Of a stretch of DNA of 64,000 nt, positions 1 to 64,000 are shown piece after piece; the stretch's first letter is position 1; every line of letters begins with the position of its first letter. The notes below the pieces were generated by a model that saw only the letters and a program-made list of their open reading frames with translations, did not search any database and was not told where the DNA came from. The position numbers and the translations under genes were made by a program. Source of the stretch: Pedobacter yonginensis (lineage in GTDB: Bacteria > Bacteroidota > Bacteroidia > Sphingobacteriales > Sphingobacteriaceae); NCBI RefSeq assembly GCF_003173595.1, contig NZ_QGNZ01000001.1, positions 310,001 through 374,000 of the forward strand. The letters are read 5' to 3'.

Positions 1-2
1 AT

Positions 3-2489
3 TTGCCGAATTTTGATTTGCAGGATGGGCGCGCTATAAAAATCGTAGGCCTGTTTTTTGTGATTTTATCTTTATATTTTTTAATTGCTTTTACATCTTA
101 TTTATTTACTTGGCAAGATGATCAGAGTTATGTAATTGATGCAAATGGTGGTTGGGGAAATCTTTTTAAAACAGCTGATGAATTAAAAGAAGCGGGTGTT
201 ACTACGCCTGTTGTACAAAATTGGTTGGGTAAATTTGGGGCTTTACTTTCTCATCAATTCATCTACGAATGGTTCGGAATCGCTTCTTTTCTATTCGTGT
301 TGGCTTTCTTTATTATCGGATATAGATTGTTATTTAAGGTTAAAATTCTATCTATCTCAAAAACATTAGGTTATAGCTTTTTCTTTTTGCTTTTTATTTC
401 TTTAACATTAGGTTTTGCACACGGTTTTTGGTCAGAATCGCCACATTATTTAGAAGGAGAATTTGGTTACTGGAGCAATAAATTACTAAATGCTCAAATA
501 GGTGCCGCAGGAGTTGCAGGTTTAATTGCCTTTGCAGGATTAACCATTTTAATCATTGCGTACAACATAGATTTTAAATTTCCTGAGCGTAAACAAAAAG
601 AGGTTTATCTGGACAACGAAACTCCGGATTATGTAAATGAGGTTAGGGCACAAAATGCACAAAACCAAAATTTTGATGAACCTTTTGAACCCATAGAAAT
701 ACCTGTTCGTGAGCGAACAACTTCAACAAATAATGAACGCAAACCGCAAAATGTGGTTTTGCAACCCAATCGATTTGAAGAAACTACCGAAAGGGAGGAA
801 GTTTTGCCTCCAGTGGTTTTATCGCCCTTGGCAACCAATTTGCCACTAGCTGCGGCGGCTTCAAGCATGCCTTTAGTGGTAGAGCCAACCATCAATGAAG
901 AGAAGGAACCTGCTTTTACCATCGAAAAAACTGAAGAAGAAAAGAAATCGGAAGATTTAGTTGAACAATTTGGTAACTATGATGAAAAACTGGATTTGGC
1001 GGGTTACAAATACCCAACCATTGATTTGCTTGAGAATTATGGTACCAACAAAATTTCGGTAAATGCAGAAGAGTTAGAAGCCAATAAAAATAAAATTGTC
1101 GAAACGCTTAATCATTACAACATAGAAATTGATAAGATCAAAGCTACGATTGGTCCAACGGTTACCCTTTATGAAATTATACCTGCACCGGGCGTAAGGA
1201 TTTCAAAAATTAAGAACCTAGAGGATGATATTGCACTCTCTTTAGCTGCTTTGGGGATTCGGATTATTGCACCAATGCCCGGAAAAGGAACTATTGGTAT
1301 CGAAGTTCCGAACCAACACCCAGAAATGGTGCCTATGCGCAGTATCCTCAATACCGAAAAATGGACGCAGAATACGATGGATTTGCCAATTGCCTTGGGA
1401 AAAACAATTAGTAATGAAGTGTTTATCGCAGATTTGGCAAAAATGCCCCACTTATTGGTTGCTGGTGCTACAGGCCAAGGTAAATCAGTAGGTATTAACG
1501 CCATCCTCGTATCCTTGCTGTTTAAGAAACATCCTGCGCAATTAAAGTTTGTTTTGGTAGATCCAAAAAAAGTAGAATTAACGTTGTTTAATAGAATAGA
1601 ACGACACTTTTTGGCTAAACTTCCTGGCGAAGCCGATGCCATTATCACCGATACCAAAAAGGTTGTGAATACCCTTAACTCGCTATGTATTGAAATGGAT
1701 CAGCGTTATGATTTGTTGAAGGATGCGCAGGTTAGAAATTTAAAGGAGTATAACGATAAATTTATCAAACGTAAACTCAATCCAAACAATGGCCACCGTT
1801 TTTTACCTTTTATTGTATTGGTGGTAGATGAGTTTGCCGATTTGATGATGACGGCTGGGAAAGAGGTTGAAGCACCGATTGCACGTTTGGCACAGTTGGC
1901 TAGAGCCATTGGGATTCATTTGGTGCTGGCTACGCAACGTCCGTCGGTTAACATCATCACAGGTACGATTAAGGCCAATTTCCCTGCAAGGCTTGCTTTT
2001 AGGGTTTTATCTAAAATCGATTCGAGAACAATTTTAGACAGTGGCGGTGCGGACCAGTTAATTGGGCGAGGCGACATGCTTTTATCAACTGGTAGCGACT
2101 TAATCAGGCTACAGTGTGCTTTCGTTGATACACCAGAGGTGGATAGAATTTCAGAATACATCGGCAACCAGCGTGGTTATTCTGATGCATATCAGCTACC
2201 GGAGTATATTGATGAGGCAGGCGAGGGCTCGAAGGCAGATTTTGACCCCAACGAACGGGATAAGTTTTTCGAAGATGCGGCCAGATTGATCGTGTTGCAT
2301 CAGCAAGGCTCTACATCCCTCATTCAACGTAAATTGAAGCTTGGTTATAACCGAGCTGGAAGAATTATCGACCAATTGGAAGCGGCCGGAATTGTCGGTC
2401 CTTTTGAAGGAAGTAAAGCCAGAGAGGTTTTATATCCAGATGAATATTCTTTGGAACAGTTCTTGAATAGTATGAATGACAAAGATTAG
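3..2489 (+). CDS. ftsK: FtsK/SpoIIIE DNA translocase (5' end outside window)
   Basis: This is the septal DNA translocase that pumps chromosome termini through the closing septum. The reading frame is open from the first bases and no convincing start is visible, so the N-terminus lies upstream. The visible part has four hydrophobic segments (about residues 13-34, 90-110, 122-143 and 165-187), a low-complexity acidic/proline linker, then the motor domain with Walker A GATGQGKS near residue 487 and a Walker B ending in VVDEFADL. A C-terminal winged-helix gamma domain follows (about 755-825, containing QRKLKLGYNRAGRIIDQLE). Length and order fit housekeeping FtsK. Its gamma domain is nearly copied by an island gene at 30279-31784. 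Confidence 0.96.
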   Translation: MPNFDLQDGRAIKIVGLFFVILSLYFLIAFTSYLFTWQDDQSYVIDANGGWGNLFKTADELKEAGVTTPVVQNWLGKFGALLSHQFIYEWFGIASFLFVLAFFIIGYRLLFKVKILSISKTLGYSFFFLLFISLTLGFAHGFWSESPHYLEGEFGYWSNKLLNAQIGAAGVAGLIAFAGLTILIIAYNIDFKFPERKQKEVYLDNETPDYVNEVRAQNAQNQNFDEPFEPIEIPVRERTTSTNNERKPQNVVLQPNRFEETTEREEVLPPVVLSPLATNLPLAAAASSMPLVVEPTINEEKEPAFTIEKTEEEKKSEDLVEQFGNYDEKLDLAGYKYPTIDLLENYGTNKISVNAEELEANKNKIVETLNHYNIEIDKIKATIGPTVTLYEIIPAPGVRISKIKNLEDDIALSLAALGIRIIAPMPGKGTIGIEVPNQHPEMVPMRSILNTEKWTQNTMDLPIALGKTISNEVFIADLAKMPHLLVAGATGQGKSVGINAILVSLLFKKHPAQLKFVLVDPKKVELTLFNRIERHFLAKLPGEADAIITDTKKVVNTLNSLCIEMDQRYDLLKDAQVRNLKEYNDKFIKRKLNPNNGHRFLPFIVLVVDEFADLMMTAGKEVEAPIARLAQLARAIGIHLVLATQRPSVNIITGTIKANFPARLAFRVLSKIDSRTILDSGGADQLIGRGDMLLSTGSDLIRLQCAFVDTPEVDRISEYIGNQRGYSDAYQLPEYIDEAGEGSKADFDPNERDKFFEDAARLIVLHQQGSTSLIQRKLKLGYNRAGRIIDQLEAAGIVGPFEGSKAREVLYPDEYSLEQFLNSMNDKD

Positions 2490-2550
2490 ATTAAACCAAT
2501 ACACATTAATCTACTCTAACGTTTCAAAAGAAAATTTAAATAAAGAAAAG

Positions 2551-3201
2551 ATGAAGAAATTAATTTCAGCATTAATGGTTGTAGTTGCTTTTACAACATC
2601 AACCTATGCTCAAACTGATGCGAAAGCTAAAGCCATTTTAGCGGATGTGAGTAAGAAATACAAATCGTACAATATTGTTAAAACTGATTTTACTTTTACA
2701 TTGGATAACCCAAAAGCTAAAGTAAAGGAAACGCAGCAAGGTACTTTATATGTTAAAGCAAACTCTAACAAGTACAAAGTTGCCATGACCAACCAGGAAT
2801 TGTTCAGTGATGGTAAAAGTCAATGGACATATTTAAAAAAGGATAAAGAGGTGCAAGTAAGCAATGTAGATAATAGTGGCGATGCAATCAATCCAGCTAA
2901 AATCTTTACCGTTTATGAAAAAGGCTTCAAATATATGTACACGGGTGAACAGAAAGTTGGTGCTAAAACCTACCAAATGATTGATTTAACTCCTGTTGAT
3001 GCAAAAAAATCGATCTTTAAGGTTCGCCTGAGTATTGATAAGGCGGCGAAACAAATTGCAAATGTGGTATTGTTTGATAAAAACGGAAACAAATACACCT
3101 ACAATGTAAAAACCTTTTCGCCTAATGTAAATGTACCTGAAACCACTTTTGCTTTCGATGCTAAGAAATATCCTGGTGTTGAAGTGGTAGATTTAAGATA
3201 A
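2551..3201 (+). CDS. lolA: LolA-like outer-membrane lipoprotein carrier
   Basis: A periplasmic carrier that would move lipoproteins from the inner to the outer membrane. The open frame extends upstream into ftsK, but ATG 2551 gives a clean signal peptide (MKKLISALMVVVAFTTSTYAQ) and follows an A-rich stretch, so I take it as the start (216 aa). The mature part is a single lipoprotein-localisation domain with the repeating beta-strand pattern typical of LolA (GTLYVKANSNKYKV, FSDGKSQWTY, FKVRLSIDKAAKQIANVVLFD). It directly follows ftsK and is closed by a strong terminator at 3223-3257. Confidence 0.88.
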   Translation: MKKLISALMVVVAFTTSTYAQTDAKAKAILADVSKKYKSYNIVKTDFTFTLDNPKAKVKETQQGTLYVKANSNKYKVAMTNQELFSDGKSQWTYLKKDKEVQVSNVDNSGDAINPAKIFTVYEKGFKYMYTGEQKVGAKTYQMIDLTPVDAKKSIFKVRLSIDKAAKQIANVVLFDKNGNKYTYNVKTFSPNVNVPETTFAFDAKKYPGVEVVDLR

Positions 3202-3222
3202 TCGATACTTGAAAAAATAGTT

Positions 3223-3257
3223 AAAAGGTTCAATTGGAAACAGTTGAACCTTTTTTT
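3223..3257 (+). terminator. Rho-independent terminator after lolA
   Basis: AAAAGGTTCAA (3223-3233) pairs with TTGAACCTTTT (3244-3254) and runs into a T tract. It closes the ftsK-lolA unit. Confidence 0.8.
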
Positions 3258-3405
3258 GTGCCCTTCTTTTTTCAGCTTTTAATAACTCAAAGCTTATGGC
3301 ATTTGCGACATCAGATCAGCTTCAGAATTAGAAACTTAATCAATATGACAAATTATTTTGTTCCCTCTTTATGAATGCTGCGCAGATTTCTCTAAGTTTG
3401 TTTTA

Positions 3406-3678
3406 ATGTCGTTGCCACTCACCAATCACACTTTAGAAAAATTAGAAGCTTTGCTTTTAGCAATGGGTTTTAAGGTTCGTTACGAGAAAGGGAATTTTAA
3501 AACAGGTTCATGCTTGCTCGAACACAATATGGTTATTGTTGTGAATAAGTTTTCGAATTTGGAAGGCAAAATTATGGCTTTAATTACGCTGGTTAAGCAA
3601 ACCAATGCAGATGAGAATCTGTTAGATGAAAAGCAAAGACAATTTTTTCATTCTTTACAGCAAACCGAACTATTTTAA
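3406..3678 (+). CDS. Small conserved hypothetical protein
   Basis: A 90-aa soluble protein from ATG 3406; the longer frame from TTG 3358 adds a residue stretch with no protein-like character. The pattern LEKLEALLLAMGFKVRYEKG followed by a hydrophobic VVIVNKF-like strand resembles a short conserved Bacteroidota family often seen near housekeeping genes. I do not know its function. It sits 49 bp upstream of the metallo-hydrolase gene and is probably co-transcribed with it. Confidence 0.65.
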   Translation: MSLPLTNHTLEKLEALLLAMGFKVRYEKGNFKTGSCLLEHNMVIVVNKFSNLEGKIMALITLVKQTNADENLLDEKQRQFFHSLQQTELF

Positions 3679-3727
3679 TGAAGCAACCCATTATCGCCAA
3701 CAGTTATAGAAAGGACAATTTTAAACG

Positions 3728-4492
3728 ATGAAGGTTACTTTTTTAGGAACGGGAACGTCTCAAGGTGTTCCGGTAATTGCTTGTAATTGTGAAGTTTGCA
3801 GATCAAATGATAAAAGGGACAATCGCCTAAGAACTTCCATTCTGATTGAAACAGTGGATAAAACAATTGTTGTGGATAGCGGACCAGATTTTAGATATCA
3901 GCTTTTGCGGGAAGGGGTACAAGATTTAGATGCCGTATTGTTTACCCATGAGCATAAAGATCATATTGCGGGTTTGGATGATATCCGACCTTTTAACTAT
4001 TTATTGCATAAGGTGATAGATGTTTATGCAACAGAGCGTGTACAAACGGCTTTAAAAAGAGAGTTTTACTATATTTTTGCCGAAACGAAGTATCATGGAT
4101 TACCTCAAATTAACTTGCACACGGTACACAACGGTGAAGATTTCTCAATAGGATCGCTCCAAATATCACCAATAGAGATTATGCATCACCTATTGCCTAT
4201 AACAGGATATAGATTTGGTGATTTTACTTACATTACGGATGCCAAAACCGTTTCCGATGAAACCTTTAATAAAATAAAGGGAACCAAGGTGTTGGTTATA
4301 AATGCATTGCAAAGAGCACCTCACATTTCTCATTTTACCTTAGACGAGGCGATAGATTTTGCCAATAAGGTTGGTGCCGAGGTAACTTATCTCACTCACA
4401 TTAGTCACAATTTAGGCTTACATGCTGTTGTTGAAGACGAGCTGCCCAGCCATATTAAGCTTGCGTACGACGGCCTGAAAATAGACGTCTAG
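3728..4492 (+). CDS. MBL-fold metallo-hydrolase (PhnP-like)
   Basis: A 254-aa metallo-beta-lactamase-fold hydrolase, probably a phosphodiesterase or related enzyme. The zinc signature HEHKDH lies at residues 74-79, with further metal ligands likely in MHHLLP and in the C-terminal LTHISHN. An N-terminal Cys cluster CNCEVC (19-24) is typical of the PhnP-like branch of the family. The length is complete for this branch. It is the last protein-coding gene before tRNA-Leu and marks the left flank of the island. The exact substrate cannot be read from the sequence. Confidence 0.88.
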   Translation: MKVTFLGTGTSQGVPVIACNCEVCRSNDKRDNRLRTSILIETVDKTIVVDSGPDFRYQLLREGVQDLDAVLFTHEHKDHIAGLDDIRPFNYLLHKVIDVYATERVQTALKREFYYIFAETKYHGLPQINLHTVHNGEDFSIGSLQISPIEIMHHLLPITGYRFGDFTYITDAKTVSDETFNKIKGTKVLVINALQRAPHISHFTLDEAIDFANKVGAEVTYLTHISHNLGLHAVVEDELPSHIKLAYDGLKIDV

Positions 4493-4530
4493 TAAATTTA
4501 AAATAGTACGTTCAAAATCTAAAATTAAAT

Positions 4531-4538
4531 TATATTTG
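4531..4538 (+). promoter_or_regulatory. Bacteroidota-type -7 box of tRNA-Leu
   Basis: TATATTTG matches the Bacteroidota -7 consensus TAnnTTTG and ends 8 bp before the first base of tRNA-Leu. No strong -33 TTG was found at ideal spacing. Confidence 0.6.
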
Positions 4539-4546
4539 CAATATAA

Positions 4547-4630
4547 ACTCAGGTGGCGAAATTGGTAGACGCACCAGCTTGAGGGGCTGGCGCCCGTACG
4601 GGTGTGGGAGTTCGAATCTCCTCTTGAGTA
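4547..4630 (+). tRNA. tRNA-Leu (anticodon GAG)
   Basis: The acceptor stem ACTCAGG (4547-4553) pairs with CTTGAGT at the 3' end (one G-T wobble). The anticodon stem CCAGC/GCTGG encloses TTGAGGG, giving anticodon GAG (codons CUC/CUU). A long variable arm and the T-loop GTTCGAATC are present. CCA is not encoded. This gene is the chromosomal landmark for the island insertion. On the opposite strand the chimeric recombinase reading frame runs through the whole tRNA. Confidence 0.96.
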
Positions 4631-6132
4631 CTTAACGAAGATTTCGTTAATTTTCTAGAGGCCTGCTCGCAAATGAGCAGGCCTTTTTCATTGACCTTTA
4701 GTAAGTTATGTTGAAATGTTGGATTGATGTAGGGTGTTCTAAACACACCATTGCTGTAAGCCAACGAATCTTTGAACACCGCTCTAACAATTGAATGCTT
4801 CTGGAAGATATTTCCTTTTCCATATATACCTAAGAGGTTTCTTAGATTCGGTAATACCTTTTGGATGATTTCCTGAGTTGACATGTTAGACGATGATTTA
4901 GGCTTAAGTGAACTTTCCAAGGTTGCCTTTTCCTCATTTAATTTTTTAAACCATGTTTTGTAGGTAGAACTTTCAATTTCATTATTCATAAACTTTTCTT
5001 CCAGGCCGCTGATTTTGATATTCACGTTTTTTAACTCTGTGATCATATTTTGTAGCAATTGACGTTTTTCCTTAATCGGGTTTTTGAGCATTGCTTCTGC
5101 ACCGAGATTTAAAATCTTAATTTGCGCTTCATCGAAACTAAGCTCTCTCAACAGTGTATCGAATTGCTCGTGAAGCAGCTGGCCAGGTATATTGATATTT
5201 GTGTGTTCAAGACACCTATAATACAAATAATATTGTTTTTTGCCTTTAGACCATCCCGCGGTCATGCTTTTCCCACACCAGCATTTCAAAACACCTCTAA
5301 GCGGAAACTCCTCATCTGTTCTCACTTTCATTGGGCGTTTGTTACTCAACATTCGCTGTGCAAGCCAGTATTCAGCTTCTGTGATAATTGGCTCATGATT
5401 ACCTTTTACAAATTTTTCCGGTAGATCTTTATATGCCGGTACCTTAACCAGCCCTGCATATAGGCAGTTGTGGAGAATATCGTAGACAGCATTGTTACTC
5501 GTGTATCTGAATCCCATTTCCCGAATGCTTTTCAGAATGATATAAGGTGCCACGCCAAGTAAATAGTCGCGAAAAACTCTTTCAATAATCGGTGATTTTA
5601 AATAGTCGATTCCAATTTTGTTTCGTTTTGTTCCGTCCAAAATATTTTTGTAGCCAATAGGAGCTCTGCCTAAATATCGACCATTTTCCCTCGCATTTCT
5701 AACACCTTGTCGAGTTCTGTTACGGATCGTAAATAGTTCTTTGTTAGCAATCATGTAATCGAATGCGCGTTTCATAAATACATCGGGGTCAGAAGTATCT
5801 AGGTCTATCCTCTCATTTGTGGAAACTACCTTTACACCAAAGTTTTTTTCCAGTTCAGCTATTTTTAACAGTGCCTCAGGCAGATTACGACTGAACCTAT
5901 CGTGATCAAGCACTACAAGATAGTCACATTTACCCTTATATTTTTTAAGGAAAAGCTCCAAAGCACGGTAGTCAGGACGATCAAACGTGTAACTGCTTTC
6001 TCCATTATCCTTAAACAGTTCAATCAGTTCCACATTATTCCGCTCACAATAATTACGAATAGTAGATTCTTGATATTCCAAAGATTTTGACTGATCTTTA
6101 GTGCTTAAACGCATATAACCTATAGCTTTCAT
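4549..6132 (-). CDS. Large serine recombinase (island integrase) with chimeric C-terminus
   Basis: Site-specific recombinase that should integrate and excise the island. The N-terminal resolvase domain (1-150) has the nucleophile Ser10 in GYMRLSTKDQ and the arginine motif DHDRFSRN. It is followed by the recombinase domain (about 160-270), a zinc ribbon (CWCGKS ... YYRC) and a coiled coil (about 345-400). The tail after NEKGLL (about 43 residues) is read from the chromosome: first the terminator hairpin, then the complement of tRNA-Leu. The true element-borne tail lies at 44043-44087, so this copy is a junction product. The conserved EQ pair survives because the hairpin re-creates it. ATG 6132 overlaps the stop of the upstream small gene (ATGA). 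Confidence 0.93.
   Translation of the reverse strand: MKAIGYMRLSTKDQSKSLEYQESTIRNYCERNNVELIELFKDNGESSYTFDRPDYRALELFLKKYKGKCDYLVVLDHDRFSRNLPEALLKIAELEKNFGVKVVSTNERIDLDTSDPDVFMKRAFDYMIANKELFTIRNRTRQGVRNARENGRYLGRAPIGYKNILDGTKRNKIGIDYLKSPIIERVFRDYLLGVAPYIILKSIREMGFRYTSNNAVYDILHNCLYAGLVKVPAYKDLPEKFVKGNHEPIITEAEYWLAQRMLSNKRPMKVRTDEEFPLRGVLKCWCGKSMTAGWSKGKKQYYLYYRCLEHTNINIPGQLLHEQFDTLLRELSFDEAQIKILNLGAEAMLKNPIKEKRQLLQNMITELKNVNIKISGLEEKFMNNEIESSTYKTWFKKLNEEKATLESSLKPKSSSNMSTQEIIQKVLPNLRNLLGIYGKGNIFQKHSIVRAVFKDSLAYSNGVFRTPYINPTFQHNLLKVNEKGLLICEQASRKLTKSSLSTQEEIRTPTPVRAPAPQAGASTNFAT
4660..4688 (+). terminator. Terminator of tRNA-Leu, carrying the attL junction
   Basis: GGCCTGCTC (4660-4668) pairs perfectly with GAGCAGGCC (4675-4683) around a 6-nt loop and is followed by TTTTT. 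The 3' arm and T tract are also the left copy of the island-flanking direct repeat, so the insertion occurred inside this terminator. The repeat supplies a matching arm, so termination is kept after insertion. Confidence 0.88.
4676..4688. repeat. attL core direct repeat
   Basis: Left copy of AGCAGGCCTTTTT. The flanking bases differ from the right copy (G before, C after), which sets the limits of the shared core at 13 bp. Confidence 0.85.
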
Positions 6133-6326
6133 AATTCCTCTTTTGTAACAATTTCAACAATTATCTGTACTAATAAAGATAGTAAAATCTGTTCATTTTG
6201 CCCAATTTTGCGATCACTTTTATCAAAAATTTCTTTCATTTCTGCTGGTAAAAAATCAGTGGGGCGTATTTTTTCTTTTGTGTGTTTTTTTAATTCAGTC
6301 CTTCGTTTTATCTGAGTTTTTCCCAT
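6129..6326 (-). CDS. Small protein translationally coupled to the recombinase
   Basis: A 65-aa protein, strongly basic in its first half (KTQIKRRTELKKHTKEKIR) with a hydrophobic C-terminal helix (ILLSLLVQIIVEIV). Its TGA overlaps the recombinase ATG as ATGA, which implies coupled translation. The position suggests a recombination directionality or accessory factor, but there is no recognisable domain and this is inference from context. Confidence 0.65.
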   Translation of the reverse strand: MGKTQIKRRTELKKHTKEKIRPTDFLPAEMKEIFDKSDRKIGQNEQILLSLLVQIIVEIVTKEEL

Positions 6327-6685
6327 GACTTCTGATTAATGTTAATTCATACAATACACGGAAACTCATCGCTTTAATAATGGGTATCACGAAAGTGAGC
6401 TTTATACAATTGACCCTCTTAGTGATGAAAAGCATTTTGTTTGAGATCAGATCTATGCTATCTGCTCTTTTTCAAAAGCTTAATAAATTTTCTAGAACCA
6501 TTGCCATAATTGCTTAATATCATGGTTCGAAAGGTGCTAATAATTAATCACAGAAAAATCGTTGTCTCTTGAAGATTTTTATCTCACCACATTGAACTTA
6601 TTCCGCCAATCTTTGAACTTGACATTTATCGGCCCATAGTTCGATGAGTTCTATAACAAAAAAGACGTTAATAAAAAATGGATGT
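6327..6685. other. Noncoding spacer upstream of the recombinase operon
   Basis: About 360 bp with no credible gene. It should hold the recombinase promoter. It contains TCACGAAAGTGAGCTT at 6387-6402, which recurs with two changes at 8412-8427. Confidence 0.4.
6387..6402. repeat. TCACGAnnGTGAGCTT motif, copy 1
   Basis: TCACGAAAGTGAGCTT includes the inverted repeat TCAC-GAAA-GTGA. The second copy is at 8412-8427. Both lie in noncoding island DNA; the role is unknown. Confidence 0.4.
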
Positions 6686-6946
6686 TTAATGTTCCCAGGT
6701 CTTTTTAATATAGTCTTCCCAATCCTCAAACTCAGAAAACTGCGCAAGACTGTTTAAGACAAATGGTGTTAATATACTTCTATTAGCAATAAAAATAGTT
6801 TGGATTGTCTGAATGGATAAGTGATTTTTAGTTTTAAGAAATATTTGCTCAGAAATGTATTTACAATCATCAATTCTGACGCTGTTTAAGTTTATTTTTG
6901 TTAAAATCAGAACTTTAATCTGTGCAATTTGTTCAGTATTTTCCAT
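6686..6946 (-). CDS. Small putative DNA-binding protein
   Basis: An 86-aa protein whose second half (TKNHLSIQTIQTIF ... SILTPFVLNSLAQFSEFEDWEDYI) matches the layout of a domain common in Bacteroidota: a helix-turn-helix-like segment choosing among repeated sites, followed by a leucine-rich helix and a DWE/DWEDY end. Such domains usually sit at the N-terminus of regulators; here it stands alone. It may regulate the neighbouring recombinase operon. The family assignment is from memory of the pattern. Confidence 0.6.
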   Translation of the reverse strand: MENTEQIAQIKVLILTKINLNSVRIDDCKYISEQIFLKTKNHLSIQTIQTIFIANRSILTPFVLNSLAQFSEFEDWEDYIKKTWEH

Positions 6947-7129
6947 ACCGTTGAAATTTGAGTGCGTTTAACTAATTTAGCCATCGGATTGGTCCGATAG
7001 CTTTAATTTGAAGGTAGTGTTTTATCTACAGAGATAATAAATATTTAAAAATTGAACAATAGAAATATAATTAATTCCAAAACGGCACATAAACCTTTAC
7101 AGTAGCCATTATCTTCTATATGATATTAC

Positions 7130-7492
7130 ATGAATAAGAAAATTTTGTTTCTGGATGACGATCCAATGGCGCTTTATAGTTTTGGAGCAGTTCTGACCGA
7201 TGCAGGTTATGATGTGAGGTGTATTGAGTCGCCCGAATTGCTCTCTTCAGAGGTAGATGACTTTGCGCCTGACCTGATAATTTTGGATATAAGGCTGCGA
7301 AATGCTGACGGCAGAAAAATTTGTAATGAGTTGAAGCTCGCTGTTTTAACCCATAACGTTCCCATTGTTATGCTCACTGCATTATCTCATGAGGAAATCA
7401 GTAAAATGGACTGTGATGCTGATGCCATTATAGGAAAATCTCTTGAAACAACAAATTTACTTTTAACTGTTGGAAATCTTTTGACAAACTAG
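7130..7492 (+). CDS. Single-domain response regulator (receiver only)
   Basis: A 120-aa CheY-like receiver. Visible residues are the acidic pocket D9-D11, phospho-acceptor D53 in DLIILDIRL, T83 in VMLTALS and K103 in AIIGKSLE. There is no output domain, so it would act by protein-protein contact or in a phosphorelay. It stands alone with about 500 bp of noncoding DNA after it. A link to the kinase at 16588 is possible but not shown. Confidence 0.9.
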   Translation: MNKKILFLDDDPMALYSFGAVLTDAGYDVRCIESPELLSSEVDDFAPDLIILDIRLRNADGRKICNELKLAVLTHNVPIVMLTALSHEEISKMDCDADAIIGKSLETTNLLLTVGNLLTN

Positions 7493-7998
7493 CTGCTTTT
7501 CTATTGTTGAACCCCTGACCTTTAGATATTTTATCAGTGTTATCTTTTTTACAATTTCTGGAACCTGTATAAAAATATGCAATAGGATACAGTGTGTTGA
7601 ATTTGTTTTCTGTCATAGAAATCGCTCTGTTTTCATGGCTCCTGACATTTATTAGCCGTATATTATTTTTACCATTTAGTATATTTGGGCATCGGCTAAA
7701 AAAAAACAAACAAATCGTTCGCAGAAATCAACAATAGCGTCGGTCGTTAATCGGTTGAGATGCAAAATAATTATGTTTTCCTTAGATTAATTCGTGGTTT
7801 AGAAGCGGAAAATGCAACAAACAATGTATTTCCATGAATGGGTGTTGCGCTTTCCAAGTCATTTCTCATTATTCTTCGAATTAAGATACTGATTTTCAGT
7901 ATATAAAAACAAAAATTTTTGCTTTAACTCATGGTTCCAAGGTCAATTAGCCTTAGTTAAATCACTATAATTAACGTAAAATAACAATATTTTTTATG
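7493..7998. other. Noncoding region after the receiver gene
   Basis: About 500 bp, AT-rich, with only short frames lacking protein-like composition. Nothing else recognised. Confidence 0.4.
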
Positions 7999-8262
7999 TT
8001 AATTAATGTATATGAAGGGCATGCTCAAAATGCGAGATCTATATTTAAACACATTCATCGAAATCTGCTGATGCCAAAACCGCATATATACCAACCAAAA
8101 AATAAAACTGATTGTCGCCCTAATGATAATTTGTTTAGTCGGTTTATCGGGAGTAGGGTAGTAAATTGCGGCTACTACGGCAAGAAAAAGTAAAGGGATG
8201 AAGAAAAGCCAATTGGTCAGCAGGGATGATTGCCGCTGATCCGAAGATTTTTTTGGTGTCAT
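7999..8262 (-). CDS. Small two-helix membrane protein
   Basis: An 87-aa protein with two hydrophobic segments (about 16-35 and 46-64) joined by a short polar loop with YPTPDKPTK, and a charged N-terminus (TPKKSSDQR). The composition is typical of a real inner-membrane protein rather than a chance frame. No family recognised. It is isolated on the minus strand between two noncoding stretches, so function cannot be inferred. Confidence 0.5.
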   Translation of the reverse strand: MTPKKSSDQRQSSLLTNWLFFIPLLFLAVVAAIYYPTPDKPTKQIIIRATISFIFWLVYMRFWHQQISMNVFKYRSRILSMPFIYIN

Positions 8263-8411
8263 GATTGATAGATTAAGTGATTGACTATTAAGGAGAAATG
8301 AATATTATAAATAAACAAATCAGGAATATTTATTTTTGCGGTTTAATCTTTCAAGCAATTTCAAGGACACTGTTCAGGCAATTTTTCGTAGTCTAAAAAA
8401 ATCTTAAGGTG

Positions 8412-8427
8412 TCACGACCGTGAGCTT
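8412..8427. repeat. TCACGAnnGTGAGCTT motif, copy 2
   Basis: TCACGACCGTGAGCTT contains TCACG-N2-CGTGA. It matches copy 1 at 6387 in 14 of 16 positions. Confidence 0.4.
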
Positions 8428-8471
8428 CATTTTTTGATTTTCAGTTTTGTCAAATTTGAGTTTCAAAAACG

Positions 8472-8624
8472 ATGAGGATGAAAAAGCAAAAGACTCCAAA
8501 GATCAAGAGTGGCAGGCGGGACCTTCAGTATTTTAAAAATTTGAGGTACAATATCCGCGCACTTTTAAAAACTTTTCCTACCATTTCATCAAACCAGCAG
8601 CATCAGGAAAACCAGAAAAATTGA
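8472..8624 (+). CDS. Possible 50-aa basic peptide
   Basis: A short ATG-started frame rich in Lys, Arg and Gln (starts MRMKKQKTPKIKSGRRDLQ). No family was recognised and no ribosome-binding signal stands out. Listed because the surrounding kilobase has no other gene; it could be chance or the remnant of a larger gene. Confidence 0.2.
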   Translation: MRMKKQKTPKIKSGRRDLQYFKNLRYNIRALLKTFPTISSNQQHQENQKN

Positions 8625-9235
8625 AGCGCTTTTTAACTGCCCACAAGACAATTTACATTAACCGCCAATAATGTGGTTGCTTTTTTTTGGCCACTCGTGT
8701 GTCCCGCAAGATGTAGAATTGTCCACAATTCTTTTCTTGCCGCCCTTGAGGTCGGGGCTTTTCCTCGAAACTCGGAAAGCCTGAAAGTCGATTTACAATA
8801 GCAGGATATATGCAGGAAAATCAGTCAGAAAGGCAATGATCATTCATCTATCATGCAAAACCAACACGCCGGAAACCTGCAGAACAATTGGTAGTAAATC
8901 TTATCTGCTATTTAATAAAAGTGCAGTGTAGATGTATTTTCTACGGTCTGCTATTCCCAAGATGGGTGGCTGGGATCCTCATGTAAGGCGCTGTCTCTTT
9001 TCCGAAACAGATAATTTGCTGACGAACTATTTTAAATTTAATTGATGCTTAAACTTACACCTTCATTTTCCCAATTGGTTGATAATTAGGTTTTAATTTT
9101 AGGCGTTCCGAGCCAGGCACTCTTTTTTAAACGCATTAAAAGGCACTTCAATATTAGCTACAGTATCTGAATAATATCGCTACAGATTCATAATTTAGAT
9201 ACACCTCGGGGATAAAAATCTATACAACAGGCTAA

Positions 9236-9246
9236 GGGAAACCGTA
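9236..9246. promoter_or_regulatory. GGGAAACCGTA operator-like site upstream of the DUF4236 gene
   Basis: GGGAAACCGTA ends 48 bp before ATG 9295. The right half CCGTA is intact; the left half of the palindrome seen at 19145 is degenerate here (CTAAG). Confidence 0.4.
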
Positions 9247-9294
9247 TTTTAATGAAGAAATTATTTCCGAAGTTAGCAGCCTAAATCAACATGT

Positions 9295-10662
9295 ATGGGA
9301 TTTCTATTGCGTAAGTCGGTAAAAGTGGGACCGATGAGGATTAATTTTTCAAATAGTGGGATTAGTTATTCAGTTGGTGTGAAAGGAGCAAGGCTAAGTA
9401 CAGGTCAACGGGGAACCTTCGTAACCCTTGGTGCCAACGGGATTTATTATAGACAAAAAATCAGCTCATCCCCGGGACATACAAATTCCCCTGTATACCA
9501 AACGCTACCTGGGATGCACAGCATTACTTCTGCACCTATCGATCAGCTGACAGATGTCGATTCTAAGGTTTTTATAGATGAACTTAGTGAAAAAGCATCC
9601 AAAATATCTCTTACGAAATGGTTTGGGATCTGGCCGATGATAATCTTTGTGGTGCTGTTATCCTTCAACTCGCTTCGCAGTCGCGAGCTCGTACAGCAAC
9701 AAGGTGGGGAACGAAAAGTAGCCGTAATAAATTCCTTTGTTGGCTCAAACGTCCGCGCCCTTGCTGATGGAGATTCGAAGGTACTTCGCACAGCAAAATA
9801 TGGTGAAGAGTTTACTTTTCTGGGTGAGTTCAGACAAAAGTGGCTTAAGGTTAAATTTAACGATTCAATAGGATATGTATCCAAAAAACTCGCTGGAATT
9901 AGCATGGTGCAGGATCCTAGGGAAGTTGAAACAGAATTGTTCATAACCAATCCCAACTACCCTTGGTTGCTTGGTTCTGGTTTGCTTTTTTTTGCGGTAT
10001 TAATTTATTTTCTTTCCAGGCAGGATAAAAAGCGCTTTGAAATGGAACTCAATTATGAAATGGATGAACAGATGGGGATTCTATATGAGACACTCGCAAC
10101 TCATTTTTCAACCTTTAAATCTTCTCAAAGAAAATGGCAATACCTCCATGCAGAGGGTAACGTCGATTGGAAGCGCAATGCAGGGGCAGGGAAACTTATC
10201 AACCGGATTACTATAGGATCTGTTATGCAACACAAAAACCCGATCAGGTTTTTTAAGACCAACGTGCAAATACCACACATCAAACTGAACGGAACTGAAC
10301 TGTACTTTTTGCCTGAGCGACTGCTGGTGCGCAGAGCAAATAAATTCGCCGCATTGTTTTATAAGAACTTGGTTATCGATTGCAGCAGCACCCGCTTTAT
10401 TGAAGAGGAAAGCGTGTCGCCGGATGCGAAAATTGTTGGTCATACATGGAAATATGTAAATAAAAACGGTGGGCCTGACAGGCGCTTCACTAACAACCGG
10501 CAAATTCCTATCTGCTTATATTCCCTGTACACGCTCCACTCCAAAACAGGAGTATATGAAACCCTGTCCACTTCCAGGATTGGTGCATTCGATGGTTTTG
10601 CCGACTATCTTAAAAAAATTGGTGTCATTCAGTCAATCATGGATGCTAATCAGATCGACTGA
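9295..10662 (+). CDS. DUF4236/SH3 membrane protein
   Basis: A 455-aa protein. Residues 1-58 are a DUF4236 domain (starts MGFLLRKSVKVGPMRINFS, then GTFVTLGANGIYY). A hydrophobic segment follows (about 105-122), then a bacterial SH3-like domain (about 140-200), a second hydrophobic segment (about 220-240), and a C-terminal domain of about 210 residues that I cannot name. With both membrane helices the SH3 domain would be extracytoplasmic and the two ends cytoplasmic. DUF4236 proteins are common in mobile and defence-rich regions, but the function is unknown. It starts 48 bp after an operator-like site shared with other island genes. Confidence 0.82.
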   Translation: MGFLLRKSVKVGPMRINFSNSGISYSVGVKGARLSTGQRGTFVTLGANGIYYRQKISSSPGHTNSPVYQTLPGMHSITSAPIDQLTDVDSKVFIDELSEKASKISLTKWFGIWPMIIFVVLLSFNSLRSRELVQQQGGERKVAVINSFVGSNVRALADGDSKVLRTAKYGEEFTFLGEFRQKWLKVKFNDSIGYVSKKLAGISMVQDPREVETELFITNPNYPWLLGSGLLFFAVLIYFLSRQDKKRFEMELNYEMDEQMGILYETLATHFSTFKSSQRKWQYLHAEGNVDWKRNAGAGKLINRITIGSVMQHKNPIRFFKTNVQIPHIKLNGTELYFLPERLLVRRANKFAALFYKNLVIDCSSTRFIEEESVSPDAKIVGHTWKYVNKNGGPDRRFTNNRQIPICLYSLYTLHSKTGVYETLSTSRIGAFDGFADYLKKIGVIQSIMDANQID

Positions 10663-10747
10663 TCTGCGGAAATTTCGATATCATGACTGCGGCTTTGTCC
10701 ATACCGCTTAATTGGAGCGTTCAAGTTGAGTGTTTATAGGCTTTAAA

Positions 10748-10781
10748 ATTACGGTCTTAACCGATCGGGGGAAACCGTAAT
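10748..10781. promoter_or_regulatory. Inverted repeat ATTACGGT-N18-ACCGTAAT with GGGAAACCGTA
   Basis: ATTACGGT (10748-10755) and ACCGTAAT (10774-10781) are a perfect 8-bp inverted repeat; the right arm is part of GGGAAACCGTA at 10769-10779. It lies 67 bp upstream of the small gene at 10849 and matches sites at 9236, 18149 and 19145. Confidence 0.5.
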
Positions 10782-10848
10782 AAATGCTGCAGATTAAGGA
10801 CTATTTTTAAAAAATTAATTAATTATTTTATTAACCCAACTAGTATTT

Positions 10849-10989
10849 ATGGAACAAATTCAAAACATTAAACCCGGGCCCAAACCCAAAAAGGATAATG
10901 GGGAAGACGATAGAAGGAGAAGAGTTAATCCGGATGTCAAACCAAAACATCCGGATCTTAAGCCTCATAAACACAGGCCTAAGGATTAA
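10849..10989 (+). CDS. 46-aa basic, proline-rich small protein
   Basis: ATG at 10849 opens a 46-codon frame with internally repetitive, strongly charged composition: NIKPGPKPKKD, DDRRRRVNP, then three spaced P-D/H-K units (VKPKHPDLKPHKHRP). It has no hydrophobic core and is likely disordered. The preceding operator-like inverted repeat and clean spacing favour a real gene, possibly a toxin-like or nucleic-acid-binding peptide. Function unknown. Confidence 0.5.
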   Translation: MEQIQNIKPGPKPKKDNGEDDRRRRVNPDVKPKHPDLKPHKHRPKD

Positions 10990-11177
10990 GCTCTTTTGAT
11001 TTGAGAATTAATTTCATTCTATAATCCGGAAAGTACACTAAAGCTTTCTGGATTATGATCTGAAAGGAAACAAACTATTTATGGGCGTTCATGCCGGCAT
11101 ATTCAACAGGGTTTAACGACCATACAATAGAAATGCTTGAGCGTTTACACAATTTCTAACTAGAACGATTACCATTT

Positions 11178-11483
11178 ATGAAAAAAATACTATCATTTAT
11201 CGCAATGATACCACTATTTGCTCAGGCTCAAGATACCGAGGGTTTTCGAACAGGCTCATTCATAGGTGTGCTGCTTGCAACTGGTTTTATGATTTTGCTG
11301 TTTTTAGCACTGAGACAGCTGGTGCTGTGGTATTGGAAAATTGATAAAATTGTGGCCTATCAGGAACAAAATATTACAGCCCTTCAAGCGATCTATGATG
11401 CTCAGGAAGCGTTGCTGAAAGTCGCAAGAGCACAGCAAGAAATCCTGAAAGAAATTAGTGACAACTTAAAACAAGGCAGTTGA
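11178..11483 (+). CDS. Small membrane-anchored coiled-coil protein
   Basis: A 101-aa protein with an N-terminal signal sequence (MKKILSFIAMIPLFAQAQ), one transmembrane helix (about 27-50), then an amphipathic helix to the C-terminus (heptad-like QNITALQAIYDAQEALLKVARAQ). It would be anchored in the inner membrane with the coiled coil in the cytoplasm if the signal is cleaved. It precedes hamA by 124 bp; whether it belongs to that system is unclear. Confidence 0.65.
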   Translation: MKKILSFIAMIPLFAQAQDTEGFRTGSFIGVLLATGFMILLFLALRQLVLWYWKIDKIVAYQEQNITALQAIYDAQEALLKVARAQQEILKEISDNLKQGS

Positions 11484-11607
11484 TCAGAAAATTAATGTAA
11501 AAGAATCAAGCTATACCGGTCAAAAATCCAATGGTAGTTCCAATACATTCAGCCAACTATTAAGGGAAATCTTTTATAAAGTGAGAATTCAATAAAAAAA
11601 CATCAAC

Positions 11608-12528
11608 ATGACCTTCGACGTCCTAATAAATGATGCTTTTTCAGTTATATGCACTGACCAGACATTAACTCCGATAGATAAAAAACGCGTGCTGTCCTTG
11701 GCTAATAGCTTTGAAGATGGTAAATGGCAGTTTGAGAAATTCCAAAATTTCATCTGGGATAACATTGCTGAAACTGCGCTATCCTCCCGTGAGCGACAGG
11801 CATTGCTGACAAAACCACATTCTTCTATGCGGGAATCTGCAAAGAAGCTCAGGTTGACTGATAAAATTGATGACATCAGCAGTGGAAGCGAGCTTGCAGA
11901 AGTTCTTCTTTACGGCGTTATGAAACATTTTTATAACGCCCTGCCTGTCGTACCAAAAATATATTACAAGCAGAATCCAATGGATAATGCCAAAGGAGCC
12001 GATAGCGTTCATATTGTGGTAGAGGGCGACGATTTTACAATTTGGTTTGGAGAAGCGAAGTTCTATAACAATATAGAAGATGCAAGATTAGGCCCAATAA
12101 TAGCTTCAGTTCAAGCATCACTCGCTACAGATAAGTTAAAAAAAGAAAATAGTATAATTACGGATTTAACAGATCTGGATGCGCTTGTAAGCAATAGAAT
12201 TGTTTTAGCTAAAATAAAATCTGCGCTTTCAACACAAGAATCGATTGACACGCTTAAACCGAAACTGCACGTGCCAATATTGCTCCTGCATGAATGCGGT
12301 ATTATTCCGAAGTTCGAAAGTATGTCGGATGAATATAAGGCGGAAACCCTGAATTTTCACAAGCAACGGGCAGAATCTTTTTTTAGGAAGCAAATAGCAA
12401 AATTAGCTACATCTATCCACATGTATTCTGAAATATCGTTCCATATCATTCTTTTCCCTGTTCCCTCTAAAGAAGACATTATAAAAGAATTTCTTAACAC
12501 TGCTAATTTTTATCAGCCTAAAAAATAA
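11608..12528 (+). CDS. hamA: HamA-like nuclease (DUF1837), Hachiman system
   Basis: A 306-aa protein with the DUF1837 layout of the Hachiman effector nuclease HamA. The PD-(D/E)XK-type residues visible are D132 in GADSVHIVV and E149-A-K151 in WFGEAKFYNN; acidic residues in SELAEVLLYG (about 95-103) supply the upstream acidic position. In characterised Hachiman, HamA forms a complex with the HamB helicase and degrades DNA once the helicase is triggered. Its stop is directly followed by the ATG of the helicase gene with no gap, as expected for a coupled pair. Confidence 0.85.
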   Translation: MTFDVLINDAFSVICTDQTLTPIDKKRVLSLANSFEDGKWQFEKFQNFIWDNIAETALSSRERQALLTKPHSSMRESAKKLRLTDKIDDISSGSELAEVLLYGVMKHFYNALPVVPKIYYKQNPMDNAKGADSVHIVVEGDDFTIWFGEAKFYNNIEDARLGPIIASVQASLATDKLKKENSIITDLTDLDALVSNRIVLAKIKSALSTQESIDTLKPKLHVPILLLHECGIIPKFESMSDEYKAETLNFHKQRAESFFRKQIAKLATSIHMYSEISFHIILFPVPSKEDIIKEFLNTANFYQPKK

Positions 12529-14250
12529 ATGGATATTTTTCAAACGTGTCATTTAATTAATGAAAATCTTCAACAGCAAAATGAAGTAGAGGCAAGAAAT
12601 AATCTTATTCAGCTTTTAGACTATCACAAATCCAATGAAATTCCCTATTCTCCGCTCGTAAACAGCTTAATTAGGCAAACAGGGTTATTTCCATATCTAC
12701 AACTTCAAAGTTGCAACTGGCAGGATAGATTTGCCCATGAAGCATTTAAAGTTAGAGTTAGCGAAACGGAGGAAAAAACACTTCACAGGGAACAATCGCT
12801 TCTATTGAAAAAGCTGGTTGATGGAGAAAGCCTGGCCGTTAGTGCTCCGACGAGCTTCGGTAAAAGTTTTGTAATAGATTCCTTTATCTCAATTAAAAAA
12901 CCGCGTAAAGTGGTGATTCTTGTTCCGACCATCGCTTTGACAGATGAGACTAGAAGAAGATTGTATAAAAAATTTGCCAATTCCTATAAAATTATAACAA
13001 CTACAGAGGTAGGATTTAATGAGGATGATTACTGCATTTTCGTTTTTCCTCAGGAAAGAGCGATTAGTTATATCAGTAAGATTAATGAAATAGATATTTT
13101 GGTTATAGATGAATTTTATAAAGCAAGCTCAAAATATGATAAAGAACGTTCACCCTCGTTGATAAAAGCCATAATCAAATTGGGCAAAGTTGCTAAACAA
13201 AAATATTTTTTAGCCCCAAATATCACCACAATCAAAGATAATATTTTTACCAAGGATATGGAGTTCCTTAGCATGTTGGATTTTCATACGGTCTACCTTG
13301 AAAAACATGAATTGTATAAAGAAATCAATGGTGATGAGATTTTAAAAAGTGAAAAACTTCTCGATATAGTGCGCGGGAGTGAAGCTAAGTCCCTAATTTA
13401 TGCCGCTTCGTATACTCAAATTGAAAAGGTCGGACTATTATTTATAGAAAGGCTACCTCACCTAGATTTAAAATTGCTAAACGAATTTGGCCAATGGTTA
13501 ATTGAGAACTATGATACCAATTGGCAGCTGGTAAATCTTATAATAAGGGGAGTTGGTATTCATAACGGGCGAATGCACCGTTCCCTAAGTCAAATCCAGG
13601 TTAAGTTATTCGAGGAGGTTAGTGGAATTACTAATATGATTTCCACCTCTTCTATTATTGAAGGGGTGAATACATCAGCTGAAAATGTCATCATCTGGAG
13701 AAACAGAAAAGGTGGCCGTGGTAATGCTTACCTTGATGATTTCACATATAAAAATATTATTGGTAGAGGTGGTCGGATGTTTAAACATTTTGTCGGCAAA
13801 ATATTCCTTCTTGAAGCGCCACCTGCTGATGATACAACTCAATTGAGTATAGATTTTCCAGACGATATTTTGGGTGATATTGATGAGACAATATATCAGG
13901 ATAGTTTGAATACAGAACAAATAGACAAAATCATTACTTTCAAAAAGGAAATGGCTGCATTGCTTGGTGAGGATTGTTTTAAGAGGCTTTTAAAAGACGG
14001 CGCTTTTCAGCAATCGAGCTATGAGTTTATAAGGCAAATCGCGAGGGATATGAAAAACAATCCTAATGAATGGAAAGGTTTTTCCTTTCTGAATTCTGAG
14101 GATACCAACAACTGGGACCATTACTTGTACAAGGTGTTAAGGCTAATTCCGGGAAACTGGGAGGTGGAATACAGTAAGTTTGTATCATTTATTAAGATTC
14201 TGTCCAACAACTGGACTAAATCCATACCTCAACTGTTAGAAGAATTATAA
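12529..14250 (+). CDS. hamB: HamB-like SF2 helicase, ended early by an in-frame TAA
   Basis: Superfamily-2 helicase with a helicase-C half of Ski2-like character. Walker A is APTSFGKS (106-113), motif Ia is LVPTIALTDE, the DExx box is DEFY (about 194-197), motif V is SSIIEGVNTSAENVIIW and motif VI is IGRGGRM. It starts immediately after hamA. The frame ends at TAA 14248-14250 (573 aa), but the same frame continues open for another 127 codons to 14634, so this is a nonsense-interrupted gene. The helicase core is complete and only the C-terminal domain would be lost. Confidence 0.85.
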   Translation: MDIFQTCHLINENLQQQNEVEARNNLIQLLDYHKSNEIPYSPLVNSLIRQTGLFPYLQLQSCNWQDRFAHEAFKVRVSETEEKTLHREQSLLLKKLVDGESLAVSAPTSFGKSFVIDSFISIKKPRKVVILVPTIALTDETRRRLYKKFANSYKIITTTEVGFNEDDYCIFVFPQERAISYISKINEIDILVIDEFYKASSKYDKERSPSLIKAIIKLGKVAKQKYFLAPNITTIKDNIFTKDMEFLSMLDFHTVYLEKHELYKEINGDEILKSEKLLDIVRGSEAKSLIYAASYTQIEKVGLLFIERLPHLDLKLLNEFGQWLIENYDTNWQLVNLIIRGVGIHNGRMHRSLSQIQVKLFEEVSGITNMISTSSIIEGVNTSAENVIIWRNRKGGRGNAYLDDFTYKNIIGRGGRMFKHFVGKIFLLEAPPADDTTQLSIDFPDDILGDIDETIYQDSLNTEQIDKIITFKKEMAALLGEDCFKRLLKDGAFQQSSYEFIRQIARDMKNNPNEWKGFSFLNSEDTNNWDHYLYKVLRLIPGNWEVEYSKFVSFIKILSNNWTKSIPQLLEEL

Positions 14251-14634
14251 AATGATGATTTAGGAATTGATGATTTTTTCAAATTAGAACGTAATGTTTC
14301 TTTCAAATTCTCTTCACTGCTCAATGATGTAAACGTACTTCAAAAGGAAATTTTAACTTTTGGTTATGATGTTTCTCCCCTGGTTTCCAGACTCTCACAT
14401 GCCTTTTTGCCTTCTGTTGTTTATCAACTCGAAGAATATGGTTTACCAAGAATGATTTCCAGAAAACTTCATATTAATCAAATAATAAATTTTGAACAGG
14501 AAGACTTAAGTTTACATGCTGCAATAGACCTTTTTCATAAGATATCTTTTCGAAAAATGATAAGCTATTCGTTTCTTGATAGTTTTGATAAATACATTTT
14601 AGAGTATTTCTACAACGGAATTACCGTAGAATGA
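14251..14634 (+). pseudogene. C-terminal part of hamB after the internal stop
   Basis: Same reading frame as 12529-14250, starting NDDLGIDDFFKLERN and running to a proper TGA at 14632. The composition is fully protein-like (helical, Leu/Phe-rich: ISFRKMISYSFLDSFDKYI). The first in-frame ATG is at 14407, more than halfway down the first conserved-looking segment, so an independent gene is unlikely. It is the detached C-terminus of the helicase. Confidence 0.75.
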
Positions 14635-15036
14635 CAAGCTGGTCATCTGACGGATTGCTTGTCATAATAACTAAGGGTGTATTCCCAACGGCATTTAAAA
14701 ATTTAAGGCCATGGAGCGCATATAACAGGGCTCATTAAAATTCCAATTATCTTTTTGAATGCTCTCCATTAATGACCTTCACTCTAAAGTGTTTGATCGG
14801 TAACAGTATGAACTATTAATGTAGTTGGTTTCATTTAACCTTTCCAAAATCCGATCTGGATACCTATAAAATAATTACATCATGAATAAAAAGAGATCGC
14901 ACTGCCAGTTTCGATTACTCCATGTTTAAGTCTTGGGATAAGACCACTAGGGCTGGATTAACCTTTCCTGATTGATGCACTCTTTTTGTTGCCCTCGCTA
15001 ATTGCGAATAATGGATTTAGTCTTCTAACAACCAGA
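14635..15036. other. Noncoding spacer after hamB
   Basis: About 400 bp. TGACAAGC (14632-14639) can pair with GCTTGTCA (14657-14664) but there is no T tract, so termination is doubtful. Nothing else recognised. Confidence 0.4.
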
Positions 15037-15891
15037 CTATTTCACTGCGGAATACTTTCGAAGAATTAAAATGGATAAGGGCCTCAAATTTTTATACGGA
15101 TATAACGGGTGCTTTCCCGGGCCGGTAAAATATTCCGGTAAACTATTAATCTTTACATACCAAACCTTGTCAACCGAGTAGGCGGTAAGCGTGTCCGGTT
15201 TGGTAATCAACCTAAAGTGTGCGAGCTGAAATGTATCCAGCGCGATTATCTGTTTTCCAAAAATCTTCTGATCGCAGCTTGTTGCTTCATAATGGTCGAT
15301 GCTCCACACCATGCACTGCTTTGAAGCAAAATGTCCATCATCATTGAATCCTAATAAATAACTTATCCCGATCGTTGCCAACGCTCCGGCAAAGGCAATT
15401 CCACTCCAGCGAACGTACCTGTTTTTATGCCAGCGTTCTTTTCGCGTATTGGTAGGGGGGGTAGATATAGGAGGCAGCGGCGGCGGTAAGCTCCCGGGAA
15501 TTACCGGCGGTTCCGGTTGTGTCGGAACCGCCGGAGGCTGAAAGGTATCAAATCGAAACGGCCTTGGCTGATAATCGGTTAGCCAGGCTAATAGCTCAAT
15601 ATGGATATCATCCGGATCAGTTGTGGTTCCTCGCAGGAAATAAAGCAGAGGACGAAAGCGATCGGCATCTGTCCCGTTAATAATTTTAGCATGACCCGTG
15701 CCGTTTTCATCCAGACCAAAAAAATCATTGATGAACGGTTTATCGCCTGAATTAAGGCGCTGGGTATATGCCTTTAAGCACTCCCTTTTTATTTTGCCTG
15801 TTGTTGGTGCGGCCAAATCATTGGACAGGTCAGCATCAGCGAGCCGCTTCCGGTAATGCGCAACCACAAGTTTTTTGTAATCTTCAAACAT
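15037..15891 (-). CDS. Single-pass membrane protein with proline-rich linker
   Basis: From ATG 15891 (starts MFEDYKKLVVAHYRKRLAD, 284 aa); the frame extends 18 codons further but without a better start. The N-terminal 115 residues form a soluble helical domain, a Pro-rich linker follows (about 116-150, with runs such as PPVIPGSLPPPLPPIS), then one hydrophobic segment (about 163-181) and an extracytoplasmic C-terminal domain of about 100 residues. No family is recognised. The soluble-domain/linker/TM/outer-domain layout resembles island-encoded sensors or effectors. It is divergent from the small secreted gene at 16244. Confidence 0.65.
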   Translation of the reverse strand: MFEDYKKLVVAHYRKRLADADLSNDLAAPTTGKIKRECLKAYTQRLNSGDKPFINDFFGLDENGTGHAKIINGTDADRFRPLLYFLRGTTTDPDDIHIELLAWLTDYQPRPFRFDTFQPPAVPTQPEPPVIPGSLPPPLPPISTPPTNTRKERWHKNRYVRWSGIAFAGALATIGISYLLGFNDDGHFASKQCMVWSIDHYEATSCDQKIFGKQIIALDTFQLAHFRLITKPDTLTAYSVDKVWYVKINSLPEYFTGPGKHPLYPYKNLRPLSILILRKYSAVK

Positions 15892-16243
15892 TTTAGAGAC
15901 GATAATTAATGCAATGTACCGGATTTTCCGGAATTGCCAAAGCATTATCGGAATTCCAACGGAAGGATTGGAATTATTGGAAATCCATTCGATTAGGGCA
16001 GTTTTGCGACATACTTTTGTTCCATCAATCCGTCAGAAACTGGTTCGCTACCAAGAAAAAAACAGATGGATTGTAGAAGAAAATGCGGTGGTCAGTAGCC
16101 GGCATGGGAAGCAGCAGCAACGCCCCGCATTCAATTCGTCACTTCCCAGAAATTCAGAAGGCCTTCTGATTTACTTATTGCAGCAAGCTCCGCGAAAGGT
16201 CGCGGAGACCTGCCCTGTACTTCACTTTTAAATTTTTAGAAAG

Positions 16244-16444
16244 ATGTTTTTACCATTATTTATCGCAATTTTACTGGGTCTGGTTAGTCCCTCACAATCT
16301 ACTAATACAAACTGTCACGACACAACCGTGTCAACCGCTGATGCAAGCAATTCCGGTGATCCGGGTGACGGCGGTGATACCGGAGATGATGGTATTGATC
16401 ATGGCGGCGACACAGGACAAAACCCTCCACCTAAAATTGACTAA
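16244..16444 (+). CDS. Small secreted Gly/Asp-rich peptide
   Basis: A 66-aa frame starting with a signal peptide-like helix (MFLPLFIAILLGLVSPSQS), followed by a low-complexity acidic tail with GDPGDGGDTGDDG. A clear terminator starts 8 bp after the stop, which supports transcription. Function unknown. Confidence 0.5.
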   Translation: MFLPLFIAILLGLVSPSQSTNTNCHDTTVSTADASNSGDPGDGGDTGDDGIDHGGDTGQNPPPKID

Positions 16445-16451
16445 TCTCTTC

Positions 16452-16490
16452 ATCCCGGCCGGCGTTTTTAACCTGCGCCGGGATTTTTTC
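16452..16490 (+). terminator. Rho-independent terminator
   Basis: ATCCCGGC (16452-16459) pairs with GCCGGGAT (16477-16484), followed by TTTTTT. It separates the small gene from the histidine kinase. Confidence 0.7.
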
Positions 16491-16587
16491 GTTTTTTAAC
16501 CGCTGCCGATTTTTAAAGTATCCTCTAATCAACATCAGGAAGGCGGGAGTACATAATTATTTTATAACTTCGGGAAAACTAAATCCC

Positions 16588-18246
16588 TTGAAGCGCTTCC
16601 TTATCTTTCTACTGATTTTAATCAGTTTTTTTGCCTGCAAGAAGCAGGCCGACGGCGAAAAACAACTGCCTAACCCGGCCTATGATAATGCTTTTACATT
16701 CCGGGAAAGTGGCGATACTGATCGTGCATTCTACTATTTTAATCGCGCAAAAGACGTTTTTACAAAGAACGGTGATAGCTTGGGTGTGGGGAAATGCCTC
16801 TTAAATATGGCAATTATTTCCACGGACAAGGGAGATTACTTTGGAGGTCAGGAGCTTTCTCTAAACGCAATTAGATTTTTTAATCCCGCAAATCCGGCTC
16901 AGTTTTTCTTTATTCACTCTAATTATAACAACCTGGGCATAGCTAGCTACAAGCTAAAAGACTATAGTAATTCATTAAAATTTTATGCGCAGGCTTTAAG
17001 TTACTCCAAAGATTCTGCGGATACCCGGCTATATTTAAACAACCAGGCCAAAGTATATCAGGAATTAAAAGAATATACAAAAGCAATTGCGATTTATAAA
17101 AAGGTATTGTCCGGGGTGAGTAAGAATCCCAAAGAATATGCAAGGGCCTTATCCAATCTGGCCATGGCCGAATGGCAAAATAATAGCCTTTATAATCCCA
17201 TTCCACTTTTACATAAAGCGCGTTTGATGCGCGAGGAGAACAAGGATTTATGGGGAATGAATTCAAGTTACGCCACTTTGCTCGAATACTATGAAAGAAG
17301 TTCACCCGCAACAGCGCTCAGTTATGCAAAAAAGATGTATGAAGTCGCCCGGGAGCTTTCGAGTCCGGATGATGAACTTTTTGCCCTGCAAAACATTATT
17401 GAATTAAGCGACGCTGAACAGGGAAGGGCCTATTTCAGTATGTTCACTAAAAAACAGGACAGTTTGCTGAGTGTACGCAATGCAGCAAAAAATCAATTCG
17501 CCCTGATTCGCTATGAATCGGAAAAAAATAAGGCCGATAACCTCATTCTCCAAAAAGATAATCAGGCAAAAAGTTACCAGGTTGTTCTTTTAATATCAGG
17601 AATTATTCTAACTGCCGTCTCTGCAATCCTGATCTATAGAAAACGTAAGCAGAAATTAGCCCTGGATGCAAAAAATGCCATAAAGGAAAGTCAGCTCCGG
17701 ACCTCAAAAAAAGTACATGATGTGGTCGCAAACGGGCTGTATAGACTGATGACAGAATTTGAAAACCAGGCCGAAGTTAACCGCGTTGAAATGCTCGACC
17801 AGATGGAAGACCTCTATGAAAAATCACGTGATATTTCCTATGATAAGCCAATCGATGAGGAGAAACCTTTTCATGAACTTATCTCAGAACTCCTCGGCTC
17901 CTTCGCTGGTGAAAATACCCGCATCCTGATTGCCGGAAACGAAGATGTGCTCTGGCAAAAGGTCTGTCCCGCAACCCGCTATGAGCTCATCCAGATTTTG
18001 CAGGAGCTGATGATTAATATGAAAAAGCACAGCCGGGCAGACCAGGTCGTGCTTCGGTTCGAGCGGCTCGACAATCATATCCTTATTAACTATCAGGATA
18101 ACGGTATCGGGATAAAAAACAAGCTTACTTTCAATAATGGTTTGCGGAATACGGGAAACCGTATAGAAACTATAAACGGAGCAATTAACTTTGATACCAC
18201 AATGGAGAAAGGACTCAAAATTGAGTTGTCTTTTCCGGTTGCTTAA
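16588..18246 (+). CDS. TPR-containing lipoprotein histidine kinase
   Basis: A 552-aa sensor kinase. It starts at TTG 16588 with a lipoprotein-like signal (lipobox ending FFAC17). TPR-type repeats fill about 30-300, so the sensor part is periplasmic. A transmembrane helix (330-350) leads to an H-box HDVVANGL with H377 as the likely phosphorylated residue. The ATPase domain shows N-box ELMINMKKH, G1 DNGIGI and GLRNTGNRIE. It is followed after 11 bp by its response regulator. A perfect TACGG-GAAA-CCGTA palindrome lies inside its 3' coding end (18149-18164). Confidence 0.9.
   Translation: MKRFLIFLLILISFFACKKQADGEKQLPNPAYDNAFTFRESGDTDRAFYYFNRAKDVFTKNGDSLGVGKCLLNMAIISTDKGDYFGGQELSLNAIRFFNPANPAQFFFIHSNYNNLGIASYKLKDYSNSLKFYAQALSYSKDSADTRLYLNNQAKVYQELKEYTKAIAIYKKVLSGVSKNPKEYARALSNLAMAEWQNNSLYNPIPLLHKARLMREENKDLWGMNSSYATLLEYYERSSPATALSYAKKMYEVARELSSPDDELFALQNIIELSDAEQGRAYFSMFTKKQDSLLSVRNAAKNQFALIRYESEKNKADNLILQKDNQAKSYQVVLLISGIILTAVSAILIYRKRKQKLALDAKNAIKESQLRTSKKVHDVVANGLYRLMTEFENQAEVNRVEMLDQMEDLYEKSRDISYDKPIDEEKPFHELISELLGSFAGENTRILIAGNEDVLWQKVCPATRYELIQILQELMINMKKHSRADQVVLRFERLDNHILINYQDNGIGIKNKLTFNNGLRNTGNRIETINGAINFDTTMEKGLKIELSFPVA
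18149..18164. promoter_or_regulatory. Palindrome ATACGGGAAACCGTAT inside the kinase gene
   Basis: A 6-bp perfect inverted repeat around GAAA, 93 bp before the regulator ATG. It overlaps codons for the conserved G2-box RNTGNRI, so coding constraint may explain it, but it is the best palindromic copy in the window. Confidence 0.35.
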
Positions 18247-18257
18247 AAAGATAATTG

Positions 18258-18923
18258 ATGTTTAGAAAAGTTTTAATTGCTGAAGACCACGAGATGACCA
18301 GCATATCGGTCACTAAAACCATCTCTGAGCTGGGTATAGCCGATACCCAATATACCTATTACTGCGATGATGCTATGATGTTGCTCAAAAAAGCCCAGCA
18401 GGCAGGGGCGCCCTTTGATTTGCTCATCACCGATTTATCATTCGAAGAAGATCACCGTAAGCAAAAAATAGCAGGCGGTGAAGAGCTTATCGCCCTTAGT
18501 AAATCATTTCAGCCAAACTTGAAAGTGTTGGTCTTTTCCGCGGAAAATAAATCCGCACTGGTAGATAAGCTTTTTACGGATTTTTCTATCGATGCTTACG
18601 TGAGAAAAGCCAGGCATGATGCAAAGGATCTTCGGGCAGCGATCGAGGCCATTGCTCAGGGAAAAAAGTATATGACAGCAGACTTAAAGCAGTCGGTGAA
18701 AGTTAAAAATACTTTTGAATTCAGCTCCATTGACCTGACGATTTTAAAACTCCTTTCCGCAGGAACCAAACAAAAGGATATTCCTGCTTACCTGCAGGCA
18801 AATAAGATAACTCCCTCAGGCCTTAGCAGCGTAGAAAAACGGCTCAATATCATGAAAGAAGTAATGGGCTTCTCCAAAAATGAACAGCTTATAGCCTACT
18901 GTAAAGATTACGGAATTATATAG
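18258..18923 (+). CDS. Response regulator with C-terminal HTH-like domain
   Basis: A 221-aa partner of the kinase just upstream. The receiver has E9-D10, phospho-acceptor D59 in LLITDLSF and K117 in AYVRKARHD. The C-terminal part (about 150-215) has the look of a divergent NarL/LuxR-type helix-turn-helix: SSIDLTILKLLSAGTKQKDI, then LSSVEKRLNIMKEVMG. ATG 18258 is preferred over TTG 18255. It is the obvious candidate to bind the TACGG-N4-CCGTA sites (inference). Confidence 0.87.
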   Translation: MFRKVLIAEDHEMTSISVTKTISELGIADTQYTYYCDDAMMLLKKAQQAGAPFDLLITDLSFEEDHRKQKIAGGEELIALSKSFQPNLKVLVFSAENKSALVDKLFTDFSIDAYVRKARHDAKDLRAAIEAIAQGKKYMTADLKQSVKVKNTFEFSSIDLTILKLLSAGTKQKDIPAYLQANKITPSGLSSVEKRLNIMKEVMGFSKNEQLIAYCKDYGII

Positions 18924-19144
18924 ATGCTGCATTCTTTCAAACTACTCTTTTTTTAGCTGCTAAACTAAATGGCATGGTAAGTGTCTTGAATGAGCATTTT
19001 GGCGTTGCCGATCAAGCTTTTAGCTTCCCTATTGTCCTTAAGACGTTTCACGGGCATTTTATTGGGTATAGCTAGCAAACCCGGGGACCATTCTTTCGAA
19101 CTAAATAAGGGATCAGCTTTTTTTTTTGAAAAATATTGCCGCTC

Positions 19145-19158
19145 TACGGGAAACCGTA
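19145..19158. promoter_or_regulatory. TACGG-GAAA-CCGTA palindromic operator candidate
   Basis: A perfect 5-bp inverted repeat with a GAAA spacer, 63 bp before ATG 19222, in noncoding DNA. The 11-mer GGGAAACCGTA is identical to copies at 9236, 10769 and within 18149-18164. Confidence 0.5.
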
Positions 19159-19221
19159 AGGAAAGGCCGGTAAGCCTCTCTATTTTTGGCTAATAACCAA
19201 CAAGTAAATCCTTCCTTAACC

Positions 19222-20286
19222 ATGGAACTAAAATTAAAGCTCGAACAACTGCATCAGCGGGTGAATGGTCTAAAAGATCAGATCAATACCGAGGAGGCAA
19301 CAAAGAATGCATTCGTGATGCCGTTTATCCAAATATTAGGCTACGATATTTTTAATCCTACTGAAGTTATACCGGAACACATCTGCGATATCGGTACAAA
19401 AAAGGGCGAAAAGATAGATTATGTGATTAAGAAAAACGGGGATCCGATCCTGATTTTTGAATGTAAGCACTGGAAAGAAAATGCGGATGCCCATAATTCC
19501 CAGCTCCACAGATACTACCACGTGTCGAAAGCCAGGTTTGGGGTACTGACAAATGGCACGGTTTATAACTTCTATATGGACCTGGAAAAACCCAACATCA
19601 TGGACGAAAAGCCATTTTTCTCTATCGATATCGAGGATTTAAAAGATAGCGCCATAAAGATGCTGGAAAGTTTTACCAAAAATGAATTCAGCCTGGAGAG
19701 CATATTGGATTCTGCAGAGAGCCTGAAATACATCAAAGCCATCCGTAAAGAATTCGAAAATGAAATTCTTCAGCCATCAGATGAGCTGGTAAAGCTTTTG
19801 GTGGGCCGCTTTTTTGATAAACCATTGACCGCGAACCGTATGGTGACTTTTCGCGAGTACGCAAAAAAAGCGTTGACTTTATCTATTAATGAATCCATCA
19901 GTTCCCGCTTAAAATCCGCTTTAAGCATAAATGAAGGAATTGAAAAACAGCCGGAAGTGAAAATGGTTCTGGTAGACGATAATTCAGATGCTGCAAAAAT
20001 TATAACCACCGAGGAAGAATTGGAAGCGTTTCAGATCGTAAAAGCAATTTTAAGAGAGAAAATAGCCTCTCCACGCATATCACCGAGAGATACTCAGTCC
20101 TACTTTGGTGTGCTGCTGGATGATAACAACAGAAAGCCCATCTGCAGGTTTCACTTTAACACCGCAAACAAATACTTAGAGGTGTTTCCTAACGGAAAGG
20201 ACGCAGGAGAAAAAAAGATATTAGCAAGTCTTGATGAAATCTATCATTACCGCAGTGAACTGCATCAGACTTTAGCTAATTACTGA
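19222..20286 (+). CDS. PD-(D/E)XK protein resembling the type I restriction HsdR N-terminus
   Basis: From ATG 19222 (354 aa; a TTG at 19186 would add 12 residues). The N-terminal 150 residues follow the HSDR_N_2 pattern: NAFVMPFIQILGYDIFNP, then catalytic D66 in KIDYVIK, E80 and K82 in LIFECKHW, then a QLHRYYHV and GVLTNGTVYNFY segment. No helicase or methylase domain follows. The remaining 200 residues are helical and then a small alpha/beta C-terminal domain with FHFNTANKYLEVFPNG. It stands between the two-component genes and the large operon, preceded by an operator-like palindrome. It could be the nuclease of a defence response or a regulator. Confidence 0.8.
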   Translation: MELKLKLEQLHQRVNGLKDQINTEEATKNAFVMPFIQILGYDIFNPTEVIPEHICDIGTKKGEKIDYVIKKNGDPILIFECKHWKENADAHNSQLHRYYHVSKARFGVLTNGTVYNFYMDLEKPNIMDEKPFFSIDIEDLKDSAIKMLESFTKNEFSLESILDSAESLKYIKAIRKEFENEILQPSDELVKLLVGRFFDKPLTANRMVTFREYAKKALTLSINESISSRLKSALSINEGIEKQPEVKMVLVDDNSDAAKIITTEEELEAFQIVKAILREKIASPRISPRDTQSYFGVLLDDNNRKPICRFHFNTANKYLEVFPNGKDAGEKKILASLDEIYHYRSELHQTLANY

Positions 20287-20480
20287 TCTGTGCCGGCTTA
20301 GCGTCCTGTAAAGAATAAAGGAGACCATAAATTAATACTGATCTGAAATTGCGCGCTCAACGCCCTATGAATGTGGATGACTGTTCCCTGATTCGAATTC
20401 CGAAAGGACAGTCTCCCATTCTAGTTAAGTGGATTTACTCCTGGCTAATCAATGAAAGGTTTTTAAAAAAAAATAAAGTT

Positions 20481-21746
20481 ATGAGATTATCAAAGAACTA
20501 CTTAGTTAGTTTATTTTTCGTTTTAATAATCCCCGCGGTGATTCTTTATGCCTGTGATGCCGATGGTGATAGTACCTCCGGAAATAATGGCGAGCAAGGG
20601 TGCCCGGTTGAAAATAAAACGCCGGGAACCATTGCTCAAGGGACAAACCTAAACCTTTACATAGAGACTTCAGGCAGTATGGCAGGTTTTATGGATCATA
20701 GAGGTACAGCTTTTCAAAAAGAAGTATGGGCGGTGACAGAAGCGCTCGATAGTAGGTTTTCCAACCAAATGGGTATCTATCAGATTCAGTCAAAATCTGA
20801 AAAAATAAGCCCTTTGAAACTGGATGTTTTTAGAAATAATCTGAATACCGGTCGCTTCGTTTCTGCTAAATCCACAGATATCCCGGAAATGATAGACAGC
20901 ATTTTTAACAAAGCAGGAAAAAACACGGTTTCAGTACTTATTTCGGATTTAATATTCTCTCCGGATAATGGAAATGCCGCTCAAATCATACAAATTACCA
21001 CTGACATTAAGAAGCGATTTTATAACAAAGGCGTTTCAGGGATTTTGCTTCAGCTTAGTTCTGAATTTTATAAAAAAACAAAAGTGGAGGGTAGTCCGTA
21101 TTACATCTGGATTATCGGGGATAATAATGCGGCAAACGCGGTATCGAAATTGATTAAATCCGTTTTGGAAGGCTCCGTTAATGAAGCCGGATTTGGCATT
21201 ACTTTAGCCACGCCAAACTATTCCATTCTTCCTTCCCATAGTGCTGTAAACAATGCTTCTCCACTGATATGCGATCAGGATAAAAATTATTACAGCTACA
21301 TCGAGTATGATGAGGATGAGGGAGAGGAAATAACTTTTTGGGTTGGACTAAATCTCAAAGATTTGCCTGCATACATGCGTTCGGATTCTTATTTAAAAAA
21401 CAATACCGAGCTCACCACCGATGGCGGAACAGTTAAATTGCTTGCCGTAAGCGAACCTGACGCCATTCAAAATGCGGAAGATAAACAAATCATCGCCCGC
21501 AACCAGCTCACGCATTTTCTGCAGCTACGCATTACCCAACCTGCTTCGCGCACGTCGGTTTATATTAATATTCGTAAAAGCAGACCGGATTGGATTGATG
21601 AGCTCAATCTGTTAACCGAAGATAACCTGAGGCAGAAAACTTTTGGCCTCAAAAAAATGGCAGATGGGCTGGAAAGCGCCTACTTGACCAGTCAATCAAA
21701 GCCGCTGTTTCAAAAGCCGGCATCAGTTTACATCCTTAAAAAATAA
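20481..21746 (+). CDS. vWA-like lipoprotein
   Basis: First gene of the large operon. The open frame begins at 20349, but ATG 20481 gives a canonical lipoprotein signal (LVSLFFVLIIPAVILYAC, Cys25). A von Willebrand A-like domain follows from about residue 55: strand LNLYIETSGSM carries a MIDAS-type motif with Glu in place of the first Asp (ETSGS, 62-66), and SVLISDLIFS is the second conserved strand. About 140 further residues form a C-terminal beta-rich domain. It would sit in the periplasm or on a membrane surface. Its stop is 4 bp from the next start. The vWA call is by motif, not by alignment. Confidence 0.72.
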   Translation: MRLSKNYLVSLFFVLIIPAVILYACDADGDSTSGNNGEQGCPVENKTPGTIAQGTNLNLYIETSGSMAGFMDHRGTAFQKEVWAVTEALDSRFSNQMGIYQIQSKSEKISPLKLDVFRNNLNTGRFVSAKSTDIPEMIDSIFNKAGKNTVSVLISDLIFSPDNGNAAQIIQITTDIKKRFYNKGVSGILLQLSSEFYKKTKVEGSPYYIWIIGDNNAANAVSKLIKSVLEGSVNEAGFGITLATPNYSILPSHSAVNNASPLICDQDKNYYSYIEYDEDEGEEITFWVGLNLKDLPAYMRSDSYLKNNTELTTDGGTVKLLAVSEPDAIQNAEDKQIIARNQLTHFLQLRITQPASRTSVYINIRKSRPDWIDELNLLTEDNLRQKTFGLKKMADGLESAYLTSQSKPLFQKPASVYILKK

Positions 21747-21750
21747 AAAT

Positions 21751-22200
21751 ATGTGGAAATCTTTATATGATTATCTAACGCAGCAATTCGCCGGGCTGAA
21801 GTGGTCTGCTTTTCTTGCTCAAAATAACAATAACATCACCAGGGCCGCAAAGCTCAGGGATATTTTTCGAAATGATTTGTATCCGCTCTCGGGTATGCTG
21901 GTTATTGTGTTTTCCATTCTTGTAGGCCTCACTTATTATTTTCTGATCAATAAAAAAGGCGGTGCAGGTTATGCTTTCCGGGTTAAATACTGGGTTGCGG
22001 CCTTATTGCTGAATGCATTCACGGTGACCTTTATCATGCTTTACATCAGCATGAAAATGAGCAAGCCCTTCAATACGCTACATCCATTCAAATATTGTTT
22101 GTCTTTGGCAACCACAAATTTTATCTATGCAGCGCTGCTTTTCTTCATCGTTTCAATAGTAATTAAAAGATTTTCTGTCGCCAATACCACACCTTTTTAA
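21751..22200 (+). CDS. Small three-helix membrane protein of the motor/tubulin operon
   Basis: A 149-aa integral membrane protein with hydrophobic helices at about 46-66, 81-101 and 118-138 and a 45-residue cytoplasmic-looking N-terminus (WKSLYDYLTQQFAGLKWSAF). It starts 4 bp after the lipoprotein stop and ends 12 bp before the tubulin-like start, so it is part of the operon. No known family; a membrane receptor for the tubulin-like protein is a plausible role (inference). Confidence 0.75.
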   Translation: MWKSLYDYLTQQFAGLKWSAFLAQNNNNITRAAKLRDIFRNDLYPLSGMLVIVFSILVGLTYYFLINKKGGAGYAFRVKYWVAALLLNAFTVTFIMLYISMKMSKPFNTLHPFKYCLSLATTNFIYAALLFFIVSIVIKRFSVANTTPF

Positions 22201-22212
22201 AAATCTATTTCT

Positions 22213-23667
22213 ATGCCAAGAATATTTATTTTCGGAATTGGCGGGACAGGAACCCGTGTGCTTAAATCCTTGACCATGCTATTGGCTTCTGGTGTTGATA
22301 TGCATGACTATGATGTGGTCCCGATTATTATCGATCCGCATAAAGATTTGCCTGAACTTAAGGAATGCAAAAACATGCTGCGCCTGTACTCGAAAATCCG
22401 CCGTACAATTTATAGCAATCATATTCCTGAATCCCCGAATGCGTTCTTTCGGACAAATATGCTATCCCTTTCCGAAGCCCTGCAAGGTGGAATGAAAGAA
22501 GGATTTGACTTCGATGAACGCATAGATGAAACATTCGGGGAATTCCTGTCCTACAATTCGCTAGCTAAAGAAGACAGGAACAAAGATCTTCTTGATTTGC
22601 TTTATAACGAGCAATCGCTGAACACGAAGCTTTCCGTAGGCTTCAAAGGTAACCCCAATATTGGTTCGGTGGTGCTGAACAGCTTTGAAGATACCGAGTG
22701 GTACAAAAGTTTTGAAAAAATATTCGATAAAGGTGACCGCATTTTCATAATCAGTTCCATCTTCGGTGGGACGGGTGCATCAGGTCTGCCGCTGCTCATA
22801 AAAAACCTTCGCAGAAGCAAAAATAAAGAGGTAAAAAGTGCGGCCATTGGTGCACTACCTATAATGCCTTACTTTAAACTATCTGAACCGGACGCCGACT
22901 CGGTGCACAAAGACATTGACTCCAATAATTTTATAACAAAAACAAAGGCTGCCTTAACCTATTACCAAAACCATCTAAAGGGTGTGAATGCACTGTACTA
23001 TCTTGCTGACCCCCATGAACAATCCGTGCCTTATGTAAATGATGAGGCCAGGCAAAATAACATGGCACACATCGTTGAGCTGATAGGTGCCTCTGCTATT
23101 CTTGATTTCCAACGCAGAGAGTTTCAGGACCAGGAAGAAAACCAGTATCAATATGCCCTGAAAATGGGTACCAAAGATGTTGATTTCAGAAACATAGGGG
23201 AGGAACTCAATGACCTGATAAGAACCGAACTGACCAATTATCATACTTTCAATAAAATCCACCCCAGCATCCGCGCGATGGAGAAAGCAGCAGTGAAAGA
23301 TAATGAAGGTTTTGATCGTGACTTTTTTAGGGGTAGCTTCATTCGAGACCTTGAAGAATTCAACGTGAAATATTTTCAGGAATGGTTGAAAGGCCTGGGC
23401 GAGAATGATCGTAAATTCTATCCTTTTAACCTTTCTATAGATGATGACCGGTTGCACAACCTGGTCATTGGCAGTGAAGTACCTGAACGGGGGGGGATGC
23501 TGGGCATAAGCAAAGTGACCTATGATACCTCCAACTTTATCAACCAGATGGAATCAATCAGAAAACAATATAACGCTATTCCTGCCGCTTTGAAAGCCAC
23601 AAAATATATGGTGTTGGCTGAAAATGCCATTCGTTCTGTCAATATCAATAAAATTAAAGTCAACTAA
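22213..23667 (+). CDS. Tubulin/FtsZ-like GTPase
   Basis: A 484-aa protein with the Rossmann-type nucleotide fold of the tubulin superfamily: an N-terminal glycine loop IFGIGGTGTRV (6-16) after a hydrophobic strand, and the tubulin signature IFGGTGASGLP (183-193) at the usual spacing. It is larger than FtsZ and lacks its C-terminal tail, so it is one of the divergent bacterial tubulin-like families reported near membrane-remodelling genes. It lies between a membrane protein gene and an actin-fold gene. Polymerisation is an inference from the fold. Confidence 0.82.
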   Translation: MPRIFIFGIGGTGTRVLKSLTMLLASGVDMHDYDVVPIIIDPHKDLPELKECKNMLRLYSKIRRTIYSNHIPESPNAFFRTNMLSLSEALQGGMKEGFDFDERIDETFGEFLSYNSLAKEDRNKDLLDLLYNEQSLNTKLSVGFKGNPNIGSVVLNSFEDTEWYKSFEKIFDKGDRIFIISSIFGGTGASGLPLLIKNLRRSKNKEVKSAAIGALPIMPYFKLSEPDADSVHKDIDSNNFITKTKAALTYYQNHLKGVNALYYLADPHEQSVPYVNDEARQNNMAHIVELIGASAILDFQRREFQDQEENQYQYALKMGTKDVDFRNIGEELNDLIRTELTNYHTFNKIHPSIRAMEKAAVKDNEGFDRDFFRGSFIRDLEEFNVKYFQEWLKGLGENDRKFYPFNLSIDDDRLHNLVIGSEVPERGGMLGISKVTYDTSNFINQMESIRKQYNAIPAALKATKYMVLAENAIRSVNINKIKVN

Positions 23668-23668
23668 C

Positions 23669-24913
23669 ATGAGTGTATTAAATATTTTTGACGCTTCGGG
23701 TGACCCTGAAACAGGATGGAGACATACCGAAAAATTAAATGAATCTTCCATTAGTCAGCTACGGGATAAATCCGCTAAGACCACAAATGCCCTTAATGCA
23801 GTGCCTTCCCCTTTTTCAAGGATTCATACCTTTGACACGGCATTCAAATTAGTCACCAGCGACCTGGTTGGCCAGCAGGACCGGGCGTCAGGAATTTACC
23901 GGGAATTGGTGTCGGATTGCCTGGATGCGATCGAACTGGTCTTCAATGCCAATTATCACATTTCCCAGGGCGATCAAATTGATTTTGTAAACTGGTCAAC
24001 TGCAGATCTGACCACACTACTCAATGGAACCTACGGACAGCAGGTATTAGCCAAAACGCTAACTACATTTGCCGAAGCAGATTTTATTCAGGAGCCGCTT
24101 ACCATTTCCATCGTGAAATACAGCGGACTGGTGATCGGTGGCTCTTCACCATTTACGCTGATGTTTACTTCCTCCAACCTGGATAAATCCCGTTCGCAGC
24201 GTCCTGATGAGCGCTTTAGAAGCGCAAGATATAACGCTCATTTTGATTTGGTGAATCCCTCCAGTGGTAGTTTGTATTTCAGCAAAATAATCCCGTTTTC
24301 AAAAAGGTCCGCAGAATTCAAAAATTACCTGCTCTCCATCTTCGAGCGAAACCCGGTAATGAAACGCAATAGTTCGAAAGTATTCTGGGACTATCTGGTT
24401 GCCGAAGGCGTGGGAACATTAACGCTTAAAGCAAGTCAAACCAAGCCAAATGTAGCCCTCAACGGAGGAGTCTTCCATACTGCGGGTATTGCACTGAACA
24501 GCAACTCCAACGTGCTCTCAACGGAGATCTTCAATGACCATATCGTTAGGGTGGAATACCGTATTAATGAAAATTGTTTTCATACCCCAACCTATGTGCA
24601 TGAACCGGAACGACGAAATTTTGATTTTCTTCTACCCATAAAACCCGAATTCTTTAATAAGGTCAAGCCCAGCGATATTCCCAAACACTTTCGCTATGAG
24701 ATTCTGGGTGAGCGTGTCAGGGTTATCTACGATAATGGTGAGCTGGATGTACCGAGAGTGAAAGACTTTATTCTTGGCGAAAAGACCAAAACAGAAGGCA
24801 ATATTGTAAACGTTACAACCGATATCGGAGGGAGTTTCCTCTTAGGCATTTTCCCTTTTCTAAAAGTTATCAATGCAGACGGCTCCTCGAATAATGATTA
24901 TAATGACTTTTAA
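23669..24913 (+). CDS. N-terminal part of a large actin-fold protein, ended by in-frame TAA
   Basis: A 414-aa product from ATG 23669, 1 bp after the tubulin-like stop. No domain recognised. The end of the visible product (GGSFLLGIFPFLKVIN) is immediately followed by TAA 24911-24913, and the same frame stays open without interruption into the actin-fold part (to 27238). The 76 codons after the stop are protein-like and contain no ATG. Together they would make one 1188-residue protein. I therefore read this as the N-terminal half of a nonsense-interrupted gene; separate translation of two proteins cannot be excluded. Confidence 0.75.
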   Translation: MSVLNIFDASGDPETGWRHTEKLNESSISQLRDKSAKTTNALNAVPSPFSRIHTFDTAFKLVTSDLVGQQDRASGIYRELVSDCLDAIELVFNANYHISQGDQIDFVNWSTADLTTLLNGTYGQQVLAKTLTTFAEADFIQEPLTISIVKYSGLVIGGSSPFTLMFTSSNLDKSRSQRPDERFRSARYNAHFDLVNPSSGSLYFSKIIPFSKRSAEFKNYLLSIFERNPVMKRNSSKVFWDYLVAEGVGTLTLKASQTKPNVALNGGVFHTAGIALNSNSNVLSTEIFNDHIVRVEYRINENCFHTPTYVHEPERRNFDFLLPIKPEFFNKVKPSDIPKHFRYEILGERVRVIYDNGELDVPRVKDFILGEKTKTEGNIVNVTTDIGGSFLLGIFPFLKVINADGSSNNDYNDF

Positions 24914-25141
24914 AAAATTAGCCTCGCCATTGACGGTGGTGGCAACCATGCGCAACTGAAAACTGATGCTTTTGGCCTGGGATTTTATAAAAAAGAAGGT
25001 CTGAAAGTAGAACAAATAAATGCAGAGGGGGAAATTTACAATGCGAAACGCGAGGTTCGCCGGGCCTTTGAAAGTCCCGACCCACTCGCCTCGATTTATT
25101 ACCAGGTCAATAAAACCTGTTTTGATTTTATCCAGGTTAAT

Positions 25142-27238
25142 TTGCAGCACCTCAGCGGACCGGGCGCATTGAAGGGAATAATCATTCCCAAATGGAAAGA
25201 AAAGCGAATTGGAGATAGGCAGTTTGATTTTTCTGTGGATTTCGGGACAACAAATACTTTTGTAGCCTATACCGATGACCCCAATCATTATAGTATGCCA
25301 AAACCATTTGATATCGATACCAATGAACTCCAAATGGTCATGTTCCAGCAAATTCCACCTGTTGAAGGCGGACAGGCGGTTACCTCCTCTTTCTGGAGAG
25401 AGTCCAATACCCGTGAACTTGTAAAAATGACCGTCTCCAACGAATTTATTCCCCCTATCTTTCTTCCCGGCGAACCGGGTAGTATATTTAATATGCCCTT
25501 CAGAACGGCCATATTCCAAAAGAAAAACATTTCAAGTTTTAACCTTTTCGGTGATCTGAATGTACATTTCGGTTATCAGAAAACAGAAATTGATGAGACA
25601 ACAAATGACTATCAGGAAATCGTAGCCAATCTTAAATGGAATATATCGAGCTTGAAAGATCTGGGTTCAAAGTACAGGGTAGAGAAATTTATTGAAGAGC
25701 TTTGCATGCTTTTTAAATATAAGGTGCTGCTCAATAATGGAAATCCAAAACTCACAAAGCTAAATTGGTTTATACCCCAAAGTCTTTCGGAAGCCTCCAT
25801 TGGACTTTATGAAGAAATCTGGAAAGAAAAAGTACTGAAGTTCTTAAAGGCAGAATCTGTCCCCAAACGTGTTTACGAGTCTGAAGCCCCTTATTATTTT
25901 CTGGAGCGAACAGGCAGGATTGAAAACAACGAAGCCGTATTGTCGATAGACATCGGCGGAGGTTCGACCGATGCGATGCTTTTTGTCAATAAGATTCCCA
26001 GACTGGGTACCTCCTTTAACTTTGCCGGTAATATCCTCTGGTCAAACGGTTACAACCAGCTTGAAAATGATGCCAAGGATAATGGGTTTTACCAGAAAAT
26101 AAAGGATCTGCTAAAAGAAGTTGTGGAACGAGATCAGTTTTTGGGCAAATCGATGAAAAACTATCAGAATAAATCCACAGACGAAATCATGAATTTCTGG
26201 TTGGCCAATAATGATAAAACTAAAATCACAGATTATCTGAAGGATCCCGATTTTAAGATCGTTTATCTGGTGCATTTCTGCTCCATTATTTACCACATGG
26301 CGCAGCTCCTGAAAACAAATAATTACCAGGAGCCAACCTGCCTGATTTTTAGCGGCAACGGAAGTAAGTACATTGACTTTATTGCCAACGAGCAAACCCT
26401 CGGGAAAATAACAGCTTTCATTTTCAGCAAAGTATTTACAAAGGAAATCAAACAGCCCCAAGTTATTCTGCCCTTGGAAAACCGCAAAGAGGCTACCTCA
26501 TATGGTGGCATTTTTAAGAAACAGGAACTGGATTTCAAATCCAAGTCTTACCTGGGTACTACCGCCGACTTTGAAAAAGCAAACCGAATCATCACTTACA
26601 ATGATGTAGAAAATAACATCATAGAGATTAAGCCGAGCATCCGCCAGAATATTATAAATATGCTCGACATCCTCCAGTCACTGAATGATGTCGTAAATTT
26701 TAAATCCCAGCTGAATATCGATTTCAACATCGCCTCTGTGAGAAAATTTATAGAAAACCAGCTCGACAGTAACTTTGATAAAGGCTATGGTATCCGTAAA
26801 GAGAAAATTTCTTATGATGAAAACGTTTCAGACAGTTTGTTCTTCTATCCGCTGATTGGTGTGATATTCGACCTGGGCAGATTGACCAATGAAAAACTGT
26901 CTGAATTTACTCCTACAACAACAAAGTATGCATTGGAGCCCTCGGGCAACGATGTCTTTGATATCCAGGCCCTGAGTAATGAACCTGTATTCAACAGTAT
27001 TTTTGAAATTTCCGTTCCGGTTAACAACCCAAATGAGGGCACGTTTTCACTGATCGCCGATGAGGCGCTTTATAAACGTGCCTATACTTCCCGGGAATTC
27101 GTACTCGAACCGGTTTGTGAGCTGGTTAATTTTCCTCAGGGAATTAAAATTAACATCAAACAGCACAACACAGGTCGATTGCGTAAGGATGGTAACAAAT
27201 GGATAGTCACTGAAAAATTAAAAATAGAATTTATTTAA
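25142..27238 (+). CDS. Actin/Hsp70-fold ATPase segment (frame continues from 23669)
   Basis: The frame is open from 24914; the first possible start after the TAA is TTG 25142 and the first ATG is at 25292, inside the ATPase. ASKHA motifs are clear, numbered from TTG: phosphate-1 VDFGTTNTFVAY (32-43), phosphate-2 LSIDIGGGSTDAML (267-280), and an adenosine motif IFSGNGSKYIDFI (about 410). An ATG start at 25292 would delete phosphate-1, so function needs the upstream sequence or the TTG start. It ends 11 bp before the MotA-like gene. The architecture with a long N-terminal extension plus ATPase domain is unlike DnaK, MreB or ParM. Confidence 0.82.
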   Translation: MQHLSGPGALKGIIIPKWKEKRIGDRQFDFSVDFGTTNTFVAYTDDPNHYSMPKPFDIDTNELQMVMFQQIPPVEGGQAVTSSFWRESNTRELVKMTVSNEFIPPIFLPGEPGSIFNMPFRTAIFQKKNISSFNLFGDLNVHFGYQKTEIDETTNDYQEIVANLKWNISSLKDLGSKYRVEKFIEELCMLFKYKVLLNNGNPKLTKLNWFIPQSLSEASIGLYEEIWKEKVLKFLKAESVPKRVYESEAPYYFLERTGRIENNEAVLSIDIGGGSTDAMLFVNKIPRLGTSFNFAGNILWSNGYNQLENDAKDNGFYQKIKDLLKEVVERDQFLGKSMKNYQNKSTDEIMNFWLANNDKTKITDYLKDPDFKIVYLVHFCSIIYHMAQLLKTNNYQEPTCLIFSGNGSKYIDFIANEQTLGKITAFIFSKVFTKEIKQPQVILPLENRKEATSYGGIFKKQELDFKSKSYLGTTADFEKANRIITYNDVENNIIEIKPSIRQNIINMLDILQSLNDVVNFKSQLNIDFNIASVRKFIENQLDSNFDKGYGIRKEKISYDENVSDSLFFYPLIGVIFDLGRLTNEKLSEFTPTTTKYALEPSGNDVFDIQALSNEPVFNSIFEISVPVNNPNEGTFSLIADEALYKRAYTSREFVLEPVCELVNFPQGIKINIKQHNTGRLRKDGNKWIVTEKLKIEFI

Positions 27239-27249
27239 CGCCCGCCATT

Positions 27250-28734
27250 ATGATGTTTTTAGAGGGAATTTCCCTGATAATAATTGCTTCGCTGCAGTTT
27301 TATTTTTTCAGCCGCTCCATAACTGAGGTAGCCAAGCTCAGTAACTTTTTTCCTTCGGGGGAACTTGGTCTTGAGTGTATAGGCGCGGCCGAGCTCAACG
27401 GTCAGAAAATAGATCAGCTGGTTTTTGAGCACAAGCATTCTGAATTTAAATCCGTTGTTCTGGCAACAAATGCCTATCTGTACAATAATGTCGGTTCGGC
27501 CGATTTTAATATCATTAAAAGTATTGCTGACCGTACCGTTAGCTCGCAGGAGGAAAAAATTTCATCTACACTTTCTCTTCCCCTATATTTCGGACTGATG
27601 GGCACTTTTATCGGGGTAATATTAGGATTGGGCTCCATAGCCCTAAACGGATTTAACCTGCAGGATACAGACCACCTGATCAACCAGCTGGTCACCGGGG
27701 TGGTAATGGCCATGGTAGTCAGTTTTCTGGGACTTGCCCTGACAACGGTTCTCAATGCTTTTCTGTTCAGAAACGCAGTTGCGCAGCGGGATGTTAACCG
27801 AAATCACTATCTGAATTTTCTGCAGGCGAAGCTGCTGCCAAACCTGGACAACAATCTGTATGCGGCACTCGATCAGTTCAAACTAAACATTGCGGACTTT
27901 AATGTCAAGTTTAGTAAAAACCTTGATTTCTTCGACAGCTCTTTTAATGAAAATATTAAAAATTTGAAAGGGACCGTGGAGGGAATGTCCGGTCAGATTG
28001 TAGCTGTAAATGAAAATATGAGCGTTCAGCTTGAATTTCTTCAGGAACTGCGGAAAATAGGCTATAACCGCATGGCTGAAGCAAATATCCGGGTGTTTGA
28101 TAAGATTAAAGAATCCGGTCCGCTACTGGTGAACTTCATCAGGGAACAACAGAAATTAACAGAAAACCTCGAGCAGGCAAATAACTTCGGATCACGTGTG
28201 GCCGGGTTAATGGACAGGGTGGCAAGTTTTGAAGATGGCATCAACAACCTTGGAAGAGAACTGCAGCAATCCGATTTACTGGGAGGCAACCTAATAAATA
28301 TCGTTAAAAAGCACCTGCATGCCATTGAACAAAAAGAACATCTGGTTAATGACTATGCAGCCCGTTCAAACAGCGAGGTGGAATCCTATCTCTCTTCTGG
28401 ACTGGAGCGAATAAAAACACTTAAAAACAAAATTGAAATCGATTTCGAAAAAGCATTTGATTTCCATGCTGAAGGCAACTTGATGCAGAACTTAAACTAC
28501 CTCAAAGAAATTGACGGGAATATCCTTAAGCTCAATCTGAATCTCGAACAAAAAAATGATGCACAGATCATTTCAAAGTTAGATCAGCTGGTCGAAATCA
28601 TGCAAGAAAAAGAGGTGTCGCCGTCGCCTCGGTCGATAATTCCGAGCACAGATAAGGAAGACGATCGTATCGAGGAAACGGCCAAAAAGGAAAGCAAGTG
28701 GTGGCGTGTCTGGGGCAAAAATAAAGCTGCTTAA
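27250..28734 (+). CDS. MotA/TolQ/ZorA-like motor protein with long coiled-coil tail
   Basis: A 494-aa protein. Hydrophobic segments lie at 5-22, 108-132 and 147-172; the pair SLPLYFGLMGTFIGVILGLG and GVVMAMVVSFLGLALTTVLN is the MotA/TolQ/ExbB stator signature. About 260 residues of predicted coiled coil follow, as in ZorA, whose tail projects deep into the cytoplasm. The C-terminus is basic (KKESKWWRVWGKNK). The partner MotB-like gene follows 2 bp later. In Zorya the ZorA5B2 complex is a proton-driven motor; the same role is inferred here. Confidence 0.85.
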   Translation: MMFLEGISLIIIASLQFYFFSRSITEVAKLSNFFPSGELGLECIGAAELNGQKIDQLVFEHKHSEFKSVVLATNAYLYNNVGSADFNIIKSIADRTVSSQEEKISSTLSLPLYFGLMGTFIGVILGLGSIALNGFNLQDTDHLINQLVTGVVMAMVVSFLGLALTTVLNAFLFRNAVAQRDVNRNHYLNFLQAKLLPNLDNNLYAALDQFKLNIADFNVKFSKNLDFFDSSFNENIKNLKGTVEGMSGQIVAVNENMSVQLEFLQELRKIGYNRMAEANIRVFDKIKESGPLLVNFIREQQKLTENLEQANNFGSRVAGLMDRVASFEDGINNLGRELQQSDLLGGNLINIVKKHLHAIEQKEHLVNDYAARSNSEVESYLSSGLERIKTLKNKIEIDFEKAFDFHAEGNLMQNLNYLKEIDGNILKLNLNLEQKNDAQIISKLDQLVEIMQEKEVSPSPRSIIPSTDKEDDRIEETAKKESKWWRVWGKNKAA

Positions 28735-28736
28735 AA

Positions 28737-29363
28737 ATGTCGGAGAAATCAAAAAGAGACTTCTTTTGGCCCAGTTACGTGGATTTAATGACCAGTTTAT
28801 TTGTGGTCATGCTGGTTATGTTTATCATTTCCTATATCAGCTTCAGAAAACAAAATCAGGAGCTGGCCGCAAGTAAGATTGAAATGGATAGAATTCGTCA
28901 GATTGATAAAGCGTTGAGGCAGCTGGATAAAAAGTATTTTTATCTCGATCCCGATAATAACCGCTACAAGTTATTGGTCGAAGTGATTTTTAAGCCCCAT
29001 AGCGCCGATATCAATACCATTGGAAAAAAAAGCCTCCAGGAGCTGGAAAATGCGGGCGCCGTTCTTTATAAAAAAATGAAGCAACTATCCACCGATAAAG
29101 ACATTAACTATCTGCTCATTGTAGAGGGGAATACCGAACGCTATAATAACAACTGGATGGTTAATCCGGATCTAGGCTATCTGACCAGTTATAAAAGGAG
29201 TCTGGCCCTGAAGAAATTCTGGCAGTCGAAGGGATTTGATTTTAGTGTTTTTCAGAACTGTGAGATTCTGATTGTCGGTAGCGGATATTTCGGCCGCTCA
29301 CACCAGAAGAACAGCCGGACCTTTACCATCCAAATTACCCCCAAATTTAAAATCGGACAATGA
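28737..29363 (+). CDS. MotB/ZorB-like stator protein with OmpA-type domain
   Basis: A 208-aa protein with one N-terminal transmembrane helix beginning PSYVDLMTSLFVVMLVMFI; D16 is at the position of the ion-binding Asp of MotB/ZorB. A short coiled linker leads to an OmpA/MotB-like peptidoglycan-binding domain (about 80-205; YLLIVEGNTE and YKRSLALKKFW are the recognisable parts). It starts 2 bp after the MotA-like gene. Together they form a complete stator-like pair. Confidence 0.87.
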   Translation: MSEKSKRDFFWPSYVDLMTSLFVVMLVMFIISYISFRKQNQELAASKIEMDRIRQIDKALRQLDKKYFYLDPDNNRYKLLVEVIFKPHSADINTIGKKSLQELENAGAVLYKKMKQLSTDKDINYLLIVEGNTERYNNNWMVNPDLGYLTSYKRSLALKKFWQSKGFDFSVFQNCEILIVGSGYFGRSHQKNSRTFTIQITPKFKIGQ

Positions 29364-29394
29364 TTCCAAAGATATATTTTCCATATTAGCCCCA

Positions 29395-30276
29395 ATGGGT
29401 AGAGAAATGAAAAGGCGTCAAACACAATACCTGAAAGTCACTGGTAAGCTGCTTTCTATAAAAGCGCGCATAGGTATAGTCTTCCTGATTTTTTCCTGCG
29501 CATCGTTCTGCGGTTTGGCCCAGACCCAGGTTTCTATCTTGTCCTGGAATTTAAAAGACCTGGGTATTTCTAAAACGCAGACTGAATTTGCCTTTATGGC
29601 AAATCTGATGAAGGGATACGATTTGGTTGCCATACAAGAGGTAGTTGCAGGACCCAACGGCCCAAAGGCGGTTGCAGAACTTGCCCTTGAGCTGAACAGG
29701 ACCGGGTTTTCATGGGACTACACCATAAGTGCGGTTACCTCAGGAGGCTCGGTGCATAAATCGGAGCGTTATGCCGTGCTCTGGAAGACAGCCCGGTTAA
29801 AAAAGCTTGGACAGGGATGGCTGGAGAAAACCTACGGAAAGCTCATCGAAAGGGAACCATTTTATGTTCGATTCCGAATGGGAAATAAAGAATTTCAGCT
29901 GGCAAACTACCATGCCATTACCAAAAGTAAGCAGCCGGAAACCGAAATCAAATATTTTAAATTCCTTCCGGCCTTATATCCTGAAAGATCAATCATTTTT
30001 TGCGGAGATTACAATCTGCCGCAATCGCACAGTGTTTTTGAACCCCTGAAGAAAACGGGTTTCCGCCCCGCCCTCACCAAACAAAAAACATCCCTCCGCC
30101 AGCGATGCATTAATGGCGACTGTCTGGCTTCGGAATTTGATAATTTCTTTTTTGATGCATCTGCAATGAAGCTTAAAAGTGCCGGTGTCATTCATTTTTA
30201 CAGGAAATTTTCGACTTTGAAGGCAGCAAGAAAATTATCCGACCATATTCCCATATTTATGACTATTGAACTATAA
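29395..30276 (+). CDS. Exported DNase I-fold (EEP family) enzyme
   Basis: Endonuclease/exonuclease/phosphatase family. ATG 29395 (or 29407) gives a basic start and a hydrophobic export segment (IGIVFLIFSCASFCGLAQ), so the catalytic domain should be outside the cytoplasm. EEP motifs are all present: ILSWNLKDLG (Asn), LVAIQEVV (Glu), ANYHA (His), FCGDYNLP (Asp/Asn) and a final SDHIPIFM (Asp/His). The family includes DNase I-like nucleases and phosphodiesterases. It lies between the motor genes and the FtsK-like gene, with 2 bp to the latter. A periplasmic nuclease role is inference. Confidence 0.85.
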   Translation: MGREMKRRQTQYLKVTGKLLSIKARIGIVFLIFSCASFCGLAQTQVSILSWNLKDLGISKTQTEFAFMANLMKGYDLVAIQEVVAGPNGPKAVAELALELNRTGFSWDYTISAVTSGGSVHKSERYAVLWKTARLKKLGQGWLEKTYGKLIEREPFYVRFRMGNKEFQLANYHAITKSKQPETEIKYFKFLPALYPERSIIFCGDYNLPQSHSVFEPLKKTGFRPALTKQKTSLRQRCINGDCLASEFDNFFFDASAMKLKSAGVIHFYRKFSTLKAARKLSDHIPIFMTIEL

Positions 30277-30278
30277 AG

Positions 30279-31784
30279 ATGGATGATCTAAGTACCATTG
30301 ACAATGCTTACCCAGATCCGAAAAAAAGGTTTCCCGCATGGATTAAACTCCCTTTTTACCATTTGCCTGATGCGCAAAATCCCTCAAGCGACTTAAAAGA
30401 GTTCCTGATGGGCTTCAGCCAGGCTACAGCTGATTACCAGTTCCCATTGGTGCTAGGACGGGACACGACTTACCAGGCTTATGATATTGCCAACCAGCCC
30501 AATGTACTCATTGCCGGGGCCACGGGAAGCGGTAAGACACAATTTATTTATAACCAGCTTGCATTCTGGCTTTCCACCAGGCGACCCGAACAGCTTCAGA
30601 TTTTGATCTGTGGGAGTAAACCGATAGATTACCATTTTCTAGACCCCTTAAATTGCCATTTTCTGGCGGCTCACTGCAATAAAATCCAGTTTAACGGAAA
30701 TAGTGATTTTCTGCAATTAATGAATTCATTGACTCAAGAGCTTAACCACCGGCTGGAATGCTTTACAATGGCCGGCGTAAAATCCATCACCCAATACAAC
30801 AAGCTGTACTCAAAGCAGGTAAGCCAGGCAGAGAAACCCGGTACTTACCTTCCCGATTTAGTTCTGATAATTGATGATTTATACAACTTCGTCTCCGTTC
30901 CAGGACATGCGGATTTACTTTCTGAGGTGATGCATAAAACTTCCAATACCGGGATTTATATACTCGCAGCAACCAGCCAGGTAAACTCATCTGCAGTAAG
31001 TAGAAAACTGCGCGCCAACTTTGTTTTCCGCATAGCAATGAAGGTGATGTCGCAGTCCGATTCGAGAAAAATTTTAGACGAAACCGGCGCAGAGCATCTT
31101 CAGCCCGGTCAGCTGCTTTACAACCTGCATGGCCAGCATAAAAAATTGTCCTTCCCTGAAATACCATTTGATGTATTAAAAAAACTTGTGAGTGAAATTG
31201 CCGCTCAGGCAGCTTTTCAGCATCCCTATGCGCTTTATAAACAACCGGAAATGCAAAGCGAGTATCCGCTGGAAAAAGATCGGTTTTTTGAGGAGGCAGC
31301 ACGGATAGTGGTGATGCACCAACAGGCATCAACTTCACTTCTTCAGCGTAAATTAAAGCTAGGTTACAACCGGGTGGGTAGAATAATGGATCAGCTCGAA
31401 CATGCAGGGATTGTCGGCCCGTTTGATGGGCTTAAGCCCAGGATTGTATGCTGTCCGGATGAGTATTCGCTTGAACAATTTCTATCAGGCATTGGTAATA
31501 CTAAATATAATGCAGGAGAAAAAGACTCCATGCATCCTATAAACGGCATTTTGCAACCCGCCCCACCTGCTGAATCTTTTTCCAATGCCCGAAGAGATGA
31601 GCGGATTATAGATAAAAAAGAAAGGCATTCGGGCACAGCATCAACTCAGGATGAGCTTCGCGTTGTAAAGGGTTCCGCCTTCAGGAACACAAAAAACTTA
31701 AGCATTAAGTCGAAACGATCATTGTGGGACATCATCAGAGATTTTTTTTATGGAGAGAGAATATCGGACAATTTTAATAGCTAA
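30279..31784 (+). CDS. FtsK-like DNA translocase with host-type gamma domain, no N-terminal membrane region
   Basis: A 501-aa soluble FtsK/SpoIIIE-family ATPase: Walker A GATGSGKT (80-87), Walker B LVLIIDDLYN (about 180-189; host FtsK has DEFAD), then SDSRKILDETGAEHLQPGQLLY in the position of the host SRTILDSGGADQL segment. The gamma winged helix (about 328-392) reads QRKLKLGYNRVGRIMDQLE against QRKLKLGYNRAGRIIDQLE in the host protein, while the motor domain is far more divergent. A basic, probably disordered tail of about 100 residues ends the protein. It is the penultimate gene of the operon, with 2-bp gaps on both sides. Confidence 0.9.
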   Translation: MDDLSTIDNAYPDPKKRFPAWIKLPFYHLPDAQNPSSDLKEFLMGFSQATADYQFPLVLGRDTTYQAYDIANQPNVLIAGATGSGKTQFIYNQLAFWLSTRRPEQLQILICGSKPIDYHFLDPLNCHFLAAHCNKIQFNGNSDFLQLMNSLTQELNHRLECFTMAGVKSITQYNKLYSKQVSQAEKPGTYLPDLVLIIDDLYNFVSVPGHADLLSEVMHKTSNTGIYILAATSQVNSSAVSRKLRANFVFRIAMKVMSQSDSRKILDETGAEHLQPGQLLYNLHGQHKKLSFPEIPFDVLKKLVSEIAAQAAFQHPYALYKQPEMQSEYPLEKDRFFEEAARIVVMHQQASTSLLQRKLKLGYNRVGRIMDQLEHAGIVGPFDGLKPRIVCCPDEYSLEQFLSGIGNTKYNAGEKDSMHPINGILQPAPPAESFSNARRDERIIDKKERHSGTASTQDELRVVKGSAFRNTKNLSIKSKRSLWDIIRDFFYGERISDNFNS

Positions 31785-31786
31785 CA

Positions 31787-32008
31787 ATGAAATTTTTAAT
31801 ATCAGTTTTAATTTTTATCCAGATAGCCACAATCGGCCAGGAAAAAAAGCAAGAGGTCTATATCTGTGTCAGCCCGACAGCGATCGCTTACCACAAATCA
31901 AAAACAGCTTGTAAAGGCATCCGGAGTTGTACCCACCGGATTCAAAAGGTAACCCTCGAAGATGCAATTAAAAAATACAAGTATCGAGCGTGTAAGTTAT
32001 GTTTTTAG
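31787..32008 (+). CDS. Small exported Cys-rich protein
   Basis: A 73-aa protein with signal peptide (MKFLISVLIFIQIATIGQ) and a compact domain with Cys/His spacing VYICVSP...YHKSKTACKGIRSCTHRI...ACKLCF. The pattern resembles a small family common in Bacteroidota in which a Cys-x2-Cys end and internal His/Cys could bind a metal, or form disulphides after export. It starts 2 bp after the FtsK-like stop and closes the operon. Confidence 0.75.
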   Translation: MKFLISVLIFIQIATIGQEKKQEVYICVSPTAIAYHKSKTACKGIRSCTHRIQKVTLEDAIKKYKYRACKLCF

Positions 32009-32188
32009 CGCTTTAACGGCTGGCATAATAATCCATATCATGTTGTACTCTAATTTTTTTAATCATGTCTGTCGAGTTTTTTGCTTTAAAAGGCGATATG
32101 CATCACCGATTGTCTCCTTAGCCCTCACTTTCCATAGGAGAAAAAAGAGACTTTTTTTATCAATGCAGGAGTTTATGTATGTTCGTTT

Positions 32189-32539
32189 TTAATTTGTTCC
32201 CAGCAAGGCAATTTTGGCAAACGGTAAGGCGCTTAACCGAATCAGGGCAGCAAAAATTATCATAAGTATTCCACAAATTCTATATATCCTGTTTCTTTTA
32301 TTTTTTTCAGCTGTAATCTTTATAGCGTCACTTCTGGTGAACAAAAAATAAGAGTTCGCAGCAAGTGTGATGAAAAAAAGTGCAGGAAAAAGATGAAGGG
32401 CGACGTTTATAATTCTGTTGTCCTCATAAAAAAATAGCACACAGCCACCATTCAAATCCGTTCCGATAGGAAGGTAAGCAAGGTGAACAAACCCATTTAA
32501 TTGATCCGTCTTGCCAATTTTCTTACAAAGGAGAATCAT
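32189..32539 (-). pseudogene. Truncated multi-pass membrane protein
   Basis: A 116-aa frame with two strong hydrophobic segments (VALHLFPALFFITLAANSYFLF and ICGILMIIFAALIRLSAL) separated by a basic loop KKRNRIYR-like. The pattern matches the C-terminal half of a DUF998-like four- to six-helix Bacteroidota protein, but the usual first helices and final helix are missing. Its N-terminus is atypical. I take it as a fragment; a short functional version is possible. Confidence 0.5.
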
Positions 32540-32713
32540 TTCTAAATCAACAGGTTATGTTTTAATTGTTTTTGGTGAGATGGGGTCAACGGGTTTCGGT
32601 TTGTCCACGCTATATAATGATTCTATACCTTTGTCTATGAAAGGATTTTACCTGACAGATGAATCCAAAAAGTGATGATACAATTAGTCATACTGACTCC
32701 ATTTCCATCTGCC

Positions 32714-33442
32714 TTAGCAAAACGGATGATCTTCACCCGCATTTTCACAGAACTTTTCATAAAGAAAGTCTAGATTTGATAAGAGATTTGTTGCTAAATC
32801 CTCTTCTATCTTTTGAATTTCACTTAGGTTCCCAATAATTGTTATTCCAAGATATTCATCTATAACATCCGAGGGTAAAAGTTGCGGCCCTTTAGCCTTA
32901 AGTACAGGGTTTTCATCGAGCATCTCTTTGATGCCTTTGTGGATCTCAAGTAGTTCAACATCGACATTGTTTAAAGAACCTTCATGAGCAATCTTATTTC
33001 GGATAACTTTGACCGTACTGAATAATATTTTCAGGTTTTCAACTATTGTTTTAATTCCCTCTACACCCTGTTTGTCGGCGCATTTTAACAACATGTTCTC
33101 GAAGCCGTTTGCGCCCCTTGGAAGCTTCCAAATGTAGACCGCATCGATTAGTTTCAAGACCAGGTCTTTATATGTGGTAATCTTGAGAAAGAAATTCTCA
33201 ATATGATACTTGAGCTGCATCTCCCTGCTTATGTTTGGGTGAGGAGGTACGCCACTGTCGTGATGAAGGGCAGCAATTAACTGCCTGGCCATAACCAAAT
33301 CTTTTAACACTTTCTTAATTTTTGCAAAATCGCCCATCACCTGCTGGCAGTAAAGTCTCTGCAGGGAATTTTGATCGTGCTGCTTGTAGAATACTATATC
33401 CTGAATGAGTTTTCGGTTAAATTTATGGTCAGTGAGGAGCAT
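32714..33442 (-). CDS. HEPN-domain protein
   Basis: A 242-aa, almost entirely helical protein with the HEPN ribonuclease motif Rx4H: R148-N-K-I-A-H153 in VIRNKIAHEG. The layout resembles the Cthe_2314-like HEPN group. HEPN proteins often act as RNases in toxin-antitoxin or abortive-infection systems. No nucleotidyltransferase (MNT) or other antitoxin partner is adjacent, so it may be an orphan or act with a distant gene. It is transcribed against the main operon. Confidence 0.75.
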   Translation of the reverse strand: MLLTDHKFNRKLIQDIVFYKQHDQNSLQRLYCQQVMGDFAKIKKVLKDLVMARQLIAALHHDSGVPPHPNISREMQLKYHIENFFLKITTYKDLVLKLIDAVYIWKLPRGANGFENMLLKCADKQGVEGIKTIVENLKILFSTVKVIRNKIAHEGSLNNVDVELLEIHKGIKEMLDENPVLKAKGPQLLPSDVIDEYLGITIIGNLSEIQKIEEDLATNLLSNLDFLYEKFCENAGEDHPFC

Positions 33443-33852
33443 TATTCTTTAGGTTTAAGAATTAAAAAATATAACAATTATACAAAACACTACTGCCAAT
33501 ATGCAGCTGGACTGCAGGGATGATCCTGTTATAGCGATGCAAATCTGTTTATTTATTTGTCCTGAGTATTGAAGAAACGGCCTTCCAAAATTACGTTGTT
33601 ATATATAATCATTCACTCAACAGGCCTGGTTATCCTTTAATTCCAGACTTTAAAAAAACTCGTGAATTTTGGATACTCCGGTTTTTCGGCTCGCATAATG
33701 ACGCCAGAAAAACTGGCTCACACCCGTACTAGATTTATAGCGCTTCAATACCTGTGTTTCCATTTTTTGACTTTCTTTTTTTGTTTTTCTTTTGGAATGT
33801 TTTAGAAAATAAATATTAGTATTATCAAATTTAAAGCTTTGATAGTCCTGAT
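33443..33852. other. Noncoding spacer
   Basis: About 400 bp, T-rich near its right end. No gene or structured element recognised. Confidence 0.4.
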
Positions 33853-34194
33853 TTGAAACAACTTCTGTTAACCTTAATACTTACAACTTCCCTTATCATC
33901 ACAACAATGATTTTGCTGCTATTCACAGATGTACTAATGCATGTTTTTGCAGCTTTTAAATTAAATTTTATTGCTGATGATGTTTTTACATTCCTTCGTT
34001 ATATAATATTCGCTCTGGTGTTATTGTCTTATTTTTTTGCAGCAAGAATACTGGTTAAACAATTACTGATTACTTATCGCTACTGCAGAAATTATAGGCC
34101 TGGATTTCCTATTTATCTCTCACCGATTGGTGATACTCGTTATTTGCTGGCAGCAAATAACGCACACCAACCTTATTTTAGGTTAAATGTATAG
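33853..34194 (+). CDS. Small two-helix membrane protein
   Basis: A 113-aa frame from TTG 33853, with two long hydrophobic helices (4-33 and 45-67) and a polar C-terminus rich in aromatic residues (YRYCRNYRPGFPIYLSP). No in-frame ATG precedes the first helix. No family recognised. Confidence 0.5.
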   Translation: MKQLLLTLILTTSLIITTMILLLFTDVLMHVFAAFKLNFIADDVFTFLRYIIFALVLLSYFFAARILVKQLLITYRYCRNYRPGFPIYLSPIGDTRYLLAANNAHQPYFRLNV

Positions 34195-34264
34195 ATAATA
34201 TTAACTTACAACAGCGGCTTTTAAATTAATTATTAATTTGCCTAGCGAAACTATTCAGAATTTT

Positions 34265-34579
34265 ATGGGAATACTAAGTCAGGAATTTATATATCAGTCT
34301 CTGCAATCCAGGAATTATCCTTTGGTAATAATGGAGTTATCTGAACGGGGCAATATTATAGACCAGGATTTGAGCGTTACATATGCAATTGATATTTTTT
34401 TGGATCAATTCTTCCTGGAAGTTGAGTCTGCTGATAACTTTGACGACAGTGAGATCCTTCAGGATTTAGACTTGCTTTTTTTAACACACATTACCGATGG
34501 TAAATATAAATTAAAGGATAAGTACGTAATTCGTTTAATCCCGCTAATGGTTAACAGGACACCGCAAAGTCAGCTTTGA
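34265..34579 (+). CDS. Small acidic hypothetical protein
   Basis: From ATG 34265 (104 aa; a TTG at 34238 is the alternative). Acidic and helical, with ESADNFDDSEILQDLDLLF in the middle. No domain recognised. Its end abuts a fragment of an unrelated glycosidase gene, so a chimeric or truncated origin is possible. Confidence 0.4.
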   Translation: MGILSQEFIYQSLQSRNYPLVIMELSERGNIIDQDLSVTYAIDIFLDQFFLEVESADNFDDSEILQDLDLLFLTHITDGKYKLKDKYVIRLIPLMVNRTPQSQL

Positions 34580-34711
34580 CAATGGTCGAATGCTGATGGA
34601 TGTAGAATTGCCCCTTGGTGTAAGTGCGGTAGTAGAGCTACCGGATGCGAACGGGAAATTGATACAGCGAAAAGAGATAGGAAGCGGAAAACACCATTTT
34701 CAGGGATAAAA
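34572..34711 (+). pseudogene. Remnant of a rhamnosidase-like C-terminal domain
   Basis: In one frame (VSFDNGRMLMDVELPLGVSA, then AVVELPDANGKLIQRKEIGSGKHHFQ, stop) the sequence has the pattern of the terminal beta-sandwich of GH78 alpha-L-rhamnosidases, where PxxxxATVxLP and xSGxYxF are typical. Nothing upstream continues the enzyme, so this is a leftover of a deleted gene. Confidence 0.45.
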
Positions 34712-34930
34712 AAGGTTTTTAATTGAAACATACTAATAATCTCATGGGGTGCTGGCTCAAGCAGGCATTGAGGTACTGGTTTTAATTTGAAGAAACTGCC
34801 AGCAAAAAAATACCTAAAACTTGGTATTTGCTGATACAACTATTAGTTGTAATTTTATACTTATAACTCAGGTTTATAAGTATTTATAGCCTGTTTAATA
34901 CGAATTGCGGTTTTCTTTAACGCTCAAAAA

Positions 34931-35866
34931 ATGACCAGCACCCAAAAACTTGTTTTCATTCGAAAACACCTTCGCCTGCATTACAAACGGCTTCGTGAAA
35001 TTGATCCGGAAAATATCGTCGGCTATCGGGTTGGGAAAAAAAAAACCAATGGGATTTTTCAGCGCAATTTTGCGATCATCTTTCAGGTTAAAAAGAAGAT
35101 TGATTTAGCAGACATTCATCAGGATAATCATATTCCAAAGATTATCCGAATAGCGCTGCCAGAAGGGGAAATCTTAAAAGTGAGAACCGACGTGCAGCAG
35201 ACAGGTGCCTTTAATTTTCAGAACGGACTTACCGGAATGGTAAGAAGTCAAAATAGTCCCGGCAATAGCTATGGTAGTGCCGGGTTATTTGTAACCGATG
35301 ACGGGCAGAATACGCTTATGATAACCAATTATCATGTTTCAGCTGAAAATTTTTTAAATGATAACATTTATTATTACCGCAGGGATCCCGGACAGGTAAA
35401 TCAGGATGTGAGTTTAAAAACCAAAGCGGCGAACCAGTTCTCTGGAAGTTTTTTAGAAGGACTAATCTCTGAAAACGTGGATATTGCTTTTGTGGAAATG
35501 AGCGTCAGGCCTGAAATGCCGAATCAGTTGCCATCGGGTCTGCTCATTCAGTCCAGGGTAACTGATCAACCTCTTCCAGCACACTTCGAAGGCAAAACCG
35601 TTACGGTATATTCTTATTCTTCACCACAGGGTGGAGATGCTACCATCCATGATGTGTCTACGGTCCTTCATACCAAACATCCTGGAGTTTCCTTCATTGA
35701 CCTCATTCAGTTATCCCCAAAGATTACCCAGGGCGGCGATTCCGGATCAGTTGTGCTCACCAAAAGTGACGCTGTATTGGGTATTATTGTTGGAGCGGAT
35801 GAGGAATTTTCCTACGCGATTCCTTTTTATAAAATAGAAAACTTTAAATCTTTTAACCTCTTATAA
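34931..35866 (+). CDS. Trypsin-like serine protease
   Basis: A 311-aa protein with a complete chymotrypsin-fold triad: H135 in ITNYHVS, D184 in NVDIAFVEM and S271 in TQGGDSGSVV. The N-terminal 95 residues form a basic extra domain (KHLRLHYKRLREIDPENIVG). No signal peptide is visible, so it is probably cytoplasmic. It starts a three-gene unit (1-2-bp gaps) with a secreted barrel-like protein and a multi-pass membrane protein. Trypsin-fold proteases occur as effectors in several anti-phage systems; here the role is inference. Confidence 0.87.
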   Translation: MTSTQKLVFIRKHLRLHYKRLREIDPENIVGYRVGKKKTNGIFQRNFAIIFQVKKKIDLADIHQDNHIPKIIRIALPEGEILKVRTDVQQTGAFNFQNGLTGMVRSQNSPGNSYGSAGLFVTDDGQNTLMITNYHVSAENFLNDNIYYYRRDPGQVNQDVSLKTKAANQFSGSFLEGLISENVDIAFVEMSVRPEMPNQLPSGLLIQSRVTDQPLPAHFEGKTVTVYSYSSPQGGDATIHDVSTVLHTKHPGVSFIDLIQLSPKITQGGDSGSVVLTKSDAVLGIIVGADEEFSYAIPFYKIENFKSFNLL

Positions 35867-35867
35867 C

Positions 35868-37295
35868 ATGAAAAAAATGTTGCTGGCAGCCTTAGTGATG
35901 CTGCTCTTTATCAATGCCAAAGCTGCTATTAATGTGCAGTTTGGCTATCTCAATGCCGCGGGGGAAACCTTGGCGATAAGCCTGAAAAATGATATGGTCA
36001 TTTCGGAAATGAAAACTTTTAAGGATTTGAAGGCTTTTACGATTTCTTCAGCATTAACAACAGGCCACTTTCTACGGATTAAAATAAATGGAGAAACCTT
36101 CGCTGATTACAAGACTAGTGGAGAAATCAAAAAATACGAGGCGAAGAACACCATCATAGAAAAAGAAATCAATATAGAACACTGGGATAGCTCTTCAGGG
36201 ACTGAGGTGCAAGTGAGTGAAGACCTTGTTAAATTTAAAATCTTGCCCATTAAGGAATCCAAAGTTATAACTGAAACTAATAGTGATGGAACAGATGGTT
36301 GCGCGGGCTGCCTGATTGCCGGTAAATACCAGGAAATTTATGCCGCCTTAGGACTTGAACAAACGCCTTTTGGACTTTATCAAAAAGGGTCAAAGACGAT
36401 TCATTTATTTTTCGACCAAGATGGTAATAGTATAGGGTCAACGGTACCGCAAGGAATTGCAAATGCTAAGTATGTGATACATATCATCTATGCCTTTTCT
36501 TCTGCTGATACTAAACCAATCCGATACTCAATTAAACAAAAATCAGGAAGCTTCAATGGATCATTAAATTTTGAGAATGAAAATATCCGCAAGGGTGGCT
36601 TAAACTTTCAGGGCGGGAAAACCTATGATGCTGCTGCTGAAAAGACATTTTTGCTCGGTACAGCTACAGATGATTTGAGTTTTGATATCATTGCAACAAA
36701 GGACGATGGTACAACAGTGAAAAAAGCGACCCTGGAAAGCTATACCATCAAAATGTCGCCGGTCTACCATGGCTCTTTTGACGTGGGGCTACTAAAAACG
36801 GATTTGATCAATCCGACCTTCAGTAATATCGCATCACCAAGTGGTAGTGGTATGGTGGTAAAACAGACCGATGCCTCTTCCAAGGGGGTGGTGACCATTA
36901 TGGCTTCCTATTATGCCTCTCCTGTAATTATTCTTCGGCATTTGCTGATGGGAAAGAAAAGTGATGTGCCCTTTTACAAACTTGGTAGCAGGAATTACCT
37001 GGATGATCATAAATTTTATGAACGCATATATCCGACTCTGGGCGTAGGTATTTCAAATAAAACTTTCGAAAACTTCTTTTACGGTTTCAATTTTGAACTC
37101 GCCAGAGGACTGAATCTTTTCGCAGGATGGCACTACGGAAAAGTAAATACTTTTGAAATGCCAGGTTTTCAAGCCGGAGTGACCGCGGTTAGCCCTGAGC
37201 AGTTTGAGTATTATAAAAATACCACATGGAAGAATCAGGGCGCGATCGGGGTGAAAATTGATGCCATGATTTTCAAAAACCTTTTTGGACTTTAG
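35868..37295 (+). CDS. Secreted protein with beta-barrel-like C-terminus
   Basis: A 475-aa protein with signal peptide (MKKMLLAALVMLLFINAKAA). The first half has beta-strand-rich repeats (SGSFNGSLNF, GGLNFQGGKTYDAA). From about residue 385 the pattern of alternating hydrophobic and Tyr/Phe residues (YPTLGVGISNKTFENFFYGF, FELARGLNLFAGWHYGKV, GAIGVKIDAMIFKNLF) suggests an outer-membrane barrel or barrel fragment. No family recognised. It begins 1 bp after the protease stop. Confidence 0.7.
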   Translation: MKKMLLAALVMLLFINAKAAINVQFGYLNAAGETLAISLKNDMVISEMKTFKDLKAFTISSALTTGHFLRIKINGETFADYKTSGEIKKYEAKNTIIEKEINIEHWDSSSGTEVQVSEDLVKFKILPIKESKVITETNSDGTDGCAGCLIAGKYQEIYAALGLEQTPFGLYQKGSKTIHLFFDQDGNSIGSTVPQGIANAKYVIHIIYAFSSADTKPIRYSIKQKSGSFNGSLNFENENIRKGGLNFQGGKTYDAAAEKTFLLGTATDDLSFDIIATKDDGTTVKKATLESYTIKMSPVYHGSFDVGLLKTDLINPTFSNIASPSGSGMVVKQTDASSKGVVTIMASYYASPVIILRHLLMGKKSDVPFYKLGSRNYLDDHKFYERIYPTLGVGISNKTFENFFYGFNFELARGLNLFAGWHYGKVNTFEMPGFQAGVTAVSPEQFEYYKNTTWKNQGAIGVKIDAMIFKNLFGL

Positions 37296-37297
37296 CG

Positions 37298-38653
37298 ATG
37301 AAATTTATCTATAAAAATCAGATCAATATCTGTATAGCTTTCGGCCTGCTCGGTTTTTTCTTTTCAGTATTGCTTTTAACAAAACACAATGGCGTAGAAA
37401 TTAGCGGAGGAAAACGCAACAGTCCTTATGGAGAGATTTATCTCTCCAATAAAGATTCGCTTGTGAGAATGGTTCTTTGCCAGCGCATCTCAAAATTAAA
37501 GGCCGAGTTGAACAAATATGAGAAAACCGATCTCAGCAAAAATGCCGAAGCTAAAAAGTACGTGGAAGAGGCCAGGCTGGCTATAAAAAATACTTACGTA
37601 GAAATCAATACACTTAGTTATGGCAACAGTGGCAAGGATTTGAAAACCTATAGCAAATACCTGTATCCTGATAAAAAGGCTTATTTATCTGCGCTTAACG
37701 ATGCCAGTTGGAAGAATGATGATAAATATTCGATTGCGGTCCCCCTGATCATTTTAGATGATTGTAAGCTTTTGACAGACTATCCTGCAAAATATACGGG
37801 ACAAAAGCTACTGCTAAAGCAACACAAGCGCGCACTGCTAATGAGTTTCATTGATGATTATCCCCAGTTTGGTTTATGGATTGTATTATCCATTGCGCAG
37901 ATGACCTTATGGTTTTTGATGCTTCCGTTACTAACCGGAAATGTCCTGAACCTGCAAAATAAATTACCTGCTGCTAACGGTATAGGTATTAATGGGATAT
38001 TGAAGAGCTTAACAATACCTGTTTTGGCCTTTGTTGTTTTTGCTTACTGCTTTTATCTTCGTCTGGCAGATGATTACGTGATTAACGATAATCACTTTTT
38101 CCAGAACTATAATTCCAGATTAGAATATTATGCTACAACAGGTTACCTGGTTTCGGCATACTGCTTTGCAACATATATTTTTCTTTCCCGTCAGATTGAC
38201 CTTTTAAACCAAAACTTTATTAGTCCCGGGACTTTACTGGTTCAAAACATTAATGATGGTTACCTTGCACTAAAAAAAGCTTTCGATAATGCCTTTTTGG
38301 CAAGCGCCATCATTCTGAGTTTAATGGTGCTCTGGGTTGGCATTACCATAAATGCAGTAAACTCAACCGAATCAATGGCCTTCTTTAGCCTGATGAATGC
38401 TAAACCAGGCATATCAAATGACTTTACTTACCTTATGGGACTTCTTCATAGCTGCCTGCTGCTCATATTCTATCTGCCCGTTAAATTGAAATTTGATAGC
38501 CTGGAAATTACCCAGCCTCAGTCTGGAGCAGGGAGTCCGGTAAAAACAGTTTTCTCTTCACTTGCTGAATCCTTAAAAACCTTGCTAATTACTGCATCCC
38601 CGATTCTTGCCGGATTTGCTCAGGAACTTTTCAAGTTACTCTTAAAACCTTAG
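37298..38653 (+). CDS. Multi-pass inner-membrane protein of the protease operon
   Basis: A 451-aa protein with an N-terminal anchor (about 8-28), a periplasmic helical domain (30-180), then about five hydrophobic segments (near 186-210, 225-250, 275-295, 330-352, 370-392). The C-terminus is amphipathic. No family recognised. It starts 2 bp after the barrel-like gene and is followed by a strong terminator. With the protease and secreted partner it could form a sensor spanning the envelope. Confidence 0.72.
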   Translation: MKFIYKNQINICIAFGLLGFFFSVLLLTKHNGVEISGGKRNSPYGEIYLSNKDSLVRMVLCQRISKLKAELNKYEKTDLSKNAEAKKYVEEARLAIKNTYVEINTLSYGNSGKDLKTYSKYLYPDKKAYLSALNDASWKNDDKYSIAVPLIILDDCKLLTDYPAKYTGQKLLLKQHKRALLMSFIDDYPQFGLWIVLSIAQMTLWFLMLPLLTGNVLNLQNKLPAANGIGINGILKSLTIPVLAFVVFAYCFYLRLADDYVINDNHFFQNYNSRLEYYATTGYLVSAYCFATYIFLSRQIDLLNQNFISPGTLLVQNINDGYLALKKAFDNAFLASAIILSLMVLWVGITINAVNSTESMAFFSLMNAKPGISNDFTYLMGLLHSCLLLIFYLPVKLKFDSLEITQPQSGAGSPVKTVFSSLAESLKTLLITASPILAGFAQELFKLLLKP

Positions 38654-38680
38654 CCAAATAGTCTGCCCTATTAAATTTTT

Positions 38681-38720
38681 AGCCCTATTACAAGCTTAGC
38701 GTCTGTAATAGGGCTTTTTG
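38681..38720 (+). terminator. Strong rho-independent terminator
   Basis: AGCCCTATTACA (38681-38692) pairs perfectly with TGTAATAGGGCT (38704-38715), followed by a T tract. It closes the protease operon. Confidence 0.9.
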
Positions 38721-39600
38721 TTTTCTCGCCTGCCAGCACACAATCCCTAGTATAATCAAATGGTCTTCAGTTTTTTGTGTAGGCCTGTTCATTCACTTTC
38801 TTACCAGCCTATCAATACTCTTTTTTTGGTAGAGTGAAAGGAGTTCAAGCATTTGATTAATCTGCTTGCTTGCTATTGGATAAGCCTTTCTGTTTTAAAT
38901 TTTCAAATATTTCATGCATATAATTATTAAATAGGGTTAATTGAATAATCCAGAGTACGTTGACCCCCGTCTCACCGGAAATAAATTTGTTGTTAAGTTT
39001 TGCTTTTCTGCATTTTAGTAAATTGGCGGAAATGGGTCAAATGAACTGTTTTGTGCACTATCTGGGGATTATTCCAAAAGTGGCCACTTGTTTTTCTGCA
39101 AAGTGGCCATTTTTTTCGGTTCAAAATGACAAGTGTTTTCGCTTAAAAGTGGCCACTCGGCTCATTTTAAGCGGTTTTAAGGCTTATTTAAAGCCAGCTT
39201 GATTCAATGATTGTTTTTGTGCTCAAGGCAGCTTCAGCGGAGCGCTAAAGCGTTTAAAAATGGTTTTTTTAGAAAGAGTGTTGCTGGAGTTTTTTGTCTG
39301 TCGGTTTTAGGATGTAATCTTTCCCCAGAACAGCTTTATTGACTGGATAATCATATCCGGGATGCCGTGGGGTGAAGTTTTGTGCGGATGGGAGGCAGAG
39401 CATTGACAAAATTTCTTTTGCGGTGGTTCTGATAGGAATGGATATATTTGGGACTCTTCTCAAGATGTCCTGCTCAAAGTCGGGCTAATCTACGGGTGTA
39501 CAGTTTGGAACGGAATCCTCTGTCTACTATTGCCGAAATCCCCAGGTATAACCTCTGAGTTTTTAAGCAAGATCAAAAAGAAAATCAACAGAAAATAGCA
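38721..39600. other. Noncoding region with IS21-like end sequences
   Basis: No credible gene. The stretch 39000-39160 has repeated GTGGCCACTT/AAGTGGCCA units and TTGGCGGAAATGGGTCAA, resembling the noncoding ends of IS21-family elements in this phylum. No istA or istB is present, so at most a remnant. A 64-codon minus-strand frame (39269-39463) is not convincing. Confidence 0.4.
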
Positions 39601-39955
39601 GATTACTGATCCTTTGTAACGCTCAGATTCCTGAAATATCCTTCCGTGCCAATATCCGCCCAAAGCCCTAAGCCTCCTGTTTGGCCTACACCATTTTCAT
39701 TTTGTTTACAATAAAGTTGGGGTTTTTGCTCCCATTGATATAATGCTTTGCGGTTTCACCTTTGACCACAATCTTCATTTCAATCCATCTATTTGGCGCA
39801 ATATCTTCGTAGGTCTCAAATTCTCAGGGATTGGTTTTCCTGGAATGGTTAAACTTAAAATCCGAATAGGAAAAATATTTTACAGATCGGTTTCTTCTAA
39901 TCTGGTTATCGGATATGCCGTTGGTAGGACGGAGGTAAATGCCTTCGAACTTTGA
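39600..39955 (-). pseudogene. Decayed LamG/DUF1080-like gene
   Basis: Read on the minus strand, the sequence gives FEGIYLRPTNGISDNQIRRN, then YEDIAPNRWIEMKIVVKGETA and YINGSKNPNFIVNK, and after a frameshift LWADIGTEGYFRNLSVTKDQ. This is the pattern of a concanavalin-fold (LamG/DUF1080-like) family. There are several in-frame stops and at least one frameshift, so it is dead. Confidence 0.65.
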
Positions 39956-39957
39956 GT

Positions 39958-40098
39958 GTGTTCTAAATTCTTCGTACAACGGTTCTCACTTTTCCGAAAA
40001 ACTAGATTCTTATATAAAACCTTTGCTCTTGAAGTCATCGACAATTGGCTCGATGACCTGTAAGAAAGCACTTAAGTGTTCAAAGAATTCCTCTGAGG
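39958..40098 (-). repeat. Decayed copy of the island right-end segment
   Basis: Aligns without gaps to 43891-44031 with about 18 differences in 141 bp. It encodes the C-terminal part of the same peptide (EEFFEHLSAFLQVIEPIVDD...), but a stop lies just upstream and no ATG remains. It may mark the old end of a related element. Confidence 0.7.
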
Positions 40099-40528
40099 GA
40101 CCATTTAGTAGCTGTTAGGGCATACTCGTGCCTTATCTAAACTGGTCCTATTGAATTTTTTTTAGATTTCTAAACAAATCAACCCCACCCATTTCTGTGG
40201 TTTTTGGTAAAAGACTTAATTAACATACTAGAAGGGACCTATATAATATAGAAAGCCCAAAGGTGGCTTCCATTTAAATCAAGATGAAAGGAATTAAAAA
40301 CATATAGATTACAGCTCTAGGATTGATATATGTGTTATAACGTGATTCGTTTTATTTACCGAAATATCGAATCGAGATATAATCGGAGCAAATATTCAGA
40401 TCTGACTTGAAAATTTTTGATCGCTTATCTGTTCATTTCAGATCGAATTATCACATTCATACCTCCTCGAATTTCCAAATTCAATTTCAATTTGCTAAAT
40501 TGTTAATACAAATCACTCAACTATATTT
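40099..40528. other. Noncoding region left of the IS110 gene
   Basis: About 430 bp, AT-rich, no gene. If the IS110 element carries its noncoding RNA on the 5' side, it would lie in the right part of this region or in 40528-40696. Confidence 0.3.
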
Positions 40529-40639
40529 ATGACTATTTTTGGGATAGACTTAAGCAAGAATTTAGTTCGAACTATAGATAAAATTAAGTCCAAAAATGAA
40601 TACTTAAATATAGAAGAAGCGACCTATGTAACCTTTTAG
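40529..40639 (+). CDS. Doubtful 36-aa frame resembling an IS110 N-terminus
   Basis: Starts MTIFGIDLSKNLVRTIDK. The FGIDLSKN stretch looks like the first strand of IS110 DEDD transposases (FIGIDVGKAS in the next gene), so it could be a fragment of a second IS110 copy, or chance. Confidence 0.2.
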   Translation: MTIFGIDLSKNLVRTIDKIKSKNEYLNIEEATYVTF

Positions 40640-40696
40640 ATAATAAGATCTGCTAAGCAAATAAAGGACTTTGGAGTGATTTTTTAATCTATTTTC

Positions 40697-41731
40697 ATGA
40701 TAGAACAAAAGATTGGTCTGATCAAATACTTTATCGGCATTGACGTTGGAAAGGCCAGTTTCAACTATTGTCTAAGATATGGAGGTGGAACTGTTGTAAA
40801 TGGGAAGGCAGCAAATAATGTTGAATCGATTAAGGAATTTGTACTGACGCTCAAACAGATACCCGGCTTCAAATTGGGCCACGCGATATTCGGTATGGAA
40901 ATGACTGGGGTTTACGGTTTAGTCCTTATGAATACCTTGGTAAAACTCAAAGCAAAGGTTGTTGTTGAGCCTGCGCTTAGGATCAAAAACTCATTGGGGA
41001 TAATCCGTGGCAAAAATGACAAATTAGATGCAGCGAGGATTTCTAGATTCTTGATCAAGAATCTGACAGAACTTAAGCTTTGGATACCTCGTCGAACAAT
41101 CATAAACCAACTTAGCAGTTTGTCAACGTTAAGAGAAAGAATGGTTAAGGTCAGGACGCTCATGAATACTCCGTTGAATGAGGATGATGGTTTTGTGGAC
41201 CATGAAATTTCAAAAACGAACATTGAACTTTGCAGTCCATCACTCATCCTTCTTGAACAATTGGTGCTGGATATAGACAATAAAATCAAGCAAAGTTGGA
41301 TGGAGGACGAACGATGCAGAAGATTTATGGAAATTATGCTTTCAGTCCGTGGAATTGGAGATGTGACAGCATTACAAATACTGATCCACACAAATGAGTT
41401 CAAATCGATTCAAACGGCAAGAACTTTTGCATCGTACTGTGGGGTGGCGCCATTTGACCATGATTCTGGCATAAGCGTAAAAAAGAAGTCTAGGGTTTCT
41501 GCAATATCAAATAAGCGAATCAAATCTTTACTTCACAATGGGGTTAGAGCATGTATCGCGAATGATCCTGAAATAAAGGCGTATTACAAGCGAAGGGTTG
41601 AAGTAGATGGAAAGAATAAGATGTCTATGATGAATGCCGTGAAATTTAAGCTTATATGCCGAGTATTCGCTTGTATAAGGGGGAACAGACTGTTCGATAA
41701 AAATTACGGCGGCAAGAAACCTATCCAATGA
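40697..41731 (+). CDS. IS110-family DEDD transposase
   Basis: A 344-aa transposase. The N-terminal RuvC-like DEDD domain starts with FIGIDVGKASFNY, followed by GMEMTGVYG, and RGKNDKLDAARIS carries further acidic residues. The C-terminal Transposase_20 domain contains SVRGIGDVTALQIL and ARTFASYCGVAPFDHDSG with the serine region conserved in the family. Length is normal and there is no interruption, so the element may be active. The IS ends cannot be fixed because IS110 members lack clear inverted repeats. Confidence 0.92.
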   Translation: MIEQKIGLIKYFIGIDVGKASFNYCLRYGGGTVVNGKAANNVESIKEFVLTLKQIPGFKLGHAIFGMEMTGVYGLVLMNTLVKLKAKVVVEPALRIKNSLGIIRGKNDKLDAARISRFLIKNLTELKLWIPRRTIINQLSSLSTLRERMVKVRTLMNTPLNEDDGFVDHEISKTNIELCSPSLILLEQLVLDIDNKIKQSWMEDERCRRFMEIMLSVRGIGDVTALQILIHTNEFKSIQTARTFASYCGVAPFDHDSGISVKKKSRVSAISNKRIKSLLHNGVRACIANDPEIKAYYKRRVEVDGKNKMSMMNAVKFKLICRVFACIRGNRLFDKNYGGKKPIQ

Positions 41732-41845
41732 AAAGATCGTTTGATTTCAATGTTTACAACCGCTATCTGATTATTTTGGATTCATAAAGAGTTCTATAGC
41801 ATCGCCAACCTCTCTTGAATCGCTAATGTTCTATATTTAAGTACC

Positions 41846-42180
41846 ATGCCACGAAGAAAAAAAGTTGATATAAAGCCGGATGGTTTAGCTGCATCCTTAG
41901 ATGCGGAAGTGTTCCGTGAATCGCGTGGTCTCGTGTAGTTCCTTCCTGCTGATGAGCACGAAAGTGTATAAGGTCAAGGTGTTGGCGTTATCGAAGCGGC
42001 AAACAAATGGGATGAAAAATTAAAAGCACATCTTAAAAACGCTCGCATGATGATCCTGTTGTAATTTATGTGAAAGAGCCTTTGTCCAAGCCTGCAGAAT
42101 TAATTAGCTCAAAAACACGGGAGCAAAATATTGCAAATTCTGAGGCTCAGTTTTATACATCTAAAGTTCGAAAGAGGTAA
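41846..42180 (+). pseudogene. Decayed gene, possibly mobile-element backbone
   Basis: Starts MPRRKKVDIKPDGLAASLDA and stops after 30 codons. Protein-like sequence then continues in shifted frames (VIEAANKWDEKLKAHLKNA, then VVIYVKEPLSKPAELISSKT to FYTSKVRKR, stop at 42178). Stops and a frameshift show it is broken. I do not recognise the family. Confidence 0.5.
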
Positions 42181-42253
42181 AAAAACTATTACCTAGAGGT
42201 GATTATAGCCATTGTGCCGCCCTTCCATTCACCTAGAATGTTAGATTTGCAGA

Positions 42254-42694
42254 ATGTCTATCTCGCGTAATTTAATGGCCACACTTAGTGTAATGGCTTT
42301 CTCCGCACTGAACTGTTCTAGTCAAAGCGGCTGTTTTGTGCCTGTTGCAGGCAGTGCTGGAAGAAGTTCTGTAGATAAAATCTATACTGACCCTCAGCCT
42401 GGAGAGCCAGCTGGAAAATTTTATACTACCGCAAATTCATATATGTTGACTTGCGCCCCAGGCGCATATAGTTATGCTGCAAATGTAGTGGACGCTTCTC
42501 CAGCAACAGGATGTTGGGTTGATTATAAAAATGATGGTAGCCCAACCCAGTTTCCCAACAATTATTACCAAAATGGAAAGGTGGTAAACTTCACAATTCA
42601 ATATTGCCCTATTGACAATTTATTGCCATACGCTTTTGTATTGTTCGCAGGGATGGGAGTTTTTTTATTGAGGGCAAAAAATAATTTTGGTTAG
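42254..42694 (+). CDS. Secreted protein with C-terminal CPIDN/TM/basic tail
   Basis: A 146-aa protein with an N-terminal signal (NLMATLSVMAFSALNCSSQ), a small Cys-containing extracytoplasmic domain, and a C-terminus made of CPIDN, a hydrophobic helix (LLPYAFVLFAGMGVFLL) and a basic end (RAKNNFG). This tripartite tail resembles PEP-CTERM-like sorting signals. No exosortase gene is in the window. The function of the body is unknown. Confidence 0.6.
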   Translation: MSISRNLMATLSVMAFSALNCSSQSGCFVPVAGSAGRSSVDKIYTDPQPGEPAGKFYTTANSYMLTCAPGAYSYAANVVDASPATGCWVDYKNDGSPTQFPNNYYQNGKVVNFTIQYCPIDNLLPYAFVLFAGMGVFLLRAKNNFG

Positions 42695-42877
42695 TTACTC
42701 GTTAAAATACCACTGAATTGCTCCGATAATTGCTAGCAGTACTACAGCTAAAATAGCACTCCTCAGCGTAGCAGTTTGCCATTTTTCCTGAGTATCGTAA
42801 TGCCTTCCTGTTTTGCCAAAACCAATTTGTTTGTGAAATATGCTAAAGACAAGGATTACGAATAGCGCTGATCTCAT
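42695..42877 (-). CDS. Small two-helix membrane protein
   Basis: A 60-aa frame with an N-terminal hydrophobic helix (MRSALFVILVFSIF) and a second one near the C-terminus (SAILAVVLLAIIGAIQWYF), joined by a charged loop. It is convergent and directly adjacent to the preceding gene. Composition supports a real membrane protein; function unknown. Confidence 0.45.
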   Translation of the reverse strand: MRSALFVILVFSIFHKQIGFGKTGRHYDTQEKWQTATLRSAILAVVLLAIIGAIQWYFNE

Positions 42878-42969
42878 AGATGCAAAATAGAAAAATTTGG
42901 CACAAAATTAAAGCCCTAGTTTTTGGCGGGGGCTTAACAATTCTCTTTTATCCAATTCCAAAAATAATC

Positions 42970-43173
42970 CTAAGTTATATTCATGCTTTTCAAATTTGTA
43001 CTTACATGAAAAAAAGGAATGTCCATGTCAGTATCTCTAAATATAATAGACCTAGTGCAGCCCGGACATTTCCATTTATCGTGAGAAGCTTCTGTTGACT
43101 TGTATTTACATCCGTTTGATTCAAGAAATCTTTTCCAACATTTAACTTGAATCGGCCGATCCTCACCCATCAA
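42970..43173 (-). pseudogene. HicA-like toxin fragment
   Basis: A 67-aa frame with VKCWKRFLESNGCKYKSTEASHDKW-type sequence, here only up to the strand where the catalytic-type His lies (EASHDKW), followed by RSIIFRDTDMDIPFFHVSTN. This resembles the YcfA/HicA toxin fold of Bacteroidota. The C-terminal helix is missing, so it is probably inactive. It lies downstream of a HicB-like fragment on the same strand. Confidence 0.4.
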
Positions 43174-43305
43174 AACGCTACAAGGCTTTCGTGTATAACT
43201 GTGTTTTCGGGCAAATCAAAATCTTTTAAAATACCCTCCTTGTCTACGTGAGCAGAAGTGCTCAATTTGGTTCTAAAAACTGCCTAGCATCCCAACCCAA
43301 GTCTT

Positions 43306-43677
43306 TTAGATCATATATAACTTAGATAAAGGCTGCTCGAGTAGTGTTTGACAGAAATCGGGTAAGATGGCTTTACTAATCATTTGTCTTGCTTCATTAA
43401 CATCATTGCCATAAGCGCTTAAACCTAATGATGGAATGTAAATAATATAATGCCCGTCTTGTTCGAAATCAATAGCTTTAACTTCACCGTTTATTGATTG
43501 GTTATGTTTATTGTACGGAATTTGCAGGATATGGGGAGAGGGAAAGCCATTCGCACCATTACAAAGATCACCTAAGGCTTGCGGGACGCCGTGGGAAAGA
43601 GCAATGTGTGCAGTTCCCAAATTCAGGCCATTTAAAAGTACAATTCTAGATCTAGCGAGATTTCGATTTTGTCTCAC
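43306..43677 (-). pseudogene. HicB-like antitoxin fragment
   Basis: The part from about residue 55 (NGEVKAIDFEQDGHYIIYIP, then SLGLSAYGNDVNEARQMISK) has the HicB-like strand-strand-helix pattern. The first 50 residues do not fit, and after the stop a shifted frame continues (DLKDLGWDARQFLEPN), suggesting a frameshift near the C-terminus. It is probably a decayed partner of the HicA-like fragment. Confidence 0.35.
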
Positions 43678-43890
43678 CTATCTCCAGGTAAGCTTTCAGT
43701 TCTTGGTAATCCATTTGAAGTAATTCTCTAATTTTAGGTCGGCAACAAATTCAAATGTCATGTACATATTTTCAGAGCTTAAGTCCAAAATGACTTGATT
43801 AATCCTAGCGAAATCTATAGTCAATTAATTGGTTCAACTTTGTCATCGAAAAAAAGCGAAACTACTCCCATCCATATTTGCCAAGTTTTT

Positions 43891-44031
43891 GTGTTCTAAA
43901 TTTTTAGTACAACGGTTGCCGCTTTTCCGAAAAACTAGATTTTTATATAAATCCCTTACTCTTCAAGTCATCAACAATTGGCCCGAGAACCTGTAAGAAA
44001 GCACTTAAGTGTTCAAAGTATTCCTCCGAGA
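43891..44031 (-). repeat. Right-end segment repeated at 39958-40098
   Basis: The 141-bp intact copy of the repeat (about 18 differences, no gaps). It encodes the C-terminal two thirds of the 36-aa frame at 43943-44053. Confidence 0.7.
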
Positions 44032-44053
44032 GGGTACCACTATTAAGATTCAT
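43943..44053 (-). CDS. 36-aa peptide overlapping the element-borne recombinase tail
   Basis: ATG 44053 opens a 36-codon frame (MNLNSGTLSEEYFEHLSAFL, then QVLGPIVDDLKSKGFI, stop). In the rejoined circular island its start lies 11 bp before the end of the recombinase gene, so the two would be translationally coupled only after excision. Conservation of the coding frame in the decayed copy at 39958 supports a real peptide. A role as an excision factor is speculation. Confidence 0.5.
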   Translation of the reverse strand: MNLNSGTLSEEYFEHLSAFLQVLGPIVDDLKSKGFI

Positions 44054-44098
44054 GTTTTGAATTTCCAAAGGCTTGCTCGTAAAGAAGCAGGCCTTTTT
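44043..44098 (-). other. Detached native C-terminus of the serine recombinase
   Basis: Read leftwards from the core, the frame gives GLLLYEQAFGNSKHES, then TAA at 44043-44045. It is in the same frame as the recombinase when 4676-4688 is overlaid on 44086-44098 (offset 39410). The EQ motif aligns with the same residues in the chimeric copy. Confidence 0.8.
44086..44098. repeat. attR core direct repeat
   Basis: Right copy of AGCAGGCCTTTTT; an extra T and chromosomal sequence follow. The imperfect hairpin GGCTTGCTCG...AGCAGGCC here resembles the tRNA terminator. Confidence 0.85.
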
Positions 44099-44578
44099 TA
44101 TTCATTTCCAGTGCGTTAGCGTATAAGGCTGGGTGAATGTATTAGTTTTAAATGAACCCTACCGTAGGCAAGACTTTCTTTCTCAAAACATGCAGTTGCG
44201 TGCCCTTGAAAGGTATCACCTTATTCATAGACATCAACATTAGGAAGAAATCGTAGAACGCTTTCGATTATGGATTCCATTGTCACTTTTTGCTCTTAGA
44301 TTAAGTTAAGTTCGGATTCTAGGATTGCTTGATAATAATCACCAGTAAAGGTCGGTTTATTTCACTACTGTAAAGTATTGTTAAGTTAACACTTTTAGTC
44401 GTATCGAAGCAGGTGATTTCCTTAATATTCCGTTTAAACTGACCCGCATATTTTAACAATTTCATAATTCTATCTGACAACACCCCTAACGCCTATGCCA
44501 CATCTTTGTGCGGTAATAAGGCATTTCCTTTTTGATGTGCTAAAAAGCAATCCACCAAACAAACTTAACTACTCATTC
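44099..44578. other. Chromosomal spacer right of the island
   Basis: About 480 bp before the first SusC gene. It probably contains the PUL promoter; no clear TAnnTTTG box or other element was picked out. Confidence 0.4.
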
Positions 44579-47566
44579 ATGAAACAAAATTACAAATTCA
44601 ATTATTTGTCTTTAGTTGGAAGATGGCAATGTCTCGTTGCATTTCTGCTGCTCTTTTCAATTAACGCATTCTCACAGGGCGGCAGAGCCATAACGGGCAA
44701 GGTTATTGATGAAACCAATCAGGCTTTGCCGGGTGTTACTGTCCGCATTAAAGGGAGTTCAGGCGGAACCTCTACCAATGCAGATGGTATTTACACCATT
44801 CAGGCCAGAAGTGCCGACATCCTCGTATTCTCCTTACTCGGCAGCCAAACTAAGGAAATTGCTATTGGCAATCAAACCAATTTAACGGTTACGCTCATGC
44901 CCGATAATCAAACCCTGAAAGATGTGGTGGTAATTGGTTACGGTACAGCAAACAAGAAAGATTTAACTGGTGCGGTTACCTCTATAAAATCGGAAGAATT
45001 TAACCAAGGTGTTTTGGTTAATCCAGCGCAGCTTTTACAAGGTAAGGTGGCTGGCTTAAACGTAACGAAAAGTGGCGACCCCAATGCCAAGCCCTCTACA
45101 ATACTCCGTGGCCCATCTACTTTGAGAGAAGGTGCAGCGCAAGAGCCATTTTACGTTATTGATGGTGTGCCAGGTGCTTCGATTGATTTACTTGCTCCAT
45201 CTGATATTGAAAATATCGACATTCTTAAAGATGCATCATCTACAGCCATATATGGTTCGAGAGCAGCAAATGGGGTGATTATTGTAACTACGAAAAGGTC
45301 AAAAAACGGACAATCCCGTTTATCCTACAGCGGTTATGCTGCGGTTGAGAAGGTTTCGAAAAAATATGACATGCTTTCGGCGCCAGAGTTGAGACAATAT
45401 CTGGCCGATAATAAGCAAACCCTTAATCCTGTTGATGATGATGGTTCAGACACCAACTGGCAGTCCTTGTTGGAGCGAACAGGCTATTCGCAAAATCATA
45501 ATTTATCTTATGGAGGTGCCGGCCAGTCATCAGATTATGGTGCAAGTGTAAATTATCTGGATAACAAAGGGATTTTGAAAAATACCTCACTGAAAAGAAC
45601 AATTGTTAGGGCCTACCTAAATGAAAAGTTCTTTAACGACAGGCTAAAGCTTGGCTTAACCATTACCAATAGCAATTCAAAAAGTTCAGATGTTTATCAA
45701 TCTCAAGCTTTGCCTAATATGCTTTTCTATTTGCCAACGGTTAGTCCTTTCAATACAGATGGAAGCTATAAAGAAAATTACAACCGTACAGGAAGTGGCA
45801 CGCGAAACCCTTTATCTATTGTAGATAACAACGTAATCAATAACCTAAACAATAAAACCTTGATTAACGGAATGGCGCAGGTTAATATCATTGATGGTTT
45901 GAGGTTTACCGCAAGTGTTTCTTCGCAAAGAGATCAGAACAACTATAGCACTTACTTAAATAGTCAATCCGGATTAGCCAGAGGTGTAAACGGGCAGGCG
46001 CAGAAAGTAGATGTGCTCAATAAATCGCAGGTGCTTGAAGGTTATTTCAATTACGATAAAGCATTTGGGAAACACAGCTTAAAATTACTTGCGGGTTACT
46101 CTTGGCAAGAAGATAGAACCAACGATGGTTTTGGTGTAACTACTCAAAACTTCTCAAACGATAATTTAGGTTACAATAACCTATTTCTTTCTAACCCAAC
46201 ATTGCTGTCGCAAATTGCCTTCAGCAATGCACCAATATCTACACTTAGGCTAATATCTTATTATGGCAGGGTGCAATACAATTATAACGAGAAATATTTA
46301 TTGCAAGCATCATTAAGAGATGATGGTTCATCTGCCTTCGGGAGAAATAACCGTTGGGGTTTGTTCCCAGCCGTATCTGCCGGATGGAGAATTATTGGAG
46401 AAGACTTTATGCAAGCTGTTCCGGTGATTAGCGACTTGAAACTTCGCGCAGGTTATGGAGTGTCTGGAAATAGTTTGGGTTTTGATGCATTTTCATCGTT
46501 ACTCATTTACGGTACGCTTTCAGGAAGTAATAAGTTCTTAAATAACGGAAACATCAGCAACGCCATTGGGCCGGTTAGAAATGAAAACCCAAATCTGAAG
46601 TGGGAGAGTACCGCAACCACAAACATTGGTTTGGATTTCGGTTTATTTAAAGACAGGATAACAGGGTCGGTCGATTTTTATGTTAAGCAAACTTCTGATT
46701 TAATTTACGATCGTTACGAAGTATCAACCACACAGTTTTTCTTACCAACCATTACCGCAAACGTAGGTAAAATCAAGAATACAGGTATTGAATTTGCTTT
46801 AAATGCCGTAGCGGTTAAAACAGCCAGTTTTAGGTGGACAACGTCGCCAAACATAGCCCACAACAAAAACGTAGTTGAAACCCTGTCAGACGATTTTTAC
46901 AAAATAGCAGCCATCCAAACCGCACAACTTGGTGGTAAAGGTCAGTCTGGAAATTACAGCCAGCTCATTCAGCCAGGCTACGCCTTGGGCACCTTCAATT
47001 TATGGAATTATGCAGGTAAAAATGCTGCGGGTGTAAGTACATACATTAATGCCGCCGGACAAACCATTGCAACACAGCCATTAACTACCGATGCTAAAAT
47101 AGCTGGCGATGCACAACCAAAATTAATTTACGGCTGGGCAAATAGTTTTACCTATAAAAACTGGGATTTAAACTTCTTGGTGAGAGGCGTATTGGGCAAT
47201 AAAATTTTAAATGCTACCGCTGCATCCTTAAACAATCCAGCCGATGCCAAGCTACAGAACATACCGAGGTTTACTTTGGGCGAGTCGTTTAATGATATCA
47301 ATGCCTATCTAATCTCAGATCGTTTTCTGGAAAGTGGTTCTTATCTGCGATTAGATAATGCCACGCTAGGCTATACCATTAAACCTAAAACGCCATCAAT
47401 AAAAGCAATCAGGTTGTATTTAACGGCCAACAATCTATTTGTAATTACAAATTACAGTGGCTTGGACCCAGAAATTAACATCGGTGGTTTAACGCCGGGT
47501 ATCGATAACAATAATTATTATCCAAAAACTAGAACCTTCAGCTTTGGTGTAAGTGCATCATTCTAA
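44579..47566 (+). CDS. SusC/RagA-type TonB-dependent transporter (PUL 1)
   Basis: A 995-aa outer-membrane importer for oligosaccharide-like ligands. ATG 44579 (the open frame starts at 44495) gives a signal peptide (CLVAFLLLFSINAFSQG), followed by a carboxypeptidase-D regulatory-like beta-sandwich (ITGKVIDETNQALPGVTVRI), the TonB-box region DVVVIGYG, the plug (ASSTAIYGSRAANGVIIVTTK) and a long barrel ending in FGVSASF. No STN domain, so it is not directly coupled to an anti-sigma factor. It is followed by its SusD partner after 11 bp. Confidence 0.95.
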   Translation: MKQNYKFNYLSLVGRWQCLVAFLLLFSINAFSQGGRAITGKVIDETNQALPGVTVRIKGSSGGTSTNADGIYTIQARSADILVFSLLGSQTKEIAIGNQTNLTVTLMPDNQTLKDVVVIGYGTANKKDLTGAVTSIKSEEFNQGVLVNPAQLLQGKVAGLNVTKSGDPNAKPSTILRGPSTLREGAAQEPFYVIDGVPGASIDLLAPSDIENIDILKDASSTAIYGSRAANGVIIVTTKRSKNGQSRLSYSGYAAVEKVSKKYDMLSAPELRQYLADNKQTLNPVDDDGSDTNWQSLLERTGYSQNHNLSYGGAGQSSDYGASVNYLDNKGILKNTSLKRTIVRAYLNEKFFNDRLKLGLTITNSNSKSSDVYQSQALPNMLFYLPTVSPFNTDGSYKENYNRTGSGTRNPLSIVDNNVINNLNNKTLINGMAQVNIIDGLRFTASVSSQRDQNNYSTYLNSQSGLARGVNGQAQKVDVLNKSQVLEGYFNYDKAFGKHSLKLLAGYSWQEDRTNDGFGVTTQNFSNDNLGYNNLFLSNPTLLSQIAFSNAPISTLRLISYYGRVQYNYNEKYLLQASLRDDGSSAFGRNNRWGLFPAVSAGWRIIGEDFMQAVPVISDLKLRAGYGVSGNSLGFDAFSSLLIYGTLSGSNKFLNNGNISNAIGPVRNENPNLKWESTATTNIGLDFGLFKDRITGSVDFYVKQTSDLIYDRYEVSTTQFFLPTITANVGKIKNTGIEFALNAVAVKTASFRWTTSPNIAHNKNVVETLSDDFYKIAAIQTAQLGGKGQSGNYSQLIQPGYALGTFNLWNYAGKNAAGVSTYINAAGQTIATQPLTTDAKIAGDAQPKLIYGWANSFTYKNWDLNFLVRGVLGNKILNATAASLNNPADAKLQNIPRFTLGESFNDINAYLISDRFLESGSYLRLDNATLGYTIKPKTPSIKAIRLYLTANNLFVITNYSGLDPEINIGGLTPGIDNNNYYPKTRTFSFGVSASF

Positions 47567-47577
47567 AAAATACGAAA

Positions 47578-49167
47578 ATGAAAAAGTTTATAATCTTAAT
47601 TAATATTCTGGCTGTTCTGTTTGTACTGGAGTCATGCAGTAAGCTCGATGTAGATGTGGAATCTCAGTATGTTAAGGATAACTTTCCTTACACCAGTTCA
47701 GATTACGCGGCGCTTTTCGGCACCATGTATTCTAATTTATCTTCACAATACGGCGTTCCGTATTGGAGAATGCAGGAGCTTTCTACTGATGCAGCAATTA
47801 TCCCGGCTCGTGATGGCAACTTTGATGACGGTGGTCAATATCGCCAATTACATTACCATACGTGGACAATAGATCATCCAAACGTAAGAGATATTTGGCA
47901 ATGGGGATTTGGCGGTATCAACAACTGTAACCGATTGATTAACCTAACCAACGAATCTTCAGTTTCCGATGCATCAAAAGCCAGCAGCCTGGCAGAAGTA
48001 AAAGCCATGCGGGCATTGTATTATTATTTTATGATGGATTTGTACGGTAACGTGCCAATTATAGATACTTTTCCAGTAAGTAGCCTGCCAGGAAACCAAA
48101 CCCGCGAAAAGGTATTCGAATTTATTGAGAAAGAGCTTTTATCGGTGGTTGCTCAGTTGCCTGTAAAAGACAACAACAATAGGATTTTGGTTTATGGCAG
48201 ACCAACACAAGCCATGGCTTATGCATTGTTAGAGAAAATGTATTTAAACGCCGAAGTTTATACAGGTAAACCAAGGTACACAGATGCAGTTGCTATGGCC
48301 GATAATATTTTGAAAAATAGCAATTATAGTTTGGATGCCAAGTACAGCGATATATTCGACGTAAACAATGGCCCTCAAATTAATGAAACTATTTTCGCGA
48401 TACCATACGATCAGCAAATTCCGGGCAATCAGATGACTAGGTTCGGGTTTTACCCCGCATTGGCACCAGCTTATGGAATAAATGTTGGTTTTAGTATTGC
48501 CATGAGTACCACGCCAGATTATTACAATCGCTTTAATTTAGCAAACGATATTCGCAACAGTTTCTGGTTAATTGGTAAACAATATGCACCAGATGCCAAT
48601 CGCAAACCAGATTTAACGAAACCAGTTTTTGTTGCCGGAACCACAACACAAATTGAAATTACACCCGATTTAATTTTAAAACCGGGAAAACCGATGGATT
48701 TGGGCAATACCGTGGCAGACCAAGCCAAAGGGGTACGTTCAGTAAAATACTGGCCAGATGTAAATGCCATACAAGCAACCCGTTTAAACGGAAACGATAT
48801 GCCAGTTTTACGTTTGGCAGATGTTATGCTGATGAAAGCCGAGGCAATATTGAGAGGAGCAACGGCAACTACAGTAAATGGCGAATTACAAACCCCATTA
48901 ATTTTGGTGAATAAAATTAGAAGCCGTGCTGGCGCCACAAGTGCAGCAACGATTGATTTAAATAGCTTGCTAGATGAAAGGGCACGTGAGTTTAGCTGGG
49001 AAGCTTGGAGAAGAAACGATTTAATCCGTTTCGGACAATTTGAAAAAGAGTACCCGCTACCAAACGATGTATTGTTTATGAACAAAGACCTCACCAGAAG
49101 GATTTATCCAATTCCAGCGAACGAATTAAGGCTAAATGCAAATTTAAAGCAAAACCCTGGTTACTAA
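47578..49167 (+). CDS. SusD/RagB-type surface lipoprotein (PUL 1)
   Basis: A 529-aa surface glycan-binding lipoprotein that acts as the lid of the SusC barrel. The lipobox is VLESC19; the SusD fold shows in RALYYYFMMDLYGNVPI and in the C-terminal block RLADVMLMKAEAILR ... REFSWEAWRRNDLIRFG, ending NLKQNPGY. Length is normal. Directly upstream of the PI-PLC-like gene. Confidence 0.94.
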   Translation: MKKFIILINILAVLFVLESCSKLDVDVESQYVKDNFPYTSSDYAALFGTMYSNLSSQYGVPYWRMQELSTDAAIIPARDGNFDDGGQYRQLHYHTWTIDHPNVRDIWQWGFGGINNCNRLINLTNESSVSDASKASSLAEVKAMRALYYYFMMDLYGNVPIIDTFPVSSLPGNQTREKVFEFIEKELLSVVAQLPVKDNNNRILVYGRPTQAMAYALLEKMYLNAEVYTGKPRYTDAVAMADNILKNSNYSLDAKYSDIFDVNNGPQINETIFAIPYDQQIPGNQMTRFGFYPALAPAYGINVGFSIAMSTTPDYYNRFNLANDIRNSFWLIGKQYAPDANRKPDLTKPVFVAGTTTQIEITPDLILKPGKPMDLGNTVADQAKGVRSVKYWPDVNAIQATRLNGNDMPVLRLADVMLMKAEAILRGATATTVNGELQTPLILVNKIRSRAGATSAATIDLNSLLDERAREFSWEAWRRNDLIRFGQFEKEYPLPNDVLFMNKDLTRRIYPIPANELRLNANLKQNPGY

Positions 49168-49175
49168 ACAAAAAA

Positions 49176-50243
49176 ATGATGAGACTGATTACCTGTGTTG
49201 GATTGTTGCTAATACTTCCCGCAATTGCCCTAGTTACCAAAAAAGACGATTTACCGATCAATCATATACAGGTTATCGGCTCGCATAATAGTTATAAGCA
49301 GGCCATCAACCCGGCGCTGTTCAATGTCATCAAATCGCAGGATACAGCCGCTGCCAATAGCCTTGATTATGAGCATATTCCTATGCCGGAGCAGTTGGAT
49401 ATGGGATTGAGAAATCTCGAAATTGATGTTTATGCGGATGCGAAGGGTGGTAAATATGCTCATCCGCTGGGATTTGAACAGGTTAAAGGACAGCCACCAT
49501 TTGATCCAAATGGAGAGATGAACAAACCGGGTTTTAAGGTTTTTCACGTACCAGATTTCGATTTCCGATCATCGGCACTTAGTTTCACAACTGCATTGCA
49601 GCAATTAAGGAAATGGTCGGAAGCTAATCCAGAACACAGCCCTATTTTCATTACGTTAGAAGTTAAAGATGATTCGATTAAACGCAGAGGATTTACACAG
49701 CCTGAAATCTTCACAAGCAAAACCTTCGATGAATTAGATGCCGTAATTATTGCCAATTTAGGGAAGGAACATCTTCTAAATCCTGATTTGGTACGAGGCA
49801 AATATAAAACATTGGAAGGAGCTGTTTTGGCGCAAAATTGGCCAAAACTAAGCAAAGCAAAGGGTAAATTTCTTTTTGTTTTAGATGCGAAAGATAGAAA
49901 GCGAGCCACTTACATAGATGGCCACCCATCACTTAAAGGCCGTGTAATGTTTGCCAATGCCGACTCTGGAACGCCAGAGGCTGGTATAATGATTAGAAAT
50001 AATCCAAATGACCCACAAATACCGCAATTGGTAAAAAAAGGCTACATCATCAGAACCAGAGCTGATGCCGATACCAAGCAAGCCAGAAGAAACGATCGGA
50101 GCGATTTTGAGGCAGCGTGTATTTCTGGTGCTCAGATCATCACAACAGATTATTATAAAAAGAGTACGCACTTTAAATCAGATTACGCCATCAGCTTTGC
50201 CGATGGAAAATACTTTAGAGAAAACCCTTTATTTAAAAAGTAA
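49176..50243 (+). CDS. PI-PLC-like Ca-dependent phosphodiesterase
   Basis: A 355-aa secreted enzyme of the phosphatidylinositol-specific phospholipase C-like superfamily. N-terminal signal (LITCVGLLLILPAIALV). Catalytic landmarks: GSHNSYKQAI with the first His, LEIDVYAD for metal binding, a second His in FHVPDFDF, and ITLEVKDD. It starts 8 bp after SusD and precedes the alkaline phosphatase by 8 bp. It would cleave a phosphodiester next to inositol or a related headgroup. Confidence 0.82.
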   Translation: MMRLITCVGLLLILPAIALVTKKDDLPINHIQVIGSHNSYKQAINPALFNVIKSQDTAAANSLDYEHIPMPEQLDMGLRNLEIDVYADAKGGKYAHPLGFEQVKGQPPFDPNGEMNKPGFKVFHVPDFDFRSSALSFTTALQQLRKWSEANPEHSPIFITLEVKDDSIKRRGFTQPEIFTSKTFDELDAVIIANLGKEHLLNPDLVRGKYKTLEGAVLAQNWPKLSKAKGKFLFVLDAKDRKRATYIDGHPSLKGRVMFANADSGTPEAGIMIRNNPNDPQIPQLVKKGYIIRTRADADTKQARRNDRSDFEAACISGAQIITTDYYKKSTHFKSDYAISFADGKYFRENPLFKK

Positions 50244-50251
50244 GAATATAC

Positions 50252-51655
50252 ATGAACAGAAGATCGTTATTAAAAGGAGGTTTATTAACCGGCATGGGCT
50301 TGCCATTCTTAGGTATAAAAGATGTTGCGGCATTTCCTATGGCTGGACGTAAAAAAGCCAAAAATATCATCATGATGGTAAGTGATGGTATGAGTACGGG
50401 AACATTAAACATAGCCGATATATATTCTAACCGCATGTTTGGCCGAAGCAGTAAATGGTTGGGCTTATATAGAGACAACAAGGCGGTTAGATCATTAATG
50501 GATACTGCTTCTGCAAGTTCTTTAGTCACCGATTCGGCTGCGGCAAGCTCATCATGGGGTGGAGGAATTCGCGTGAGAAACGGTTCGCTAAACGTAGGCA
50601 TGAACGGCGACAAGCCACAGCCGATTCTTCAAAAATTTAAAGAAAAAGGAAAAAAGGTAGGTTGCGTAACGTCTGTTCCAATTACACATGCCACACCAGC
50701 CGGCTTTTGTATCAATATCGATAACCGGGGCGGTCAAGATATTATTGCAGAGCTCTATCTCGGATTAAAGTTTGACGTAATGATGGGCGGTGGGCATAAA
50801 TATTTCGGAGCGAAAAGACCAGGCGGAAACCTGATTCCGAAATATTTAACCCAAGGCTACGCCGTTGCAGAAAGCCGAGCAGAGATGTTGGCATTGGATA
50901 AATCGAAACCCGTGTTGGGCTTATTTGCAGATGACGGAATGCCGTACGAGGTGGACAGATTAAGCACACCAGCGCTCATAAAATCGACACCAACGCTAGC
51001 TGAAATGACCATGAAGGCCATCGAACTGATGAAAGATAATAAGGATGGTTTTGCATTACAAGTTGAGGGTGGTAAGGTAGATTGGGCAGCGCATTCCAAT
51101 GATATTAGTGGTTTAGTTTTCGATCAGCTTGCCTTCGACGAAGCTGTAGGCAAAGTGATAGACTTTGCCGAAAAAGATGGAGAAACCTTGGTCATCATCA
51201 CTACGGATCATGGCAATTCTAACCCAGGCTTATTTAATGCAAATGATGGCAATAAAAAATTTGATAGTCTCCAAAACTTTAAGCACAGTAATACCTGGCT
51301 ATTAGGGCAAATAAACCAATCGTTTAGCGAACAGAAAATAATTGCCTTGATAAAAGAAAACCAAGGCTTTGAAATGAAATCAGAAGATGTAAAATCGTTA
51401 TTGGGACATTTTAAAGATATTGTTCCAGGTCAGCTTTATAACGAATCAAATTTGCCCTTTTACGAATACGGTAAAATTCTAAGCAAATATACGGATGTAC
51501 AATGGGCGGGGATGAACCATTCGGGAGACTATGTAGAATTAACCATGTTTGGCCCCGGCTCAGAAAACTTAAAACCCTTTGTAAAAAATTACGAGCTCCA
51601 CAACTTTATGCTTAAAGCGGCAGAAATGCCCGAAGTATTTTTAGTAAAGGCTTAA
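50252..51655 (+). CDS. Alkaline phosphatase
   Basis: A 467-aa PhoA-superfamily phosphomonoesterase. A twin-arginine-like signal (MNRRSLLKGGLLTGMG) suggests export. Metal and nucleophile motifs are intact: MVSDGMSTG (Asp), LVTDSAAASS (Ser nucleophile in TDSA), THATPAGF, WAAHSND, TTDHGNSN and GMNHSGDY. It would release phosphate from the phosphorylated product of the upstream phosphodiesterase. Confidence 0.93.
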   Translation: MNRRSLLKGGLLTGMGLPFLGIKDVAAFPMAGRKKAKNIIMMVSDGMSTGTLNIADIYSNRMFGRSSKWLGLYRDNKAVRSLMDTASASSLVTDSAAASSSWGGGIRVRNGSLNVGMNGDKPQPILQKFKEKGKKVGCVTSVPITHATPAGFCINIDNRGGQDIIAELYLGLKFDVMMGGGHKYFGAKRPGGNLIPKYLTQGYAVAESRAEMLALDKSKPVLGLFADDGMPYEVDRLSTPALIKSTPTLAEMTMKAIELMKDNKDGFALQVEGGKVDWAAHSNDISGLVFDQLAFDEAVGKVIDFAEKDGETLVIITTDHGNSNPGLFNANDGNKKFDSLQNFKHSNTWLLGQINQSFSEQKIIALIKENQGFEMKSEDVKSLLGHFKDIVPGQLYNESNLPFYEYGKILSKYTDVQWAGMNHSGDYVELTMFGPGSENLKPFVKNYELHNFMLKAAEMPEVFLVKA

Positions 51656-51715
51656 ATAAAAAAAATGGGTGCCTGCCCTCGCAGGTGCTTGTTCGTCCTA
51701 AATTTTTCAATCTTT

Positions 51716-52888
51716 ATGAATATCCATTCAAAGTATTTGCAGTTTTTTTTTAGTCTTTGTTTATTGTGGAATGCTTTTGAGGTAAAAGCACAGGTACCAA
51801 CAAACCCTCCAGCAATTGTAAATTCATCTGGCATTTGGCTGAAGGGCGATTTGCACGTGCATTCAAGGCACAGCACAGAATCATCGAACAATTCGGTTGC
51901 TAAAATCATTAATTTTTCAAAGTCGGTTGGGATGGATTATATGGCCATAACCGATCACGATAATCATGTAAAAGGTGATGTTGCCCACCATACTTGGACA
52001 GATCCCGAGTTTAAATCAGATTCATTGCTTTTGTTATATGGCGCCGAATGGACAACAACCCGAGGACATGGAAATGTGTTTTCTGATAAGCCATACAACC
52101 ACCAGCAACTCTACGACATCAGAGATGCCCGTGACGTAAACATTGCCAAAGTTAAAAATTCATTGGGCGTACATTTGTCTGCCAATCACCCAAGCGGTAA
52201 AGATAATTTTGGATTCTCTTACGATTTGGTGCAATCTATCGAGGTTTGGAACTCTGCCGTATGGCCCAAGAATGCCAACGCAATTATGATTTGGGACGAT
52301 ATGCTATCATCGGGTAGAATGATTACAGGTCGGGGCGGAAGCGATGCTCATCACGGCGTGCCAACTTCAACTGAAAAACCCAGTAGCAATACCTATCAGG
52401 CCGAATACAACTATATTGGTACGCCAACCACTTGGGTATTTGCAAAAGAACGGAGCCTAAAGGCTGTTGTAGATGCGCTGAATAATGGAAACGTTTCTGT
52501 AAGTTCGAATCCCTTTGCCCCAAGAGTAGAGTTTTATGCAGATTTTAAAGGAAACGGCAAATTCGAAATGATGATGGGTAACACGGCTATATCAACAGGC
52601 AAACCTATTCAATTCCAAGTTCAGCTAATCGGCAAACTATTACCTAAAGAGCAATATACGATAACGGTAATTAAAAATGGATCAAAGCTTAACGCGTTTC
52701 AAGTAACTGGTGAAATGCCCGCCCTGCAGTTTACCGATGCGCCCGCTTTACAAGGTCGCACCTATTACCGCGTTACAGTAGAAGGTAAAAATACCGAATA
52801 CCCGGAAGTGCCAAAATCTGCAGCCTTGAGTGAAAAAATGGTTGCCTTATCAAACCCGATTTACTTCAATTTCGATCCTAATTTTTGA
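51716..52888 (+). CDS. PHP-domain metallo-hydrolase (CehA/McbA-like)
   Basis: A 390-aa secreted protein from ATG 51716 (signal LQFFFSLCLLWNAFEVKAQ); the open frame begins earlier at 51665 with an unlikely leader. PHP metal motifs: LKGDLHVHSRHS, MAITDHDNH, LSANHPSG and RGGSDAHHG. A small beta domain follows from about residue 280. The family includes phosphoesterases that act on nucleotides, phosphosugars and similar. Last gene of PUL 1. Confidence 0.87.
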   Translation: MNIHSKYLQFFFSLCLLWNAFEVKAQVPTNPPAIVNSSGIWLKGDLHVHSRHSTESSNNSVAKIINFSKSVGMDYMAITDHDNHVKGDVAHHTWTDPEFKSDSLLLLYGAEWTTTRGHGNVFSDKPYNHQQLYDIRDARDVNIAKVKNSLGVHLSANHPSGKDNFGFSYDLVQSIEVWNSAVWPKNANAIMIWDDMLSSGRMITGRGGSDAHHGVPTSTEKPSSNTYQAEYNYIGTPTTWVFAKERSLKAVVDALNNGNVSVSSNPFAPRVEFYADFKGNGKFEMMMGNTAISTGKPIQFQVQLIGKLLPKEQYTITVIKNGSKLNAFQVTGEMPALQFTDAPALQGRTYYRVTVEGKNTEYPEVPKSAALSEKMVALSNPIYFNFDPNF

Positions 52889-53056
52889 TGCTGTTTTAAT
52901 GCTTTACCCGATCTTCCCAAATCCGATCGAACGGAAGCCATAATTTGTGATTCTGCTTGCAGGTAAAGCGTTACTAGGCAACATGCAGTGGAATTCGCAT
53001 TTCAGTTCAAAACATGTTTCTAAGCAGATGCGTCGAAACGCGAAAGTTAACTTAAA

Positions 53057-53671
53057 CTAATCTTTGCTTAGATGCAGTATGATTGAAATGATAATGGTTG
53101 CATTTGCGGGTACATAGTTGCCGATGTTTGATCTGAGATACTTCAGCGCACTTGTGATTTGATTTTCTACGCTTCGTTTGGAAATACTGAGCTTTGAAGC
53201 AATTTCACTATTGCTTAAATGCTCGTGGCGGCTTAGCAAAAAGATTTCGCGACATCTTTTTGGTAAGGCGTAAACATAAATGTCGATTTGTTTTTTCAGA
53301 TCCGAAACATTAAAGTTTTCTTCCCCTTCGTTGCTCTGATGAGCGATATTATTCTCTAGGCTTTCATCGGTATAGAAAATCTGATTTTTAGCATTTTTTC
53401 CTTGCAACTCCTTATATACCTGATAGCGCATGGAAGCCGTGAAATAACTTTTAAAATCTCGAATATCTAAATGTGCTCGGCGCAGCCAAATGTTTAAAAA
53501 AATATCTTGAACCAGATTTTCACAGGTTGCCTCATCTTTGAAATATCGCCTTGCAGTAGCCAAAAGTATGGGCAAATAGCGGTCAAAAACCTCCTTAAAT
53601 GCCAGTTCACTGCCATTTTTGATGGCGGTCCAAAGTACTTCGTCGTTGGCATCGGGAATGATTAGTTTCAT
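53057..53671 (-). CDS. ECF RNA polymerase sigma factor
   Basis: From ATG 53671 (204 aa). Region 2 has ENLVQDIFLNIWLRRAHLD and region 4 has REIFLLSRHEHLSNSEIASK, then LSISKRSVENQITSALKYLR. It is divergent from the FecR gene 147 bp away, as in SusC/FecR/ECF cell-surface signalling. It should activate PUL 2, and perhaps PUL 1, when the STN-containing SusC binds its ligand. Confidence 0.93.
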   Translation of the reverse strand: MKLIIPDANDEVLWTAIKNGSELAFKEVFDRYLPILLATARRYFKDEATCENLVQDIFLNIWLRRAHLDIRDFKSYFTASMRYQVYKELQGKNAKNQIFYTDESLENNIAHQSNEGEENFNVSDLKKQIDIYVYALPKRCREIFLLSRHEHLSNSEIASKLSISKRSVENQITSALKYLRSNIGNYVPANATIIISIILHLSKD

Positions 53672-53818
53672 TTTTGCAAATTTCACTTACCGAAGTAAAG
53701 GCTTTGTTAACTCATTGTGAATTTATTAATAATCGCAAGAAATACAATAAAAAAAATATTTTTTCAAAGATGTGTGTGTGACCTTGGTTTTTTTGCTCTA
53801 TACATAAAACAACCAAGC

Positions 53819-54934
53819 ATGACTAAAACTGAATACCGCTCGCTTTACGAAAAATACTTAAATGGGAATTGCACAGCAGAAGAACTGGAAGCCCTTCAAA
53901 ATTATACTGACGATTTTACTTTGGCTGAGCCAGAAGAGATATCGCCAGAAAAGGCAGAGCAACTCTATTCAAAATTAAGATTAGCAATTCAAGATCAGGA
54001 GCAAATCAAAACACGCCCACTGTATTGGAAGCTTTCCATTGCAGCCTCATTAATTCTCATTCTATTTGTTGGGTTGATGTACGCCTTTCATGATACAAAA
54101 CAAGCGCCAGCTCCGTCATTATCCAAAGCGGTGAAAACTATTGTTCCGGGATCGAACAAGGCAGTTTTAACGCTGGGTGATGGAAGAACCATTATCCTAA
54201 ACAATGCTGGTACTGGAGAGATTGCTACAGAAAACGGAACCCAAGTTAGAAAAGATGCCGACGGACTGCTATCCTACCAAGTGGGTGAAACGGTCAGCGA
54301 AGCACTGGTTTACAACACTGTTTCCATTCCTCGCGGCGGTCAGTATAGTCTAATCCTGCCAGATGGATCAAAAGTATGGCTGAATGCAGAAACCAAACTA
54401 AGATTTCCGAATAGGTTTGTAGGCGATAAAAGAGAGGTAGAACTAGATGGAGAAGGCTACTTTGAAATCGCCAAGAATAAGCAAAAACCATTTTTCGTAA
54501 AAGCCAACGGTGTTAGCGTAAAAGTGCTGGGTACGCATTTTAATGTAATGGCCTACAAAGATGAACCCTTAGTGCGCACTACGCTGGTAGAGGGCAGTGT
54601 AATGCTAACAGCCGCTGGGCAGTCTGTTTACTTAATTCCTGGTCAACAAGGATTATTTAGTAAAAATGGTTTAAGGGTATCGAATGCTGATATAGAAGGA
54701 GACCTAGCTTGGAAAAATGGATATTTTGTATTTAACGAAGAAAGTTTGGCCACCATAATGCATAAAATTTCTAGATGGTATAATGTAGATATAGAGATGT
54801 TAACCAACAACAAATTAACTTATACAGGCTCGGTATCTAAATTTAAAAACATTGATGAGGTACTGAAAGTACTCAGTTTAACTGGAACAGTGAAATTTAA
54901 GATTGAAGAAAGGAGGGTAATCGTAAGCAACTAA
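53819..54934 (+). CDS. FecR-family anti-sigma factor
   Basis: From ATG 53819 (371 aa). N-terminal cytoplasmic part with the anti-sigma helical pattern (LYEKYLNGNCTAEELEALQN), one transmembrane helix (about 77-97, ILILFVGLMYAF), then the periplasmic FecR beta domain (TVSIPRGGQYSLILPDGSKV, WLNAETKLRFP, then VEGSVML) and a C-terminal DUF4974 (YNVDIEMLTNNKLTYTGS). Directly upstream of the STN-bearing SusC. Confidence 0.93.
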   Translation: MTKTEYRSLYEKYLNGNCTAEELEALQNYTDDFTLAEPEEISPEKAEQLYSKLRLAIQDQEQIKTRPLYWKLSIAASLILILFVGLMYAFHDTKQAPAPSLSKAVKTIVPGSNKAVLTLGDGRTIILNNAGTGEIATENGTQVRKDADGLLSYQVGETVSEALVYNTVSIPRGGQYSLILPDGSKVWLNAETKLRFPNRFVGDKREVELDGEGYFEIAKNKQKPFFVKANGVSVKVLGTHFNVMAYKDEPLVRTTLVEGSVMLTAAGQSVYLIPGQQGLFSKNGLRVSNADIEGDLAWKNGYFVFNEESLATIMHKISRWYNVDIEMLTNNKLTYTGSVSKFKNIDEVLKVLSLTGTVKFKIEERRVIVSN

Positions 54935-54983
54935 CCAATCTTTCTTTTACCAAAGGGATTAACCACCCATAAACAAACTAAAA

Positions 54984-57900
54984 ATGAAATTTTTCGACCT
55001 TAATAAACATAGCCGTACAGCAAAGCTACAAGCCGGTAAGGCCATAAAGCTAACCGCTTTACTTTTGTTCCTTTTCTGCGTACAGGTAAAAGCTTCGCTT
55101 TTTGCTCAAAACATTACGCTCAATTTAAAAAATGCCCAACTTAAACAGGTATTTGTAGAAATCAAAAAACAAAGTGGTTACGATTTCCTGTTTAACAACG
55201 AAATGCTCAACCAAATTGCTCCATTAAGCATTTCAGTAAAAAATGTAACGGTAGAACAAGCTTTGGATAAAAGCCTGCAAAACCTCCCATTAAGCTATTC
55301 AATTGAAAATAACACGATTGTAATCAAGCGAAAAGCTTTGCAAAAAGCTGACGTTTCTGGAATGGTTACCGATGAAACTGGAAAAGGTATTCCGGGTGCA
55401 AGTGTAATCAACGAAACGACCAAGAGAACGGTTGCTACTGATGATTCAGGCCGCTTTAGCATTACTGCCACGCCGGGTGATGTAATTAAGATTAGGGTAG
55501 TGGGCTATGAGGAATATACCTTCAAAGTAGATGCAAGAACAAACTATCCACTGTCGCTAAAACCAATGTCGTTAGGATTAAACGACGTGGTAGTAGTGGG
55601 TTACGGTACCCAAAAGAAAGCGAATGTAACAGGCGCAATTTCTCAGGTAGATGCTAAAGTTTTAGACAACCGCCCAATTAATGCCATTTCAACAGGCCTC
55701 CAGGGTACAGTTACCGGTTTAACTACCATTGGTGGAAGCGGTCAGCCCGGAGCAACAAACTCGGCATTAAGGATAAGAGGAACGGGCACAACCAATAACC
55801 CAAATCCCTTTATTCTGATTGATGGTGTTCCTGGAGATATGAATTGGATTAATCCCGATGATATTGAAAGTGTAACGGTATTGAAAGATGCAGCATCTTC
55901 TTCGATTTACGGTTCTAGAGCGGCCAATGGCGTTATTTTAGTGACAACTAAAAAAGGTAAATTTAATCAGAAACCCATCATTTCATACAATGGCTACTAT
56001 GGTTTTCAAAAACCTACTCGCCTGCCTAAAATGTTAGGCTCTGTAGAATACATGACCCTTTTAGGCGAAGCACAGGTAAATGCTGGTCTTCCAAAATCAT
56101 ACACCGATGCGCAAATTGAAGTGGCCAGAAATGGTTCAGATCCCAACTATTTTGCCAACATCAACTGGACGGATGCACTTATTAAAGATTACGCTCCACA
56201 GCAGAATCATGCCATCAGTGTAAATGGCGGAAGCAGCGATTTTAATTATTACTTTTCTTACGCCAGAGAAAATCAGGATGGTTTAATTGCCGGAGATCAA
56301 TATCGCTTTGCAAAAAACAACGCCCGTGTTAAATTATCGGCCATTAAGCTGTTAAATATTTTGGACGTTGATGTTAATCTCGGCTACCTCGATCGCAATC
56401 AAAACCAACCAGCATCTGATACGGAAGGTGGGGGCGGGGCAATTTATACTGCCTTTACCAGCTCGCCACTTACACCCGTTCGGTTTACATCCGGTACCTG
56501 GGGCTACGGCGGTGGATCGAGCAACCCACTGGCTATTGCAACCGATGGCGGATTTAACAATTTCTTCTCAAAGGAATTTACATCAAACATTACCGGAACT
56601 TTGCATCTGCTAAAAGGGCTCGATTTAAAGAGTCAGTATGGATTAATTGCAAGTTCGCAAAAACGTAGAACTTTTAACCGCAGGATAGATTACTACAATC
56701 CCGTGAGCAACGCCATTATCTACACTACCACACCAAACAACTCTTTAAGAGATATTGCAACCACCACCACCTTGCAAAATTTCTCTATTCAGGCAGATTA
56801 CACGCTTAATTTGAATAATCATCACTTTAAGTTCTTGGGCGGGTATCAACAAGAAACCTACCTTTTTGATGCCTTTTCAGCATCCAAAACCAATTTGGTA
56901 AGTGATGATGTTCCGGTATTAAACATTGGATCGCTCAATCCTACCGCAACAGGCGATGCCTATCAATATGCACTTCAGTCGTTATTTTCTAGAATTAACT
57001 ATGATTTTAACGGAAAATACCTGTTCGAATTTAACTTGAGGTACGATGGTTCATCAAGATATGCGCCTGGACATAAATGGGGCTTGTTCCCATCTGTTTC
57101 GGCAGGTTGGAGGTTTAGTGAAGAATCTTTCATTAAATCTCAAGATCAAAAATGGTTTACCGATGGTAAAATCAGGGCATCCTACGGTAGCTTAGGTAAT
57201 CAATATGGAGCGGATGGGCCAGCTTATTCAGAATGGTATCCTTACGTTAAATTATTAAATAGTGTGGGCACAATGCCAATTGGCAACATCCTGACTACCG
57301 GATTTGCGCAAACCATTCTTTCCAATCCACTATTGCAATGGGAAAAAGCTACAATGCTTAATATCGGATTGGATCTTGGCTTTTTCAACAACAGGCTAAC
57401 CTTTACCGGCGATTGGTTCAATAAAAAAACCGTAGATATCCAACTTAAAGTACCCCAGCCCGATGTAATCGGTCTTACCGTTCCAGATCAGAATGCGGGA
57501 GCGATTTCTAACAAAGGTTATGAGATTAGCTTAGGCTGGAACGACAACATCGGCGGGTTCAAATACGGCATCACGGGTCAATTTTTCGACATCAAAAATA
57601 AGGTTACCGATTTAGGCGGCGTTCCGCCAACCTTTGGCGACCGAATTAGACAGGTTGGAGATCCCCTAGATGCTTATTACGGATACCGTACAGATGGACT
57701 TGCCCAAGAATCAGATTTTACGAAAGATGCAAACGGAAAGTACATACCCAAGTTTCCAATTTTTTCAGCTGATGCAGGTAAAGTTGCCCCAGGTGATTTG
57801 AAATATCGCGATTTGAATGGAGATGGTGTGATCAGTGCAGACTTAGATCGAGAAGTAATCGGAGATGCCTATCCACGATATAATTATTCGTTTAGACTCG

Positions 57901-58352
57901 ACGCAGCCTATCATAATTTCGATGTCAGCGTATTTTTACAAGGTGTGGGCGAAGCGAATGGTTATATTACAGGTTCGGGTATTCATGCTTATAATGCCGA
58001 TGCCGCTTTTCCACAAGAAGTACATCTAGATAGATGGACACCCCAAAATACAGGGGGTTCATATCCACGTTTCGTGTATAAAGATACCAGAAATACCGCC
58101 AGATTGGCTGATTACTGGTTGCAAGATGCAGCATACCTAAGGGTTAAAAATTTACAATTGGGATATACCATCCCTGGAAACTTCTTGAAAAAAATCCATG
58201 TAGATAGGCTTAGAATATATGCTTCTGCAGACAACATTTTTACCGATACCAATTTCTTTTATGCTTATGATCCGGAAACGCAGGCCTCAAGCGGTGGATT
58301 ATATCCCCAAGTTAAAACCTTCATTTTCGGTATTTCCCTTAAGTTAAAATAA
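54984..58352 (+). CDS. SusC-type transporter with STN signalling domain (PUL 2)
   Basis: A 1122-aa TonB-dependent transporter. After the signal sequence, an STN domain (about 45-115; LKNAQLKQVFVEIKKQSGYDF) contacts FecR. Then a CarboxypepD_reg-like sandwich (VSGMVTDETGKGIPGASVIN), plug (ASSSIYGSRAANGVILVTTK) and barrel ending KTFIFGISLKLK. It is the sensing importer of PUL 2. Confidence 0.95.
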   Translation: MKFFDLNKHSRTAKLQAGKAIKLTALLLFLFCVQVKASLFAQNITLNLKNAQLKQVFVEIKKQSGYDFLFNNEMLNQIAPLSISVKNVTVEQALDKSLQNLPLSYSIENNTIVIKRKALQKADVSGMVTDETGKGIPGASVINETTKRTVATDDSGRFSITATPGDVIKIRVVGYEEYTFKVDARTNYPLSLKPMSLGLNDVVVVGYGTQKKANVTGAISQVDAKVLDNRPINAISTGLQGTVTGLTTIGGSGQPGATNSALRIRGTGTTNNPNPFILIDGVPGDMNWINPDDIESVTVLKDAASSSIYGSRAANGVILVTTKKGKFNQKPIISYNGYYGFQKPTRLPKMLGSVEYMTLLGEAQVNAGLPKSYTDAQIEVARNGSDPNYFANINWTDALIKDYAPQQNHAISVNGGSSDFNYYFSYARENQDGLIAGDQYRFAKNNARVKLSAIKLLNILDVDVNLGYLDRNQNQPASDTEGGGGAIYTAFTSSPLTPVRFTSGTWGYGGGSSNPLAIATDGGFNNFFSKEFTSNITGTLHLLKGLDLKSQYGLIASSQKRRTFNRRIDYYNPVSNAIIYTTTPNNSLRDIATTTTLQNFSIQADYTLNLNNHHFKFLGGYQQETYLFDAFSASKTNLVSDDVPVLNIGSLNPTATGDAYQYALQSLFSRINYDFNGKYLFEFNLRYDGSSRYAPGHKWGLFPSVSAGWRFSEESFIKSQDQKWFTDGKIRASYGSLGNQYGADGPAYSEWYPYVKLLNSVGTMPIGNILTTGFAQTILSNPLLQWEKATMLNIGLDLGFFNNRLTFTGDWFNKKTVDIQLKVPQPDVIGLTVPDQNAGAISNKGYEISLGWNDNIGGFKYGITGQFFDIKNKVTDLGGVPPTFGDRIRQVGDPLDAYYGYRTDGLAQESDFTKDANGKYIPKFPIFSADAGKVAPGDLKYRDLNGDGVISADLDREVIGDAYPRYNYSFRLDAAYHNFDVSVFLQGVGEANGYITGSGIHAYNADAAFPQEVHLDRWTPQNTGGSYPRFVYKDTRNTARLADYWLQDAAYLRVKNLQLGYTIPGNFLKKIHVDRLRIYASADNIFTDTNFFYAYDPETQASSGGLYPQVKTFIFGISLKLK

Positions 58353-58358
58353 ACATCC

Positions 58359-60068
58359 ATGAAAAATCAAAATCAATATATGAACAGCCGCAGGTCTTTT
58401 TTAAGATCAACAGGCATGCTTGGTGCGGCGGCAATGATTCCTTCATTCTTCCTGTCGGCCTGTAAAAAAGATTTTCTCGATCGCCAACCGCTCGATTCAG
58501 TAACCGATATCAGTTTCTGGAAAACCGAAGAACAATTGAAGCTCGCTGTAAACGCTTGTTATAACAACCTTCGCGGAAACAATACCATAGCGATGGAGAA
58601 TATGGGCGACAATACCATTTATCCGCCAAATTCAGAGTACCAGGCCATATCTGCTGGTAATTACGATTTCACAACCGGAACAATAAATTCTGAATGGGTA
58701 AATTTATATGCCGCCATTAGAAGGTGTAATCACTTTATGGAAAACTATACCAAAGCAACTGGTATTAGTGCAACAGTTTTAGCTGGATATGCCGGACAGG
58801 TTCAATTCCTTAGAGCCTTCATGTATTCCTACCTCATTTTTCTTTTTGGAGATGTGCCTTTAATCACCAAGACGCTTGATATTGGTGATGAAGAAGTTTA
58901 TGGACCCAGAAATAAACGTACCGAAGTGCTCGATTTTGTACTGGCAGATTTAGATGCAGCGGCAGCCGCCTTACCAACAACTTATGCCTCAGCAACAGAT
59001 TTGGGACGGATTACTAAGGGCGCCGCTTTAGCATGGAAAGCCAGAGTTGCCTTATTCTTTGAGCAATGGGACATTGCCGAAACAGCCTCTAAGGCCGTTA
59101 TGGACCTTAATGTGTATGCTCTTTATACCGCGGGTGGCACGGCCAAAGCCTATAATGATTTGTTTACCTACAAAGGAAAACTATCGGCGGGTGCCAATAA
59201 AGAAACCATTTTGGCCCGACCATACGTAGCTGGGGTAAGTGTGCATAATACCAGTAGAGAAATACAGGTGCCCGATCAAACCAGCAGATACTCACCAACA
59301 AAATCCTTGGTAGATAGCTATTTATGTACCGATGGTTTACCGATAGATAAATCGCCGCTGTACAGCGAAACTACCTATGCTAACATCTTTAAAAACCGCG
59401 ATCCGAGAATGGCGCAAACCATTTTAAGCCCGGGATCTGCCTGGGGTGGACAAGATGATGGTGATGCAGATGCAACCTCAAATTCCATTTTCAACACACC
59501 AAAGTGGAATGCCGATAAAAAAGGTTGTATTACTGGAACAGGATATTACTTCACAAAATACGTGGAAATTCCTGCGGTGGGTGTAGTGAGTCAGGATTCT
59601 AATGACATTCACCATATTCGTTATGCCGAAGTATTGCTTATTCATGCAGAGGCAAAACTAGAAAAGGGAACCTTAACGCAGGCAGATTTAGATAAAACCA
59701 TCAACTTGCTGCGCGATCGCGTGGGCATGAAACGAATGGTTATTACAGAACTTGCTGCTGCTGGACTTGATTTGAGAACAGAAATCAGGAGAGAACGTAG
59801 AGTTGAACTTGCTCTGGAAGGCCAACGCTATTACGACATTATGCGTTGGAAAGCAGGTGAATTATTGGCCCAAGATGTTAGAGGAATGAAAAAAAGCCTT
59901 GTAGAGACATTTAATCAACAATATGTTGCAACCATTGCAACCGATGCAAGTGGCTATTTTGTGGTGAATACAGGCAGAAGGTTTGTTGCACCCAAAAACT
60001 ACTTGTGGCCTATCCCAATTACCCAGCTTCAAAAAAATCCTGCATTGGGGCAAAACCCAGGATGGTAA
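58359..60068 (+). CDS. SusD/RagB-type surface lipoprotein (PUL 2)
   Basis: A 569-aa lipoprotein. The N-terminus has twin-arginine-like NSRRSFLRSTG followed by a hydrophobic stretch and the lipobox FLSAC35, an unusual combination for SusD. SusD fold: RAFMYSYLIFLFGDVPLI and the C-terminal RYAEVLLIHAEAKLE ... RRVELALEGQRYYDIMRW, ending LGQNPGW. It starts 6 bp after SusC. Confidence 0.93.
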   Translation: MKNQNQYMNSRRSFLRSTGMLGAAAMIPSFFLSACKKDFLDRQPLDSVTDISFWKTEEQLKLAVNACYNNLRGNNTIAMENMGDNTIYPPNSEYQAISAGNYDFTTGTINSEWVNLYAAIRRCNHFMENYTKATGISATVLAGYAGQVQFLRAFMYSYLIFLFGDVPLITKTLDIGDEEVYGPRNKRTEVLDFVLADLDAAAAALPTTYASATDLGRITKGAALAWKARVALFFEQWDIAETASKAVMDLNVYALYTAGGTAKAYNDLFTYKGKLSAGANKETILARPYVAGVSVHNTSREIQVPDQTSRYSPTKSLVDSYLCTDGLPIDKSPLYSETTYANIFKNRDPRMAQTILSPGSAWGGQDDGDADATSNSIFNTPKWNADKKGCITGTGYYFTKYVEIPAVGVVSQDSNDIHHIRYAEVLLIHAEAKLEKGTLTQADLDKTINLLRDRVGMKRMVITELAAAGLDLRTEIRRERRVELALEGQRYYDIMRWKAGELLAQDVRGMKKSLVETFNQQYVATIATDASGYFVVNTGRRFVAPKNYLWPIPITQLQKNPALGQNPGW

Positions 60069-60077
60069 AATGTATTT

Positions 60078-60110
60078 CAGTGTTTCCTGCTTGTAGGAAA
60101 CACTGATTTT
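60078..60110 (+). terminator. Hairpin between SusD and EEP genes
   Basis: CAGTGTTTCCT (60078-60088) pairs perfectly with AGGAAACACTG (60095-60105), followed by ATTTTT. Inside the operon, so it probably attenuates downstream expression. Confidence 0.65.
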
Positions 60111-60122
60111 TAAAACACTTAT

Positions 60123-60938
60123 ATGAAAAAACTACACCTAATTTTATGGTTTCCTGCACTAATCATCTTTAGTTGCTCACCAAAAACCATTCCGTCCACT
60201 AACAATGCCACCCAGAATACCTTACGGGTGATGGCTTATAACATCCATCATGGCAATCCTCCATCAAAAGAAGGAGTGATTGATCTTGAGGCTATTGCTG
60301 CAGCGATAAAACAGCAGTCCCCAGATTTGGTTGCCCTTCAAGAGGTAGATGTAAATACCAAAAGATCTGGCGGCATAAACGAGGCGGTGCTTTTGGCGCA
60401 GAAACTTAAAATGAATTTTTATTTTGCAAAGGCCATCGCGCATGATGGAGGCGATTATGGCGTGGCAATCCTTTCCCGCTTCCCAATGTCGGAAGGCAAA
60501 ACATACATGCTGCCTAAAAATAGCGATCCAAAAGCGGAGCAACGGGTGCTTGCTACGGCCAAGATCGAGATTGCTAAAAATACATTTATCCGTTTCGCTT
60601 CTACGCACCTCGATGCACAGAAAACAACTGAGAATCGCATTTTGCAGGCAAAGGAAATTAACCAACTGCTTAAAGATGACGTGCTTCCGGTGGTGTTAGG
60701 AGGAGATTTGAATGCAACTCCCGATGCAGAATCAATCAAAATTTTTGATGCAAGTTTTACCCGTACTTGTCAAACTTGCGATTTTACCATTCCGGTAATT
60801 AATCCAAACAAAACCATCGATCATATTGGATATAAGCCTGCCAAGGCCTTCAAGGTACTTTCCCATCAAGCAGTTCCAGAACGCTATGCATCCGATCACC
60901 TTCCAATACTATCTGTATTGCAATATAATCCTAAATAG
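60123..60938 (+). CDS. EEP-family phosphodiesterase/nuclease lipoprotein
   Basis: A 271-aa endonuclease/exonuclease/phosphatase-family enzyme with a lipobox (LIIFSC18). Motifs: VMAYNIHHG, LVALQEVD, STHLDAQ, LGGDLNATPD and SDHLPIL. In such loci the family often acts as a sugar- or inositol-phosphate phosphodiesterase. It begins 54 bp after SusD across the hairpin and ends 9 bp before the GH89 gene. Confidence 0.88.
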   Translation: MKKLHLILWFPALIIFSCSPKTIPSTNNATQNTLRVMAYNIHHGNPPSKEGVIDLEAIAAAIKQQSPDLVALQEVDVNTKRSGGINEAVLLAQKLKMNFYFAKAIAHDGGDYGVAILSRFPMSEGKTYMLPKNSDPKAEQRVLATAKIEIAKNTFIRFASTHLDAQKTTENRILQAKEINQLLKDDVLPVVLGGDLNATPDAESIKIFDASFTRTCQTCDFTIPVINPNKTIDHIGYKPAKAFKVLSHQAVPERYASDHLPILSVLQYNPK

Positions 60939-60947
60939 AACCATATT

Positions 60948-63188
60948 ATGCGCGTGATAAGAGCTATTTCTATTCTCCTTTTCTGTTTGCCTTTATTTAG
61001 CAAGGCCACATCTATCGACTCGGCCCAGGCAGGTTTAAATAAAGTTGCGGCAAAGGGACTAATCAAAAGGATGCTCCCTGAATTCTACAACCATTTTGAA
61101 GTAGAAGAAATCCCAGCAGAGGCAGGCAAGGATATCTTTGAAATTTCTGCGCAAGGCGATAAAATTGTGCTGAAGGGAAACAATGGCGTATCGGTTGCAA
61201 GTGCATTCAACTACTATTTAAAACATATCGCACATTGTCAAATTAGCTGGAATGGTTCGAATAAGAAACTCTCACTACCCTTACCGAAACCAGCTGGAAG
61301 CATTCGCAAAGTGAGTCCACATAATTTCAGATACTACCTCAATTATTGTACATTCAATTATTCCATAAGCTGGTGGGATTGGAAACGCTGGCAATGGGAA
61401 ATCGATTGGATGGCCATGAATGGCATCAATACACCACTCGCCTTAACCGGTCAAAACATTATCCATGCAAGGGTTTATAAAAGTTTGGGTTTTACCGCTA
61501 AGGATTTAGAGGGTTTTTTCAGTGGCCCGGCCTACTTCAGTTGGTTTTGGATGGGCAATCTGGATGGGTGGGGTGGTCCGCTGCCACAGAGTTGGATGCT
61601 GAGCCATGAGCAGCTTCAGAAGCAGATTCTTACAAGAGAAAGGGAATTAGGCATGAAACCGATTTTGCCTGCTTTTACGGGTCATGTGCCGCCAGCTTTT
61701 AGAACACGATTTCCCAATGCTAAGCTAAATAAAACCAGCTGGAACGGTAAGTTTCCAGACGTATATCTCTTAAATCCAGATGATCCCATGTTTACCAAAA
61801 TTGGAAGCCTGTTTATCAATGAGCAAAAAAAGGTTTACGGAACCGATCACCTGTATTCGGCAGATACATTTAACGAAAATAAACCACCCTCAAATGATTC
61901 CGTTTTCCTAGCCAATATCTCCAAAAAAGTTTATGCTTCTATGGCTTCTGCAGACCCAAAGGCGGTATGGATTATGCAAGGTTGGTTATTCCATTTCTCC
62001 GCAAGTTTTTGGAAAGAACCTCAAATGAAAGCTTTGCTAAATGCCGTACCCAACGATAAAATGATTATTTTGGATTTATGGTCGGAAAGGCACCCCTTAT
62101 GGAAAAAAACAGATGCATATTATGGAAAACCATGGATTTGGAACATGCTGAGTAATTTTGGTGGCAACATCTCTATGCAGGGTATTATGAAAACCGTGGC
62201 AGAAGGACCAGCAAGGGTGCGTTCAGATGCACAATCAGGTAAAATGGTTGGCATTGGACTTACACCCGAAGGTATAGAGCAAAACCCAGTAATGTATGAA
62301 CTGATGATGGAAAATGTTTGGGAAGAACAACCCATTCAGCTTGATAGCTGGTTGAAAGGTTATGCCCAACGAAGATATGGAAAGCCAAATCCCCAAGCCG
62401 AGCAAGCTTGGGATTACCTCAGGAAATCGGTTTATAGTGATACCCTCACCAATGGTGGGCCCGAATCGATCGTTTGTGCTCGGCCAACCTTTGCACGCTC
62501 TACACGTGGCGTAACCACACGGTTCCCTTATGATCATCAGGATTTAGCACAGGCGTGGAAATTACTCATTCAAGCTGCACCAGAACTCGGCACTGCGGAG
62601 GGTTTTCAATACGACCTTGTTGATGTAAGCAGGCAGGTATTGGCCAATTATGCCAGTTACTTGCAACAAGAAACAGCAAAAGCCTACCAAGACAACAATC
62701 TGATTGCATTTAAAAAGTACAGTGCAGAATTTATCCAACTTATTGATGATATGGATGCCCTCCTAAAAACAAGAAAAGATTTTTTGCTTGGGCAGTGGCT
62801 TAATACGGCAAAAGCATGGGGCACAAATCAAGAAGAAAAAAATCTTTACGAGCGCAATGCCCGAAACTTAATTACCCTTTGGGGAGATGAAAACAGTACT
62901 TTGCGGGAATATGCTTGTAAGCAATGGTCGGGTTTATTAAGCGGTTTCTATAAACCAAGGTGGGAAAGCTTTTTTAAAACCGTAGAAGATTGCATGACTA
63001 AGAAAGTAAAGTTTGATGAAAAGCTTTTTGATGAAACGATGAAGAAGTGGGAATGGAAATGGGTAAACCAGCATGAAAGCTATTCCGATCGCCCAACTGG
63101 AGATCCAGTATCACAATCACAGCAGGTATATAAAAAGTATTATTCGCAGTTTGAGCGCAACATGCCAAACATTAAATCAGTAAAATAG
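60948..63188 (+). CDS. Alpha-N-acetylglucosaminidase (GH89, NAGLU-like)
   Basis: A 746-aa secreted glycosidase related to human NAGLU. Signal MRVIRAISILLFCLPLFSKA. N-terminal small domain, then the catalytic barrel with family hallmarks WWDWKRWQWEIDWMAMNGIN, FWMGNLDGWGGPLPQSWM, PAFTGHVPPAF, YSADTFNEN and GIGLTPEGIEQNPVMYELMM. It removes terminal alpha-linked GlcNAc. Full length for the family. Confidence 0.93.
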   Translation: MRVIRAISILLFCLPLFSKATSIDSAQAGLNKVAAKGLIKRMLPEFYNHFEVEEIPAEAGKDIFEISAQGDKIVLKGNNGVSVASAFNYYLKHIAHCQISWNGSNKKLSLPLPKPAGSIRKVSPHNFRYYLNYCTFNYSISWWDWKRWQWEIDWMAMNGINTPLALTGQNIIHARVYKSLGFTAKDLEGFFSGPAYFSWFWMGNLDGWGGPLPQSWMLSHEQLQKQILTRERELGMKPILPAFTGHVPPAFRTRFPNAKLNKTSWNGKFPDVYLLNPDDPMFTKIGSLFINEQKKVYGTDHLYSADTFNENKPPSNDSVFLANISKKVYASMASADPKAVWIMQGWLFHFSASFWKEPQMKALLNAVPNDKMIILDLWSERHPLWKKTDAYYGKPWIWNMLSNFGGNISMQGIMKTVAEGPARVRSDAQSGKMVGIGLTPEGIEQNPVMYELMMENVWEEQPIQLDSWLKGYAQRRYGKPNPQAEQAWDYLRKSVYSDTLTNGGPESIVCARPTFARSTRGVTTRFPYDHQDLAQAWKLLIQAAPELGTAEGFQYDLVDVSRQVLANYASYLQQETAKAYQDNNLIAFKKYSAEFIQLIDDMDALLKTRKDFLLGQWLNTAKAWGTNQEEKNLYERNARNLITLWGDENSTLREYACKQWSGLLSGFYKPRWESFFKTVEDCMTKKVKFDEKLFDETMKKWEWKWVNQHESYSDRPTGDPVSQSQQVYKKYYSQFERNMPNIKSVK

Positions 63189-63213
63189 GTACAATCAACT
63201 AACCAACTCAACC

Positions 63214-64000
63214 ATGAACCGCAGAAACCTTTTAAAAACCATTAGCCTAACCATTGGCGCAGGGGTAATTAACACCGACATATTTGCCAAAATTGGTGAT
63301 GATGCCTATGTGTTCGATATCCCTGCAAACCCTAAGCACACGCCAATTCATAAACCCATTACCGCCATTACGCTCGGTGCAGGAAACCGCGGCACGGTAT
63401 ATGGAAACTTCGCAGCAACCTTCCCAGAATTGATGAAGATTGTAGGGGTAGCGGAACCCATTCCATTTAGAAATGATAAATACGCCAAAAAACACAAAAT
63501 TATTGACGCAAATCGTTTCAATACCTGGGAAGACGTACTCAGCAAACCCAAGATGGCCGACGCCATTATCATTTCCATGCCCGATAACTTGCATTATGCT
63601 CCATGTATGGCTGCTTTGGCTAAAGGCTACGATATACTTTTAGAGAAACCCATTGCCCCAACAGAAAAGGAATGCAGAGATATTTTAGCGCTGGCAAAAA
63701 AAACAGGCAGAATTGTAGCGGTGTGCCATGTATTGCGCTATGCGCCATATTTTGTTAAAATGAAAGAGCTCATCGAGAAAGGAGCCATTGGAGAGGTAAT
63801 CAGCATCCAACACTTTGAACCTATCGAGCATACGCACATGGCACATTCCTATGTTCGCGGAAACTGGCACAACTCTAAGCAAACCACGCCAATAATATTA
63901 GCCAAATCCTGCCATGATTTGGATATTATGAAATGGGTAATCAACAAAAAGGCCGAAAAAATTGTTGCCATGGGCGATTTAAAGTGGTTTAAATCTGCAA
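63214..64000 (+). CDS. Gfo/Idh/MocA-type oxidoreductase (3' end outside window)
   Basis: Starts at ATG 63214 with a twin-arginine-like leader (MNRRNLLKTISLTIGAGVI), then the Rossmann loop ITLGAGNRGTVYG, ADAIIISMPDNLHYAPCMAA and the EKP motif ILLEKPIA, and VCHVLRYAPYF with substrate-site residues. The frame runs to the last base. Members include inositol dehydrogenases and N-acetylhexosaminidases of the GH109 type; which one cannot be told from this fragment. Confidence 0.9.
   Translation, partial: MNRRNLLKTISLTIGAGVINTDIFAKIGDDAYVFDIPANPKHTPIHKPITAITLGAGNRGTVYGNFAATFPELMKIVGVAEPIPFRNDKYAKKHKIIDANRFNTWEDVLSKPKMADAIIISMPDNLHYAPCMAALAKGYDILLEKPIAPTEKECRDILALAKKTGRIVAVCHVLRYAPYFVKMKELIEKGAIGEVISIQHFEPIEHTHMAHSYVRGNWHNSKQTTPIILAKSCHDLDIMKWVINKKAEKIVAMGDLKWFKSA

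What the first reader, a model, noticed from the sequence alone, without database searches (positions are those of the whole stretch)
20481..32008. Operon combining tubulin-like and actin-fold proteins, a ZorAB-like motor, an exported nuclease and an FtsK translocase
Nine or ten genes with gaps mostly under 15 bp encode a vWA-like lipoprotein, a membrane protein, a tubulin signature protein (GGTGASG), an ASKHA ATPase (DFGTTNT, DIGGGSTD), a MotA/ZorA-like protein with coiled-coil tail, a MotB/ZorB-like protein with the TM Asp, an exported EEP enzyme, an FtsK-type motor and a small Cys protein. Zorya has ZorAB plus ZorC/D or other effectors; none of those is here. The combination of two cytoskeletal folds, an ion-driven stator and a DNA translocase suggests an envelope machine that senses perturbation and handles DNA. 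Its location beside Hachiman genes on an integrative island supports a defence or inter-element conflict role. I cannot say it is absent from the literature.
Basis: partly seen in the sequence, partly recalled or inferred. Interest (0 to 1): 0.95.

Follow-up and report, generated by a model that had tools for sequence, protein, structure and literature searches.

The report
Tubulin-actin envelope motor with exported nucleases
This gene cluster, whose core recurs in the same order in many Bacteroidota bacteria, encodes a tubulin-like protein, an actin/Hsp70-type ATPase and a relative of the membrane motor of the Zorya anti-phage system, followed by a nuclease that is predicted to be exported, and it likely works as a cell-envelope machine against incoming DNA.

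The parts
16588..18246 (+). TPR sensor histidine kinase (upstream; Pedobacter hotspot module, not core)
   Evidence: Pfam TPR_12 2e-16, HATPase_c 1.5e-5 just under cut-off; same strand upstream of the machine in L121, L116, L024, L080, L083
18255..18923 (+). Response regulator paired with the kinase
   Evidence: Response_reg E 2.4e-6, just under cut-off; same loci
19186..20286 (+). HsdR-N-type (PD-(D/E)XK-like) nuclease; directly upstream of the vWA gene here and in L121, L120, L080, L023, but also common without the machine
   Evidence: HSDR_N E 6e-15
20481..21746 (+). g1: vWA-like lipoprotein with ExSxS in place of the MIDAS DxSxS
   Evidence: VWA_2 E 4e-4, under cut-off; ExSxS-type motif in most family members and crude lipobox scan
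21751..22200 (+). g2: small membrane protein
   Evidence: no Pfam family; homologue in 80 of 81 loci
22213..23667 (+). g3: tubulin/FtsZ-fold protein (Tubulin_2), GIGGTGTR and GGTGASG loops
23669..27238 (+). g4+g5: one ASKHA (Hsp70/actin-fold) ATPase gene with ~500-aa N-terminal region and C-terminal beta-rich region, split by an in-frame TAA at 24911-24913
   Evidence: fold of the intact L023 homologue:
27250..28734 (+). g6: ZorA-like stator subunit with long, probably coiled-coil tail
   Evidence: PADLOC ZorA 1.5e-5; profile A4 vs ZorA 8vvi/8vvn/8qyk
28737..29363 (+). g7: ZorB-like subunit, TM aspartate, peptidoglycan-binding-type domain
   Evidence: PADLOC ZorB1 1.5e-11; profile A5 vs ZorB 8vvn 2.7e-13; Asp in 70 of 71 homologous ORFs
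29395..30276 (+). g8: predicted-exported EEP/MnuA-type nuclease with QE, GDxN and SDH motifs
   Evidence: Exo_endo_phos 6.7e-7; MnuA 2.4e-12, under its cut-off; motifs and hydrophobic N-terminus
30279..31784 (+). g9: FtsK-type motor with FtsK_gamma (accessory); 34% identical to the long FtsK at 3-2489
31787..32008 (+). g10: 73-aa Cys-rich protein with hydrophobic N-terminus; follows the nuclease gene in L116 too

Best explanation
The cluster encodes a tubulin-fold protein, an Hsp70/actin-fold ATPase, a vWA-like lipoprotein and a ZorAB-type stator that likely form one ion-driven machine across the cell envelope, whose output here is predicted to be an exported nuclease that would cut incoming DNA. 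Shown: the gene content, the predicted folds, the conserved order, the affinity of the motor to ZorA/ZorB, and the swapping of three nuclease folds behind ZorB. Inferred: ZorB binds peptidoglycan and senses envelope damage, as proposed for Zorya; ion flow turns or shifts the ZorA tail; the tail acts on the cytoplasmic tubulin-ASKHA assembly, whose NTP cycle sets a threshold; through the small membrane protein and the vWA lipoprotein this assembly places or activates exported hydrolases, in several loci probably a protease that matures a nuclease. The core may serve envelope upkeep where no nuclease is attached (Hymenobacter, Pontibacter). In this strain the ASKHA gene is interrupted, so the local copy may be inactive or run as two pieces.
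For: Folds. Motor. Core in 81 loci: vWA 81, MEM 80, TUB 81, ASKHA 81, ZorA 70, ZorB 66. Nucleases behind the core: Endonuclease_NS in 7, EEP in 5, SNase in 3 loci, all with ZorA; outside Hymenobacter/Pontibacter 15 of 38 with ZorA and 0 of 11 without (Fisher p 0.011; Pfam checks). Eight of those 15 also have a protease; in L092 protease and nuclease are one protein. Nuclease type changes 12 times on a 58-row tubulin tree. [quoted passage not shown] Zorya model from PMC11890865, introduction and discussion.
Against: 81 of 81 genomes of the genus taken to be Hymenobacter carry the tubulin gene, which fits a housekeeping role. The ZorA-nuclease link vanishes as a test if all 81 loci are used (15 of 70 vs 0 of 11, p 0.20), and is weaker without a twin locus and a partial ORF (14 of 37 vs 0 of 11, p 0.021). 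The phylogeny-corrected test has 5 independent pairs (p 0.25-1), and the 11 changes of nuclease presence equal the lowest of 200 shuffles (mean 14.4), so presence also follows the tree. 23 of 38 ZorA loci there have no nuclease found. Defence excess in flanks is weak. No PADLOC model hits g1-g5. No experiment.
Confidence: 0.43

Rival explanations
1. A housekeeping envelope-remodelling machine: the tubulin and ASKHA proteins with the ZorAB-like stator maintain or remodel membrane and wall, and the exported enzymes are wall- or surface-processing accessories.
For: 81 of 81 genomes of the genus of G460, taken to be Hymenobacter, carry the tubulin gene; recurrent flanking genes in named Hymenobacter loci; Makarova and Koonin proposed membrane remodelling for FtsZ-like-1/vWA operons; wall-related modules in a ZorAB-less locus (YkuD, and SH3_3 under cut-off, in L132).
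Against: Patchy elsewhere (12 of 392 sampled genomes of the phylum, three of them of the G460 genus); flanks of five Pedobacter-group loci and the window share DNA only in the upstream two-component/HSDR_N stretch; nucleases are odd accessories for wall upkeep; repeated swapping.
Confidence: 0.35
2. A new Zorya subtype in the strict sense: ZorAB recruits the cytoplasmic HsdR-N nuclease or FtsK protein to infecting phage DNA; tubulin and ASKHA are regulators.
For: ZorB profile match over nearly the whole protein, E 2.7e-13; HSDR_N gene directly upstream in five loci, the window included; Hachiman nearby.
Against: No ZorC/D/E hit in g1-g10; HSDR_N is common in Pedobacter-group genomes without the machine; the vWA-TUB-ASKHA core exists without ZorA and ZorB in 11 of 81 loci.
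Confidence: 0.1
3. In this strain the cluster is a decaying remnant: the stop in the ASKHA gene ended its function.
For: In-frame TAA where relatives are open; no usual start codon for 76 codons after it.
Against: The other genes are open; the two halves align end to end with L116 (66% and 72%); the three ASKHA motifs are in the second half; a base-call error is not excluded.
Confidence: 0.4
4. A feeding or DNA-uptake apparatus: exported nucleases and proteases digest environmental polymers.
For: Both nucleases and proteases are predicted to be exported.
Against: No uptake channel or transporter family recurs in the clusters of the fetched neighbourhoods.
Confidence: 0.08

Closest known systems
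FtsZ-like-1 (Tubulin_2) / vWA membrane-remodelling system, Makarova and Koonin 2010 (PMC2875224; parts 1 and 2 of 5 read, plus passages)
   Same: FtsZ/tubulin-like protein in an operon with a vWA protein; OmpA-type peptidoglycan-binding partner in several genomes; membrane proteins; Bacteroides caccae is among the species of their alignment.
   Different: No GTPase or protein kinase here; instead a ~1,190-aa ASKHA ATPase, a ZorAB stator and exported nucleases or proteases. The words MotA, TolQ and Hsp70 do not occur in that text (term search).
Zorya (ZorAB), Mariano et al. 2025 (PMC11890865; introduction, discussion and passages read)
   Same: ZorA/ZorB-type stator with long ZorA tail, TM aspartate and peptidoglycan-binding domain.
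   Different: No ZorC/D/E hit in g1-g10; adds tubulin, ASKHA and vWA; the nuclease is predicted to be exported rather than cytoplasmic.
GAP1-N2 GTPase-centric conflict systems, Kaur et al. 2020 (PMC7159879; section 29 and passages read)
   Same: Tubulin and vWA proteins in membrane-linked conflict systems with variable effectors.
   Different: Centred on GTPases and GAP1, mainly in other phyla; section 29 puts tubulin and HSP70 into separate themes; MotA, MotB, TolQ and ASKHA do not occur in the text (term searches).
Ter (TerC/TerD) systems (recalled); here the related cluster L122-L125, L133
   Same: A more distant Tubulin_2 gene beside a long protein with weak hits to the ASKHA models, preceded by a lipoprotein and a small membrane protein.
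   Different: TerD x2 and TerC (Pfam in L122) and an OmpA-like protein (by eye) in place of ZorAB; tubulin identity 25% (L125).

Membership tests
Zorya | ZorA homologue | tested here: met
   PADLOC ZorA 1.5e-5; profile A4 vs solved ZorA 5.5e-5 to 6e-4 in the stator region (8VVN and 8VVI are type I and II ZorAB). NCBIfam ZorA/ZorB hits are far under their cut-offs
Zorya | ZorB homologue with TM Asp and peptidoglycan-binding domain | tested here: met
   PADLOC 1.5e-11; 8vvn_B 2.7e-13 over profile positions 4-211 of 214; Asp in 70 of 71
Zorya | ZorC+ZorD, ZorE, or ZorF+ZorG effector | tested here: not met
   no such PADLOC hit at E<=0.1 in g1-g10; genes beyond were not scanned with PADLOC in this window
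Zorya | anti-phage activity | not testable with these tools
   needs phage challenge
FtsZ-like-1/vWA system | Tubulin_2 / FtsZ-like protein | tested here: met
FtsZ-like-1/vWA system | vWA protein in the operon | tested here: inconclusive
   VWA_2 E 4e-4 under cut-off; ExSxS rather than DxSxS
FtsZ-like-1/vWA system | GTPase or protein kinase partner (frequent, not universal) | tested here: not met
   no such Pfam family above cut-off in g1-g10
FtsZ-like-1/vWA system | coiled-coil and helical C-terminal region of the FtsZ-like protein | not tested
   484-aa protein; coiled coil was not predicted
GAP1-N2 system | GTPase plus GAP1 | tested here: not met
   no GTPase family above cut-off in g1-g10; GAP1 itself was not searched for
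ASKHA superfamily | Hsp70/actin fold with phosphate-1, phosphate-2 and adenosine motifs | tested here: met
Ter system | TerD and TerC | tested here: not met
   absent in g1-g10; present in the L122 cluster

The most novel reading that the evidence does not exclude
An envelope immune machine in which an ion-driven ZorAB rotor drives a mixed tubulin-actin cytoplasmic assembly that fires exported nucleases, cutting DNA in the periplasm or at the cell surface before it enters; the first defence built on two cytoskeletal folds and an extracytoplasmic nuclease output.
Probability: 0.3. Interest if true: 0.93.

Novelty: new variant of a known kind. Interest (0 to 1): 0.8.

Why it matters
It joins two separate threads: the FtsZ-like-1/vWA operons, described in 2010 with a predicted function only, and the Zorya motor. 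It gives both a testable partner set: a tubulin, an Hsp70-type ATPase, a stator and a swappable exported nuclease. If the inferred function holds, it would be a defence acting outside the cytoplasm and a new use of rotary stators. If the housekeeping rival holds, it is an uncharacterised cytoskeletal machine whose tubulin gene is in all 81 genomes examined of the genus taken to be Hymenobacter. Either way a deletion in a laboratory Hymenobacter or Pedobacter decides.

Tried and rejected
1) Accessory cluster c10 (model 'NUC1'): I first took it for one nuclease family. Pfam on 15 of its 17 members showed a mix of trypsin-like proteases and Endonuclease_NS, joined by the fusion in L092. L051's was not scanned and was taken as trypsin-like from its near-identical twin L048; L065's, on the opposite strand, was not scanned and not counted. 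Counts were redone; the tallies that use NUC1 are superseded. For the other enzymes Pfam was run on single members only (EEP: window and L083; aspartyl protease: L063; transglutaminase-like: L083; SNase: L080, L135, L220); the rest rest on my own profiles. L063's EEP ORF is short (190 aa) and lacks two motifs; L056's SNase ORF is a 92-aa part.

2) HSDR_N nuclease as part of the machine: it lies directly upstream in five loci, the window included, but 28 of 59 genomes (own included) carry homologues at E<=1e-20, many short or partial. Of 17 other genomes with an 80-85% copy, 11 have no tubulin match, 4 the Ter-type one and 2 the machine. I treat it as a hotspot neighbour.

3) Defence-island enrichment: PADLOC at E<=1e-15 gave at most 9 hit genes among 143 flank genes (2 of 145 dropped for a size cap) versus 1 of 118 control genes. 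Fisher p is 0.025 for 9 hits and 0.13 for 6, a low guess, since models that hit the same gene cannot be told apart. Four of 20 control regions did not exist. Inconclusive.

4) Surface-export signal of the vWA lipoprotein: lipobox-like motif in 69 of 94, two or more acidic residues at +2..+7 in only 11 of 69 (a crude scan); dropped.

5) Island ends: no second copy of the tRNA-Leu 3' end in window or genome; the tRNA follows the same gene in 6 of 6 relatives, but nothing else of the window aligned within 20 kb there.

6) The N-terminal ~500 aa of the ASKHA protein: no solved-structure match fell there, but this was barely tested.

7) Plasmid records: 2 distant hits; phage records: none; IMG/VR: 4 contigs.

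Ter-type loci L122-L125 and L133 were left out. Titles of L048, L056 and L058 name other phyla (MAGs). The Hymenobacter/Pontibacter list was made by hand and wrongly kept L047 and left out L041 and L046; one search corrects it (15 of 38 instead of 15 of 37, conclusion unchanged). With all 81 loci the ZorA-nuclease test is not significant (p 0.20). The genus of G460 is called Hymenobacter by inference: its contig has the length of the one that holds the Hymenobacter protein P0095, and the layout matches named Hymenobacter loci.

9) In one search the row L082a took a wrong ORF of similar length and says nothing about that gene.

None of the listings showed the tubulin-ASKHA-ZorAB combination; only CC-licensed PMC papers are covered, no preprints.
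Full report
What is there. The window lies in a genome of the Pedobacter group (same genus as G054, whose contig matches the named Pedobacter namyangjuensis record of L080). From 20481 to 32008 nine genes on the + strand follow each other with gaps of 1-31 bp. The ORFs 23669-24913 and 24914-27238 lie in one frame, parted by one TAA; most relatives have a single ORF. The halves align end to end with the L116 protein at 66% and 72%. Three other loci also show the gene as two ORFs: L059, L082 and, near its C-terminus, L074. So this strain's ASKHA gene is interrupted; whether by mutation, error or tolerated splitting I cannot tell.

Motor. A profile of 27 ZorB-like proteins hits solved ZorB 8vvn at E 2.7e-13 over nearly its whole length and 8qyd at 1.7e-7, ahead of a MotB (3.5e-4). 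For ZorA the stator region hits solved ZorA at 5.5e-5 to 6e-4; most other hits of that profile lie in the coiled-coil part, one of them slightly better (4.3e-5). A single-sequence search with the window's ZorA found no solved ZorA at E<=1. The TM aspartate is kept in 70 of 71 ZorB-like ORFs; Bacteroides luti L025 has glycine.

Conservation. In these the vWA gene occurs in 81, the membrane gene in 80, ASKHA in 81, ZorA in 70, ZorB in 66; 11 have neither ZorA nor ZorB and 4 only ZorA. In 71 of 81 a further gene (GAP) for a protein with a C-terminal ~100-aa domain is found, usually between ASKHA and ZorA; in the window, L023, L025 and L116 it is missing and the ASKHA C-terminus carries the matching domain, which argues that the two act together. 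Distribution: 12 of 392 sampled genomes of the phylum, 21 of 99 relatives, the Ter-type relatives included, but 81 of 81 genomes of the genus of G460, taken to be Hymenobacter (only the tubulin gene was tested, in pieces in a few).

Exchangeable exported enzymes. Downstream of the core, in most cases right behind ZorB, sit different enzymes; N-termini are hydrophobic in 17 of 17 members of the mixed c10 cluster and 6 of 6 EEP proteins (crude scan). By Pfam on single members or all members as told under Tried and rejected they are Endonuclease_NS, EEP, SNase, trypsin-like, aspartyl protease and transglutaminase-like. Outside Hymenobacter/Pontibacter a nuclease occurs in 15 of 38 loci with ZorA and 0 of 11 without (Fisher p 0.011; 15 of 37 by a faulty list); any such enzyme in 26 of 38 and 2 of 11. 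With one twin locus and one partial ORF dropped it is 14 of 37 and 0 of 11 (p 0.021), with all 81 loci 15 of 70 and 0 of 11 (p 0.20). Eight of the 15 nuclease loci also have a protease, and L092 fuses a trypsin domain to Endonuclease_NS. On a quick tubulin tree of 58 rows, nuclease presence changes at least 11 times and type 12 times, ZorA 5 times; 200 shuffles gave 11 or more changes of presence (mean 14.4), so presence partly follows the tree; the phylogeny-corrected test has only 5 pairs and cannot decide. Some loci without ZorAB carry other modules there: WG repeats (L128, L131), YkuD and a weak SH3_3 (L132), zinc ribbons (L079, L087).

Hotspot. In the window the operon follows a two-component pair and an HSDR_N nuclease gene. 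HSDR_N genes recur in many Pedobacter-group genomes without the machine; a homologue of the regulator lies within 1.5 kb in 16 of 19 such loci fetched from other genomes. Of 16 sites whose downstream side was fetched (one of them only 1.9 kb), 13 have an SNase-family gene within 8 kb on the same strand (Pfam run on one, L220), behind variable cargo: vWA-like exported proteins (by eye), coiled-coil membrane proteins (by eye), PLD, DnaJ or, in L213, a GTPase weakly like DO-GTPase1 (E 2.3e-4, under cut-off). The HSDR_N protein is 82-85% identical between the window and L080, L120 and L121, while the machines beside it are only 21-37% identical and two of them lack ZorAB. So this site seems to take up alternative envelope modules, of which the machine is one. 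This is an inference from position.

Function. What is shown ends with composition, order, folds and swapping. From Zorya (introduction and discussion of PMC11890865 read) I infer envelope sensing by ZorB and signalling through the ZorA tail. From the predicted-exported enzymes I infer an output outside the cytoplasm. The presence of the tubulin gene throughout the genus taken to be Hymenobacter is the strongest point against a pure defence role; a machine with a core envelope task that was repeatedly armed with nucleases would fit both.

Prior work. Makarova and Koonin 2010 (parts 1 and 2 of 5 read, plus a term search) described FtsZ-like-1 proteins with vWA, GTPase, kinase and OmpA-type partners and proposed membrane remodelling. 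Kaur et al. 2020 (passages and section 29 read) described GTPase-centred conflict systems with tubulin and vWA. The FtsZ/tubulin survey of 2023 (PMC9871819; passages) treats Tubulin_2 proteins as divergent and sparse. None of the texts read, and none of the ten search listings, shows the tubulin-ASKHA-ZorAB-nuclease combination.

Noticed in passing
L205-L220 (Pedobacter-group genomes), window 16588-20286: A hotspot: two-component pair + HSDR_N gene, variable envelope/vWA-like cargo, and an SNase-family gene within 8 kb in 13 of 16 sites.
   Followed up: partly
L122-L125, L133: Related cluster: lipoprotein, small membrane protein, tubulin, ~1,300-aa protein weakly like the ASKHA one, then TerD x2, an OmpA-like protein and TerC instead of ZorAB (Pfam run on L122).
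   Followed up: partly
L092:17815-19215: Natural fusion of a trypsin-like protease and Endonuclease_NS directly after ZorB.
   Followed up: yes
L079:17359-18012, L085:17234-17863, L077:18840-20255: FtsK_gamma domains recur near the core; in L079 on a small protein with a C-terminal hydrophobic segment.
   Followed up: partly
window 11608-14250: Hachiman-type pair: HamA (PF08878, E 3e-53) and a DEAD-type helicase.
   Followed up: partly
window 4547-6132: Large serine recombinase ORF overlapping tRNA-Leu(gag); no second copy of the tRNA end in the genome.
   Followed up: partly
window 32714-33442: Weak HEPN (Cthe2314-type) protein, E 2.8e-5, under cut-off.
   Followed up: no
window 40697-41731: IS110-family transposase.
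   Followed up: no
L025:16423-17073: Bacteroides luti ZorB-like protein has Gly in place of the TM Asp.
   Followed up: no
L056:17546-18955, L102:19468-20909: Two ZorB-like genes in tandem.
   Followed up: no
genomes G487, G489, G546 (genus of G460): The tubulin hit falls into two adjacent pieces, perhaps split genes or frame errors.
   Followed up: no
L221-L224: Four IMG/VR contigs encode tubulin relatives (23-36% identity); whether viral or host DNA is unknown.
   Followed up: no
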